A stretch of DNA of 46,669 nucleotides. Source: an uncultured Alphaproteobacteria bacterium. GTDB lineage: Bacteria > Pseudomonadota > Alphaproteobacteria > Rhodospirillales > Rhodospirillaceae. The stretch's first letter is position 1. Each line of letters begins with the position of its first letter. The notes beneath the pieces were generated by a model. That model was not told where the DNA came from. It saw only the letters and a list, made by a program, of their open reading frames with translations, and ran no database searches. Shown in pieces: positions 1 to 46,669 of this stretch. The stretch spans positions 1-46,669 of the forward strand of contig CACGTM010000008.1 of the NCBI GenBank assembly GCA_902575965.1. Direction: 5' to 3'. A program made the position numbers and the translations under genes.

Positions 1-20
1 TATTAATTGTTGGTGTGTTT

Positions 21-1940
21 ATGAATAAAATACTTTTTGTTTCGTTAATTTCCTTGGTCATTTCTTTTTCAGTTTATGCAGATGACCATGAAAAGATTAA
101 GAATTGGTCACATTTTGGTAACGATAGTGGTGGTAGTCAATACTCACCATTAAATCAAATTAATATCGAAAATGTTAAAAATTTGAAGGTTGCATGGGTG
201 CATAATTCTGGTGATTTCAAAAAAAATCCAGGAGGATTGTCTTTCCAAGTTACTCCTATAATGGCAAATAACTTATTATATTACTGTACACCTTTTAATC
301 GTGTATTTGCAATAGATCCACTTACGGGTGAAGAGATATGGGTTTTTGACCCACATTATTCGGATGAAAAAACTAAGCCACTCATTGATGGGGAGAGGCT
401 ATACGGAACTTGTCGTGGAGTGTCCTATTGGGAAGATACGCAAATTGATAAAAATGAATTTTGTAGTAAACGCATTTTTAAAGGAGATGGTGGAGGTCAT
501 TTATGGGCAATTGATGCAGAGACTGGCTTATTATGTAAGGATTTTGCAGCTAAAACTGATCATCCTGGAAGAGTAAGCAATTCCGATTATGCAAGTAACG
601 GTGAGGGTTGGATTGCTATGCCTTCACCTGTTGTTATTATTGGAGATGTAGTTGTAGGCGCAAGAGCTTCAAGTGATGGTATCCAGAATGCAAATGATGG
701 ATTTGTAAGAGGATGGGATGTCCGAACAGGTGAGCTAAAGTGGGAATTTAATCCTATTCCAGCTGATAGGGTGGACCAGACAGGAGCTGCAAATGTTTGG
801 TCAACTATGAGTGCTGATCCTGAAAATAATCTAGTTTTTCTTCCAACAACTAGTCCATCAACTGACTACTACGGTGGAGCTAGACGTTTTCCGATACCCC
901 ATGCAAATGCAATTGTTGCAATTAATTCAAATACTGGAGAAATTGCTTGGTCATATCAGACAATAAAACACGATTTGTTTGATTATGACTTAGTTGGACA
1001 CCCACTTTTGGTTGATATACAAAAAGATAATCAAACTATAAAAGCAGCAATTTTACAAACAAAAATGGGGTGGCTTTTCGTTTTTAATAGGTTAACAGGT
1101 GAGCCCATTTGGCCAATAACTGAGATGGATGTTCCTTCTACAAATATACCAGAAGATAAGGAAGCAAAAACGCAACCGATTCCTACATTACCAGTTCCTT
1201 TTTCGCGTCAGAAAATTTTAAGAGAAAATTTATTTGGGCTTACGCCTTTTGATAAGTCTTGGTGTAAATCAGAATTTGATAAATTGAGATATGAAGGTTT
1301 ATACACTCCACCCGATTTACGCGAGGCACTTCTTTTTCCATCAGCACTTGGTGGAGGAAATTGGGGAGGAGCTGCTTTTGATAAGAAAAATAATCTTCTC
1401 ATAATAAAAGCTGAGAACTTAGCAACACGGCTTCAGCTTGTTCCGAAAGAAGGAAGACCTGATAGTGATTTTGAATATGTTGATTATTTAACTAGACCAT
1501 TATCTGGAGTTCCCTATGCAGCTAAGGGTGAAATTTTTATGTCACCTTTGGGCATTCCTTGTACTCCTACACCATGGGGTACTTTAATGGCTATTGATAT
1601 GAGTTCTGGTTTAGCTAAATGGAAAATACCCATTGGGTCTGTTAAAAGGTTTGGCATTACAATTCCAGAGTCATTTGGTTGGGGGTCTCCAAATATTGGT
1701 GGACCAATTGTAACATCTGGAGGTTTAGTTTTTATGGCTGGTACAATGGATGAAAAAATTAGAGCCTTTAATGTTATAAATGGAAACAAAGTTTGGGAGC
1801 ATAAATTACCAGCTCAAGGTTCAGCTGTTCCAATGACTTACATGGTTAATAATAAACAATTTTTAGTAATTGCAGCTGGTGGGACAGGAAGAGTAACCAA
1901 CAATTTAGGTGACTCAATTGTTGCTTTTTCTCTAAAATAG
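21..1940 (+). CDS. PQQ-dependent periplasmic dehydrogenase (Gcd/quinate-type)
   Basis: This is a quinoprotein alcohol/sugar/polyol-type dehydrogenase that would oxidise its substrate in the periplasm and pass electrons to quinone through bound PQQ. The N-terminus MNKILFVSLISLVISFSVYA is a clear Sec signal peptide. The mature part has the beta-propeller pattern: WSHFGNDSGGSQYSPL near residue 30, repeated AIDxxTGE blades, the HDLFDYDLVGH motif near residue 317 typical of the Gcd/quinate dehydrogenase branch, GGGNWGGAAFD near 443 and AAGGTGR near the C-terminus. Unlike Gcd it has no N-terminal membrane domain, so it is a free or peripherally bound form. I prefer ATG 21 over GTG 15 because it starts the signal peptide cleanly; the frame is open to the window edge. 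The exported VOC gene follows after 9 bases. The substrate cannot be read from sequence. Confidence 0.88.
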   Translation: MNKILFVSLISLVISFSVYADDHEKIKNWSHFGNDSGGSQYSPLNQINIENVKNLKVAWVHNSGDFKKNPGGLSFQVTPIMANNLLYYCTPFNRVFAIDPLTGEEIWVFDPHYSDEKTKPLIDGERLYGTCRGVSYWEDTQIDKNEFCSKRIFKGDGGGHLWAIDAETGLLCKDFAAKTDHPGRVSNSDYASNGEGWIAMPSPVVIIGDVVVGARASSDGIQNANDGFVRGWDVRTGELKWEFNPIPADRVDQTGAANVWSTMSADPENNLVFLPTTSPSTDYYGGARRFPIPHANAIVAINSNTGEIAWSYQTIKHDLFDYDLVGHPLLVDIQKDNQTIKAAILQTKMGWLFVFNRLTGEPIWPITEMDVPSTNIPEDKEAKTQPIPTLPVPFSRQKILRENLFGLTPFDKSWCKSEFDKLRYEGLYTPPDLREALLFPSALGGGNWGGAAFDKKNNLLIIKAENLATRLQLVPKEGRPDSDFEYVDYLTRPLSGVPYAAKGEIFMSPLGIPCTPTPWGTLMAIDMSSGLAKWKIPIGSVKRFGITIPESFGWGSPNIGGPIVTSGGLVFMAGTMDEKIRAFNVINGNKVWEHKLPAQGSAVPMTYMVNNKQFLVIAAGGTGRVTNNLGDSIVAFSLK

Positions 1941-1949
1941 GATTTTTGT

Positions 1950-2510
1950 GTGTATAGATTAGGATTCTTAATATTTTTATTACTAATGAAAGGATTATTT
2001 CCTGTGTCAGCAAATGAACTAAAGGTTCCAGAAGGAAATATAATTTCACCAATGTTAAGGTCTACTCATTTTGTAAGTGATATTGATGAATCATTAAAAT
2101 TATATAGAGATATTCTTGGACTTGATATTAGAGCAGATTTAATCTTAGAGGGAGACAGAGCAAATAAGGTTTTAGGGACTAAAGGAAAAAAAGTCAGGGC
2201 AGTTGTTCTAAAGTCAGGGGATTTATACAATGGCGGAGTTGGATTATTTCAATTTCTTGATAAGATGCCAAGAAAAGAAATGCGGGTTGAGGCATTCGCA
2301 AAACCTGGAGATGCTGTTCTAGTTTTTATTACTACAGACATATTTGGTATATATAACCAAGTAAAGAAACATAAATACTTGATTGCTTCCTCACCAATGA
2401 TCTTATTTCCAAAAAAAGGTAATGCAAAAGAAGATTATGAAATGCTTTTTTATGATAGGGATGGTATTGGTGTTAATTTAATACAACGTTCTGTAGATAT
2501 TATTGATTAG
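1950..2510 (+). CDS. Exported VOC (glyoxalase/dioxygenase-fold) protein
   Basis: This 186-residue protein starts with GTG and a hydrophobic signal peptide (MYRLGFLIFLLLMKGLFPVSA), followed by one VOC domain (vicinal oxygen chelate; glyoxalase, dioxygenase and resistance-protein superfamily). The opening strand THFVSDIDESLKLYRDILGL and the closing FYDRDGIGVNLIQ are typical. The usual last metal ligand Glu is Asn here (VNLIQ), so classical metal chemistry is doubtful. It is clearly paralogous to the VOC protein at 14488-15102, which also has a signal peptide. Its place directly behind the PQQ dehydrogenase suggests a shared transcript and a periplasmic role, perhaps binding or rearranging the substrate or product. 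ATG 1986 is an alternative start but would cut the signal peptide. Confidence 0.8.
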   Translation: MYRLGFLIFLLLMKGLFPVSANELKVPEGNIISPMLRSTHFVSDIDESLKLYRDILGLDIRADLILEGDRANKVLGTKGKKVRAVVLKSGDLYNGGVGLFQFLDKMPRKEMRVEAFAKPGDAVLVFITTDIFGIYNQVKKHKYLIASSPMILFPKKGNAKEDYEMLFYDRDGIGVNLIQRSVDIID

Positions 2511-2552
2511 TTTATAATGCTCAAATGAGTGCAAAATAGAGGGTTAAATCAA

Positions 2553-3665
2553 ATGTCGAACATATCAAGAAAAAATTCTTCTAACTATGGTGCTAATCTA
2601 TCAAGAGATTATAAATCATTTCAGGATTTTATTCGTGCCTCATATATAAATGTATATGGTGAAGTTACTCAGGAAACGTACAGAAGTTATTTTAAAGAGA
2701 AAAATAAGCTTTACCCAGACATACAAGAGACTAGGGAAAATGCGGCTAATATTCTTGATAAGCTTCCAATTTACCAACTTAAGGCATGGAGTATTAGAAA
2801 TTTAAGACGACTGAAATATAGTCAACCAAATGTTGGCATAGATACTATGGTCCATCAGCAATCAAATGAGTTAGAAAAAGAGTTAAATGAATTAATTATA
2901 AATGCTGGTGATGAGTTAGATCTTAACCCAGATATACCAATACCTGAGTATTATAAATACGTTGATTTTCACCAACAGCCTGGGGGTGTATGGCGGGATG
3001 ATATAGATGGTCTTATTTATGATTATGGCAGAGCAACAACAAATCCAAATCAATCCGACCCCAATCAAGTTTATTATAATATGTGGGATAAACTTCCTAA
3101 AAATAAACAATATAAAAATGTTCTAGACTGGGGAACTGGACACGGAGGTGGTATTATTGCATGGATGCTCAATAATCCTAATTCAAAGGGTTATGGAGTT
3201 GATATTTCTGCACCTTGTTTAAAATTAGCTCATGTTCGTGCCAGAGAAGCCGGTGTTAAAGTTAAATTTTCACAACAAGATATAGCAAATCTAAATTATA
3301 AAGATAACTTTTTTGATATGATTTTTCATATGTTTATGCTTCATGAGTTACCTCAAAAAGTGACACCTTTTTTGTTTGAAGAAGCTTGTAGAGTGTTAAA
3401 GCCTGGTGGTATCTTCATAGGAATGGAACTAGCACTTTTAGAGGGGGTGCCTTCTCAACATATTCTTCTTCAAACTGATACATGGTTAAATAATGAACCT
3501 TATATGGCATCTTGTGTTGATGCAGATTATAAAAAAATCGCAAAAAATGCAGGTTTCTCAAAAGTTGAGGCAATCAAGGTAGTTCGTAATACAGATGCAA
3601 TGGGTCCAGTTGCAAAAGATATTCCTCCAAAAGCAACATGGAATTACTATGTTTTTGAAAAATAA
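2553..3665 (+). CDS. Class I SAM-dependent methyltransferase with unassigned N-terminal region
   Basis: A class I methyltransferase of 370 residues. Motif I is visible in VLDWGTGHGGGIIAWML near residue 195, with the acidic residue after beta-2 in GYGVDIS, motif II in FFDMIFHMFMLHEL and the post-motif RVLKPGGIF. These belong to the Methyltransf_11/25 type that acts on small molecules. About 190 residues precede the Rossmann domain and match nothing I recognise; they contain aromatic-rich segments such as YYKYVDFHQQPGGVWRDDI that could form the substrate lid. The start at ATG 2553 is chosen because AGAGGG lies 9 bases upstream; GTG 2529 in the same frame has no such site. It follows the VOC gene closely and is followed after 15 bases by a small gene, so the three are probably one operon. 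The methyl acceptor is unknown. Confidence 0.85.
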   Translation: MSNISRKNSSNYGANLSRDYKSFQDFIRASYINVYGEVTQETYRSYFKEKNKLYPDIQETRENAANILDKLPIYQLKAWSIRNLRRLKYSQPNVGIDTMVHQQSNELEKELNELIINAGDELDLNPDIPIPEYYKYVDFHQQPGGVWRDDIDGLIYDYGRATTNPNQSDPNQVYYNMWDKLPKNKQYKNVLDWGTGHGGGIIAWMLNNPNSKGYGVDISAPCLKLAHVRAREAGVKVKFSQQDIANLNYKDNFFDMIFHMFMLHELPQKVTPFLFEEACRVLKPGGIFIGMELALLEGVPSQHILLQTDTWLNNEPYMASCVDADYKKIAKNAGFSKVEAIKVVRNTDAMGPVAKDIPPKATWNYYVFEK

Positions 3666-3680
3666 CTTTAACAGGAACTT

Positions 3681-4016
3681 ATGACTTCAAGATATAAAAC
3701 AATTCAAGAAGAACCAATTATTGATAAAGAGCCTAACTTACTGCATGATATATCCCAAGATAATTTCATGTCTGCTTTGGTTACATTGGCTGCGGAACTA
3801 TATATGGTTAGAGACCGTGTCCATGTTTTAGAATCTGAACTAGAAAAAAATAATATATTACCATCTAATGCTGTCGAGCTTCATGAAGATACAAAAGAAG
3901 AGGCAAAAAAGAGATCGCAAGATGCCCAGGAATTTGCAAACAGGTTTTGGTCACAATTAACAAACTCTGGGGAGCCTGTTTCTAAAATTGACCCAAAAGT
4001 GAAAGATTATTTATAG
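3681..4016 (+). CDS. Small acidic helical protein, function unknown
   Basis: An unrecognised 111-residue protein. It has no signal peptide or membrane segment. The middle (LVTLAAELYMVRDRVHVLESELEKNN) looks alpha-helical with heptad-like spacing and may be a short coiled coil; the C-terminal half is rich in E, K and Q. An AGGAA ribosome site sits just before ATG 3681, and the gene lies 15 bases after the methyltransferase, so it is probably co-transcribed and may be a partner or stabilising subunit of that enzyme. Its stop is two bases from the stop of the convergent DUF427 gene. Confidence 0.7.
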   Translation: MTSRYKTIQEEPIIDKEPNLLHDISQDNFMSALVTLAAELYMVRDRVHVLESELEKNNILPSNAVELHEDTKEEAKKRSQDAQEFANRFWSQLTNSGEPVSKIDPKVKDYL

Positions 4017-4018
4017 AC

Positions 4019-4456
4019 TTATTTCTCTATAATTTTAATGCCATAATTTTTACCAATTTCATCACTATAAAATGCAAAATAGTCTTTTATCTTAATTAAG
4101 TTTTCATAAGGTGAAGGATATGACCAAACGGAATTTTCAGCATTAGAATTCGTATCTGATAATGTCCAATAAGCTGCATTGCCCTTGTATGGACAATGAG
4201 TAGCAAAGTCTGTTCTAAAAAAATATTCTTTTTCAATGCTATCCTGCGGAAAGTAATAAACTTTTGTGTGAGATTCTTCATGAAGAGCTATACATTGACC
4301 ACTTTCAGCAATAATATGATTAGACCATTTCACTTTTATTAATTTATTAACTGACTCAATTCGAATTTTATAAAATGGATTTTTTTTAAAATCCTTAAAC
4401 TTATATTCAATATTTTTGGCATTAATTTTCCAAGATTCTTCTAAATTAATTTTCAT
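4019..4456 (-). CDS. DUF427 family protein
   Basis: A 145-residue protein of the DUF427 family (PF04248). Family hallmarks are present: a beta strand with HIIAES, then YYFPQDSI, the conserved THCPYKGNAAYWTL core and the closing WSYPSPYENLIKIKDYFAFY. Members are small all-beta proteins, often annotated as hypothetical and found near oxidoreductase genes; no activity is firmly established that I know of. The ATG overlaps the stop of the upstream dctP-like gene (ATGA), so translation is probably coupled to it. Confidence 0.85.
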   Translation of the reverse strand: MKINLEESWKINAKNIEYKFKDFKKNPFYKIRIESVNKLIKVKWSNHIIAESGQCIALHEESHTKVYYFPQDSIEKEYFFRTDFATHCPYKGNAAYWTLSDTNSNAENSVWSYPSPYENLIKIKDYFAFYSDEIGKNYGIKIIEK

Positions 4457-5442
4457 TTGATATCTCTATTTAATATTACCTTTTTATATATTTCTTCCCC
4501 ACGTGGACCAGACAAAGAAACTATTTTCTTAATTGCTGGTTGCAGTGCTTTTCGCCAAGCCATCTTTTGGTCATAGCTAAGCTTATGAATGTTAAATCCA
4601 ATAGTATCTGCATTAATAAGGTCATATCTCCATTCGTCTTTTATCATTTTTCTTCCAACCCCTTTTGAGGGATAATTTTTTCTAATAATTTCCTGATCTA
4701 AAGGTGATAGGTTATTGAACCATTTCTTATTTGCAAATAAAAAGTTTACCCCAAATGAGTGATTTGTAAGTGTAAGATTTGGAGCTAGTTCTGCAATTCC
4801 TGTTCTTGCATATAGAATTATTGCATTTTCACCTGAAACAGCGAGCCCTGTTTCTAATGCGCTTATAAGTTCAGTAAATGGAAGTGGTATTATATCTGCA
4901 TCAAGGCTTTCAGCAATAATTTTTGATGCTAAACTGGTTGAAACTCTAAATCTGATACTTTTGATGTCACTTGGCTCAATTATAGGATTAACACCATATA
5001 TTTGGTGAAATCCAATATCATCCCATGATAAAAAAACTAAACCTTTTTCTAAAAGAAGAGGCTCGTATAATTCAAATAATACATTATCGAGAATATTTTC
5101 AGCTTCTTCTTGTGAATTAAATAAAAAAGGTGTGTTCAGAAGAATTGCTTCAGGAATTAAAGAAGTAATAACCATTGAGGAGATATTACCAATTTTGACT
5201 CTTCCTCTTCTAGTTGCTGATAAAACGTTTTCCTCAGATCCTAATTCTCCGCTTATAAGTGGTTGAATTATTAGTCTTCCATGAGAATCTTCAAAAACAC
5301 TTTCTTTAAACATCATCCATTTATTATAACCAGCTGTTTCTTTAGCAACTCCAGTTGCTCCAGAAATGATTTCTTCTGCATTAGTCACTTCACTTATGAG
5401 GATAATGAATATGAAAAAAGTAAATTTAAGATATAATTTCAT
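4453..5442 (-). CDS. TRAP transporter substrate-binding protein, DctP family
   Basis: A periplasmic solute receptor of the DctP family (about 330 residues with signal peptide MKLYLKFTFFIFIILISEVTNA). Family features are TPFLFNSQEEAENIL, the lid region GLVFLSWDDIGFHQIYG, SIRFRVSTSLASKIIAESL (carrying the conserved Arg that binds a carboxylate in most members) and PLPFTELISALETGL. Such proteins deliver organic acids to a DctQM permease, but no DctQ or DctM gene is in this window, so the permease lies elsewhere or the receptor is an orphan used for another purpose. ATG 5442 is preferred over TTG 5454 because it begins the signal peptide. The gene overlaps the end of the Sel1-VOC gene by 17 bases and the start of the DUF427 gene by 4. 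Confidence 0.88.
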   Translation of the reverse strand: MKLYLKFTFFIFIILISEVTNAEEIISGATGVAKETAGYNKWMMFKESVFEDSHGRLIIQPLISGELGSEENVLSATRRGRVKIGNISSMVITSLIPEAILLNTPFLFNSQEEAENILDNVLFELYEPLLLEKGLVFLSWDDIGFHQIYGVNPIIEPSDIKSIRFRVSTSLASKIIAESLDADIIPLPFTELISALETGLAVSGENAIILYARTGIAELAPNLTLTNHSFGVNFLFANKKWFNNLSPLDQEIIRKNYPSKGVGRKMIKDEWRYDLINADTIGFNIHKLSYDQKMAWRKALQPAIKKIVSLSGPRGEEIYKKVILNRDIK

Positions 5443-6163
5443 AAATCTCGACAAAATGTCCAGTTGGTGCTCTCAAAAAGAGTTGTATAGATTTACCTGT
5501 AGAGGATGGTCCGTAAGGTTTAATGATTTCGATGTTATATTTTATTGCTCTATCGTAAATTTCTTTTATATTCGTAGCTTCATGAACAAGGATAATGTCA
5601 TTATAGCCAGTTCCTTTGGTTATTAATTCAACTTCAGGAAAACTTGAGTCGTCAATAATTAAAAGTGCTATTGTTGAGCCCCCTTTAGATTTAAAGGTTG
5701 CAAATGATCTTTTACTATCTTTTGTCCATCCCATTAAACTTGAAGAGCCGCTAGTAGAGGAGTGAGGAATACCAGAAAATTCAAAACCCATCACGTCCTT
5801 CCAAAAAACTATTGAAGGTTCTAAATTCTTAATTTTACAAACAATTGTTGATCTCAAAAAAGTTGTTGAAGCTTCAGGGGAATTTTTATGTTGCCGTGAT
5901 GAGAAGTTTAATGCAGTTTCAAACCAATTGAGAGCTTCTTTTAGAGAGCGCTTTTGCCCAATACCTTCAGAATATATCTTTAAAATATATTCTTGAGCTG
6001 ACTTATTACCATTTTTTGCTTCTTTAATTATATGTTCATAATTCTTATTTTGAACCATAAATTTATGACTTTCAGTAATTTTTTTTTCTGATGCATTTAA
6101 ATAGTTTATATTTTCTATTAATTGAAAAATAATTAATAATAGAAGTATTGAGTATTTAGTCAT
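5426..6163 (-). CDS. Exported Sel1-repeat/VOC fusion protein
   Basis: A 245-residue protein with three parts: a signal peptide or N-terminal anchor (MTKYSILLLLIIFQLIENINYLNA), a Sel1-like repeat around residues 45-90 (GNKSAQEYILKIYSEG followed by SLKEALNWFETAL), and a VOC domain from about residue 105 (STIVCKIKNLEPSIVFWKDV to APTGHFVEIYEI). The last strand keeps the family Glu (VEIYE), but the first-strand metal His is replaced by Ile. Sel1 repeats usually mediate protein contacts, so the fusion suggests a VOC enzyme or binding protein tethered to a partner in the periplasm. It is the first gene of a tightly overlapping minus-strand operon with the DctP-like and DUF427 genes. Confidence 0.78.
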   Translation of the reverse strand: MTKYSILLLLIIFQLIENINYLNASEKKITESHKFMVQNKNYEHIIKEAKNGNKSAQEYILKIYSEGIGQKRSLKEALNWFETALNFSSRQHKNSPEASTTFLRSTIVCKIKNLEPSIVFWKDVMGFEFSGIPHSSTSGSSSLMGWTKDSKRSFATFKSKGGSTIALLIIDDSSFPEVELITKGTGYNDIILVHEATNIKEIYDRAIKYNIEIIKPYGPSSTGKSIQLFLRAPTGHFVEIYEIIS

Positions 6164-6228
6164 GGTAATAATATTTACAAGAAATATAAGATGAGTCTAG
6201 TCATTATATTAATAAAAGGAGTTTTGTT

Positions 6229-6945
6229 ATGCCAAGGGTATTAATTACAGGCGCTAATAGAGGAATTGGTTACGAATTTACAAAACAGTATGCAGGTACA
6301 GGAAGTTCAATAATAGCTTGTTGCAGAGATACTACAGGCGAAAGTTCAGAGGATTTGAGGAATTTAAGTAAAAAAAATAATAAAATTTCTATAGAAAAAA
6401 TGGATCTATTAGATCATGACAGTATTAATTTAATTTCAAATAAATATGTGGGTATACCAATAGATATAATTATTAATAATGCAGGAATTTTAGGCCCTAT
6501 ACCTATTGAAGACAATCTTTCTGCAGGGCATTTTGGAACAATAAGTTATGAAAATTGGGAAAATGTTATTAAAACCAATACCTTTGCTCCTATAAAAATA
6601 GCAGAGTCCTTTATTGATAATATAAAATTAGGTAGAGAGAAAAAAATTATAACACTCTCAAGTACAGTTGCATCTTTTCAAGAGTCAACAGTTCCCTCCT
6701 TTTGTTATTGCACGTCAAAAACAGCTGTTACTAAAGCTGTACAGCTTTTAGCTGAAGTTCTTAAGGGTGATGAAATAATTTCAATGGCTTTTTGTCCAGG
6801 TCATGTAATGACCCGTATGGGATGGTCAGGGGCAACTGTAAAGCCTGAAGATAGCGTGAATGGAATGAGATCGATAATAGAAAATTTAACAATTGCTGAT
6901 ACGGCATCTTTCAAAAGGTATAATGGCGAAACAATAGCTTGGTAA
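6229..6945 (+). CDS. Short-chain dehydrogenase/reductase
   Basis: A classical SDR of 238 residues. It shows the NAD(P)-binding TGANRGIGYEF at the N-terminus, NNAG near residue 85, the catalytic Ser in TLSSTVASF and the YCTSK active-site pair (Tyr and Lys). The length and layout resemble C-factor-type SDRs. ATG 6229 is preceded by a purine-rich AAAAGGAG site. The FAD-linked oxidase, photolyase and DUF2256 genes follow with almost no spacing, so this is probably the head of that operon, reading away from the Sel1-VOC operon. The substrate is not predictable. Confidence 0.9.
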   Translation: MPRVLITGANRGIGYEFTKQYAGTGSSIIACCRDTTGESSEDLRNLSKKNNKISIEKMDLLDHDSINLISNKYVGIPIDIIINNAGILGPIPIEDNLSAGHFGTISYENWENVIKTNTFAPIKIAESFIDNIKLGREKKIITLSSTVASFQESTVPSFCYCTSKTAVTKAVQLLAEVLKGDEIISMAFCPGHVMTRMGWSGATVKPEDSVNGMRSIIENLTIADTASFKRYNGETIAW

Positions 6946-6953
6946 ATAACTTT

Positions 6954-8516
6954 ATGAACAATATTAATTTTAAATTATCAAATTTTTTAGATGATGATGA
7001 GTTTTCTTTTTTGCAAGATAAAAAAGAAATTTATAAGGATGATTTATTTTTTTGGGATTCAAACTTTCAACCTCAAGTGATAACAATACCAAAATCAAAA
7101 AATAAAGTGATAGATATTGTTAAATTTGCAGAAGTGAATTCAAAAAAAATATATTTAGTTGGTGGAGGATTTTCTTATACTAATAGTTTTAGTCCAGAAC
7201 TTCCAGATAGTATATTAATTGATTTATCTAGACTAAATAAAGTCATAGAAATAAATAAAAAAAGTAGATATGTGATTGTTGAAGCGGGTTGTACATGGAA
7301 GAAGCTTTACGATGAGTTAAAGCCCTACGACATGGTTGTAGATTTTCCTGCACCGCTATCAGGTTCTCATTCTACAGTCGGCGGTGCTATATCCCAAGGT
7401 GTTCCTGGTGGAATGCAAGGTGTTTTAGGTTTGGAGATACTTCTTCCAGATAATAGTGTCATAAAAACTGGTTCATGGTCATTAAAAAATAAATCAAAAC
7501 CATTCTATAGAAATTATGGTCCTGATACCTCAGGTTTATTCATTGGTGATAATGGAATTTATGGTATTAAGCTCTCAGTAGCACTTCATTTAAAACCAAA
7601 ACAAAATGGAAAAGCTTATGCATCATTTGACTTTAAATCTTATGAGGATTTAGCCTCATCTATGGTTGAGCTCTCAAAATTTGATTATATTGTTAGGAGA
7701 ACAGGTTTAGATCCATATGAAACAAGGAACATCTCAAAAGTTGGTCTAGGTGACGGAATAAAAACAGTTATAAAGGCATTAAGTGAGAACCAGTCTCTTA
7801 TAAAAAGATTGTCAAATACATCTTCCCTAATGAAAACAGGTATTTCTTTTTTGAATGAGTGTAATTGGACCCTTCATTTAAAGGTTGAGGGAATAAATGA
7901 CGATCATGCAGAAATGACGATGCAAAAGGTAAGGGAAGTGTGTCTGAAAAAAAGCAGAGAAATCCCATCAATTCTTCCAATGGCACGTGATCTGGTAGGC
8001 TTTTCAATACGTAAATTCTTAGGACCATCTGGAGAAAGATGGGTTGCTACAAGCGGACTTTTTCCTATCGAAGAGTCATTGCATATTGCACAAAAAATTC
8101 AGGAGTTCTTTCGTAAAGAGAAGCAAAGTATGGATAAGTATAACGTAGTACATTCTTTTATCACGAACTTTAGCCAGTATTATTTTTTGTGTGAGCCTTG
8201 TTTTTATTGGAATGATAAACTAACTAACAGGCATTTAAATAATATAGGTATTGCAGAAAAGTTAAATTACTCTAAATTTCCTGATAACCTATCAACCAGA
8301 GCCTATGTTATTGAGCTAAGAAATAAACTAAGAAATTTCTTTTTTATGCACGGTGCTGTTCATGTGCAAATAGGTAATTTTTATAACTTTCGTGACTCAA
8401 TAGATGATAATTATGAAAATTTTTTAACAACAATCAAAAATACTTTAGATCCAAAAATGATTTTAAATCCAAAAAAATTAGATTCTATTGGTATTTTTGA
8501 TAAAAATAAATTATGA
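6954..8516 (+). CDS. FAD-linked oxidase (PF01565-type, VAO superfamily)
   Basis: A flavoprotein of 520 residues with an N-terminal FAD-binding PCMH/FAD_binding_4 domain: LVGGGFSYTNSFSPE near residue 60, VEAGCTWKKLYDEL, the pyrophosphate loop GSHSTVGGAISQG near 140 and GDNGIYGIKLSVALHL. The C-terminal FAD-oxidase_C-like domain closes with LDPKMILNPKKL. Relatives oxidise alcohols, aldehydes, hydroxy acids or phenols. It is a paralogue of the oxidase at 35473-37065, and both keep the same GCTW and PxSGxxxTVGGA(I/L)SQ pattern. I prefer ATG 6954 to the upstream TTG 6939; neither has a strong ribosome site and the first overlaps the SDR stop. The photolyase gene overlaps its stop by four bases (ATGA). 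Confidence 0.87.
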   Translation: MNNINFKLSNFLDDDEFSFLQDKKEIYKDDLFFWDSNFQPQVITIPKSKNKVIDIVKFAEVNSKKIYLVGGGFSYTNSFSPELPDSILIDLSRLNKVIEINKKSRYVIVEAGCTWKKLYDELKPYDMVVDFPAPLSGSHSTVGGAISQGVPGGMQGVLGLEILLPDNSVIKTGSWSLKNKSKPFYRNYGPDTSGLFIGDNGIYGIKLSVALHLKPKQNGKAYASFDFKSYEDLASSMVELSKFDYIVRRTGLDPYETRNISKVGLGDGIKTVIKALSENQSLIKRLSNTSSLMKTGISFLNECNWTLHLKVEGINDDHAEMTMQKVREVCLKKSREIPSILPMARDLVGFSIRKFLGPSGERWVATSGLFPIEESLHIAQKIQEFFRKEKQSMDKYNVVHSFITNFSQYYFLCEPCFYWNDKLTNRHLNNIGIAEKLNYSKFPDNLSTRAYVIELRNKLRNFFFMHGAVHVQIGNFYNFRDSIDDNYENFLTTIKNTLDPKMILNPKKLDSIGIFDKNKL

Positions 8517-10048
8517 ACTTATCTGTTATACTTTATGATCAGCTCTCTATGGGAATTTCTTCCCTAAAGAATATAAATAAGAAAGAGGACTATATTCTCA
8601 TTTGCGAGAATGAGAATGATTTCACTGATGTAAAGCATCATAAGAAAAAAATTGCATTGATCATTTCTGCAATGCGTCATTTTAAACAACAGCTTGAACG
8701 TAGAGGATTTAATGTTATCTATAAAAAAATTGATGACAAAAAAAATACTCATTCATATGTTAATGAAATTAAGTTAATAAAAAAAAAATATGTTATTAAT
8801 ATTGTCAATATTACAAAACCATCTAGTTACACTCTATATAACGAAGTAAAAGCTTGGTCTAAAGTCCTGGGTTGTCCAATAAATATTTTACCTGATAATA
8901 GATTTATTGTTACTGAAGATGAATTTAGACTTTGGGCAGGTGATAAAAAAGAATTAAGAATGGAGTTTTTCTATCGAGAGCTAAGAAAAAAATTTAAAAT
9001 ACTTGTGGATAACGATAAGCCCGTTGGAGGGAAGTGGAATTATGATTCTGAAAACCGTAAAGTTATAAAAAACGATACAAGTTTACCTAAAATAAAAGAG
9101 ATTAAACATGACCAAATTACAAAAGATGTTTTAAAGTTAGTTAATGAAAAGTTTTCTAGTCACTTTGGTGACCTTCACCCATTTAATTTTGCAGTAACAA
9201 GAAATCAGGCCTTAGATATCTTAAGAGGATTTATAAAAGAAAGATTATATAACTTTGGTGATTTTCAGGATGCAATGTTGGAGGGAGAACCTCTTTTATT
9301 TCATAGTCATATTAGTTTTTATTTAAATTTAGGACTTTTAACTCCTTTGGAGTGCATAAGGTTAGTTGAAGATGAATATTATAATAATTCAGCTCCTCTC
9401 AACTCAGTTGAGGGTTTTATAAGGCAAATTCTAGGATGGAGGGAGTTTGTTCGAGGTATTTATTGGTTAAAAATGCCAGGCTATGAGAAATTGAACTTTC
9501 TTAATGCTACACGAAAAATGCCAAGTTTTTTTTGGAATAATAATACAAATATGAACTGTTTATATAATTGTATTAAAGAAACTAAAGAAAATGCTTATGC
9601 ACATCATATCCAACGTTTGATGGTTCTTGGTAATTTTTTTCTTATAAGTGGTATAAATCCAAAAGATGTTAATGAATGGTATCACATCGTCTATGCTGAT
9701 GCGTATCAGTGGGTTGAATTACCAAATGTATCTGGAATGATATTATTTGCAGATGGAGGTTATTTAAGTTCAAAGCCCTATGCTGCTAGCGGCTCTTATA
9801 TAAATAAAATGTCAAACTATTGCAAAAACTGTCATTATGATTATAGAAAAAAAGAGGGTGAAGAAGCATGTCCTTTTAATTATTTATATTGGAATTTTCT
9901 TATAAAAAATAAAAAAACTTTAGATTCTAATCATAGGATGAGAATGATATACTTAACCTTAAGTAAGATGGACAATAAAAAAATAAAGACAATTAAACAT
10001 GACTCTAAGTTATTCCTAGAGAGGCTTTCTAAGAATGAAAAAATCTGA
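8513..10048 (+). CDS. [4Fe-4S] prokaryotic cryptochrome/(6-4) photolyase (FeS-BCP, PhrB/CryB type)
   Basis: A 511-residue flavoprotein of the iron-sulfur bacterial cryptochrome and photolyase group. The N-terminal Rossmann-like antenna domain (MNLSVILYDQLS) is followed by the helical FAD domain with GWREFVRGIYW, the AYAHHIQRLMVLGNFFLISG stretch and WVELPNVSGMILFADGG. Four Cys fit the cluster pattern of PhrB: one in NMNC, then 88 residues on CKNC, then a Cys 13 residues after the second of that pair (EEACPFN). Members repair (6-4) photoproducts or sense light. It is coupled to the FAD oxidase upstream and to the DUF2256 gene downstream. Confidence 0.92.
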   Translation: MNLSVILYDQLSMGISSLKNINKKEDYILICENENDFTDVKHHKKKIALIISAMRHFKQQLERRGFNVIYKKIDDKKNTHSYVNEIKLIKKKYVINIVNITKPSSYTLYNEVKAWSKVLGCPINILPDNRFIVTEDEFRLWAGDKKELRMEFFYRELRKKFKILVDNDKPVGGKWNYDSENRKVIKNDTSLPKIKEIKHDQITKDVLKLVNEKFSSHFGDLHPFNFAVTRNQALDILRGFIKERLYNFGDFQDAMLEGEPLLFHSHISFYLNLGLLTPLECIRLVEDEYYNNSAPLNSVEGFIRQILGWREFVRGIYWLKMPGYEKLNFLNATRKMPSFFWNNNTNMNCLYNCIKETKENAYAHHIQRLMVLGNFFLISGINPKDVNEWYHIVYADAYQWVELPNVSGMILFADGGYLSSKPYAASGSYINKMSNYCKNCHYDYRKKEGEEACPFNYLYWNFLIKNKKTLDSNHRMRMIYLTLSKMDNKKIKTIKHDSKLFLERLSKNEKI

Positions 10049-10211
10049 GCTGGCAATAAAATATTGTAAATTTTGTTTAAAGTCTTTTAATTGGAGAAAG
10101 AAATGGAAAAGAGACTGGGATAATATCATCTTTTGTTCAAAAAGGTGTAAGAGAGAATGGAAAAGTAAATCTCATCCAATTGATTCTTCCTTAAAGTTAG
10201 TAAGCTCGTAA
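10035..10211 (+). CDS. DUF2256 zinc-ribbon-like small protein
   Basis: A 58-residue gene, easily missed by length filters. The translation has two Cys pairs, CKFC near residue 11 and CSKRC near 34, around the DUF2256 signature FNWRKKWKRDWDNIIFC (family form: FxWRKKWxxxWDxxxYCSxRCR). The Cys pairs suggest a treble-clef or zinc-ribbon fold. It overlaps the 3' end of the photolyase gene by 14 bases, which implies coupled translation; DUF2256 genes are known neighbours of this photolyase class in other proteobacteria. Its 3' end runs 40 bases into the convergent gene at 10172-10858. Confidence 0.87.
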   Translation: MKKSELAIKYCKFCLKSFNWRKKWKRDWDNIIFCSKRCKREWKSKSHPIDSSLKLVSS

Positions 10212-10858
10212 ATTGATCCTTTATTTTTTCCTATGATGACTTCCATTCTCGCTAATACTTTTGCTTCACTTGTTCTCCATATTTTTAACAATTTATTACT
10301 TGGTGTTCGCCATAAAAATTTTTGACAGTAAAAATTACCAGCAATCAATTTAAGATCCTCTTCTCCTTCATAAATGGCAGAACTTTTTAATTCTTTTCCA
10401 TGTGTTATTGTACTTCCATTCCAAGTTTCGGAAATGGTATGTACAATAATATCTTGGTCTTTTGAGTGTGAGGTATCTAAGAAATTCATCTTCCATGCAT
10501 CATTCATTAAAGAATGAAAGCCAAGATGCATATTTTTTGAAATCTTAAATTCTGTATGATCAAACTCTTTTTTATTATTCCATATAGTGGAATGTAGATT
10601 ACCCTCAATAACGCGTCTTAATATTGTTCCCACATATTGATTTTGATAAAAAAGTCTAGCAATTCCTTCTATATCAAACCATTCAGATGAAAAGTATTGA
10701 TTTACATCTCTTATCAAATTACCGTCAGGAGAAATACTAAGCGTCTTAAGAAGTTTTGTGCCATCTGGGTTAAATGTAATTATAAACTTCTCATAAGGGG
10801 ATATATTTCCATTTGCTTCGATTATATTAATATTACCTGAAAAAACTTTTACAGACAT
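10172..10858 (-). CDS. Unrecognised beta-rich protein
   Basis: I do not recognise this 228-residue protein. There is no signal peptide, membrane segment or Cys cluster. Alternating hydrophobic and polar strands and repeated short turns (KFIITFNPDGTKLLKTLSI, GNLHSTIWNNKKEF, FLWRTPSNKLLKIWRT) suggest a mainly beta, lipocalin-like or calycin-like barrel that could bind a small ligand. It stands alone on the minus strand between the photolyase operon, whose last gene overlaps it tail to tail, and a divergent alpha/beta hydrolase gene. Confidence 0.65.
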   Translation of the reverse strand: MSVKVFSGNINIIEANGNISPYEKFIITFNPDGTKLLKTLSISPDGNLIRDVNQYFSSEWFDIEGIARLFYQNQYVGTILRRVIEGNLHSTIWNNKKEFDHTEFKISKNMHLGFHSLMNDAWKMNFLDTSHSKDQDIIVHTISETWNGSTITHGKELKSSAIYEGEEDLKLIAGNFYCQKFLWRTPSNKLLKIWRTSEAKVLARMEVIIGKNKGSIYELTNFKEESIG

Positions 10859-10937
10859 TTAAATTCCCAAATATTTATAATATGACTATTTTACTATATA
10901 TGCTATATACCTTTTTAATATATATTAAGGTACTTTT

Positions 10938-11849
10938 ATGTTAAGTCGAAGAAATCTCACATTTAGTTTTTTAATTCTTCCATTAAGTAATGCTTTGGCA
11001 AATAATATTTCCCTCGATGGTTATAAAGATCTTCAGGCACTTGAGACTTATAAGAATGCAAAGATTAAAGTTACAGGTATTGATCTTAACGTGGATTTTT
11101 ATGGAAATGAAAATCTTCCACCACTAATTTTATTGCATAAGCTTGGTGGTAGAATTGAGGAGTGGAGGAGATTAATTCCTTACCTCATTAAGTCTCGTTA
11201 TGTTATAGCAATAGATTTACCTGGTCATGGTAAAACAAAAACCTTCTCACCACCTCCCTATATTGTTACTCAAGAAGAAATTGCTGCGATGATAATGTCA
11301 TTTATAGAGTACTTAAAACTACCAAAACCTATTTCTATTATGGGAAGTTCTATAGGTGGATGCGTTGCTCTGGTTTGTGCTTCACTTTGGCCAAACCGTA
11401 TAGACTCAGTTTATACGGTTGGATCTGCCTTTAATGGAAAGTTGTCTATCGATGACATAGAAGATCAATCTCTAAAGTCAATTGATGATGGTTATTTTGA
11501 TGAAAATGAATTTCCTATTGATAGAAAACTTGAATATGCAAGGGATATTTTCGGTGTCTATGACCGGGGAATTGCAACAGAAATGAATATTAGTAGGCGA
11601 TTAGCAGGAAACTGGATAAATCCTTTGGCAAGAGGTGTAAGTTTGTTTGATTATCTGAGTATATTGCCTCATGTAGAGAACAAAGTTTTCTTATATCATG
11701 GCACTAGAGGTAATTATGGAAAGTTTCACAAGGTTGCTCATAAATTACTTCCTAATTCTTTTATGAGATCTATCGTAAATTCAGGAGCTTTTCCTCATGA
11801 GGAGCTTCCTAATGAGCTTTGGCAATACTTAATCAAAGATCTGGGATAA
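10938..11849 (+). CDS. Tat-type exported alpha/beta hydrolase (canonical triad)
   Basis: An alpha/beta hydrolase of 303 residues. The N-terminus MLSRRNLTFSFLILPLSNALA carries a twin-arginine (SRRNLTF), suggesting Tat export. The fold shows the oxyanion strand LILLHKLGG, the dipeptide region DLPGHGKT, the nucleophile elbow GSSIGG near residue 140 with Ser in place, and the catalytic His in GAFPHEELP near the C-terminus. It therefore keeps the Ser and His of the standard triad, unlike the three related-fold proteins at 32.9-38.9 kb. Likely an esterase or C-C hydrolase; substrate unknown. The gene stands alone before a TonB receptor with its own leader region. Confidence 0.86.
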   Translation: MLSRRNLTFSFLILPLSNALANNISLDGYKDLQALETYKNAKIKVTGIDLNVDFYGNENLPPLILLHKLGGRIEEWRRLIPYLIKSRYVIAIDLPGHGKTKTFSPPPYIVTQEEIAAMIMSFIEYLKLPKPISIMGSSIGGCVALVCASLWPNRIDSVYTVGSAFNGKLSIDDIEDQSLKSIDDGYFDENEFPIDRKLEYARDIFGVYDRGIATEMNISRRLAGNWINPLARGVSLFDYLSILPHVENKVFLYHGTRGNYGKFHKVAHKLLPNSFMRSIVNSGAFPHEELPNELWQYLIKDLG

Positions 11850-11863
11850 GTAATTCTTCATAT

Positions 11864-11896
11864 ACTCATAACATCATCTTACTCATAACATCATCT
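11864..11896. repeat. 17-bp direct tandem repeat, two copies
   Basis: The unit actcataacatcatctt occurs at 11864-11880 and again, lacking the last base, at 11881-11896. It lies just after the alpha/beta hydrolase stop in the 236-base leader of the TonB receptor gene. Two copies only; it may be a slippage product or a pair of regulator half-sites. Nothing else is clear in this stretch apart from AT-rich sequence. Confidence 0.75.
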
Positions 11897-12085
11897 CTGA
11901 AAATGATATTAGATATTGTTTTCCCTAAAGAATATAACATTTGATTTATTCTGTTTTTGATATAAAGTTCACTTTTTAGCGATTTATTAGTTATTATCTC
12001 ATTCATTCGCTATTGATTTATTAATTCAACTTAATGTCATAAATATTTGATTATAAACACAATTATCTAATAAAGAGGGGAAAAG

Positions 12086-14476
12086 ATGTTATTTAGATCT
12101 TTAAATTTATTGAAATCAGTATTACCTGCATTCGCATTTTTGTTGATCGTTGAGGATTACCAAGCCAATGCGCAGTCGATTTCACTTGAAGAAATCGTCG
12201 TTACAGCTCGTAAAAGAGATGAGAATATTCAAGATATTCCTATATCTATAACAGCTTTTTCCGCATCAGATTTAGCTAGGAAAAATCTGCAGGAAATGAC
12301 AGATATATCACTTTTTACACCAGGTTTTAACTTTGAAAACTTTGGTGGGTATGGATCTACAGCTCCAGTTATTAGAGGTGCTACTCAAGTAGCAGCAACT
12401 GGACGTGCTCAGCAGAATGTTTCATTTTTCCTTGATGGTGTTTATCTTCCTAGAAGTTACATCACTGACATGGGCTTTGCAGACATGGAGCGTATAGAGG
12501 TAGTAAAAGGACCTCAGAGTGCTCGTTATGGTCGAAATGCTTTTATGGGTGCAATTAACTATGTCTCAAGAAAGCCAACAGAAGAATGGGAAATTGACGC
12601 AAGTATCACTGCGGGTAACTTCTCACGATATGACGGTTATATTGCAGCTGGTGGTGCAGTTGTTCCTGAAAAATTAAAAGTTCGTGCTTTTTACGATCAA
12701 TCTAAATTTGATGGAAGTTGGAAGAACAGTCACCCATTTTCTGATATTGATTTTGACGGGCCAGGTACTGATGATCGTTTAGGTGGTTGGGATAAGAAAA
12801 CATACGGTGCTTCTCTTCAATTTACTCCAACTGATACTTTAACAATTGATGTGTCTTACAGAAATTATGACGTGGATAAGGAACATCAGGCTCAGAATTG
12901 GTTTGGAGAGCTTGATGCTGAAAGTAATCTTTTAAATTGTGGAGCTGATAATGCAGTAGTCCGTCCTCCGGGAACACCTGGCTTTGGCGGTGGCGGAAAT
13001 TGGAGGCGTCTATTCTGTGGTGAGATTCCAGTGCGCTCAATTCCAATTGATCCGCGTGGTTATGCTCAACAAATGGAGTCAGATATTTTTACAGCTAATG
13101 TAAAATATGAATTCAATGACAATATGACTTTTGAATATATCTTTGGTCATATTGAAGCAGACCAAAAAGTTTTTGGTTTTAAAGATAGTACTCCTCCTGG
13201 AACTGCTGGATGTTCGTTTATTGCACCCATTTGGTGTATCTTTGAAAGTGGTCCAATTGGTAATTTCACAGCAGAATCACATGAAGCGAGAGTTGACTAT
13301 CAAGGTGATGGAAATATAGATGTTTCGGCTGGTGTTTATTTCTTTAGCACTGATGATTTCATTACGCAAAACTTTGGTGCTGTACCTCTGCTAAATGCAA
13401 TTCCTACAGCTCCGTTTGATGTTTTGACTAGCCCGTTTATCTTTAGAGTTGATATTGGTAATTTAGCTTCAAAACAAAAAGGTGTTTCACCATTTGGTGA
13501 AGTCACGGTTCGTTTTATGGATGATAGAGCGCGATTAGGTATTGAAGCTCGTTACAGTTCATTGAAGCTTAAGGAAGATAACCAGGCATCAGGTGGAGGA
13601 ACTGGCGGACTTAATGCTTTTGCAGGTGCGTTCCTTCAAGACACATACTCAAGTTTTACACCAAGAATTTCTCTTGAATATGATCTTTCAGATGAAAGTC
13701 TAATTTATGCCTCAGCAGCTAAGGGGGTAAAAGCAGGTGGATTTAATGCATTTGCTACTCTAGAGAAAAATAGAACCTACAGTAACGATACAAACTGGAC
13801 ATATGAGATTGGTAGCAAAAATACTTTTGCTGGTGGCAGGTTACAATTAAATGCTGCATTGTTCCTTATTGAATGGTCAGATGCTCATATACTTGCTCAA
13901 GACGAGGGAAACCCAGCACCTCTTTCTCGTTCACTTGTTAGAAACGTTGGTGATATTACTTCTAAAGGTTTTGAGCTTGATACAGCATTAGCTTTAACTG
14001 ATAACTTAAGCATGTATGGTACTGTCTACTACGGAGATGCAAAGTATAAAGACGGTACATTCGACTTAAGATGGGGTCGTGTTCCAACTGTTTGTGACAA
14101 CGTAGTTTGTAATACAAACGGTGATGTTGGTGGAAACCAAATGGAGCGTCAGTCTAAATTCCAAGCATCTCTTGGAGGCCAGTTAACTGGAGATCTTCCG
14201 GGTGATACTGATTTAGGCTATTACGTACGTGCAGACGTTGGTCACCAGTCTAAAATGTATGCTGAGGCTATTAACCAAGCAACAATTGGTGATAGAACAG
14301 TTGTAAATTCAAGTTTAGGTCTCGTTGGTGATAACTTTGAAATCCAGTGGTGGGTTCGTAACTTGTTTGATGCAAAATATGTTCAGAACGTTGCCGTTCA
14401 ACAGCCAAACATTGCATACAATGCTTATCTCGGAGAGAGACTAACTACTGGAGTGACTCTCTCTATCAATTATTAA
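12086..14476 (+). CDS. TonB-dependent outer-membrane receptor
   Basis: A 796-residue receptor for energised uptake across the outer membrane. After a signal sequence ending near NAQS comes a TonB box (LEEIVVTARKRDENIQ), the plug domain (ERIEVVKGPQSARYGRNA near residue 140) and a long beta barrel with many aromatic strand ends, closing in GERLTTGVTLSINY. The style matches the receptors that take up diverse organic substrates in sphingomonad-like and marine bacteria rather than a recognised siderophore type. ATG 12086 has a GAGGGG ribosome site. An exported VOC protein gene starts 11 bases after its stop. Codon use appears somewhat more GC-rich than in neighbouring genes, as expected for a highly expressed receptor. 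Confidence 0.95.
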   Translation: MLFRSLNLLKSVLPAFAFLLIVEDYQANAQSISLEEIVVTARKRDENIQDIPISITAFSASDLARKNLQEMTDISLFTPGFNFENFGGYGSTAPVIRGATQVAATGRAQQNVSFFLDGVYLPRSYITDMGFADMERIEVVKGPQSARYGRNAFMGAINYVSRKPTEEWEIDASITAGNFSRYDGYIAAGGAVVPEKLKVRAFYDQSKFDGSWKNSHPFSDIDFDGPGTDDRLGGWDKKTYGASLQFTPTDTLTIDVSYRNYDVDKEHQAQNWFGELDAESNLLNCGADNAVVRPPGTPGFGGGGNWRRLFCGEIPVRSIPIDPRGYAQQMESDIFTANVKYEFNDNMTFEYIFGHIEADQKVFGFKDSTPPGTAGCSFIAPIWCIFESGPIGNFTAESHEARVDYQGDGNIDVSAGVYFFSTDDFITQNFGAVPLLNAIPTAPFDVLTSPFIFRVDIGNLASKQKGVSPFGEVTVRFMDDRARLGIEARYSSLKLKEDNQASGGGTGGLNAFAGAFLQDTYSSFTPRISLEYDLSDESLIYASAAKGVKAGGFNAFATLEKNRTYSNDTNWTYEIGSKNTFAGGRLQLNAALFLIEWSDAHILAQDEGNPAPLSRSLVRNVGDITSKGFELDTALALTDNLSMYGTVYYGDAKYKDGTFDLRWGRVPTVCDNVVCNTNGDVGGNQMERQSKFQASLGGQLTGDLPGDTDLGYYVRADVGHQSKMYAEAINQATIGDRTVVNSSLGLVGDNFEIQWWVRNLFDAKYVQNVAVQQPNIAYNAYLGERLTTGVTLSINY

Positions 14477-14487
14477 TAGTTAATGAA

Positions 14488-15102
14488 TTGTCTATCCGAC
14501 TTTACATAAATTTATTAATAATAATTATAACGCTTTTTCCTAATGGCGTAACATCTCAAGAAGCTTCGAGTGTTACGCCATTAATGGAAAGAGTGATACC
14601 CCCAAAACCTAAAGAATTATTCCAAGAAGGTTTTAACCTTGCTCCTCTTGCTCGTGCGACTATTTTTGTGCGAGACATAGATGAATCCCTTAAGCTCTAT
14701 AAAGGTATCCTTGGCCTTAAACCCATGTTTGATAATTATTGGAAAGGTGAGGGCATTAATGCAATTATGGGGACCAAAGGAAAAGAACTCAGAGCTACTG
14801 TATTGATGGCTGGTGATTCAGTTCAAGGAAACTTAGGTATCTATCAGTTGTACAATGACAAAGATATTCCAGGAGATCCACTTCAAACACCTGATACACG
14901 AACAGGCGACTTTGCAATTGTTTTTCCAACAAATGATATACATCGCTTAACAAAAGAAATTACTGAGGCTGGGTATACTATTATTTCTCCTCCTGTCTCG
15001 CTGATAGAGAGAGAAGAATATTCTGTGCAGCCGGTGGAAATGATGTTCCGTGATCCAGATGGGGTGCTTGTAAACCTCGTTCAGGCTGGTGTTCTTAAGT
15101 AG
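14488..15102 (+). CDS. Exported VOC-fold protein (paralogue of 1950-2510)
   Basis: A 204-residue protein beginning at TTG with a signal peptide (MSIRLYINLLIIIITLFPNG), then one VOC domain: ATIFVRDIDESLKLYKGILG, GTKGKELRATVLMAG, and the end MMFRDPDGVLVNLVQAG. It is plainly homologous to the exported VOC protein at 1950-2510 (shared DIDESLKLY, GTKGK and VNL blocks). The first-strand His and last-strand Glu used for metal by many VOC enzymes are Ile and Asn, so it may bind rather than convert its ligand. No ATG gives this frame a signal peptide, hence the TTG start. It lies 11 bases behind the TonB receptor, suggesting a periplasmic partner for the imported compound. Confidence 0.82.
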   Translation: MSIRLYINLLIIIITLFPNGVTSQEASSVTPLMERVIPPKPKELFQEGFNLAPLARATIFVRDIDESLKLYKGILGLKPMFDNYWKGEGINAIMGTKGKELRATVLMAGDSVQGNLGIYQLYNDKDIPGDPLQTPDTRTGDFAIVFPTNDIHRLTKEITEAGYTIISPPVSLIEREEYSVQPVEMMFRDPDGVLVNLVQAGVLK

Positions 15103-15266
15103 TCTCTGAGTATTTTTAGAAATAATTTTACTTTTAGTTTTTTTATGTTTTTAAATGGGTATGCTATAGTTTTTCATAATTTTGGCTTATGTGAAGATAT
15201 TTAAGCTCGCCTAATGACCACTTAGATAATTTATTTGATTTTTTTTGAGTATTTAATAATGATAAC

Positions 15267-15316
15267 AATATAGTATATTTTTTAAACATAAAATATAGTA
15301 TATTTTTTAAACATAA
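15267..15316. repeat. 25-bp perfect tandem repeat, two copies
   Basis: Two identical adjacent 25-base units (15267-15291 and 15292-15316) built of AATATAGTATATTTTTT then AAACATAA. They sit directly upstream of the lipoprotein gene at 15338. Each unit contains TAGTATATT, so the duplication may double a promoter element. The rest of the 15103-15337 gap is AT-rich with no gene I can support. Confidence 0.85.
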
Positions 15317-15337
15317 ATTAATAGTTTAGGTGAAATT

Positions 15338-15724
15338 ATGAGTCTGAATAAATTAATAACATTATTTATCTTTTCAATTTTAATCTCATCGTGTGGCACA
15401 ATTGTTAATGACGCAAATATACCAATTACATTTAGCTTTTCAGATGGATCAGATGGTGAGTGCACTTTTCAAAATAAGCGTGGAAATTGGAAATCTGATA
15501 TACCAAAAGTTGTTTACATAAGAAGATCAGATGATGATCTAAAGTTTAATTGCACTACAAGTGATGGAAGAAATTCAATTGGTTCAATAAAAAGTGAAAT
15601 TGAAGCTGAAAAACTTGGCGCGAGTGTTTTGTTTTTTGATCTAGGTATTACTGATGCCATAACAGACAAACATAGAGATTATCAAAGAAACTTCATTATA
15701 CCAGTCTCTAAATTGAAGGAGTAA
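15338..15724 (+). CDS. Predicted outer-membrane lipoprotein
   Basis: A 128-residue lipoprotein: signal peptide MSLNKLITLFIFSILISSCG with lipobox ISSC, so Cys19 should be acylated. The body resembles the small GTIV-type lipoproteins with one domain binding nothing known: CTFQNKRGNWKSDIPKVVYI followed by DDLKFNCTTSDGRNS, with two Cys that could form a disulfide. Function unknown; relatives are generally annotated only as lipoproteins. The next lipoprotein gene follows one base after the stop, so the two are an operon. Confidence 0.78.
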   Translation: MSLNKLITLFIFSILISSCGTIVNDANIPITFSFSDGSDGECTFQNKRGNWKSDIPKVVYIRRSDDDLKFNCTTSDGRNSIGSIKSEIEAEKLGASVLFFDLGITDAITDKHRDYQRNFIIPVSKLKE

Positions 15725-15725
15725 A

Positions 15726-16271
15726 ATGATAAAAAAAACTTATTTTATAATATTAATAAGTTTTTTTCTCGCCAATTGTGCAACAAAAATACCTGTTGAA
15801 CTTTCTGACAAAACAATTGATGATTATTATAAATTATTTGTAAGTCCTAAAGACCACGCAAGAGTATATTACACTGGTGGTGATGGAAAACACCTTATTG
15901 GTAATAATCCTCATGGAATTCCTAATCATTTTCTTATTAATAATTATAATATTGCTACTTTAAATAAAGATAACTATGTAGTAGTTAATTTGGCTCCAGG
16001 AGAGTACTCAGTGTCATGGGATAAGGCTATGGCAGATGTCAGATATAAAATAGTTCCTATGAAATTAAACCTAAGAGCTGGAGATGTTATATTTCTTCAG
16101 GGAGATATTAACCTTAGAAGTGCATCAGCTGGTTTACTTGGTTTAGCCTTTGTCCCGCCTGAGGCAACAATTAGAAATATTTTACCCAATGTTTTTTTAG
16201 ATAAGTCTCTTATTAATTTAACAGACTGTCCAATTGAATTTTGTTTTTCTAGCGAAAAAATAATAAATTAA
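15726..16271 (+). CDS. DUF2846-like lipoprotein
   Basis: A 181-residue lipoprotein with signal peptide and lipobox (FFLANCATK). The mature part carries the DUF2846-type pattern of an exposed beta domain: ARVYYTGGDGKHLIG, then NYVVVNLAPGEYSVSWDKA and LNLRAGDVIFLQGD. A CPIEFC pair near the C-terminus might form a disulfide. Function is not known for the family. It is coupled to the lipoprotein gene upstream. Confidence 0.75.
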   Translation: MIKKTYFIILISFFLANCATKIPVELSDKTIDDYYKLFVSPKDHARVYYTGGDGKHLIGNNPHGIPNHFLINNYNIATLNKDNYVVVNLAPGEYSVSWDKAMADVRYKIVPMKLNLRAGDVIFLQGDINLRSASAGLLGLAFVPPEATIRNILPNVFLDKSLINLTDCPIEFCFSSEKIIN

Positions 16272-16713
16272 ATTAAACTAAGTTCCGCTTATAGGTATTA
16301 GGTTTTTCATCTTTCTACTTTACCAAATTATCTCAAAGATACGAGACTATAGAATCCTGAGAAACCGTTATTTTTGATTACATATTTTACTAAAAAAACA
16401 TTAAGAAATACCGTACTCGATTCAAATGATAAAGTTACTAAGTTATTGTAGTTCTTTCTTTATTCTTTCTAATCGTGATTTCGGTCGAGATGATGTTCCG
16501 TGATCCCGATAGTGTGCTTGTAAACCTCGTTCAAGCTGGAATTCTTAAATAGTCTTTTGGTTATTAAAACTCACTCTTATTTTTTTAAATATTAAATCAA
16601 ATTTCTTCAAATATTTGGTATAAATCTTTTGCATAAATAAAGACTTCCAGTTAACGTGATAAAAAGACTTATAGTATATTTAACTAAATTGTTTCTTAAA
16701 GGAGCCTTGTAAA
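16272..16713. other. 442-base intergenic stretch with a VOC gene relic
   Basis: No intact gene is supported here. The stretch is AT-rich and contains, at 16482-16556, a segment strongly similar to the 3' end of the exported VOC gene (listed separately). A short ORF at 16426 (MIKLLSYCSSFFILS) resembles the start of a leader peptide but is in another frame from the relic. The end of the stretch has AAAGGAG, the ribosome site of the ABM gene. Confidence 0.7.
16482..16556 (+). pseudogene. 3' remnant of an exported VOC gene
   Basis: Bases 16484-16552 encode VEMMFRDPDSVLVNLVQAGI then LK and stop. This aligns without gaps to the last 22 codons of the VOC gene ending at 15102 (offset 1450 bases). 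Most codon differences (GAA/GAG, CCA/CCC, CAG/CAA, GGT/GGA, AAG/AAA, GTG/GTC) are synonymous and only two change the residue, so the copy diverged as a working gene before it was truncated. Upstream the frame is closed by TAA at 16439-16441 and the VOC core is missing. It marks a past duplication or recombination event. Confidence 0.85.
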
Positions 16714-17004
16714 ATGACTACTCTAGTATTTGTTGACCTAAAACCCAATAGTAATGATAAAGATGCCTTATTAGAGTACTTAGGGTCTATAATTGAGGAT
16801 ACAAGAAATTATGATGGGTGCCAATTTTGCGACGTTTACTTAGAAGATGATGATGTAGGAATGATTTTTGTAGAAAATTGGGAGAGTAAAGCCCATTACG
16901 ATAAATATCTCGCATGGCGGATAGAGACCGGTGTAATGGAAAAATTAGGAGGGTTTTTAGCGGCTCCTCCGATTATCAGATTCGCTGAAAAAAGCAGTGT
17001 ATGA
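16714..17004 (+). CDS. ABM-domain (antibiotic biosynthesis monooxygenase-like) protein
   Basis: A 96-residue protein of the dimeric alpha-beta barrel type (PF03992, YgiN-like). Visible features are the first strand LVFVDLKPN, YDGCQFCDVYLEDDDVGMIF and the hallmark VENWESKAHYDKYLAW. Such proteins act as cofactor-free monooxygenases or small-molecule binders, often on quinols. There is a strong ribosome site, AAAGGAG, before ATG 16714. It stands alone, with the convergent CopD-like gene behind it. Confidence 0.87.
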   Translation: MTTLVFVDLKPNSNDKDALLEYLGSIIEDTRNYDGCQFCDVYLEDDDVGMIFVENWESKAHYDKYLAWRIETGVMEKLGGFLAAPPIIRFAEKSSV

Positions 17005-17083
17005 GTTATCTAATTCTAATTTCTATTATGAAATAGCTTCATAGTTCTCGTGCAACTTAAAAATTTAGATTTGTTCGTAGACC

Positions 17084-17770
17084 TTAAATAATTTTAGTTG
17101 CGCCAAGAAAGGCTGTGCTTAATATACCAACCCAATACATATAGGCAATCATTCTTGAATTGCTGATTGATCTTTCAAGGGTAGACTCAACCTCAGTATT
17201 AGGTCCCTGAGCTAAAATTCTAAACATATCTGTCCATTCTCTCATGACAAACCTTAAATAGAGACCAATACAAAGCATGAGCGAATAGATCAGAATTTTT
17301 AATGAATACCAAAGGTCACCCTCCGCACCACTAAATGGCCCATACCCAACGAGAGATGCTGCTGAACAAAGAAATAATACTGGAATTAGAATAAACCTAA
17401 TCTTCTCATCGATTATAGTTAATCTTATACCTCTATCAGTCTCTCTATAGATAAATGCAGCCCAGCATAAGGAAAACCATACAAGAGTAATAAGCCACAT
17501 TGCTATAAGCCATTCTCCTCCTAGAGGTTGAACTCCCCACATAAAGCCCATATGTAATCCAAGAGGAAGTAAAAGAATGATTCCAGAACGCGCAAGGATA
17601 TCTATTCTATAGGCAGTTTCCATATGCCTTTTTCTCTCATCCATAGGAAGCTTTCTATTAATAACATTATATGAAGTTTGAAATACTCCCCATTCACCTC
17701 CAAGCCAATAAACCATTGCAACTATATGCAACCACCTCAGAACGTCTAAAGCCTCTAGATTAATAATCAT
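17084..17770 (-). CDS. CopD-like integral membrane protein
   Basis: A 228-residue membrane protein with about five to six predicted helices. The first helix LRWLHIVAMVYWLGGEWGVF matches the CopD/DUF2269-type pattern (WLHIxxxxxWLGG), where the His is thought to bind haem or copper. A second hydrophobic block (SGIILLLPLGLHMGFMWG) also has a His. Function in this family is uncertain: copper resistance or quinone-linked electron transfer. It is the last gene of the minus-strand unit that starts with the RutA-like monooxygenase; 64 bases separate it from the MFS gene. Confidence 0.72.
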   Translation of the reverse strand: MIINLEALDVLRWLHIVAMVYWLGGEWGVFQTSYNVINRKLPMDERKRHMETAYRIDILARSGIILLLPLGLHMGFMWGVQPLGGEWLIAMWLITLVWFSLCWAAFIYRETDRGIRLTIIDEKIRFILIPVLFLCSAASLVGYGPFSGAEGDLWYSLKILIYSLMLCIGLYLRFVMREWTDMFRILAQGPNTEVESTLERSISNSRMIAYMYWVGILSTAFLGATKII

Positions 17771-17834
17771 ATTTCTTATTCCTTACTATTTTTCTACATT
17801 ATAATAATATTTAAATTTGAAAAAATAAATATTA

Positions 17835-19088
17835 TTAATTCACTTTTATTTCATCTCTCACTGTTTTTGATGCAAGAGTAAAATGTACCCAGGCCCATAT
17901 GCTGCATACTAACGATACAACAAGGAGAGAGTACTTTAAGCTTGCATCACCGTAATTACTTATAAAAGCATCGCTCAGTATTCCAACAGCCTGAGGGCCG
18001 ATACCACCTGCAATTATATTTATAACAAGAATATTAATAGCTGAAGCAACAGCTCTGTTTTTTGGACCCGCTATTGTTTGAATGACATTATATGAAGGAC
18101 CAGCCTGCATAACACTTAAAAAGAATGGAATTGTTAAAGCAAAAAATGCTATTTGAGGAGTTGGCCATAAAAAAACGATTAGGTAAAATGGAGTAGCAAC
18201 TAGAATTGTATATCCAGAAATCCATAAATACCATCTTGGATCTTTTGAGCCAAGCCGATCACCAAGAACACCCCCAAGATATATTCCTGCAAGTTGAGAA
18301 AATCCTAAAACGAAGGCAAGCCAGGTTCCAATTTCAGAGATACTTAAATCATGTGTTCTATTAAAGAAAGATGGTAACCATCCTATCAAAGAAAGATAAA
18401 CTATTCCATGAACAGATTGACCAAGTGCACAATTTCTAAACGTTGGTTTAGAGAGGAGAAAAATAAAGACTTTCCAAAAACTTTCTCTTTCTCCATCATC
18501 AACTGCTCCATCAGACTCTCCTCTTATAGGTTCCTTTAAAAAGTAAAAAACAAAAAGAGCAAGAATTATTCCTGGAATGCCAAAAGCAAAAAGTGCAATT
18601 CTCCAACCATATAAATCTGTTATCCATCCGCCTAAGAGAAAACCCATAAGCAGCCCCACGGGAGACCCAAGTGCTACAATTGAAAGTGCTTTTGAGCGTT
18701 CATTTCTTTGAAAAGTATCTGAAACTATCGATTGCGATGGAGGGGTACATCCAGCTTGACCAACTCCAACTAATATTCTTGCGATTGTTAGCTGAATAAA
18801 GTTTTGTGCAGCACCGCAAAGGACCGTCATAAGACTCCAAATTCCTAGAGCAAAAGATATAATTTTCCTTCGAGAATAAATATCAGCAATTCTTGCAATG
18901 GGGATACCTAGAGTTGCATAAAAAAGAGTGAAGGCTAGTCCAGTCATGAAGCCTATTTGAGTATCAGAAAGATTCATGTCGGCTTTAATGTCTGGTATTA
19001 ATATTCCTAACATATATCTATCTGCATAATTAAAAAATGCAGTTAAAAAAAGTAAGAATAATGTCAGTTTTTTTGGATCTATTTTCAT
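17835..19088 (-). CDS. MFS transporter, spinster-like
   Basis: A 12-helix major facilitator of 417 residues. Typical sites are FFNYADRYMLGILIPDIKAD in helix 1, DTQIGFMTGLAFTLFYATLG, the loop 2-3 motif ARIADIYSRRKI and ARILVGVGQAG in helix 4. This style is common in catabolic clusters of sphingomonads and relatives, where it is assumed to carry aromatic or terpenoid-like organic acids. It lies 9 bases after the YeiH-type gene, so it is part of the same operon and is the likely uptake or efflux system for the compound treated by the flavin monooxygenase. Substrate not determined. Confidence 0.9.
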   Translation of the reverse strand: MKIDPKKLTLFLLFLTAFFNYADRYMLGILIPDIKADMNLSDTQIGFMTGLAFTLFYATLGIPIARIADIYSRRKIISFALGIWSLMTVLCGAAQNFIQLTIARILVGVGQAGCTPPSQSIVSDTFQRNERSKALSIVALGSPVGLLMGFLLGGWITDLYGWRIALFAFGIPGIILALFVFYFLKEPIRGESDGAVDDGERESFWKVFIFLLSKPTFRNCALGQSVHGIVYLSLIGWLPSFFNRTHDLSISEIGTWLAFVLGFSQLAGIYLGGVLGDRLGSKDPRWYLWISGYTILVATPFYLIVFLWPTPQIAFFALTIPFFLSVMQAGPSYNVIQTIAGPKNRAVASAINILVINIIAGGIGPQAVGILSDAFISNYGDASLKYSLLVVSLVCSIWAWVHFTLASKTVRDEIKVN

Positions 19089-19097
19089 TTGATTATA

Positions 19098-19961
19098 TTA
19101 ACCTATAAAGTTTTTTATAAGGACTACTGAGGCTGGAATAATTAATATCCATAAAATAAAAAAATGAAATAATGCTGTAAATTTAATTTCTCTTAATGAG
19201 TCCCTATTAATTTGAGTTCCGATACAGAAAAGACCAATAATAATAAACAGTTGTGAAAATTCTTTTATATAATTTTCTATTGTATCATTAAGGTTAAAAA
19301 TATTATTAAGAATAATTGCGATTATGAACAATAAGACGAAAATTGGAATTTTTATTTTACCTTTTGAAGAATAAACCCAAGATGTAAAGATAATAAGAGG
19401 GACTAAAAGTATCGTTCTAAAAGACTTTAGTATTGCAGCTGTTTGAGCTGATTCATCACTGTAAATAAATGCAGTTGCAATGACGGAACTTGTATCATGT
19501 ATGGCTAGTGCAGATAAAATTCCAAATTGTGTGTTATCTAACCCCAGAGAAATGCCGAACGATGGAAAGAATATAATGGAAATAATATTTAGAAAAAAAA
19601 GTATTGAGATAATACTAATGACATCAGAAGGTTTTGATTTTATTATTGGTGCTATTGCTGACACGGCAGTCCCCCCGCATATGGCAGCTGCGACTGAAAC
19701 CAAGTAAGAAATCTTTTTTTCTATTTTTAATGCCTTACCAATTAGCAGTCCTGAAAAAAATACAATAATAGAAAATATAATAATTAAAGGAAATAAACTA
19801 TTATCTAAATCAAGGAAGGATTTATAACTTATAGTAAAACCTAAAAAAACAATTCCGGTTTGTAAAAAGTTTGAACCAATCTTCTTTGTTATAAAATTTT
19901 TATCTAAATTTAATAGAAGAGAGAATGAGCAACCAAGTAATATAGAAACAAAATATAACAT
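19098..19961 (-). CDS. YeiH-family (PF03601) putative anion exporter
   Basis: A 287-residue membrane protein of the YeiH, putative sulfate exporter family. It shows the family sites AAAICGGTAVSAIAP near residue 95 and ALAIHDTSSVIATA near 160, with about nine to ten hydrophobic helices. It is shorter at the N-terminus than YeiH of E. coli (around 350 residues), lacking roughly the first helix or two; no better upstream start is seen because the RutA-like gene ends 13 bases before. Family transport of sulfate or sulfite is presumed, not proven. It sits between the monooxygenase and MFS genes. Confidence 0.85.
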   Translation of the reverse strand: MLYFVSILLGCSFSLLLNLDKNFITKKIGSNFLQTGIVFLGFTISYKSFLDLDNSLFPLIIIFSIIVFFSGLLIGKALKIEKKISYLVSVAAAICGGTAVSAIAPIIKSKPSDVISIISILFFLNIISIIFFPSFGISLGLDNTQFGILSALAIHDTSSVIATAFIYSDESAQTAAILKSFRTILLVPLIIFTSWVYSSKGKIKIPIFVLLFIIAIILNNIFNLNDTIENYIKEFSQLFIIIGLFCIGTQINRDSLREIKFTALFHFFILWILIIPASVVLIKNFIG

Positions 19962-19974
19962 AAAATATTTAGAA

Positions 19975-21036
19975 TTATTTTCTTGATTCTAATTTTGGAA
20001 GTATTTTTTCTCCGAATATATCAATATCATTTTCAAAGTCTGGAAAAGCAAACATACATGCTTCAACATTAGCTTCATAATGAACTCTATCTAGGTAAGA
20101 TGCAATTTTTGAATATGAGCCAACAAGGGTTGGGAGTCCCATGAACATAGATTTTTTCTTAAGACTTCTAGACATTCCATCTGATTTATCTAGTTCTGCC
20201 TGACCAACTAAATTCTTAATAGCAACTTCATCTGCGCCATCAACTATATATTCAAATCTTTTTTCTGCCTCTTGATCTGTTTCAGCCGCAATTATATTAA
20301 AGAGTGCTATTGTTCCTACATTTCTTTTGTAATGATCTGCTCTTTCTTGAAGTCTTGAAGTTATGGATTGAAATGTTTTTATATCACTCTCAATGTCATT
20401 ACTATTTCCGCCAGCAATTACAAAATTCCTTTCTCCCATTGCAGCAGTAAAGTCAATACCATTGTCGGATTGTCCTGCACACACAATATCAATATTTGTT
20501 GTTGGTTTAGGACTAATTTGAGCATCGGTCATTTTAAAATATTTGCCTTTAAAATCAGATTTACCTGTAGACCATAAATCTCTCAGAACGGTGACATATT
20601 CTTTTGCATAATCATAGCGTGTTTTAAAAAATTCATCTCCGGGCCAAAGACCCATTTGATTAAATTCTTCTTTAAACCACCCTGAAACGATATTTAATCC
20701 AAATCGTGATGGGCACACTGCTTCAATTGTTGAAGCCATTCTTGCTGCAACAGCAGGATGAAGGGAGAGGTTTGTTACAGATGGTATTAGCTTAATTTTT
20801 CTTGTTACAGGAGCTAATGATGCGGTCAACGTAAATGAATCAAGTGCATGGTCCCAATATTCAGTTTCACCACCAAATCCTCTAAATTTTACCATTGATA
20901 AAGCAAAGTTGAACCCAAGCTCCTCACATTTTAATGTAACATCTCTATTAAGTTCCCATGTTGGCCATGTAGGTGGAACATTCTTTGATATAATGAAGCC
21001 ACCTTTTGCTATTGGTAAAAATATCCCTATTTCCAT
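19975..21036 (-). CDS. RutA-like flavin-dependent monooxygenase (LLM family), copy 1
   Basis: A luciferase-like monooxygenase of 353 residues closely resembling pyrimidine monooxygenase RutA over its full length: ALSMVKFRGFGGETEYWDH, FGLNIVSGW, QMGLWPGDEFF, LRDLWSTGKSDFKGKYFKM and VCAGQSDNG. Asn115, Glu124, Arg140-Tyr141 and Ser190 fall at the same numbers I recall for the FMN contacts of E. coli RutA. RutA opens the uracil ring with O2 and FMNH2. I chose ATG 21036 over GTG 21045 because MEIGIFLP aligns with the family start. No rutB-E gene is present, so the true substrate may differ. It is the first gene of the minus-strand operon and divergent from the Mo hydroxylase. Confidence 0.88.
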   Translation of the reverse strand: MEIGIFLPIAKGGFIISKNVPPTWPTWELNRDVTLKCEELGFNFALSMVKFRGFGGETEYWDHALDSFTLTASLAPVTRKIKLIPSVTNLSLHPAVAARMASTIEAVCPSRFGLNIVSGWFKEEFNQMGLWPGDEFFKTRYDYAKEYVTVLRDLWSTGKSDFKGKYFKMTDAQISPKPTTNIDIVCAGQSDNGIDFTAAMGERNFVIAGGNSNDIESDIKTFQSITSRLQERADHYKRNVGTIALFNIIAAETDQEAEKRFEYIVDGADEVAIKNLVGQAELDKSDGMSRSLKKKSMFMGLPTLVGSYSKIASYLDRVHYEANVEACMFAFPDFENDIDIFGEKILPKLESRK

Positions 21037-21107
21037 AACGAACACTCAATCACTGTTTTAATTTACGTATTATGATTCCACATATTAAGACTTTTATCAA
21101 CAAGCCT

Positions 21108-21126
21108 GATAATGATAATCAGTCGC
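21108..21126. promoter_or_regulatory. Fur-box-like operator
   Basis: Bases 21108-21126 read GATAATGATAATCAGTCGC, matching 16 of 19 positions of the classic Fur box (GATAATGATAATCATTATC). It lies between the divergent RutA-like gene (72 bases upstream of its ATG) and the molybdenum hydroxylase operon (about 185 bases upstream of its TTG). Placement fits control of the minus-strand unit and possibly both. AT-rich DNA can give partial matches by chance, so this remains a candidate. Confidence 0.5.
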
Positions 21127-21297
21127 AATATTTTTGATAACTATTACTAAAATAATATTGATGTAAATTGTACATTATCAGAAAAGGATAATCCTTAAAA
21201 AATTAATTATTTAATATCTTTAGGTTATTTGCTATGCATTTGATTTACTTTAAGGCAATATTGCTAATGTTAGCGTTAAAAAAGGTATTATTTTTCT

Positions 21298-21303
21298 AAG
21301 GAG
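21298..21303 (+). promoter_or_regulatory. Ribosome site fixing a TTG start
   Basis: AAGGAG lies 7 bases before TTG 21311. No ATG in this frame is near, and the protein N-terminus aligns with the family from here, so TTG is the start codon of the molybdenum hydroxylase large subunit. Confidence 0.85.
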
Positions 21304-21310
21304 ATAAACT

Positions 21311-23710
21311 TTGGGCAACAACGACGAAAATTCAGATCTTTATGTAGGAAAATCTGTTCGTACCCTTGAGGGTAAGGGACCAGTTTCAGGTAGGGCAAAA
21401 TACACTAGTGATTTTAATTTCGATGGGCAATTATATGCTCATATCCTCCGCAGTCCGCATGCTTCGGCAGATATCAAATCAATCGATACATCTGCAGCTG
21501 AAAAAATATCAGGCGTTGTTAAAGTATTAACTGGAGAAGAGGCGGCTAAATATATAGATCCTATACCACATTATATAGACCCAACTGGACTTGGTGGAAA
21601 AGTTGCTACAATAAGATGTTTGGCTTTAGATTACGTTTGGTGTTATGGACAGCCAGTTGCTGTTGTTGTTGCTGAAGAAAAAAGAATTGCTCAGTATGCA
21701 GTTTCTAAGATTAATGTTGATTATGATATTAAAGACCCTGTTATAGATCCAGCGCTTGCTCTAAGGGAAGACGCTAAACCAGTCGTAAGAGATTGGGATA
21801 GTAATTTAATTACGCAACTTCCTTTTTCTAATGGTGATCCAGAAAAAGCGATAAGCTCTGCTGACGAGGTAATTCAAACAGAGGTTAAGGTTCATAGATT
21901 TTCTACACAGCCGATAGAAACAAGGTGTTATAATGCTGTATGGGAAGCAGAAACAGAAAGTATTACCTTATACGGAACTGTTCAAAATCCTCATCCTCTT
22001 AGAAATGTCTTATCCAAAGTTTTAAGAATGCCAGAAAATAAAATCAGGATTCATGCTCCCACTATTGGTGGTGCATTTGGTTTAAAGATGCATGGTCATC
22101 CTGAAGAAGGTTTAATGTGTATTCTTTCTAAGCTGACAAGAAGACCAGTTAAGTGGGTAGAGAGTAGAGAAGAATGCCTTCTCGTTGGGGCGCGTGAACA
22201 GGTCCATAATGTTGAGCTTGCTGTAAAGAAAGATGGTACAATAACCGCTTTGAGAGATAACTTTGTTGCTAACACGGGAGCCCCATCTGCTACGCCTGGT
22301 TGGGCAATGTCATTCCTAACGGGATTGACCATGCCTGGTCCTTATGCAGTTAGAAATTTAGATGTTTTATTATCTGCTGTTGTTACCAATAAACCAGGGT
22401 GGAATGCTTCTAGAGGCTATGGAAAAGAAGTCACCGCAATGGCTTTAGAAATATCAATTGATAATGCAGCAAGGCAACTTGGAATTGATCCCCTTGAGAT
22501 GCGCTGTAAAAATTTTATAAAGTCGGATCAGTTTCCTTATGATAGCCCAACCGGATTAATTTATGACTCTGGAGATTATTCGGGAGTTTTAATGAAAGCA
22601 GCAAAGGCAATCGATTATGAAGGCTGGAAAGTAAAACAAAAAGAAGCTCTTAAAGAGGGAAGGTATATAGGTATTGGAATTGGTTTTGAGTTAACACCAG
22701 AAGGTGGGGCTGTTCCTGGAACATTAGTAGCTGGGTATGATACCTCTTCTGTAAAAGTTGGTCCTGATGGGTCAGTTCGAGTTTTAACAGGCGTGACTTC
22801 TCCTGGGTCAGGAAACCCAACTGGTATAGCTCAAATTGTTGCTGATGAACTTGGCGTAAAACTTGATACGATAGAAGTAATACAAGGCGATACAACAACC
22901 TGTCCATATGGTTTCGGCAATGCATCTGGTCGTTCCACAATAGTGGGCGGAGGTTCAGCTGCAAAAGCCGCTAAGAAGGTTAGAGAGAAAATTATTAAAG
23001 TTGCAGCTGCATTAATGGAAGTTGATGAGAAAACTGTAAACTTAATTCAAGGAAATATAACATCTGGCGATAAATCAATTTCATTAGAGGAAGTATGTTA
23101 TGCGGTTTATACTCGAGCATATGATGTTGCATCAGTTGTTGAGCCGCCTCTTGAATCAACTGCAACCTTCAAGCCTGGTTTAATAAGACATACCCCAGAT
23201 GAAAATGGAAGAATTAATCCTTACCCAAGTTATTCCAATGCAGGCTTTATTGCTATTACCGAAGTTGATATTGAGACTGGGCAAACAAAACTTCTTAAAA
23301 TTTCTGTTGCACATGATTGTGGTAAAGCCATAAATCCTATTCTTGTTGAGGGGCAGGCTAATGGAGCTATTTCTTTTGGTATTGGTGGCTCAATGAGTGA
23401 GAATATAGTTTTTGATGAAAACGGTCGTCAGTTAACGAACAATTTTATGGATTATGTTATGCCTCGAGCACATGATGTTCCTGAAATTTTACAATCACAT
23501 CATGATAGCCCAAACCCAGTGACGTATATGGGATTAAAGGGAGCAGGGGAAGCTGGTGTTGGTGGTTCTGCTTCAGCAATAGTAAATTCTGTTAATAATG
23601 CACTTTCACCTTTTGGTGTTTTAATAACTGACTTGCCTTTAACAGCGCCACGCGTTTGGGCAGCTATTCAGTTAGCACGAAAAAATCAGCCACAACGTAA
23701 GGTCGCTTAA
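21311..23710 (+). CDS. Molybdenum hydroxylase large subunit (xanthine dehydrogenase family)
   Basis: The 799-residue molybdopterin-binding subunit of a xanthine-dehydrogenase-type hydroxylase. It has the N-terminal domain start VGKSVRTLEGKGPVSGRAKY, the Mo-cofactor loop GGAFGLK near residue 252, ASRGYGKE in the active-site area, ASGRSTIVGGGSAAKA and the catalytic Glu in KGAGEAGVGG near residue 745. The CO dehydrogenase signature with the Cys-Ser-Phe-Arg loop is absent, so it is not a CO oxidiser. These enzymes insert a water-derived oxygen into an N-heterocycle or aldehyde. The small subunits follow directly (23713 and 24597) in the CoxLMS-like order L-M-S. The substrate is inferred only from context. 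Confidence 0.93.
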   Translation: MGNNDENSDLYVGKSVRTLEGKGPVSGRAKYTSDFNFDGQLYAHILRSPHASADIKSIDTSAAEKISGVVKVLTGEEAAKYIDPIPHYIDPTGLGGKVATIRCLALDYVWCYGQPVAVVVAEEKRIAQYAVSKINVDYDIKDPVIDPALALREDAKPVVRDWDSNLITQLPFSNGDPEKAISSADEVIQTEVKVHRFSTQPIETRCYNAVWEAETESITLYGTVQNPHPLRNVLSKVLRMPENKIRIHAPTIGGAFGLKMHGHPEEGLMCILSKLTRRPVKWVESREECLLVGAREQVHNVELAVKKDGTITALRDNFVANTGAPSATPGWAMSFLTGLTMPGPYAVRNLDVLLSAVVTNKPGWNASRGYGKEVTAMALEISIDNAARQLGIDPLEMRCKNFIKSDQFPYDSPTGLIYDSGDYSGVLMKAAKAIDYEGWKVKQKEALKEGRYIGIGIGFELTPEGGAVPGTLVAGYDTSSVKVGPDGSVRVLTGVTSPGSGNPTGIAQIVADELGVKLDTIEVIQGDTTTCPYGFGNASGRSTIVGGGSAAKAAKKVREKIIKVAAALMEVDEKTVNLIQGNITSGDKSISLEEVCYAVYTRAYDVASVVEPPLESTATFKPGLIRHTPDENGRINPYPSYSNAGFIAITEVDIETGQTKLLKISVAHDCGKAINPILVEGQANGAISFGIGGSMSENIVFDENGRQLTNNFMDYVMPRAHDVPEILQSHHDSPNPVTYMGLKGAGEAGVGGSASAIVNSVNNALSPFGVLITDLPLTAPRVWAAIQLARKNQPQRKVA

Positions 23711-23712
23711 TA

Positions 23713-24576
23713 ATGAGTTTGTATCCACAATTTGCTAAACCCAATACAACAGAGCAAGCTTCTCAACTTCTTTCTGGCTTATCTACTGGGGCGGTAATCA
23801 TTGCCGGTGGTCAGGAGATTATGCCTTCTGTTAATTATGGTCATTTAATGCCAAGTGTTTATGTGGATATAAATTCTCTTAAAGATTTGGTAGGTATTAA
23901 TTTTGAAAATAATGAATTATCAATTGGCGCTTTAACGGTACACAGAGACATTCAAAATAATGAATTAGTTAAAGAACATGTGCCATTATTATCCTATGCA
24001 GCTCAATGGGTGGGTGGAGGATGGCAAGTGCATAACAGGGGAACTATTGGTGGCAATATTGTATCAATGCACCCTTTGTATGATATCATTCCATCACTGC
24101 TTATTTTAGACGCAGAGGTTGAAATTATTTCTGCTGCGGGAACCAACAGAGTATCTATAAGTGATTTATTAAATGATACGTCTCATGGTTTAGGAAGTAA
24201 AAGTATTTTATCCAAGATTATAATCAAACCAATGTCAAAGAGTTTAGGCTGGGCATATGAAAAATTAAAAATAACTTCTGGTGGCTATGGTTCTGCAAAT
24301 TCAGCAGCAATTGTTGAAACTAAAAACTCAAAAATTATAAGCCTAAGAGTCTCTGTGGGTGCAGTCTCACCACTGCCAGTTGATATAAGTAGCTCTTTGT
24401 CTAGTTTAATTGGTAACGAGTGGAATGATAGTTTAAACGACATAATTACTTCAAAATGTTCTTCTCTTTTTGACGATGCTCTGTCAGATCAACAGGGTGA
24501 TGATCAATGGAGACGGTCTATGGCTTCTGTTATGGCAATTAGGTCTATTAAGGCAGCACTCAAAAAAATAGAATAA
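23713..24576 (+). CDS. Molybdenum hydroxylase FAD-binding subunit
   Basis: The 287-residue medium subunit (CoxM/XdhB type) that carries FAD between the 2Fe-2S centres and the electron acceptor. Features are the N-terminal loop AGGQEIMPSVNYG near residue 37, VGGGWQVHNRGTIGGNIVSM near 100 (the conserved RGTIGG pyrophosphate-binding turn) and the C-terminal CO_deh_flav_C-type domain. The gene begins 2 bases after the large-subunit stop and 20 bases separate it from the small-subunit gene, a clear operon. Confidence 0.92.
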   Translation: MSLYPQFAKPNTTEQASQLLSGLSTGAVIIAGGQEIMPSVNYGHLMPSVYVDINSLKDLVGINFENNELSIGALTVHRDIQNNELVKEHVPLLSYAAQWVGGGWQVHNRGTIGGNIVSMHPLYDIIPSLLILDAEVEIISAAGTNRVSISDLLNDTSHGLGSKSILSKIIIKPMSKSLGWAYEKLKITSGGYGSANSAAIVETKNSKIISLRVSVGAVSPLPVDISSSLSSLIGNEWNDSLNDIITSKCSSLFDDALSDQQGDDQWRRSMASVMAIRSIKAALKKIE

Positions 24577-24596
24577 TGGATATATAGGTGTGATTT

Positions 24597-25097
24597 ATGG
24601 AAGATTTACTTGAAGATACAGTATTAATTCAGCTTAGAATAAATGGTAAATACCACGAACTTGAAATTTCTCCATCAGTTTCGCTTTTAGATCTTTTGAG
24701 GGATGAATTAAATTTTAAAGGTACTCATATGGGGTGCATGACTGGCCATTGCGGGGCATGTACAGTAATGATAAACGGTAAGACGGCTAAATCATGTATC
24801 ACTCTTGCGTCCACACTTTCCAATGTTGATATTACAACAATAGAAGGCCTTTCTGATGAGGAGGGAAATTTAAGTCCACTTCAAGAATCTTTCTGGAATA
24901 CTGCTGGATTTCAGTGTGGATATTGTGCGCCTGGGATGCTTTTTCTAACTAAAGAACTTTTAGAGGATAATCCAAATCCAACTGATGATGAAATTAAAAC
25001 AGCTTTAGAGGGTACACTCTGTCGTTGCACAGGTTACCAAAGCCTTATAAGAGCTGTGAAAGACGCTGCAGAAAATATATCTGCTTCTAAAAGTTAA
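24597..25097 (+). CDS. Molybdenum hydroxylase 2Fe-2S subunit
   Basis: The 166-residue small subunit (CoxS type) with two [2Fe-2S] clusters. The plant-ferredoxin-type site is GCMTGHCGACTV near residue 46 with a further Cys in KSCITLAS, and the C-terminal helical domain has CGYCAPGM and LCRCTGYQ. All expected cysteines are present. About fifteen extra residues precede the usual start (ILIQLRINGKYHELEI region). It completes the three-subunit enzyme and is followed by the ureidoglycolate-lyase-like gene after 17 bases. Confidence 0.94.
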   Translation: MEDLLEDTVLIQLRINGKYHELEISPSVSLLDLLRDELNFKGTHMGCMTGHCGACTVMINGKTAKSCITLASTLSNVDITTIEGLSDEEGNLSPLQESFWNTAGFQCGYCAPGMLFLTKELLEDNPNPTDDEIKTALEGTLCRCTGYQSLIRAVKDAAENISASKS

Positions 25098-25114
25098 ATA
25101 AAAGGAATGTTAAA

Positions 25115-25678
25115 ATGAGCAATAAACCTGAAGTAAAAACAATACAGGTGCAAAAAGCAACACCTGAAGCACTTAAACCATATGGTGATATTCTTGGATA
25201 TGATGAAACGGTAGAACCAATGCCAATAGAATTCTATGGAGGGGCTGCAAAAGTTAGGCGCGTTGCAGATTTTGTTTCACAAAGTCCTACGGAGATGCCA
25301 GTTGTTACACTGCAGAGACGTCCACTTGATGTAAGGTGGATGGAGAGACACTTCAAACATACGCAAGCATTTATTTCTTTAGGATCAAAACCTTTTGTTG
25401 CTTGTTTTGCTCCCCCAAATGACAAAGAGCTTCCTGATTTAGACAAAGTTGAAGCGTTCTTATTTGATGGCAGTAGTGGATTTGTTATGAAAATTGGTAC
25501 ATGGCATGAGTTTCCTTTTGCTTTAGTTGATAATACAAATATTTTAGTTATTCTTACAAAAGAAGCTACAGAAGGTTTGGTAAAAGATAATGTCGTTCAG
25601 GACGAGGCGTTGAGTTCTGACTTAGAAAAGAAAGATCTTTTAGCCAGAGAAAATATTACTTTCCGGTTAGCTCTTTAA
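25115..25678 (+). CDS. Ureidoglycolate lyase-like (AllA superfamily) protein
   Basis: A 187-residue cupin-fold protein of the PF04115 family. It matches AllA at KATPEALKPYGDILG, at MERHFKHTQAFISLGSKPF and at the WHEF block (KIGTWHEFPFALVD), the last corresponding to the conserved GxWHxP turn. AllA splits ureidoglycolate into glyoxylate and urea. The sequence is longer and more acidic than AllA, so the substrate may be another ureido or amide acid. Ribosome site AAAGGA before ATG 25115. It follows the Mo hydroxylase and precedes the aminotransferase, consistent with a step after ring opening. Confidence 0.8.
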   Translation: MSNKPEVKTIQVQKATPEALKPYGDILGYDETVEPMPIEFYGGAAKVRRVADFVSQSPTEMPVVTLQRRPLDVRWMERHFKHTQAFISLGSKPFVACFAPPNDKELPDLDKVEAFLFDGSSGFVMKIGTWHEFPFALVDNTNILVILTKEATEGLVKDNVVQDEALSSDLEKKDLLARENITFRLAL

Positions 25679-25720
25679 GTCTTAATCTCTGTAAAAATAT
25701 GATTAAAGGTATTTAGCATA

Positions 25721-27094
25721 ATGACAGATTGGTCTCAGATAGAAGACTGGGATAGATCCTATTATTTGCATAATACACAGGCTAAAGATGAACATCAATT
25801 TACTGCCGTTGATCGTCAAGATGGTAATTACATTTACTTATCTAATGGCACTAAACTTCTTGATTTTCAAAGTCAGTTAATATCAGATAGTTTTGGTCAT
25901 AGACATCATCGTATATATAATGAAATTAAAAATGCCATGGAAAGATATGGGCATGTTTTTTTCGGTATGTCTCATGAATACCGTGCACGAGCAGCTAAGC
26001 TGATTATTAACGATATAGTTAATTCGTCTAATCCTAAATGGGCGGGTAGGGTTAGAATTCTTGCTTCAGGTACTGAAGCAGTAGAAAACTCAATTACTAT
26101 AGCCAGACTTTTTACAGGAAAACAAATTATCCTAACTCAGGCTCATTCTTTTCATGGATTAACAGTAGGCGCCACCATGTTGAGAGGATATCGTAATAAT
26201 ATTACGACAGACCCAAAAGAAAATACTGTTCGAGATGTTCCAGGTTTTCCTACCGCAGGTTTTATACCTATCCCTCCACCCGAAAGATTTGATTTTGATA
26301 AAGACTTTCTCCCCTCTATTTCTGCAACAGAAGCAATGATTAAAGCTGTTGGTGCGGAAAATATTGCGGGTATAATTACAGAGCCAATGTTTGGAGCAGG
26401 TGGCTTGGCAAATCATCATGAATATTTAAAATCAATTTTTGCACTTTGCAAAAAATATAATATTTTATGGATTGATGATGAAGTACTGTGCGGTTTTGGT
26501 AGATTAGGCGAATGGTTTGGGTACAAATTGTATGATGATATATGTCCAGATATTATGGCAGTTGGCAAAACTATTAATGGTTCGTCGTTGCCTGCAGGTG
26601 CCGTTATAGTAAATAACGAAATTTCTGATTTTATAGAAAATGCGCGCTGGTGGAGTGGTTCAACATGGGATGGGCACCCAATTATATGCGCATCTATTGT
26701 AGGCACATTAGAAATGATGCTTGAGGAAAATTATCTTGATAAGATCAAACAAAAGGGTAAATATTTGAAAGAAAAGTTGGATATGATTTCTGAAAAACAT
26801 CCATCTTTTGGTTCTGTTGGAGGACATGGTTTGTTTTATGCTGTTGATTTGGTAAATAAGAATCATCAACCTATTATTTCTGACGATAGGTGGACATCAT
26901 TTCAAGGAGACTTGTCAAAACACCCTAATAATATTGTTGGACAAGAATGTGCAAAAGAAGGAGTGTTTCTTGGGGGATTTGTTCCTAATACAATAAAAGT
27001 TGGTCCGCCATTTACAATAGAAGAAAACGAAATTGACAAAGGTATCAATGCGTTTGATAAAGCCTTAACAGTAATTGATAAAATGTTTTGTTAG
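25721..27094 (+). CDS. Class III PLP aminotransferase
   Basis: A 457-residue class III aminotransferase (omega-amino-acid, beta-alanine/pyruvate or glutamate-semialdehyde group). The cofactor phosphate site is ASGTEAVENSITIARLF, the ring-stacking segment QAHSFHGLTVGA, the Asp that holds the pyridine nitrogen in WIDDEVLCGFGR and the PLP-binding Lys in AVGKTINGSSLPAG near residue 282. In the pyrimidine pathway such an enzyme would remove the amino group of beta-alanine or an amino-acrylate-derived product; here that is inference. It ends 13 bases before the second RutA-like gene. Confidence 0.9.
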   Translation: MTDWSQIEDWDRSYYLHNTQAKDEHQFTAVDRQDGNYIYLSNGTKLLDFQSQLISDSFGHRHHRIYNEIKNAMERYGHVFFGMSHEYRARAAKLIINDIVNSSNPKWAGRVRILASGTEAVENSITIARLFTGKQIILTQAHSFHGLTVGATMLRGYRNNITTDPKENTVRDVPGFPTAGFIPIPPPERFDFDKDFLPSISATEAMIKAVGAENIAGIITEPMFGAGGLANHHEYLKSIFALCKKYNILWIDDEVLCGFGRLGEWFGYKLYDDICPDIMAVGKTINGSSLPAGAVIVNNEISDFIENARWWSGSTWDGHPIICASIVGTLEMMLEENYLDKIKQKGKYLKEKLDMISEKHPSFGSVGGHGLFYAVDLVNKNHQPIISDDRWTSFQGDLSKHPNNIVGQECAKEGVFLGGFVPNTIKVGPPFTIEENEIDKGINAFDKALTVIDKMFC

Positions 27095-27107
27095 AAAGGA
27101 TAACATA

Positions 27108-28172
27108 ATGAAATTTGGAATTTTTTTACCTAATGGAAGTAATGGTTATATCATTTCTAATGCGATCAAACCCTATCTTCCTACTTTTGAGCATAATAGA
27201 GATATTACAGTTGAGGCAGAAAAACAGGGCATGGATTTTGTCTTATCCATGATGAAATTCAGAGGTTTTGGTGGTGATACAGGTTATTGGGATGCATGTC
27301 TTGAATCATTTACTCTTATGGCAGGACTTGCGGGTGTCACAAAAAAAATAGGATTAATTCCTAGTATTGCACTCTTAAGTCAACATCCAGCTTATGTTGC
27401 CAGAATGATTGCCACAATTGATGATATAAGTGATGGTCGCTGCAGTTTAAATATTGTTACAGGTTGGAACAAACCCGAATACACGCAGATGGGTTTATGG
27501 CGAGGTGATGAGTACTACGACCAAAGATATCAGTACGCGGCCGATTATTTAACAATTCTTCAGGATCTTTGGAAAAATGGAAGAACTACTCATAAAAGTG
27601 ACTTCTTCAATCTCGATGATTGCAGTTGTTTACCTACTCCTGGAAGAGAGATAGATATTGTGAGTGCGGGTATGTCTCCTAAGGGGGTTGAATTTGTTGC
27701 CAAACATGCGGGACATAATTTTATTATGTCTCCTACTGCTAAGGTTAAAGAAATCAGCGAGAGTGTAAAAGCAAAAGGAAAAAAATACGGAAGAGATGTT
27801 GGTACATATGCTCTCTTTCAAATAGTGGCTGCACAAACCGATAGTGAAGCATTTGAATATGGTGATCATATTATTAATGAGGCAGATAAAGGTGCAATAG
27901 CCAACATCATAGGGAGCGCAGAGCTTGACTCAAATACATCCGGAACTTCTGATCACCTAAAGGCTGCATTAACATTAGGTCTTGAAGAGGGGAACATGGC
28001 TTTTATGGGAATGCCCGTTATATGTGGTTCTTATGAGACCGTTGCTCAAAAAATTGATAATATAGCAGAAGAAACAGGTGTTGATGGAATGCTCTTTAGC
28101 TGGCCAGATTTTGTTGAGGGTACAAAAGACTTTGGTCAAAAAATTATGCCAAAACTAAAATGTGCGAATTAG
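27108..28172 (+). CDS. RutA-like flavin-dependent monooxygenase (LLM family), copy 2
   Basis: A 354-residue luciferase-like monooxygenase paralogous to copy 1 at 19975-21036. It also has Asn115 (CSLNIVTGW), Glu124, Arg140-Tyr141 and Ser190 in the RutA positions, with the core SMMKFRGFGGDTGYWD. Residues nearer the substrate differ from copy 1 (for example GDTGYWDAC against GETEYWDHA), so the two may act on different substrates or sequential steps. ATG 27108 is chosen over the upstream in-frame ATG 27075 because AAAGGA lies 7 bases before it and the former would overlap the aminotransferase. It needs FMNH2, which the flavin reductase at 29408 could supply. Confidence 0.88.
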   Translation: MKFGIFLPNGSNGYIISNAIKPYLPTFEHNRDITVEAEKQGMDFVLSMMKFRGFGGDTGYWDACLESFTLMAGLAGVTKKIGLIPSIALLSQHPAYVARMIATIDDISDGRCSLNIVTGWNKPEYTQMGLWRGDEYYDQRYQYAADYLTILQDLWKNGRTTHKSDFFNLDDCSCLPTPGREIDIVSAGMSPKGVEFVAKHAGHNFIMSPTAKVKEISESVKAKGKKYGRDVGTYALFQIVAAQTDSEAFEYGDHIINEADKGAIANIIGSAELDSNTSGTSDHLKAALTLGLEEGNMAFMGMPVICGSYETVAQKIDNIAEETGVDGMLFSWPDFVEGTKDFGQKIMPKLKCAN

Positions 28173-28193
28173 ATCAGGACGAATACATACACA

Positions 28194-28940
28194 ATGAGAA
28201 TTTTCATAATATCTATACTAGGCTTTTTATTTATTTTATCCGTGGCTTTTGACAATATTAATACATCTAATAATGCTTTATCGGATCAAGATAAATCAGG
28301 ATACCTTCTTGAAGAAAATATTGTTTCTCCCAGTGGTGAAATTGATTTTTACTATTTTGTTGATCCCCCAGTGGATGCCAATTTATCTGGTTCAATGACT
28401 TGCAAGGATGGTAGCTCATATAATATAAAAATGACTATTAACGAAACAGTCCCTGAAAAACATCCCCTTAAAGACAATGATAATATGTTTGTTTTGGAGT
28501 CAAAAGGCTCAGTATCTGTGTATGATGATTCAGAAGTCCCTTTTACAGAAAATTATAGTTTAACTGAAGTGTATAATGAAGAAGGGGCATTATCCCTACT
28601 ATCTGCTTCAGATGGAGTTGTATGCGTTGCTGTAGAATCACAGGTTGTTCCTGAAATTGTACGTGTTGGTGATAGTGGACGTATTGCAACCTTAAAGTGT
28701 TCAGATGAAACAAAAGATGAATATTCATGGTCTATTTCTAAAAAAAATGGAAATATTATAGGAGTTCAAACCGCTCGTACATATTATGAAAATCTTGATA
28801 CTTTTGATCTTATGAGAATTGAACATAATTACAAAAGTATATCCATGAGAGGTACAGTTGAGGCAGGTGAGTGTGATATGAATATGTCTGGTTCATGGAA
28901 ATCACTTTGGTGGGATATGAGCCCTTCCTGGAAAGAATAA
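28194..28940 (+). CDS. Exported protein of unknown function
   Basis: An unrecognised 248-residue protein with an N-terminal hydrophobic segment (MRIFIISILGFLFILSVAF) that is a signal peptide or single anchor. The rest is polar, acidic and beta-like, with five Cys in the mature part (SMTCKDG, VVCVAV, TLKCSD, GECDMN) that could make disulfides. Its position 21 bases after the second RutA-like gene suggests the same transcript. Role not inferable; a periplasmic binding or stress protein is one possibility. Confidence 0.65.
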   Translation: MRIFIISILGFLFILSVAFDNINTSNNALSDQDKSGYLLEENIVSPSGEIDFYYFVDPPVDANLSGSMTCKDGSSYNIKMTINETVPEKHPLKDNDNMFVLESKGSVSVYDDSEVPFTENYSLTEVYNEEGALSLLSASDGVVCVAVESQVVPEIVRVGDSGRIATLKCSDETKDEYSWSISKKNGNIIGVQTARTYYENLDTFDLMRIEHNYKSISMRGTVEAGECDMNMSGSWKSLWWDMSPSWKE

Positions 28941-28981
28941 TCTATAAACATTCAATAGTCATTTTGGTTTTCTTAGAGTCT

Positions 28982-29284
28982 TCATTTTGAGGATTTCATT
29001 TTATCATTCATTTCCTCAATGTTTGTGACAATTACTTTAAGTTGTGTATTTATGACTTTTAATTGCTTAAATGCATATGAGTCAATGACACCTAGGAATG
29101 AGACACCTTCTTCTCCACTGTCATAATGAGCTACACACTTTTCTGAATTTAAAGCGCATATTCCTACAACGTCTGATGCCTGATATTTTGCATCTGCATC
29201 TGACGTAAAATTTTGTAATGAAATAACTACCAAAGAAAATGCAATGATAGTTAGGATTGACTTTGTGTATAAATCTATTTTCAT
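28982..29284 (-). CDS. Small exported protein of unknown function
   Basis: A 100-residue protein with a clear N-terminal membrane segment or signal peptide (LTIIAFSLVVISLQNF), then a short domain with two Cys (GICALNSEKCVAHYD) and a C-terminal amphipathic helix (QLKVINTQLKVIVTNIEEMN) that may form a coiled coil. I do not recognise the family. It is transcribed opposite to its neighbours. Confidence 0.6.
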   Translation of the reverse strand: MKIDLYTKSILTIIAFSLVVISLQNFTSDADAKYQASDVVGICALNSEKCVAHYDSGEEGVSFLGVIDSYAFKQLKVINTQLKVIVTNIEEMNDKMKSSK

Positions 29285-29407
29285 GATTGTTTAATCCTCT
29301 ATAAATAAAATAATTATAGTGAATATATAAATAATTATGAAGAGTTGTAATAGGTGTATTTATAAGATAGAAGCATATTGTTTAATATTGAATCATAGGA
29401 ATTAAAA

Positions 29408-30019
29408 ATGGACGTTAAACTAGAAGGTCTCTCTGAGGAAGAAAACTACGCTCTTTTTAGTCAGATCATTATTCCTCGACCAATTGCCTGGGTGCTTAGT
29501 GATAACGGTGAGGGATATGGTGATGAACGTTGGAACCTTGGACCTTTCTCGTATTTTAATGGAATTACCAGTGAACCTCCGATGGTTATGTTTTCAATTG
29601 GTGATGGTATGGCTAATAAAGTAAAAGACACCCACCACAATTTAAAAAATAATCCAGAGTGCGTAATAAGTCTTGCTTGTGTTGAACAAGCTAAAGACAT
29701 GCAGAATTCATCTGAGGATTTACCGCATGGGGAGAGTGAGGTAAAAAAATTTAATATTGGTTTAACCTCATGGGACTGGTCAGTTCCTCGTATTGAGGGT
29801 GCACCTGTATCGATGGGATGTATTGCTAGACAGTTTACACGTGTTGGAAAAACAGAACAGATACTTATCTTTGCTGAAATTACTCGTCTTTGGGTTCGTG
29901 ATGATGTCGGTAAATATGATGACAATGGTAAGCTAAGAGTTGATGTAAAAGCTTTTAATCCCCTCGCACGTGTTGGTAAAGGTGCGTATGCTAAACTATC
30001 AGATGTCTTTTGGGCTTAA
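29408..30019 (+). CDS. Flavin reductase-like (PF01613) protein
   Basis: A 203-residue protein of the flavin reductase-like domain family. Conserved pieces are IIPRPIAWVLS near residue 20, APFSYFNGIT-like GPFSYFNGITSEPPMVMFS, then KDTHHNLKNNPECVISL and SMGCIARQF. Family members reduce FMN with NAD(P)H for two-component monooxygenases (RutF belongs to a related group). AGGAA lies upstream of ATG 29408. Its presence next to two RutA-like enzymes makes it the best local source of FMNH2. Confidence 0.85.
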   Translation: MDVKLEGLSEEENYALFSQIIIPRPIAWVLSDNGEGYGDERWNLGPFSYFNGITSEPPMVMFSIGDGMANKVKDTHHNLKNNPECVISLACVEQAKDMQNSSEDLPHGESEVKKFNIGLTSWDWSVPRIEGAPVSMGCIARQFTRVGKTEQILIFAEITRLWVRDDVGKYDDNGKLRVDVKAFNPLARVGKGAYAKLSDVFWA

Positions 30020-30083
30020 GGTTAGTTTTGATAAAATAATTATATTAAGTATAAATTTTTTATATAAGTTTAATAATTAAATT

Positions 30084-30530
30084 ATGACTAAAATATACGT
30101 AGATGGAGATGCTTGTCCGGTTAAAAATGAAGTTATCAAAGTTTCAGAAAGATATGGACTTGACGTTTTTGTAGTAAGTAATTCATGGTTAAGAAATGTC
30201 ATAGGCAGTAATGTTAAGTCAATTGTTGTTTCAGAAGGTCCAGATGAAGCTGATAATTGGATTGTCCAGCATATTAACTCAAATGATATCTGTGTAACTG
30301 GTGATATACCACTCGCCAAAAGATGCCTCGATAAAGATGTAATTGTCATAGATCATAGTGGTAAAGAATTTACAGTAGATAGTATCGGAATGGCTTTAGC
30401 AGTTAGGAACTTAAAGTCAGAATTACGTGCCTCTTTAGACTTTAAAGATTTCAATAAGCAATTTAGTAAAAAAGATAGATCACGATTTTTATCAACACTC
30501 GATAGGGTTCTATCTTCTAAAAAAACCTGA
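30084..30530 (+). CDS. YaiI/YqxD family (DUF188, UPF0178) protein
   Basis: A 148-residue DUF188 protein. Signature segments are KIYVDGDACPVKNEV at the start, SEGPDEADNWIV near residue 53 and CVTGDIPLAKRCLDKD near 72. The Asp residues in these segments resemble the acidic site of PIN/NYN-like nucleases, but no activity is firmly established. A housekeeping gene that probably does not belong to the catabolic units around it. Confidence 0.92.
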   Translation: MTKIYVDGDACPVKNEVIKVSERYGLDVFVVSNSWLRNVIGSNVKSIVVSEGPDEADNWIVQHINSNDICVTGDIPLAKRCLDKDVIVIDHSGKEFTVDSIGMALAVRNLKSELRASLDFKDFNKQFSKKDRSRFLSTLDRVLSSKKT

Positions 30531-30557
30531 TTACGGTTCTAAATAAACTGTTATATT

Positions 30558-31307
30558 TTAAGGCATCAAGCTGCCACCATTAATATGAATGACTTGACCG
30601 GTTATATATCTCGATGCATCGCCAGCAAGGAATAATATTGATCCAATTATATCTTCTGGATGTGCTAATTTTTTCATTGGATTAATAGATAGATTCTTAT
30701 TAGCTATTTCTCTGTTTTTTCCATGTAAGAAATTTGTATCTACTGCACCAGGTGCTATTACATTAACACGTATATCTGGTGCTAGCTCAGAGGCTAGAGA
30801 TTTAGAAAATGCAATAATTCCTGCCTTTGCTGCTCCATATGATGCATTACCTTTAAAACCTTTGTAGGCTAAACTTGATGAGGTATTGATTATGCTAGCT
30901 GCTTTTGATTTTTGTAGTAGAGAGATAGCATGCTTAGAACATAAATAAGTAGCCTTTAAGTTATGATTAATCATTAACTCCCAAGCTTCTTCGTTAGTAT
31001 CATTAACAAGAGTTGCTTCATTAATATATCCACATAAATTTACAATAACATCACATCCATGATATTCTTGATCGAATGAATTGTATGCTTTTATTACTTG
31101 TTTTTCATTTGTTGCGTCAAAAGAATGCTGAAAACAGTTGGAAGGAAGACGTGCCTTTTGTAAACCTTCTTTGGTATCTAGAACACCAATACGTAAATTT
31201 AATTCATGGCACACATCAACAAGTTTTTTTCCTATACCACCGCAACCTCCAACTATAAGAATTCTAGAATTATTGGATGGTCCCAAACGACTGAAATCTA
31301 CTTTCAT
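30558..31307 (-). CDS. Short-chain dehydrogenase/reductase
   Basis: A 249-residue classical SDR. The cofactor loop reads VGGCGGIGKKL (a variant of TGxxxGIG), the structural site is NLCGYI in place of NNAG, the catalytic Ser is in NTSSSLAYKG, the active Tyr and Lys in YGAAKAG, and the C-terminal part ends GQVIHINGGSLMP. ATG 31307 is preferred over ATG 31322 because AGAAGGAA lies directly upstream (31312-31319). It is followed, on the same strand, by nothing before 30558; upstream are the CMD-family and second SDR genes. Confidence 0.88.
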   Translation of the reverse strand: MKVDFSRLGPSNNSRILIVGGCGGIGKKLVDVCHELNLRIGVLDTKEGLQKARLPSNCFQHSFDATNEKQVIKAYNSFDQEYHGCDVIVNLCGYINEATLVNDTNEEAWELMINHNLKATYLCSKHAISLLQKSKAASIINTSSSLAYKGFKGNASYGAAKAGIIAFSKSLASELAPDIRVNVIAPGAVDTNFLHGKNREIANKNLSINPMKKLAHPEDIIGSILFLAGDASRYITGQVIHINGGSLMP

Positions 31308-31396
31308 TATATTCCTTCTCATTAAATAATGAAAAGATTGATAGAAAAAATTAAGAAAATAAAATTAACACGTAACTAATATATTATTACTATACT

Positions 31397-31972
31397 TTAA
31401 TTACTTCTTTTTACTGGACAAACATCTTCCTTTGTTACCAGATCAAAAACAAATAAGTATTTAGCCATGCCGGTTAATACGGCTGTTACAAAACCCATCT
31501 CAACAATCTGTTCGTCATCATAATATTTTTTTAGTCTTGAATACAAATCTTTTGTTAATTCTCCGCTCATATTTTGTAACATCATTTGCTCAGAAAGTTC
31601 TATTACACACAAGTCTTTTTCATCAAAGAAATCTGAGGATGGATTAGGAATATTATCTATTTGTTCTTGAGTGATCCCTGAAGCTAATGCATCTACTGAA
31701 TTCCATTTATTGCAAAAAAAACAACCATGTTGTTTTGATAGTTTTAGTCTAAGAAGTTCTTTAGTTCTCACATCAAGTTTCATATCAGGATTTTCATTGT
31801 AAAAAATTTTTTTGTAGAAACCTTCAAAATACCATTTCATCATTGGAGGACTGTTAGCAAAAACCTCAACGACATCGGCTTCACCTGAACGTGTCATTCC
31901 TAAGTCCCATACTTCTTGTGTATCTTTATCCATTTCATTACGAGGGACTCTTTGAAGGTGTGGGTTAGGCAT
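31397..31972 (-). CDS. Carboxymuconolactone decarboxylase (CMD)-family protein
   Basis: A 191-residue all-helical protein of the CMD/AhpD-like family. The redox pair is in KQHGCFFCNKWN near residue 80 (CxxC with the usual helical context), preceded by TKELLRLKLS, which resembles the REL segment of the family. CxxC members act as peroxidase-like or thiol-disulfide proteins rather than decarboxylases. The AAGGAG ribosome site precedes ATG 31972. It lies between two SDR genes on the same strand and may be co-transcribed with them. Confidence 0.85.
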   Translation of the reverse strand: MPNPHLQRVPRNEMDKDTQEVWDLGMTRSGEADVVEVFANSPPMMKWYFEGFYKKIFYNENPDMKLDVRTKELLRLKLSKQHGCFFCNKWNSVDALASGITQEQIDNIPNPSSDFFDEKDLCVIELSEQMMLQNMSGELTKDLYSRLKKYYDDEQIVEMGFVTAVLTGMAKYLFVFDLVTKEDVCPVKRSN

Positions 31973-32011
31973 TATGGTCTCCTTTATAAATTGATTAAAT
32001 TAAATTTTTCC

Positions 32012-32767
32012 TTAAAGTCCTACAGTAACACCGCCATCAACAGTTATTGTCTGACCCGTAATATAGCGCGCTTTGTTTGATGCCAGAAAAACAGCTACAT
32101 CAGCAATATCGGATGGATCACCAACTCTACCTAAAGGAATAGTTGGTGCAACCGCTTCTAAACCTTCCTCTCCAACAGAATGGACTGGGTCTAATGTTTG
32201 CGCTGTTCTAATAAAACCTGGTGCAATTGCATTGGCACGTATATGATCTTTTGCAAGTTCAATTGCTGTTCCTTTAACAAAACCCGTTACACCAGCTTTA
32301 GCAGCAGAGTAGGGAACATGTTCATCCCATCCATAAGTAGTTCCAACAACAGAAGCAAGACATACTATTGAACCTTTTTTTGCATCTCTCATCGCTGGTG
32401 CTGCAGCTCTTATTATTCTCATCATTCCTTTTAGATCAACATCTATTGTTAAATCCCATTCTTCATCTTTCATTGTTTTCATAGGTATCATTTTTGCAAT
32501 TCCAGCATTGCACACAACTGTATTTAACGGGCCATACTTTTTTTCAACATTTTTTATAACTGAATTGACTTCAGATGTTGACGTAACATCCATATGATGA
32601 AATTCCGCAGATCCACCATTATCAATAATACTTTTTGCAACATTATTACCTTCGTCTGAAAGTACATCTGTAACAATAACGTTATAATTACTTTCTGCAA
32701 AAGCAAGAGCAGTTGCTTTCCCAATTCCTATACCTGCACCCGAGATTATTACAGTAGAGTCTGACAT
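32012..32767 (-). CDS. Short-chain dehydrogenase/reductase (FabG-like)
   Basis: A 251-residue classical SDR with SGAGIGIGKATALAFA, CNAGIAK, the Ser in CLASVVG, the YSAAKAG pair and the family ending ITGQTITVDGGVTVGL. A strong AAGGAA site precedes ATG 32767. It is divergent from the alpha/beta-fold gene at 32873 and, with the CMD and other SDR genes behind it, forms the left arm of the large catabolic cluster. Likely oxidises a secondary alcohol. Confidence 0.92.
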   Translation of the reverse strand: MSDSTVIISGAGIGIGKATALAFAESNYNVIVTDVLSDEGNNVAKSIIDNGGSAEFHHMDVTSTSEVNSVIKNVEKKYGPLNTVVCNAGIAKMIPMKTMKDEEWDLTIDVDLKGMMRIIRAAAPAMRDAKKGSIVCLASVVGTTYGWDEHVPYSAAKAGVTGFVKGTAIELAKDHIRANAIAPGFIRTAQTLDPVHSVGEEGLEAVAPTIPLGRVGDPSDIADVAVFLASNKARYITGQTITVDGGVTVGL

Positions 32768-32872
32768 GGTTTTTCCTTTCTTATAATTAGTTAATAATCA
32801 TATTTTCCTCTTCTAAAAAGAGCAATAATAATTTATCCTTTGATTACTTTATTATGAAAAAAGGGAATTATT

Positions 32873-33658
32873 ATGATTAAGAAGGGATATGCAGATTGTT
32901 CAGAGGGGCAGATCCATTACAGAGTTTCAGGTAATGAGGGAAATCCCGTTGTTTGCTTTTTTCACCAAACTGCCAGTTCAGGTGTCATGTTTGAAAAAGT
33001 AATGAATATTATGTCTGATCAGTTTCATTGTTTTTCATTTGATAGTCCTGGGTTTGGTGGTTCTTATCACCCAAGTGAAATACCTAATATAGCCTATTTA
33101 TCTGATAAACTGATTGAAGCAATGAAAAGCTTATCCATCACAGAATTTCATGCATGTGGACACCATACGGGAGGATGTATCGCTCTAGAAATGCCTGGTC
33201 GATATCCTGAAATGGTTAAAAGTCTTTCAATCATTGGCCCAGTTCTCGTTAATGAAGCTGAAAAAAAAGAGTACATGAAAACATTTGTTAAACCTTTTGC
33301 AATTGAACCAACGGGTGATTTTTTAAATACAGCTTGGGAATATTTAAAAATGATAGGAGCTGCATCAAATACTCAACTTCACCACAGAGAACTCGTTGAT
33401 CACCTTATCGCGCATGAAACTATGCCTAAGGCATTTTCTGCTGTTTGGCAGCAGGATGTCGAGACACTTCTAAAAAATGTAGCGTGTCCTTTGATGATTA
33501 TGTGTTCAAAAGATGATGTTTTGTGGCCATTATTTGAAAGAACAGGAAGATTAAGACCAGATGCTAAACAATACATAGTTGGAGGAGCTGATTTTCAACC
33601 AGACAATGACCCTGAAGGTGTTGTTAATGGTCTAAAGGATTTTATAGAAAACCTATAA
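32873..33658 (+). CDS. Alpha/beta-hydrolase-fold protein with GHHTG elbow, cytoplasmic copy 1
   Basis: A 261-residue alpha/beta-fold protein without a signal peptide. The fold is plain (oxyanion strand VVCFFHQTASSG, DSPGFGG, and the acid Asp in SKDDVLWP), but the nucleophile elbow is GHHTG at residues 96-100, with His98 where Ser, Asp or Cys should be, and the C-terminal His of the usual triad appears absent (GGADFQPDNDPEG). It belongs to the same group as the proteins at 37084 and 37882, which share HQTASS and GHHTG. Ordinary esterase activity is unlikely; the role could be a lyase, isomerase, cofactor-free oxygenase or binding protein. Confidence 0.85.
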   Translation: MIKKGYADCSEGQIHYRVSGNEGNPVVCFFHQTASSGVMFEKVMNIMSDQFHCFSFDSPGFGGSYHPSEIPNIAYLSDKLIEAMKSLSITEFHACGHHTGGCIALEMPGRYPEMVKSLSIIGPVLVNEAEKKEYMKTFVKPFAIEPTGDFLNTAWEYLKMIGAASNTQLHHRELVDHLIAHETMPKAFSAVWQQDVETLLKNVACPLMIMCSKDDVLWPLFERTGRLRPDAKQYIVGGADFQPDNDPEGVVNGLKDFIENL

Positions 33659-34633
33659 AGTAAAAACAATTGATCCTGTTGTTTTTCTATTCATTAGATC
33701 TTTTAAAGCTTCAGGTGCATCATTAAGATTATAAAGAGACCCTGGTTTTGGATTTATGTTGTTAGAATCTATCATTTGAAAAACATCATTCATTGACTCA
33801 AGAAAGGTCTCTCTTTCTGCATTAAAAGCAAAGACTGATGGCCTTGCGATAAAATTTGAAAATGTTACGGGAACAGTGCTTAAATCAATAGGTGGGAGAG
33901 GACCTGATGCCTGGCCAAAGGTAACAAACATTCCTGTGGGTTTGAGTGCTTTAAAAGAGTTCTCGTACGTGTCCTTTCCAATACCATCGTAGACAACATC
34001 GATGCCTACTCCATTGTTTATTTTTAAAATTTCATCTGCAAAGTTTTGATCTTTGTAGTTAATGACGTAGTCACAACCTGCATCTTTTGCGATCTTTGCT
34101 TTTTTATCACTTCCTACAGTTCCAAAAACTGTTGCTCCTAGGCTTTTGGACCACCGTACAAGAGAGTCACCGCTACTCCCAGCTGCAGCATGCACAAGAA
34201 CTTTTGTATCAGAGTTAACAGGATATACTTTTTTGACCATCATTTGGGCAGTAAGTCCTGCTATCATGATAGCTGCAGCATCTTCAAATGAGAGAGAGTC
34301 GGGAATTTTAACCGCATATCCTGGCCACATATTCCTTATGGATGAATAGGCACCAAGAGGAGGACCACCGTATCCAATGCGGTCTCCCACTTTAAAATCT
34401 TTTATTTCATCTCCAAGTTGTGTAATTACACCAGCTCCTTCGACGCCGGGTGTCAATGGGTAAGGGTCAATGTTGTATTCACCACTAATGACATATGTAT
34501 CGATATAATTAACGCCTACTGCATGATTTCTTACCTGGATTTCATGCGGGGCAGGTGATTTTATATCAATATTCTCTTTAATTATTGAGTCAATACTGCC
34601 TGGTTCTTTTACAACCCATCGATAATCTTGCAT
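33653..34633 (-). CDS. qor: Quinone oxidoreductase (zinc-independent MDR, Qor)
   Basis: A 326-residue medium-chain reductase of the Qor type. Typical sites are VGVNYIDTYVISGEY, PGVEGAGVI, GDRIGYGGPPLGAYS, the NADPH-binding segment VLVHAAAGSSGDSLVRWSKS and GSDKKAKIAKDAGCDYVINY. No structural zinc Cys cluster is visible. It reduces quinones or alpha,beta-unsaturated carbonyls with NADPH. The stop overlaps the stop of the convergent alpha/beta-fold gene by 6 bases. The cupin gene lies upstream on the same strand, with a long hairpin between them. Confidence 0.9.
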   Translation of the reverse strand: MQDYRWVVKEPGSIDSIIKENIDIKSPAPHEIQVRNHAVGVNYIDTYVISGEYNIDPYPLTPGVEGAGVITQLGDEIKDFKVGDRIGYGGPPLGAYSSIRNMWPGYAVKIPDSLSFEDAAAIMIAGLTAQMMVKKVYPVNSDTKVLVHAAAGSSGDSLVRWSKSLGATVFGTVGSDKKAKIAKDAGCDYVINYKDQNFADEILKINNGVGIDVVYDGIGKDTYENSFKALKPTGMFVTFGQASGPLPPIDLSTVPVTFSNFIARPSVFAFNAERETFLESMNDVFQMIDSNNINPKPGSLYNLNDAPEALKDLMNRKTTGSIVFTL

Positions 34634-34746
34634 TTTTTATACCCTTCTAAAGAACAACACTCTACTTGATTCAAAGCTCATAACAATTATATACTAAGCG
34701 ATATAAAACATTGTAATAATTGAGAAAATGAATTTCAAGTAATCGT

Positions 34747-34816
34747 GTTGGTGGATTCTATTTCAAAACAGTGTTCTGAAATAGAATCATAAGTAAATTA
34801 AATTACAACCAACATA
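34747..34816. promoter_or_regulatory. Nested inverted repeat between cupin and qor genes
   Basis: A perfect 12-bp stem (GATTCTATTTCA at 34754-34765 and its complement at 34777-34788, 11-base loop) is nested in an outer pair GTTGGT (34747-34752) and ACCAAC (near 34808). It lies in the gap between two minus-strand genes. There is no T-tract after it on the minus strand, so an intrinsic terminator is not supported; an operator, an attenuator or an mRNA-stabilising hairpin fits better. Confidence 0.55.
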
Positions 34817-34821
34817 GCTAG

Positions 34822-35262
34822 CTATTTATTGAGCTTTGCAACACTATCCGCAACTGGGATGGGATATCGTGGATTTGGATAACAAATACACAAGTGGCGG
34901 AAGGGTTCATCACTCAGTACTCTCCAAATAATTCTTGCTCCCTGAGGAAGGAGGTAAACAGAACCAGGCTTTGCTATGACTTTACCTGATTCAATCATTA
35001 ATGGTGGAAGAAAATACTCAATTTCTGCTTCACCAGAGACCACAACCTGGACTTCATCATGTGGCATTGACCAGCCAATATCCATACCTTTGTAAAAATC
35101 TTCATAATTTATCTGTGTAGATGGTTCATCAATGCCCGTATTAATAGCCCTAAATTTTGAGCCTGGATGAAATGGAAATTCCAAATCAGGTGCGTCATCT
35201 AAATCACTATCAACTGGATCATAAATTTTAAATTTTGACCAAGTAATTTCTGGTAAACCCAT
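34822..35262 (-). CDS. Cupin protein, cytoplasmic copy
   Basis: A 146-residue single-domain cupin without a signal peptide. It has the first cupin motif in MPHDEVQVVVSGEAEIEYFL near residue 75 (metal His and Glu candidates), KPGSVYLLPQGARIIW and the second-motif His in FRHLCICYPNPRYP. It is a clear paralogue of the Tat-exported cupin at 42694-43278: the PHDE, PGxVY and FRHxCxC blocks and the final PNPRYPIPVADSV/SPNYPFPTAEQV end correspond. Ribosome site GGGGAGA upstream. Divergent from the FAD oxidase. Metal-dependent isomerase or dioxygenase activity is possible. Confidence 0.82.
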   Translation of the reverse strand: MGLPEITWSKFKIYDPVDSDLDDAPDLEFPFHPGSKFRAINTGIDEPSTQINYEDFYKGMDIGWSMPHDEVQVVVSGEAEIEYFLPPLMIESGKVIAKPGSVYLLPQGARIIWRVLSDEPFRHLCICYPNPRYPIPVADSVAKLNK

Positions 35263-35472
35263 GCTTTATCTCCCCACGTAAAGTAAAAAAAAAATGTTTT
35301 TAATAGTTGAAGCCAAATAAAACCCTTAAATTATTGTAAAAATTAGATAATTTTATTTCTTCAAGAGTTGTTTAAATAGTTGGCAAATTCTAAATTAGGT
35401 GGCAATAATAGATAGATCAATAACAAAAATGATATTTCAATAAAAATATATTTTTTGAGGGAGAGAGAGACC

Positions 35473-37065
35473 ATGGATGCAAAATTAAGTAGTGCTGATG
35501 ATAGTTTAATTTCACAATTAAAGCAGCTTGTGGGAAATGACCATGTTCTCACTGAGGAAAAAGATAGAGATTTCTATTCTACTGATTTAAGTTTTAGAGA
35601 TAGAGAGATAGCTGCTGTCGTTGTACAGCCAGGTGATACGGAGCAATTATCAGGATGCGTACAAGCTGCTGTTAAATCAGGAATGTCTGTGGTCGCTCGT
35701 GGAGGAGGTATGTCATATACATCTGGCTATACTCCTGAAAAACCGGATACAATGCTGTTGGATATGCGTCGGATGAACCGCGTCCTGGAAGTTAATACTG
35801 AAGATATGTATGTAACTGTAGAGTGTGGATGCACTTGGGAAGCTCTTTTTGAAGCATTGAAAGATAAAAAAGTAAGAACACCTTACTGGGGCCCACTTTC
35901 AGGAAAGTACGCCACAGTGGGTGGTGCATTATCACAGAACAGTTTATTTCATGGATCAGGAGTTCATGGAACTGTCGCAGATAGCGTAATTGGCCTTCGA
36001 GTAGTTCTTCCGTCCGGTGATGTCCTTCAAACTGGCTCTGGCGCTCACAAAGAGTCAAATGCATTTTGGAGACATTTTGGACCAGATTTAAGCGGAATTT
36101 TTACTGCAGATACGGGAGCATTTGGTGTAAAAGCTGTTGCAACGTTAAGATTGATTCCAACTCCTCCATCAACTGCTTATATGGCTTTTAAATTTGATAC
36201 TCTGAAGGATGTCCTGGAGGCCCAAGTAAAAATTTCTCGATTAGCTATAGCCTCAGAATGCTACATGTTTGACCCTTATTATAATGCCGGTTTTGAAAAA
36301 CAAGGTATAACTTTCACAGAAGGTATATCCATAGTTGGAAAGGTAGTTAGAAAAGGAGGATTAAAAGGTCTAGCCTCAGCAGCAAAAATGGCTGTTAAGG
36401 GACAAAAAATCTTAAAGAATGTACCTTATTCATTACATATGACTTTTGACGCGTTAACAGATGTTGTTGCAAACGAACACCAAGAGATAGCTGCAGACAT
36501 ATGTTTAGAACACAATGGGACTGAGATGGATAATTCAATTCCAACTGTCTTCAGAGCTCAACCGTTTGCTGGTGTGAGAACAGTACTTCTTGGTTCAGAA
36601 GGAGAAATATGGCTACCCGTTCATGGTTTCTTTCCATTATCAAGGGCGGTAGATGCTGGTGCAGCTACTGAGAAGTGGCTTGAAGAAAAACGTCCTATAC
36701 TTGATAAGTACAACATTAAAACATCTTATTTAACATGCAACGCAGGTCCAGAGTTTGTTATTGAACCAAGTTTTTATTGGCATGATAAATTAGGTGACTT
36801 TAGGCTTAGTCTTATAGAAGAAGAATTCGCTGAGAAATGGAAAGATATTCCTGAGGATGTTGAAAAAAGAAAAGTTGTACTTCAATTACGTGAAGAACTC
36901 CGTGACCTCTTTGATAGTCTTGGCGCATGTCATCTCCAACTTGGTAAGTATTACAAATACAGTGAGCTTATGAATAATGATACTCTCTGGAGTGTTATAA
37001 ATGGAGTAAAAGATGTTCTTGACCCTGAAAGAAAAGTTAATCCTGGTTCACTTGGGTTAAGATAA
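35473..37065 (+). CDS. FAD-linked oxidase (PF01565-type), copy 2
   Basis: A 530-residue flavoprotein of the same family as 6954-8516. The FAD domain shows VVARGGGMSYTSGYTPE near residue 78, VECGCTWEALFEAL, PLSGKYATVGGALSQN and DTGAFGVKAVATLRLI; the C-terminal domain ends DVLDPERKVNPGSLG. The start at ATG 35473 has GAGG 12 bases upstream and is preferred to TTG 35455, which lies before that site. It is followed after 18 bases by the GHHTG protein copy 2, so oxidation of an alcohol or lactone-like substrate may be coupled to that protein. It is more GC-rich than the surrounding genes. Confidence 0.88.
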   Translation: MDAKLSSADDSLISQLKQLVGNDHVLTEEKDRDFYSTDLSFRDREIAAVVVQPGDTEQLSGCVQAAVKSGMSVVARGGGMSYTSGYTPEKPDTMLLDMRRMNRVLEVNTEDMYVTVECGCTWEALFEALKDKKVRTPYWGPLSGKYATVGGALSQNSLFHGSGVHGTVADSVIGLRVVLPSGDVLQTGSGAHKESNAFWRHFGPDLSGIFTADTGAFGVKAVATLRLIPTPPSTAYMAFKFDTLKDVLEAQVKISRLAIASECYMFDPYYNAGFEKQGITFTEGISIVGKVVRKGGLKGLASAAKMAVKGQKILKNVPYSLHMTFDALTDVVANEHQEIAADICLEHNGTEMDNSIPTVFRAQPFAGVRTVLLGSEGEIWLPVHGFFPLSRAVDAGAATEKWLEEKRPILDKYNIKTSYLTCNAGPEFVIEPSFYWHDKLGDFRLSLIEEEFAEKWKDIPEDVEKRKVVLQLREELRDLFDSLGACHLQLGKYYKYSELMNNDTLWSVINGVKDVLDPERKVNPGSLGLR

Positions 37066-37083
37066 TTTTATAAGGAAAATTTT

Positions 37084-37881
37084 ATGTCCAATATAAAAAA
37101 AGGTTATGCAGATTGTTCAGACGGTCAAATACATTTTCACAAAAATATAGGTGAGGGAACTCCAATAGTTTTTCTGCATCAAACTGCAAGTTCTGGAAAA
37201 ATGTTTTATAAAGTAATGGATCGCTTACCAAACGTTCTTGGTTATGCATTTGATACACCCGGTTTTGGAAATTCATTCAGTCCTTCTGACTCACCTGTCT
37301 TAGACAAACCCTCAATGCCGCAATTGGGTAAGTGGATTACTGAGGCAATAAACTCACTTGGCATTGAAGAGTTTCATATAGTTGGCCATCACACAGGCAC
37401 TTGTATTGCACTTGAAGTTTATAATTTAATTTCTGAAAGAGTTAAGTCATGCACAATGATAGGGCCAGTTCCTTTAACAGAAGATGAAAGAAATGAATTT
37501 AGAAAGTATTATTCATCTCCATTTTCACCCGATAAGAATGGAGATTATATTAAGACAACCTGGGATTATTTAGCAGGTCTTGGAATAAAATCTGACCTTG
37601 ATCTTCATCATAGAGAATTTATTGATACATGCAGAGCCTACCTTGGCCGCGCTCAAACATATTCAGCTGTTTGGGATCAGGATTTTGTTGCTCTTTATAA
37701 AAAAATGGAATGTCCGCTTCTTCTCATGGCAGCTCCTGATGATGTATTGTATCCTTATCTTGATCGAGCACATAAAATGAAACCAGATTCAATTATTAAA
37801 CCGATAGAGGGTGCCAATTTTGAACCAGACCATGACCCTGATGGCACAGTGGCTGCTCTTAAAAGTTTTTTAAATATTTAG
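37084..37881 (+). CDS. Alpha/beta-hydrolase-fold protein with GHHTG elbow, cytoplasmic copy 2
   Basis: A 265-residue paralogue of 32873-33658, starting with an almost identical KKGYADCSDGQIH segment. It has LHQTASSGKMF, DTPGFGNSF, GHHTG at residues 101-105 (His103 in the nucleophile place) and the acid Asp in PDDVLYP; the C-terminal His is again missing (EGANFEPDHDPDG). No signal peptide. It sits between the FAD oxidase and the Tat-exported paralogue, whose ATG follows immediately after its stop, so the three genes are one operon. Confidence 0.87.
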   Translation: MSNIKKGYADCSDGQIHFHKNIGEGTPIVFLHQTASSGKMFYKVMDRLPNVLGYAFDTPGFGNSFSPSDSPVLDKPSMPQLGKWITEAINSLGIEEFHIVGHHTGTCIALEVYNLISERVKSCTMIGPVPLTEDERNEFRKYYSSPFSPDKNGDYIKTTWDYLAGLGIKSDLDLHHREFIDTCRAYLGRAQTYSAVWDQDFVALYKKMECPLLLMAAPDDVLYPYLDRAHKMKPDSIIKPIEGANFEPDHDPDGTVAALKSFLNI

Positions 37882-38859
37882 ATGAAAGAAATTAAAATGA
37901 AAAAATTAAACTCTCTCGTTAAAAGAAGAAGCTTTGTTGTAACTAGTGCATTTGCAGCCGCATATGCAAGCATGAAATATACACCTGCAAATGCAATGGG
38001 CTATGTTGATGAAGCAATGAATTATTTTAATTCTGAAGAAGACACGCCATTAATTTTAAATCCCGGAACAGTGATGCGTCTTGATTATGTTGATACTCCT
38101 TTAGGTCAGATACATTATCGTCATAAACAAGGTTCAACTGAACACTCACCTATTATTTGTCTCCATCAAACAGCTAGTTCATCTGCTATGTTTGAAAAAT
38201 TTGCAGCGGCTTATCAAGGGCCAGAAAGTATTTACGCTATTGATACCCCTGGTTTTGGTGGGTCATATGATCCATCCAATACTCCAACTATGAGTGAGTA
38301 TGGGGCTGCAATTTTAGATGCAGTAAAAGCTCTTGGTTTTGAAAAATTTCATTTGTTTGGTCATCATACAGGCGCATCAATAGCTATTGAGATTGCAGTA
38401 AGCGCTCCTCAGAATGTTGCTTCATTAATGATGATTGGTCCAGTCGTATTAACAGCAGAAGAAAGAGCTTTGTTTGGACAAGTTTATCCAAAACCTTTTG
38501 AGCCAAAAGCTGACGGTTCACATCTTAAAGTTATGTGGGATTATGTTGAGAGCATTGGTGGAAACTCTGATTTGAATTTACATCACAGAGAGATGATTGA
38601 TACAGCTAGAGCTTGGCAAGGTCATATAAAAATGTATCAAAAAATTTGGGACCAAGATTTTTCTGCTATGTATAAAGATGTTATTGTTCCAATGCTTATT
38701 ATGTGTGCCGAAAAAGATATTTTATGGCCTATGTTTGATCGAGCAAAGCAGATGCGTCCTGATGCTGTGGCAAAGGTTATTCCTGGTTCAAACTTTGAAC
38801 CTGATGAAGCCCCAGTTGAAACGGCAGAAGCTATTCAAAGTTACTTAAGCTCTTTATAA
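37882..38859 (+). CDS. Alpha/beta-hydrolase-fold protein with GHHTG elbow, Tat-exported copy
   Basis: A 325-residue paralogue of the two preceding proteins with an N-terminal extension of about 60 residues. The extension has a twin-arginine signal (VKRRSFVVTSAFAAAYA, Arg15-Arg16) and a predicted cleavage near ANA-MG. The fold has LHQTASSSAMF, DTPGFGGSYDPS, GHHTG at 160-164 and the acid Asp in EKDILWP; again no C-terminal catalytic His (PGSNFEPDEAPVE). ATG 37882 directly follows the previous stop; ATG 37897 is an equally possible start. It would place the same chemistry in the periplasm. Confidence 0.86.
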   Translation: MKEIKMKKLNSLVKRRSFVVTSAFAAAYASMKYTPANAMGYVDEAMNYFNSEEDTPLILNPGTVMRLDYVDTPLGQIHYRHKQGSTEHSPIICLHQTASSSAMFEKFAAAYQGPESIYAIDTPGFGGSYDPSNTPTMSEYGAAILDAVKALGFEKFHLFGHHTGASIAIEIAVSAPQNVASLMMIGPVVLTAEERALFGQVYPKPFEPKADGSHLKVMWDYVESIGGNSDLNLHHREMIDTARAWQGHIKMYQKIWDQDFSAMYKDVIVPMLIMCAEKDILWPMFDRAKQMRPDAVAKVIPGSNFEPDEAPVETAEAIQSYLSSL

Positions 38860-38862
38860 TTT

Positions 38863-39270
38863 TTATCCTGGTGAGGCATGGTTGATATGAGAGAGCATTG
38901 TACTAGTGTGCAGTGTTCCACATTTCCAATTACCCTTAGTGAGATAACATACGCAAGATAAGACCGAATGTCTTTGCCTAAAGCCTTGATTGTTAGGTTT
39001 CCCTCTCACTGTAAGATCTGAAGTGATAAGTCCTGTGGTATCAAAAACTTGAAATGATGGTTTCCGAATAACCCACTCTAAGTTGTTCATATTATTTCTT
39101 AGATACTCTGTATGATCTTTATAAGATCCTTTATCTAATATAAAAGGGATGTCTTCATTTATCATAAGAGATTGTGGGTCAAAAAAATTATAAAAATCTT
39201 CTATCTTCCCGCCCTTTCCAAAAGCTGAAATAGCTTTATTGAAATCTCTTTCTAAATTTTTTACACTCAT
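38863..39270 (-). CDS. NTF2/SnoaL-like protein, cytoplasmic copy
   Basis: A 135-residue protein of the NTF2-like (SnoaL, ketosteroid-isomerase-like) cone fold: an N-terminal helix (DFNKAISAFGKGGKIEDFYN), EDIPFILDKGSYKDHTEYL, the shared RGKPNNQGFRQRH block and a final beta strand with C-terminal ASPG. No signal peptide. It is the partner of the exported gene 39280-39786; the ribosome site AGGAAAA overlaps that gene's stop, so translation is coupled. Such folds act as isomerases, hydratases or binding domains. Confidence 0.78.
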   Translation of the reverse strand: MSVKNLERDFNKAISAFGKGGKIEDFYNFFDPQSLMINEDIPFILDKGSYKDHTEYLRNNMNNLEWVIRKPSFQVFDTTGLITSDLTVRGKPNNQGFRQRHSVLSCVCYLTKGNWKCGTLHTSTMLSHINHASPG

Positions 39271-39279
39271 TGTATTTTC

Positions 39280-39786
39280 CTAACCTGGTGAAGCTTCTAA
39301 AATATGTCCATCAAATGGGCTTTGGTGCCAATTGATAATTCGCCATCCATTATCAAACTTGTGCCATCCTTGAGTGAATGCCATGTGTCTTTGCCTATAA
39401 CCTGAGTCAACTGGTTTACCTCTAAATGTTGCATGACTAACAACAATTCCTGTTTTACCAAAAACTCTAAATTTTGGATTTCTATCTTGCCATTCGAAAG
39501 ATTCCCAAATTCCACCAATGTGAAAATCTATATGATCTTTAAATCCTGACTTACTAAGCCTAAAGGGAATATCTTCATCAATGATTATGGCCTCATCATG
39601 TATGAGCATGTAAAAGGTTTCTAAATCTCCCGTTCCTAACGCCTTGTCTAAGGTGTAGAAAGCATCTTTTAGTCCGTTCATATCAGCGTGATTATCAGCT
39701 TTCGCATTCGAGATGATACCAAACGTGCTTGTGCCAATAACTGCAGCTGTGGATAAAAGTTTTCTTCTGGTTAAATCTTTACTCAT
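39280..39786 (-). CDS. NTF2/SnoaL-like protein, Tat-exported copy
   Basis: A 168-residue paralogue of 38863-39270 with an N-terminal Tat signal (LTRRKLLSTAAVIGTSTFGI) and cleavage after NAKA. The shared core is DIPFRLSKSGFKDHIDF, RGKPVDSGYRQRHMAFT and the same C-terminal ASPG. It is the first gene of a two-gene minus-strand operon facing a TonB receptor, across an intergenic region with a perfect 20-base palindrome. The exported/cytoplasmic pair parallels the GHHTG and cupin pairs nearby. Confidence 0.82.
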   Translation of the reverse strand: MSKDLTRRKLLSTAAVIGTSTFGIISNAKADNHADMNGLKDAFYTLDKALGTGDLETFYMLIHDEAIIIDEDIPFRLSKSGFKDHIDFHIGGIWESFEWQDRNPKFRVFGKTGIVVSHATFRGKPVDSGYRQRHMAFTQGWHKFDNGWRIINWHQSPFDGHILEASPG

Positions 39787-39849
39787 ATGAGAAAATTTCC
39801 TTAAAGTTGTTGATATAATTCCTATTATATACTCATAGTTATGAACAAA

Positions 39850-39869
39850 TTGTTGTAATATTACAACAA
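39850..39869. promoter_or_regulatory. Perfect 20-bp palindrome, operator candidate
   Basis: TTGTTGTAATATTACAACAA is its own reverse complement. It lies in the 286-base divergent region between the exported NTF2-like gene (64 bases upstream of its ATG) and the TonB receptor (about 204 bases upstream). Length and symmetry fit a dimeric regulator of the TetR, GntR or LacI kind. No regulator gene is seen in the window. The remaining intergenic sequence is AT-rich with nothing else I can name. Confidence 0.6.
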
Positions 39870-40072
39870 AAAATAAAAATTCATATTAACGACCATAATA
39901 TGAAAATAATACTACAAAAGTCACTTAAATAATCATATAAAAATAACTCTAAATACGGGTATTAATAGAAAAATAGTTTTTTCTAATGTAATTAAAATTA
40001 TTTTTCACCAAATTTAGTATTTATATTTTATTTACATTCGTCTTAGTGAAGCTATTTTGAGGGACTTCAAAT

Positions 40073-42367
40073 ATGAAAAGTTTTATTAATAAATTTAAAG
40101 GCATTGCTATTTTTGCAATCTCTGCCTTTATTTCTACTTCTTCTTTTGCACAAGTTTCAATTGAAGAAATTATTGTTACAGGTTTGAAGCGTGATGCTTC
40201 AATTCTTGATGCACCCGTCGCAGTTACTGTGTTTAGTGCTGATCAGATAGAAAAGGCAGGAATTACAAGACCTGAAGATTATCTAGCTCTTGTTCCCAAT
40301 GTTGGGTTCGTTACATCTAACCACCAAGGTGAATTTTTTGTTAACATGCGTGGTATGGCAACAGTTAGGTTCGCAGAAGCAGCGGTTGCTGTTGTTGTTG
40401 ATGGTATCCAACTGGCTATCAATAATGAATTCAATATGGATTATTTCGATATCGAACAGCTTGAAGTTCTAAAAGGACCACAAGGAGCGTTGTACGGACG
40501 TAATGCTACTGCAGGTGCAATCATTGTAAAAACGAGAGATCCTGGTGATGAGTGGAATGGTACAATGATGGCGTCTTATGGAAATTGGCATTCATCTAAG
40601 ATTCAAGGCGGAGTTGGTGGTCCAATTAACGACAAATTTAAAATGAGACTTTCTGCTTCTATGACGAATTCAAATGGTCCTTTCACAAATGAATACACTA
40701 ATGAGAAGGTTCATCGTTGGGCAAATAACTCTGGACGTATTCACCTTCTTTATGAAGATGAAAATACAAGAGTTGATTGGAGAGCTTCAGGAAGTAAAGG
40801 TAATGGTGGCGCAATTGCTTTTAATGCGCAAATTGCTGGTACTGTAACAGGAGGTTATCCTGTTATTGTTGATACTAATGATGTTCATAATATTCCATAT
40901 GTTAATGATATGCCTGGTGAGAATAGACAGTATAAATTTTCAACTTCTTTAAAAATTACTCATGAAACAGAAGATTTAAAATTTGAGTCTATGACTTCTT
41001 TCTCAGATATTAGAGATTACTATCAGGCTAAAGGTTTACCATACGCTGATTATTCAAATCCTGATAATGATTACGGTGTTTTTGAATTTGTGTTTGGTGA
41101 TACAACTCAGCAGTGGAGAGACTCAAACCAAGCAGCGATCCAAGAGTTTCGTTTAAGTTCAAACGTTGACTCAAGGCTTCAGTGGCAAATTGGAGCTTTC
41201 TTCATGAAAGGTACTAAGCAAAGAGTTAACACTAATGGTCTCTATACTGGAGCAACTGCACTTCCATGTTATTTCAACGGACCATGCGGTGGACCGAATT
41301 CATCAAACCCAACACTTAACTATGATAACACCCAGTTTGGTTATGAAAACTATTCACCATTTGGTAACATACAGTATGAAGTAAGTGATGCATTAGACAT
41401 TACTCTAGCTGTTCGTTATGAAACTGAAAAGCGTGAAGTTGAAACAATGCCTCAAAGTAATGTGCCTGACCTAGTAAATGGCGCAGCTACTTATAACCAA
41501 TGTGTTCTTAGAACAGGAAGAGCTCCTGCTGACTGTAATGATGATGCTACTTTTAAACAGTTCCAACCAAAAGTAACTGTTGCCTACAAGTTCCCTGATG
41601 ATGCAGGTCAAATTTTTGCTTCATATGGAAAAGGCTTTAAGTCAGGTGGTTTTAATACTATTGGTGTTAGGCAAATCCTTCTTGATGCAGCAGTAGCAGC
41701 AGGTGGTAATCCAAACTTGATTTTCACTCAAGATTCTTATGATAAAGAAACTAGTGATGCCTTTGAACTTGGTTTTAAATCACGCTTCTTAGATGGACGT
41801 CTTCAGATTAATGGTGCAGTCTTCATGACTGATGTTAAAGACGCTCAGCAGTTTGAGTTCTTCCCTGTTGGAAGTATCCAGGCTGTTTCAAGAATTGATG
41901 AGCAAGAAATAAAAGGTTTTGAAGCTGATATGCAATTTGCAGTAAATGACTCTTTTAGTATTTTTGCAGCATATGGGTATGTTGATCATGAAATTACTGA
42001 ACTACAAGCCCAACCTCTATTTGTAGGTAATAAGATTGCTTATATCCAAGACTGGAATGCAACAGCTGGTTATCAAGTTAATCATCCAATTTCATCTAAT
42101 TTGGACCTTGTGCATCGTTTAGAATACAAAGGCATGGGTCCAGTATGGTATGACTCAGGTAATCTAGCAGGTTCAAGGAGAGATACAGTCAATCTTATTG
42201 ATGCACGTATTGGTATTCAGTCAGATAACTATTCTCTAATGCTTTGGGGCCGTAACTTAGGTAATGAGAAATATGCAAGTGAAAGTGTACCTTTGCTTTC
42301 AATTGTTAATGTTCCTCATAAAGCTGCAACTAGAAGTTATGGAATTGAAGCAAGATATAATTTCTAA
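40073..42367 (+). CDS. TonB-dependent outer-membrane receptor
   Basis: A 764-residue receptor. Signal peptide MKSFINKFKGIAIFAISAF ending near SFA-Q, TonB box VSIEEIIVTGLKRDASILDA, plug with QLEVLKGPQGALYGRNATA near residue 135 and a barrel ending in YGIEARYNF. It is homologous to the receptor at 12086 but distinct. It is flanked by Tat-exported genes on both sides, and is followed by a strong terminator. It probably brings in the compound processed by the surrounding exported enzymes. Confidence 0.95.
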   Translation: MKSFINKFKGIAIFAISAFISTSSFAQVSIEEIIVTGLKRDASILDAPVAVTVFSADQIEKAGITRPEDYLALVPNVGFVTSNHQGEFFVNMRGMATVRFAEAAVAVVVDGIQLAINNEFNMDYFDIEQLEVLKGPQGALYGRNATAGAIIVKTRDPGDEWNGTMMASYGNWHSSKIQGGVGGPINDKFKMRLSASMTNSNGPFTNEYTNEKVHRWANNSGRIHLLYEDENTRVDWRASGSKGNGGAIAFNAQIAGTVTGGYPVIVDTNDVHNIPYVNDMPGENRQYKFSTSLKITHETEDLKFESMTSFSDIRDYYQAKGLPYADYSNPDNDYGVFEFVFGDTTQQWRDSNQAAIQEFRLSSNVDSRLQWQIGAFFMKGTKQRVNTNGLYTGATALPCYFNGPCGGPNSSNPTLNYDNTQFGYENYSPFGNIQYEVSDALDITLAVRYETEKREVETMPQSNVPDLVNGAATYNQCVLRTGRAPADCNDDATFKQFQPKVTVAYKFPDDAGQIFASYGKGFKSGGFNTIGVRQILLDAAVAAGGNPNLIFTQDSYDKETSDAFELGFKSRFLDGRLQINGAVFMTDVKDAQQFEFFPVGSIQAVSRIDEQEIKGFEADMQFAVNDSFSIFAAYGYVDHEITELQAQPLFVGNKIAYIQDWNATAGYQVNHPISSNLDLVHRLEYKGMGPVWYDSGNLAGSRRDTVNLIDARIGIQSDNYSLMLWGRNLGNEKYASESVPLLSIVNVPHKAATRSYGIEARYNF

Positions 42368-42396
42368 TTTAGATTTGAAATTATAATTGATATTAT

Positions 42397-42434
42397 AGGA
42401 CGTCATATTATTATAGTATGGCGTCCTTTTTTTT
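42397..42434 (+). terminator. Rho-independent terminator of the TonB receptor gene
   Basis: An 11-base stem (AGGACGTCATA at 42397-42407 and TATGGCGTCCT at 42417-42427, one G-T pair) with a 9-base loop, followed by a run of T (42427-42434). It lies 30 bases after the receptor stop and separates it from the small Tat protein gene. Confidence 0.9.
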
Positions 42435-42456
42435 AATGATTAAGAGATAAGTTATT

Positions 42457-42669
42457 ATGTTTAATAAGCTACAAAGAAGAACCTTTATAACAAAGATGGC
42501 TATGTTTTCTTCGGTGTTTACGTTTGGTCTAGGAAATTCAGCGATTGCGCACCATGATGAAGAAGCAATCGAACACCATGATGAAGAAGCAATTCAAAAC
42601 AGTGACCAGTCACCGAGGGATACAACTTTAAATAACACTGTATCCTTTCGAGGTGGAAGATTAATTTAA
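42457..42669 (+). CDS. Small Tat-exported protein with HHDEEAIE repeat
   Basis: A 70-residue protein: a Tat signal (QRRTFITKMAMFSSVFTFGL) and a mature part of only about 35 residues that begins with two copies of HHDEEAI(E/Q). The His/Asp/Glu-rich repeat is a plausible metal-binding segment. I do not recognise the family. It starts 89 bases after the receptor and 24 bases before the exported cupin gene; it may be a metal shuttle or accessory peptide for that cupin. Confidence 0.7.
   Translation: MFNKLQRRTFITKMAMFSSVFTFGLGNSAIAHHDEEAIEHHDEEAIQNSDQSPRDTTLNNTVSFRGGRLI
42550..42597 (+). repeat. 24-bp coding tandem repeat (HHDEEAIE x2)
   Basis: Two adjacent 24-base units, nearly identical except at the last codons (ATCGAA against ATTCAA), inside the small Tat protein gene. 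The repeat keeps the reading frame. Confidence 0.85.
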
Positions 42670-42693
42670 TACACGTCAAAGGAGTTTATAGAT

Positions 42694-43278
42694 ATGAGAT
42701 TTTCAAAAGAAGAACATAAGAAAGAAAATGATACTATTTCTAAAAGATTTAATGTTGGAAGACGACAAATTATTTCAGGAGGTACATTTGCAGCTGTAGC
42801 AGTTGCAGGAGCTGCTTTATCTTCAAAATCTAATGCTCAACAAGGCTTAGCTCCGTCACCAAGGTCATCTTTTGCAAGTCATTTAATTGATAATGATATT
42901 GCTGATAAGGCTCCTTCATTTGATTTACCATTTAACCCTGGTATAAAAATTAGAGGATATACCGCAATTAACGAACCAAATTGTCAAATTATAATTGAGG
43001 ATTTTTTCCCCGGTGACGAATTTGAATGGCAATTTCCTCATGACGAACAGCAATATTGTTTATCAGGTAAGATGGAACTAACTGTCTGGTTACCACCACT
43101 ATATTCAGAGAAAATTGAGACTGTAATTGTACCTGGAACAGTTTATAACTATCCAATTGGAGCAAAGAAAAAAGTTAAGGTTCTCGGTGACGAAGTCTTT
43201 AGGCATATTTGTTTCTGTCCGCCAAGCCCAAACTATCCATTCCCAACAGCTGAGCAAGTTAAAGAGTCAGCAACTTAA
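42694..43278 (+). CDS. Cupin protein, Tat-exported copy
   Basis: A 194-residue cupin with a Tat signal (NVGRRQIISGGTFAAVAVAG, cleavage near NAQQ). The cupin core has FPHDEQQYCLSGKMELTVWL (His and Glu candidates), VPGTVYNYPIGAKKKV and FRHICFCPPSPNYPFP. It is a paralogue of the cytoplasmic cupin at 34822-35262. AAAGGAG precedes ATG 42694. The flavodoxin gene starts 9 bases after its stop. Confidence 0.86.
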   Translation: MRFSKEEHKKENDTISKRFNVGRRQIISGGTFAAVAVAGAALSSKSNAQQGLAPSPRSSFASHLIDNDIADKAPSFDLPFNPGIKIRGYTAINEPNCQIIIEDFFPGDEFEWQFPHDEQQYCLSGKMELTVWLPPLYSEKIETVIVPGTVYNYPIGAKKKVKVLGDEVFRHICFCPPSPNYPFPTAEQVKESAT

Positions 43279-43286
43279 AGTGTTGT

Positions 43287-43943
43287 ATGGTTAGTGTTTC
43301 AATAGTGTATGACAGTAGTTTTAAAGGCCAAACAGAAGTCCTTGCTAAATGTGTTTTAGAGGGTGTTAGCTCAGTAGATAACATTCAAGGGCACATGATA
43401 CATGTTAATGATGTTGATGAACATTGGAACACTCTCCATAATTCTGAAGCCATAATATTTGGTTCTCCAACATATATTGGTGGTGTTACAGCTCAGTTTA
43501 AATTATTTATTGAAAAACTAGCTGGTGAAGTTTGGTTAAAAAGAATGTGGAAAAATAAATTTGCAGCCGGTTTTACGATATCTGCTGGTCGTTCTGGAGA
43601 CAAACTTAACTGTCTTACGGATATGGTTATCTTTGCTTCACAAATGGCAATGATCTGGGTGCCGCAACACATACTTGGTGGTAATTATTCAACTGCTGGA
43701 AGTGAGAAGGATTTAAATAGAATGGCAGGCTATCTTGGTGTTATGGCACAAGGAAATATAGATGAACCTGCTGACATATCCCCCCCAGAAAGCGATAAAG
43801 AAACTGCTCGAATGCATGGAAGACATGTTGCGCAAATAACAGCTCAATTTATAGAGGGTCAAAAGTCTTTGCCGTTCCAGGAAGAAGCTGCCTATGATTC
43901 AAAAGGTCAGGGCAGACCTTTGACCCTTCCAGAACTTTCTTAA
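43287..43943 (+). CDS. Flavodoxin-fold (WrbA-like) reductase
   Basis: A 218-residue flavodoxin-like protein, probably an NAD(P)H:quinone oxidoreductase or electron carrier. Features are the N-terminal SIVYDSSFKGQTEVLA (phosphate loop), EAIIFGSPTYIGGVTAQFKL near residue 55 (WrbA-type GSPTxxG) and the conserved WVPQHILGGNY. No signal peptide, so it is cytoplasmic while its neighbours are exported. No strong ribosome site before ATG 43287. Its stop overlaps the stop of the convergent Tat gene by 4 bases. Confidence 0.85.
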   Translation: MVSVSIVYDSSFKGQTEVLAKCVLEGVSSVDNIQGHMIHVNDVDEHWNTLHNSEAIIFGSPTYIGGVTAQFKLFIEKLAGEVWLKRMWKNKFAAGFTISAGRSGDKLNCLTDMVIFASQMAMIWVPQHILGGNYSTAGSEKDLNRMAGYLGVMAQGNIDEPADISPPESDKETARMHGRHVAQITAQFIEGQKSLPFQEEAAYDSKGQGRPLTLPELS

Positions 43944-44680
43944 ATATCAGGTGATGCTATAATTGATCCATGAGCTACGCCATATGTCTCAGAAGGTCTA
44001 TTGTTGGCAACTCTTGAATAACTCATTGCATTTTCCATATACGATAAAGAAAAATATTTAAACCTTATATCACCAAGAACCGATTCTGATACTTCATAAA
44101 CCTGCTGATTTTTATTTGATGGAATCATATTAATTGATGGCATGAATGCAACATCATTTGATTTAACATCTTTATCACCACTGACATGGGAACAAAGGTA
44201 AACTTGATAGTTCTTTTGCATTTCTTCAGCTGTTGCTTTTGGATATCGTCCCCAGCTTTCTGTCCAGCCTTGTGCAAATTTTGCAACCTCAGGGTTTCCC
44301 CAAACTTTATCTTTTGAATCAGCATCATCTAAATACATAAAGTCGAAGTGCGTGTAGGGAAAAGCGCAATCTGCAACTGATGAAACTTTCCAATTAGTAT
44401 AATGTTTAATACCTTCAATGCCATTAAAAAAAGGATTATCAATTTCTTGTAACCACTCATCATAACCTCTTGAGTTACTATCCTCTCTTGGAGTGTAAAC
44501 AAGAAGCATTAAGTCTCTTGAACCTTTTTTAGCTTTTTTATTCCCATGATGAGCTGCAGATAAAGTTTTTGGAATAATGCCTGTTGAGGCGATAACGCTA
44601 GCAGCTAAAACACTTCTTCTGGAAATAATATTCTCTTTTGAGAGAATATTTGAATATTTATTCTTGTTAATATCAGACAT
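43940..44680 (-). CDS. Tat-exported alpha/beta-barrel (EthD-like) protein
   Basis: A 246-residue protein with a Tat signal (IISRRSVLAASVIASTGI, cleavage near LSA). The mature part (LMLLVYTPREDSNSRGYDEW, NPFFNGIEGIKHYTNWKV) resembles the dimeric alpha-beta barrel group (EthD, Dabb, ABM), a tentative assignment. ATG 44680 is preferred over ATG 44695 because GGAG lies 9 bases upstream. Divergent from the bicupin gene. The C-terminus ends IIASPDI, close to the ASPG end of the NTF2-like pair; this may be chance. Confidence 0.7.
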   Translation of the reverse strand: MSDINKNKYSNILSKENIISRRSVLAASVIASTGIIPKTLSAAHHGNKKAKKGSRDLMLLVYTPREDSNSRGYDEWLQEIDNPFFNGIEGIKHYTNWKVSSVADCAFPYTHFDFMYLDDADSKDKVWGNPEVAKFAQGWTESWGRYPKATAEEMQKNYQVYLCSHVSGDKDVKSNDVAFMPSINMIPSNKNQQVYEVSESVLGDIRFKYFSLSYMENAMSYSRVANNRPSETYGVAHGSIIASPDI

Positions 44681-44779
44681 TTCATATTGCTCCATCTAAA
44701 AAAATAATCATATAATCCTGATGATAAAATATTTTTTAATACTCCGTAAATAGTATTTTTAATAAAAGAGGGTGAAATT

Positions 44780-45823
44780 ATGACTATTGAGCATTGGAGA
44801 CGTGATGAACCAACATTTTATAATTTTCTTTCACTTGATAGAAACACATTAAATGCGCCTGATCCTATTGGTGGTTTGGTTGGTGCCTTAATGAGTAAGG
44901 ATACAAAATCTGATTCACAAACATATGTAGTAAACATACCTTCAGGTTGGAATGTAAAGACAGATGCTCAGTATGGATCACTCGAGTTTTTTCTTTTAAA
45001 TGGTGATTTATCTTTAAACGGAGAGTCTGTAGGGAGCGGTGGATACATTCATGTTCCTCAATTATGCGGAGGTGGAGAAATATCATCAACTAAAGGCGCA
45101 TTGGCAATAGTTTTTTGGAATACTAATATTCCTGCTTATTCTTATCCTGTTACAAGAAATAGAGTGATTAAGGTATGGGAAAAACCTTGGACGCCCAGTA
45201 TTCCTGGTTCTTGTGGTGGGGTTATGCATAAATCTTTAAGAATACCTGACCCAGTTCCTCATCCAAACGATGAGGGTTTTGATGGTGGCCCGGGAGGATA
45301 TATACGCTTTCAATATATTGAACCAAATATGATTGCTCGAGATGAACATGTCCATCATGAATGCTGGGAAGAAATAATTCTTCTTCAAGGTGATTGTTTC
45401 TTAATTAATGAAGGACAAATGGGACTAGGAAGTGTCGTTACACACCCTCAGGAATGGTACCATGCGCCTTTTGTTTCTCGTTCAGGCGCCTTGATACTAG
45501 TTCATACTGATGCCCCAATGGGTTTTCCTTGGCCTCCAAGAGAGTATCCTGAGGCAGATAAACTGTGTGGGCACTATCTTGATAATTCTCGCTTTGATAT
45601 ACCTACAGAACATATTCCTTGGGAAGATCACCCCATTAAGGATTTACAAGAATCTTCACGTGATTATCAGAAGTGGAGGAAATCTCCCGAAGGTCAAAAA
45701 TGGGGAGGTTATGAGGAAACAACTAAGGTTCCATATAGACCTGCTGGTCGTGGTGTTGCATCTGATTATAGGGCAAGTTGGCAAAGATCAGGTGATCATC
45801 CTGAGTTATCAAAGAAAAAGTAA
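44780..45823 (+). CDS. Two-domain cupin protein
   Basis: A 347-residue protein with two cupin-like halves and no signal peptide. The first (YGSLEFFLLNGDLSLNGESV) is degenerate; the second has DEHVHHECWEEIILLQGD with three His and two Glu that fit the G(X)5HXH(X)3-4E metal site, then HPQEWYHAPFVSRSGALILV. The layout resembles DUF4437-like or ChrR-type cupins. AGAGGGTG precedes ATG 44780. A metal-dependent dioxygenase or decarboxylase is plausible. It would be the cytoplasmic continuation of the exported cluster. Confidence 0.78.
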   Translation: MTIEHWRRDEPTFYNFLSLDRNTLNAPDPIGGLVGALMSKDTKSDSQTYVVNIPSGWNVKTDAQYGSLEFFLLNGDLSLNGESVGSGGYIHVPQLCGGGEISSTKGALAIVFWNTNIPAYSYPVTRNRVIKVWEKPWTPSIPGSCGGVMHKSLRIPDPVPHPNDEGFDGGPGGYIRFQYIEPNMIARDEHVHHECWEEIILLQGDCFLINEGQMGLGSVVTHPQEWYHAPFVSRSGALILVHTDAPMGFPWPPREYPEADKLCGHYLDNSRFDIPTEHIPWEDHPIKDLQESSRDYQKWRKSPEGQKWGGYEETTKVPYRPAGRGVASDYRASWQRSGDHPELSKKK

Positions 45824-45827
45824 TTTC

Positions 45828-46235
45828 TTATTTTTTAATTTCTTTACAGAATCCTTGTTCTGAAAGAATAACTAAAGGATGTTCAGATGTAAACGCATAG
45901 TTTCCAATTGTAGATTGTGCAAATCTTCCAGTGTTTCTGTTTATTACAATGATTGAGGCACCTATTGATTTACTGTCTCTGGGTTCATATGCTGTTAAAT
46001 GATTATCAGATAACTGTCTTATTTTGTAGTCATAACCTTTAAAATTAGGATTCCTCTTTAAGATGTTTGTGCTCTTAAATAAAATATCCTTCTTTTCATA
46101 ATTAATTATGAATGAAATTTGATTATTATCTTCTTTATCTGTTGTACAAACTAATTCACTAATAGATTCTCTTGAGTATGTTTTATGAGATAAAATTAAG
46201 ATTATAAAAAATATTATGAAGGTCATTTTTTTCAT
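45828..46235 (-). CDS. Small exported protein of unknown function
   Basis: An unrecognised protein of 135 residues with a signal peptide (MKKMTFIIFFIILILSHKTY). Mature part is beta-like with two Cys (ELVCTTDK and QGFCKEI) that could pair. The start at ATG 46235 has AGGAAAG just upstream; longer in-frame starts up to 46304 add a non-signal leader and are less likely. Convergent with the bicupin gene, 4 bases apart. Confidence 0.68.
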   Translation of the reverse strand: MKKMTFIIFFIILILSHKTYSRESISELVCTTDKEDNNQISFIINYEKKDILFKSTNILKRNPNFKGYDYKIRQLSDNHLTAYEPRDSKSIGASIIVINRNTGRFAQSTIGNYAFTSEHPLVILSEQGFCKEIKK

Positions 46236-46331
46236 TTTCTTTCCTAAACTTATTATAACAAATATATATTGTTTATTTCTACATATGTTAACCTTAATGT
46301 CCATTCTAAATTTAGATTGCGGAATTACTAA

Positions 46332-46669
46332 ATGAAGTTTCTTCCTGAAATTAAAGAAAAAGATGCAAGTAATGAGATTTTGTTAATTTATAATGATATT
46401 AAAGAAATAACAGGATTCCCTCTAGTTAATCTAATTTTTAGATCAATGGCTACAATTAATGGCTGTCTTGAAACATGCTGGTTTACAATAAGACCTTTAT
46501 ATGTCAATCGATCAATACAACAGTCGGTTTCTTATTACTTTTCAAAACATAAATTTGAGTTTAATGATTCTATTAATCTTTCAGGTTTAAATAACAGAGA
46601 AAAGGTATTACTTGATAATACCTTGGATATATATTTTTCTCTTAATCCTACTAACCTCATTGGTTTGTA
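46332..46669 (+). CDS. DehI-like protein, partial (cut by window end)
   Basis: The frame from ATG 46332 is open to the end of the window (112 codons). The translation starts MKFLPEIKEKDASNEILLIY and contains DIKEITGFPLVNLIFRSMAT, then TCWFTIRPLYVN, all typical of the first repeat of DehI-type (PF10778) halocarboxylic acid dehalogenase-like proteins. Many members are annotated as DehI but lack proven dehalogenase activity. Only the N-terminal part is visible, so catalytic residues cannot be judged. Divergent from the small exported protein gene. Confidence 0.72.
   Translation, partial: MKFLPEIKEKDASNEILLIYNDIKEITGFPLVNLIFRSMATINGCLETCWFTIRPLYVNRSIQQSVSYYFSKHKFEFNDSINLSGLNNREKVLLDNTLDIYFSLNPTNLIGL

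Follow-up and report, generated by a model that had tools for sequence, protein, structure and literature searches.

Paralogous enzymes with and without twin-arginine leaders in a putative catabolic supercluster of an uncultured Rhodospirillaceae bacterium

Why should a bacterium encode three enzyme families as sets of paralogues within 12 kb, with one member of each set bearing a twin-arginine (Tat) leader? The question is raised by a 46,669-nucleotide stretch of DNA from an uncultured member of the Rhodospirillaceae (the window, meaning the whole stretch analysed). The ORFs named in an earlier, sequence-only reading were all found where it had placed them (Table 1). The paralogue sets it described are real (37-47% identity): three alpha/beta-fold proteins with a GHHTG motif, a pair of NTF2-like proteins and a pair of cupins. 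The TonB receptor lies in the cluster, with receptor and plug domains both matched, and the small Tat peptide corresponds to a 70-aa ORF (42457-42669). The Tat 'barrel' protein at 43940-44695 held up in part: its leader is present by motif, while its identity as a barrel is weak (best match to HapK, E 0.011, obtained with other members of its family).

Gene content and paralogous families

Table 1. Features of the locus, with positions in the window
Feature	Position	Strand	Basis or remark
Molybdenum hydroxylase (xanthine/aldehyde/CO dehydrogenase type), large, medium and small subunits	21311..25097	+	large subunit by family match; medium and small subunits by reading translations
Ureidoglycolate-lyase family protein	25115..25678	+	family match
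RutA-like flavin monooxygenase	27075..28172	+	368 bits against equivalog cut-off of 498
CMD-family protein and SDR	31397..32767	-	present in relatives' clusters too
AB32c, GHHTG alpha/beta-fold protein, cytoplasmic, 261 aa	32873..33658	+	ORF, Pfam, orthologues
Zinc-binding-dehydrogenase/quinone-oxidoreductase-like protein	33653..34633	-	ORF and family match
CUP34c, cupin clade A, cytoplasmic, 146 aa	34822..35262	-	ORF, alignment, tree
FAD_binding_4 oxidase (VAO/GlcD-like)	35455..37065	+	adjoins alpha/beta genes in many relatives
AB37c, GHHTG alpha/beta-fold protein, cytoplasmic, 265 aa	37084..37881	+	ORF, Pfam, tree
AB37T, GHHTG alpha/beta-fold protein with Tat leader, 325 aa	37882..38859	+	ORF, motif script, orthologues
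NTF38c, NTF2-like protein clade A, cytoplasmic	38863..39270	-	ORF, tree
NTF39T, NTF2-like protein clade B with Tat leader	39280..39786	-	motif script, tree, fold model
TonB-dependent receptor	40073..42367	+	receptor and plug domains matched
70-aa RR-leader peptide, two HHDEEAI repeats	42457..42669	+	ORF
CUP42T, cupin clade B with Tat leader	42694..43278	+	motif script, tree
FMN_red/flavodoxin-like protein	43287..43943	+	ORF, family match
Tat-leader fourth protein, HapK/EthD-like at best	43940..44695	-	motif script, weak family match
347-aa cupin-like protein	44780..45823	+	Cupin_7, below cut-off

All three GHHTG proteins match Pfam Abhydrolase, with identities of 47% and 38% to the first aligned sequence, whichever of two leads, and the model has the alpha/beta hydrolase fold (pLDDT 96; best Foldseek E 4.5e-17). 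In four PDB alignments the GHHTG His falls opposite the Ser or Asp of the nucleophile elbow, so that this site carries His in place of Ser, Cys or Asp. After strand 8, where a catalytic His would be expected, the window proteins carry Asn or Asp, as do close orthologues whose sequences extend that far; more distant homologues differ here. With His at the elbow and Asn/Asp at the catalytic His position, these proteins probably do not act as Ser hydrolases and may instead rely on His and Asp for general-base chemistry. GHHTG was present in 84 of 142 fold matches among the loci examined, which points to a family in which His replaces the nucleophile and the close members are without the catalytic His. 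The closest folds and PDB sequences are fluoroacetate dehalogenases and esterase-type alpha/beta hydrolases; these possess an Asp or Ser elbow and a catalytic His, both absent from the GHHTG proteins. A precedent for working without a nucleophile as such is given by non-hydrolytic enzymes of this fold, among them the HOD-type cofactor-free oxygenases, described in PMC10548524 as alpha/beta-fold enzymes using His-Asp base chemistry on N-heteroaromatics; HOD, however, retains the canonical His where the window proteins have Asn/Asp, and the window proteins have theirs at the elbow. The His-elbow variant is absent from the variants listed in section 2.7 of PMC11878206, and no word beginning with GHHTG was found in the literature searched (such a search would not catch the motif in a figure or embedded in a longer string). 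A plasmid search with AB37c returned five records, the best of 37.5% identity and unannotated in the matched stretch.

NTF38c and NTF39T share 37% identity, and SnoaL_3 and DUF4440 were matched by eleven and ten, respectively, of fourteen NTF2-like family members. Since a PDB search with the NTF2-like protein alone gave no match and the family profile gave two weak ones, a function can be proposed from the fold alone: the model matches NTF2 folds (Z about 15-17, rmsd about 2-3) and falls among those of dehydratase and LinA type.

The two cupins are 44% identical. At an E limit of 0.1, 16 of the family's 19 members match Cupin_2, the best at 1.8e-6; CUP42T itself gave no Pfam match, and the putative metal-binding residues HDE and RH are invariant in all 19 rows. 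Among PDB chains, MncA (2vqa) matches the cupin profile best (whole-chain E 3e-5, best single stretch 0.03). MncA and CucA are cyanobacterial periplasmic cupins for which PMC4192464 gives a Tat versus Sec contrast; the likeness is that of a Tat-exported cupin, which thus folds and loads its metal in the cytoplasm. It extends to the cupin fold only, whereas the window cupins are A/B paralogues of one catabolic cluster and 10 of 12 cupin B orthologues are leaderless.

Tat leaders in the window and among orthologues

The RR leaders of the proteins starting at 37882, 39280, 42694 and 43940 pass an in-house Tat-motif script (not SignalP). In each, the RR, the hydrophobic region and the AxA-like site are intact as predicted by motif, and TatC is encoded in the same genome; on these sequence features the four proteins are putative Tat substrates. 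The signal that had been read on one member of each paralogue set (37882, 39280, 42694) was thereby borne out by motif. The script flags 4 of 12 cluster genes. Its background rate was taken from six contigs of this genome, totalling about 361 kb, in which it flags 6 of 361 ORFs; these contigs were chosen for their alpha/beta matches and so are not a random sample. Four of the six background flags were judged credible by eye, and the enrichment is significant with either count (Fisher p 1.2e-4 with six, 4.1e-5 with four) for a region picked after inspection. Four leaders together are far more than expected, which speaks for a periplasmic function of some kind held in common in this organism, in line with the earlier proposal. 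The script also gave false flags, judged by eye: one window transporter, two kinases elsewhere and several proteins in relatives, for example a sphingomonad alpha/beta protein (L171) with RR inside its domain. Two leaders that it left unflagged, of a Halieaceae NTF2 protein (RRD) and a sphingomonad A copy (DRR), were called by eye. A leader in Exilibacterium NTF2 with one Arg was marked as Tat in the tree and excluded from the RR count. Orthologue counts are based on all reading frames, overlapping ones kept. That the leaders are artefacts of start choice was rejected: relatives show a stop or non-signal sequence just upstream of the domain, unlike the window leaders, which are open and complete reading frames.

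Leader states of the clade-B proteins vary among orthologues. A leader was found on alpha/beta B in one of seven orthologues, the window copy only, and its 192 bp (37882-38073) are missing from all six others. The ATG at 38074 is the start position of the orthologues (three relatives compared at DNA level), and the gene looks like a cytoplasmic one to which a 192-bp leader was added, the old start codon surviving. Within its family alpha/beta B is vertical (tree support 100/98), though the window copy alone has the leader. The internal ATG (codon 65) scores -3.5 for ribosome binding, a weak match but better than at 82% of the 105 internal ATGs compared; the two starts of the leader score 1.3 and -0.9, which is next to no match.

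For NTF2 B, an RR leader is present in four of seven genomes, with one further hydrophobic leader without RR, and that of NTF39T is common to two sister-genus orthologues. The NTF2 pair consists of one leader-bearing and one leaderless copy in 6/7 genomes, including the one leader without RR; in one sphingomonad the leader sits on the opposite paralogue, the A copy.

Cupin clades A and B are separated with 100/100 support, and on this tree their split is old. A cupin B leader occurs in the window and the Halieaceae MAG only (2/12); these Tat cupins group at 100/100. Placing the window copy with the orthologues from its own family is disfavoured by an AU test (p=3e-5; the tested group was defined with the tree already in view), and on this result plain vertical descent of CUP42T was rejected; a plasmid search with it gave no match. 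The fourth protein has a leader in the window alone, six orthologues being leaderless. Three of eight members of its alignment match HapK, the window protein giving no match, and a PDB search with this EthD-like protein found nothing. For the 70-aa RR peptide there was no Pfam match and no relative in the loci examined.

Recurrence of the cluster and its likely substrate

Other members of the family to which the window belongs have the paralogue pairs, as do sphingomonads and three gammaproteobacterial MAGs. A related TonB receptor accompanies them in 9 of 11 other genomes having the clade-B cupin; it was not found in the stretches examined of the Halieaceae and Exilibacterium MAGs. Of 317 genomes of the order, four encode both cupins, the window's genome among them, and it is these four that carry the cluster; the NTF2 pair was found in 3 of 148 relatives. 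Co-occurrence of the pairs, which the sequence-only reading had proposed to check, is seen elsewhere, with the receptor in most cases. Independent acquisition together with a lack of co-occurrence had been named as telling against paired compartments; half of this is found, in that the window Tat cupin has a history apart from the rest of the cluster. Narrow literature searches found no description of this gene layout.

Two RutA-like monooxygenases were identified, scoring 368 and 398 bits, both below the NCBIfam equivalog cut-off of 498, so neither is assigned as RutA. Counterparts of the gene at 27 kb lie in the clusters of G024, G047, G052, the Halieaceae MAG and sphingomonad G324 (522-651 bits) and in G005 (330 bits). 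Together with the molybdenum hydroxylase and the ureidoglycolate-lyase homologue, these monooxygenases suggest an N-heterocyclic or cyclic-amide substrate. The Rut pyrimidine pathway is similar in its monooxygenase, and the matches of the window alpha/beta proteins include RutD; all such matches, however, fall below equivalog cut-offs, the alpha/beta proteins are without the triad, and the window adds a molybdenum hydroxylase, a VAO/GlcD-type oxidase, cupins and TonB machinery. The VAO-type oxidase and NTF2 proteins fit aromatic-dimer catabolism as well.

Alternative readings of the paired leaders

We consider it probable that the locus is a conserved catabolic supercluster for an N-heterocyclic compound, with ancient duplicates working at different steps and leaders that came late and in particular lineages. 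The supercluster would span the window from about 21 to 46 kb and include a TonB receptor of its own; its ancient duplicates would be cupin A/B, NTF2-like A/B and the three GHHTG alpha/beta clades, most likely performing different steps or acting on different intermediates. On parsimony and the trees, the leaders would mostly be late additions: that of NTF2 B is shared with the sister genus, cupin B would have been replaced by a Tat form related to the one in the Halieaceae MAG, and those of alpha/beta B and the EthD/HapK-like protein occur in the window lineage only, among those examined. Gain rather than repeated loss is here a parsimony argument on few genomes, many of them MAGs. In the window organism the B set and the TonB receptor would form an early periplasmic stage and the A set would work in the cytoplasm, which is also where alpha/beta B and cupin B would act in the majority of the relatives examined. 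More tentatively, one lineage may have moved a block of paralogous enzymes to the periplasm by stepwise grafting of Tat leaders, giving a split pathway around a triad-less, His-elbow alpha/beta family, with exported and cytoplasmic forms of alpha/beta B possibly made from one gene. The locus offers a natural case of export signals seemingly added to an existing pathway, and such stepwise re-compartmentalisation is testable because the leaderless orthologues, the surviving start codon and the swapped paralogue are all visible.

The sequence-only reading, that one reaction chain is run in both periplasm and cytoplasm, on an imported conjugate or polymer and then on its monomer, appears improbable. 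The four RR leaders and RR peptide within 12 kb speak for it, as does the NTF2 pairing, kept in 6/7 genomes even with a paralogue swap in one sphingomonad. Yet alpha/beta B (6/7) and cupin B (10/12) are leaderless in most genomes, so the export split is conserved with the pair for neither, and only partly for NTF2; the Tat cupin has its separate history, and cupins A and B diverged long before leaders appeared. The exported/internal pairing is real here, but it is not a fixed design of the pathway, and the proposal that the copies exist to serve two compartments was not upheld. The differing leader states, and the better ribosome-binding match of the codon-65 ATG than of the leader starts, would also suit incidental leaders, with signals drifting on and off and some products made partly leaderless from internal starts (such as ATG 38074); this is the most doubtful reading, as four in one cluster lie far above the genome-sample rate and their RR, hydrophobic and AxA-like parts are all intact.

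Catabolism of aromatic (phenolic) dimers, in which quinone methides would be formed by, and serve as substrates for, a VAO-type oxidase and NTF2-like dehydratases, with uptake through TonB, is unlikely, if a little less so than a chain duplicated across compartments. PMC12997858 describes NTF2-superfamily and VAO/PCMH-family enzymes in lignin-dimer pathways and cites a title naming a TonB receptor for a lignin-derived aromatic; the window's FAD oxidase is similar to PDB chains of the VAO/PCMH family, the NTF2 model lies among dehydratase- and LinA-type folds, and a Novosphingobium is among the relatives. Against this, the NCBIfam matches of the FAD oxidase are GlcD-type first and all below cut-off, no ring-dioxygenase family was matched among the scanned subset of ORFs (a cupin could be a dioxygenase), and RutA-like and ureidoglycolate-lyase-like genes would be unexpected in such a pathway.

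Gene families and leaders of the cluster

The stretch is the complete contig C8 (46.7 kb) of a 1.37 Mb genome that is 58% complete and in which TatC is present. All ORFs named in the sequence-only reading were found in place, and its paralogue sets held: the alpha/beta-fold trio (47% and 38% identity, each against the alignment's first member) matches Abhydrolase and the NTF2-like pair (37%) SnoaL_3/DUF4440, while the cupin pair (44%) was assigned through family relatives. The family assignment of the TonB receptor was confirmed; the domain search gave no clear family for a fourth Tat protein, EthD-like at best.

By a Tat-motif script, 4 of the 12 cluster genes carry a leader, against 6 among the 361 ORFs of a ~361 kb sample of this genome; four of these six flags were judged credible. 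The sample was not random, its six contigs having been taken because alpha/beta matches lay on them. With the region chosen post hoc, Fisher p is 1.2e-4 (six flags) or 4.1e-5 (four credible), and the earlier observation of a leader-bearing cluster was right, the clustering being non-random. A 70-amino-acid twin-arginine (RR) peptide was under the length floor and stands outside this count. It carries two His-rich HHDEEAI repeats, is encoded directly 5' of the Tat cupin, and its relatives were absent from all loci fetched; speculatively, it may carry metal to the cupin.

Features of the window and of two further loci
Feature	Position	Remarks
Alpha/beta, leaderless	32873; 37084	GHHTG type
Alpha/beta B, Tat	37882	GHHTG type
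Internal ATG of alpha/beta B	38074	codon 65
NTF2-like A; B (Tat)	38863; 39280
Cupin A; B (Tat)	34822; 42694
RR peptide	42457-42669	70 aa
EthD-like/HapK-like, Tat	43940-44695
RutA-like monooxygenase	19975-21045	398 bits; below equivalog cut-off; flanks molybdenum hydroxylase genes
RutA-like monooxygenase	27075-28172	368 bits; below equivalog cut-off; flanks molybdenum hydroxylase genes
Second catabolic-looking stretch	1-18000
FAD oxidase homologue	6939-8516	in 1-18000
Alpha/beta, RR leader	10938	in 1-18000
L106, contig C11 of window genome	26889-31228	RR-leader genes
L174, sphingomonad	11896-12892	NTF2 pair

Recurrence and history of the exported copies

A contig scan of genomes yielded 54 loci, six of which hold much of the cluster. 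Three keep the gene order of the window and come from MAGs labelled Rhodospirillaceae/Alphaproteobacteria, taken as its family members G024, G052 and G047; the other three, from the gammaproteobacterial MAGs L024, L025 (Halieaceae) and L026 (Exilibacterium), have a rearranged order. With the Tat cupin as query, 4 of 148 relatives proved to carry both cupins, and a search of 317 genomes from the order gave no more than these four, the window's included. Beyond the order, searches covered the Halieaceae MAG's family (1/140) and the other gammaproteobacterial MAG's order (1/53), each hit being the MAG itself, and a sphingomonad sample of 298 (clade-B cupin orthologue in 5, both cupins in 4 of these); the Exilibacterium family was left out. 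Of the 148 relatives, 3 have the NTF2 pair. Among the 11 other clade-B-cupin genomes, 9 show a related TonB receptor within the stretches read; in the remaining two, the Halieaceae and Exilibacterium MAGs, none was found there. Both pairs and the receptor recur elsewhere. In G047, which carries the cluster, the NTF2 query had no match. In G001, of the window's genus and 81% complete, the alpha/beta, cupin, NTF2 and TatC queries had no match; these gaps (for alpha/beta, of a close relative) reflect either loss or incompleteness.

The sequence-only reading had proposed that exported and cytoplasmic paralogues run the same reaction chain in periplasm and cytoplasm. As a fixed design this is not supported by the relatives: with the window copies counted, leaders occur on 1 of 7 alpha/beta B, 2 of 12 cupin B and 1 of 7 EthD-like orthologues. 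Its best remaining support is the NTF2 pair, which has one leader-bearing and one leaderless member in six of seven genomes. An RR leader is present on 4 of 7 NTF2 B copies (three by script, the Halieaceae one by eye) and a hydrophobic leader without RR on one more; sphingomonad G332 bears it (by eye) on the A copy, not B, and both copies of gammaproteobacterial G148 are leaderless. In G332 (locus L174) the pair's RR leader lies on the paralogue opposite to the window's.

In the trees, cupin clades A and B separate cleanly (100/100), and 11 of 12 genomes with the B copy also have the A copy. Within clade B, the Tat cupins of the window and of the Halieaceae MAG pair as sisters (100/100) in a set of six (95/91), and the other four members are sphingomonad proteins that lack a leader. 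A constraint uniting the window's Tat cupin with the orthologues of its own family, a group defined once the tree was known, lowers the likelihood by 39 log units (AU p=3e-5). Alpha/beta B follows the family (100/98), with the leader only on the window copy. In three relatives compared at the DNA level its start ATG lies ~10 bases past the neighbour's stop, whereas the window gene has 192 bp of leader and then an ATG at the matching codon. The ribosome-binding match is weak at this internal ATG (above those of 82% of the 105 internal ATGs compared) and nearly absent at the two start codons of the leader. The arrangement fits the addition of a leader to a cytoplasmic gene that was left intact, and one gene may yield two products. 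The duplicates are old. Export is labile; it appears to be recent in most members and to have a separate origin in the cupin. Still of interest are the apparent step-by-step acquisition of Tat leaders within a single lineage and the alpha/beta family's unusual active site.

Active site and candidate substrate

Among 142 fold hits in the loci fetched, 96 have a GHHTG-type motif (84 exact), counts that are no census as loci were chosen by similarity; by script, five of the 96 carry a Tat and four a Sec-like leader. Side-by-side cytoplasmic and Tat copies also occur on contig C11 and in relative G003; in every other adjacent pair listed, the two copies are cytoplasmic. The C11 locus, L106, has three consecutive RR-leader genes (flavin amine-oxidase-like, DUF1838, GYHTG alpha/beta) followed by a cytoplasmic GFHTG copy, a second exported/cytoplasmic pair in this genome.

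The alpha/beta structure model is very confident (pLDDT 96), with fluoroacetate dehalogenases as the closest fold. In the profile-to-PDB alignments printed, the GHHTG His sits on the catalytic Ser or Asp and, where aligned, Asn on the catalytic His; the window proteins have Asn or Asp there. The variants in section 2.7 of a 2024 classification include Ser, Asp and Cys nucleophiles, acid-His dyads and one protein without serine, and no His-at-elbow arrangement (PMC11878206). No word beginning GHHTG was found in the literature searched. From these residues we infer a general-base role for the GHHTG proteins.

The conserved surroundings hold two RutA-like flavin monooxygenases, one of which matches RutA in the PDB at E 6e-90, together with a molybdenum hydroxylase and a protein of the ureidoglycolate-lyase family, and the hydroxylase, lyase homologue or RutA-like gene recurs beside the cluster in some sphingomonads and in the window's family. 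Together with the TonB receptor, these genes suggest that an N-heterocyclic or cyclic-amide compound is taken up and opened. Aromatic dimers would also fit as substrate, by analogy with pathways described as using VAO-type and NTF2 enzymes (PMC12997858), as the cluster contains a VAO/GlcD-like oxidase and a dehydratase-type NTF2 fold. The second catabolic-looking stretch of the window also encodes a PQQ dehydrogenase and another TonB receptor.
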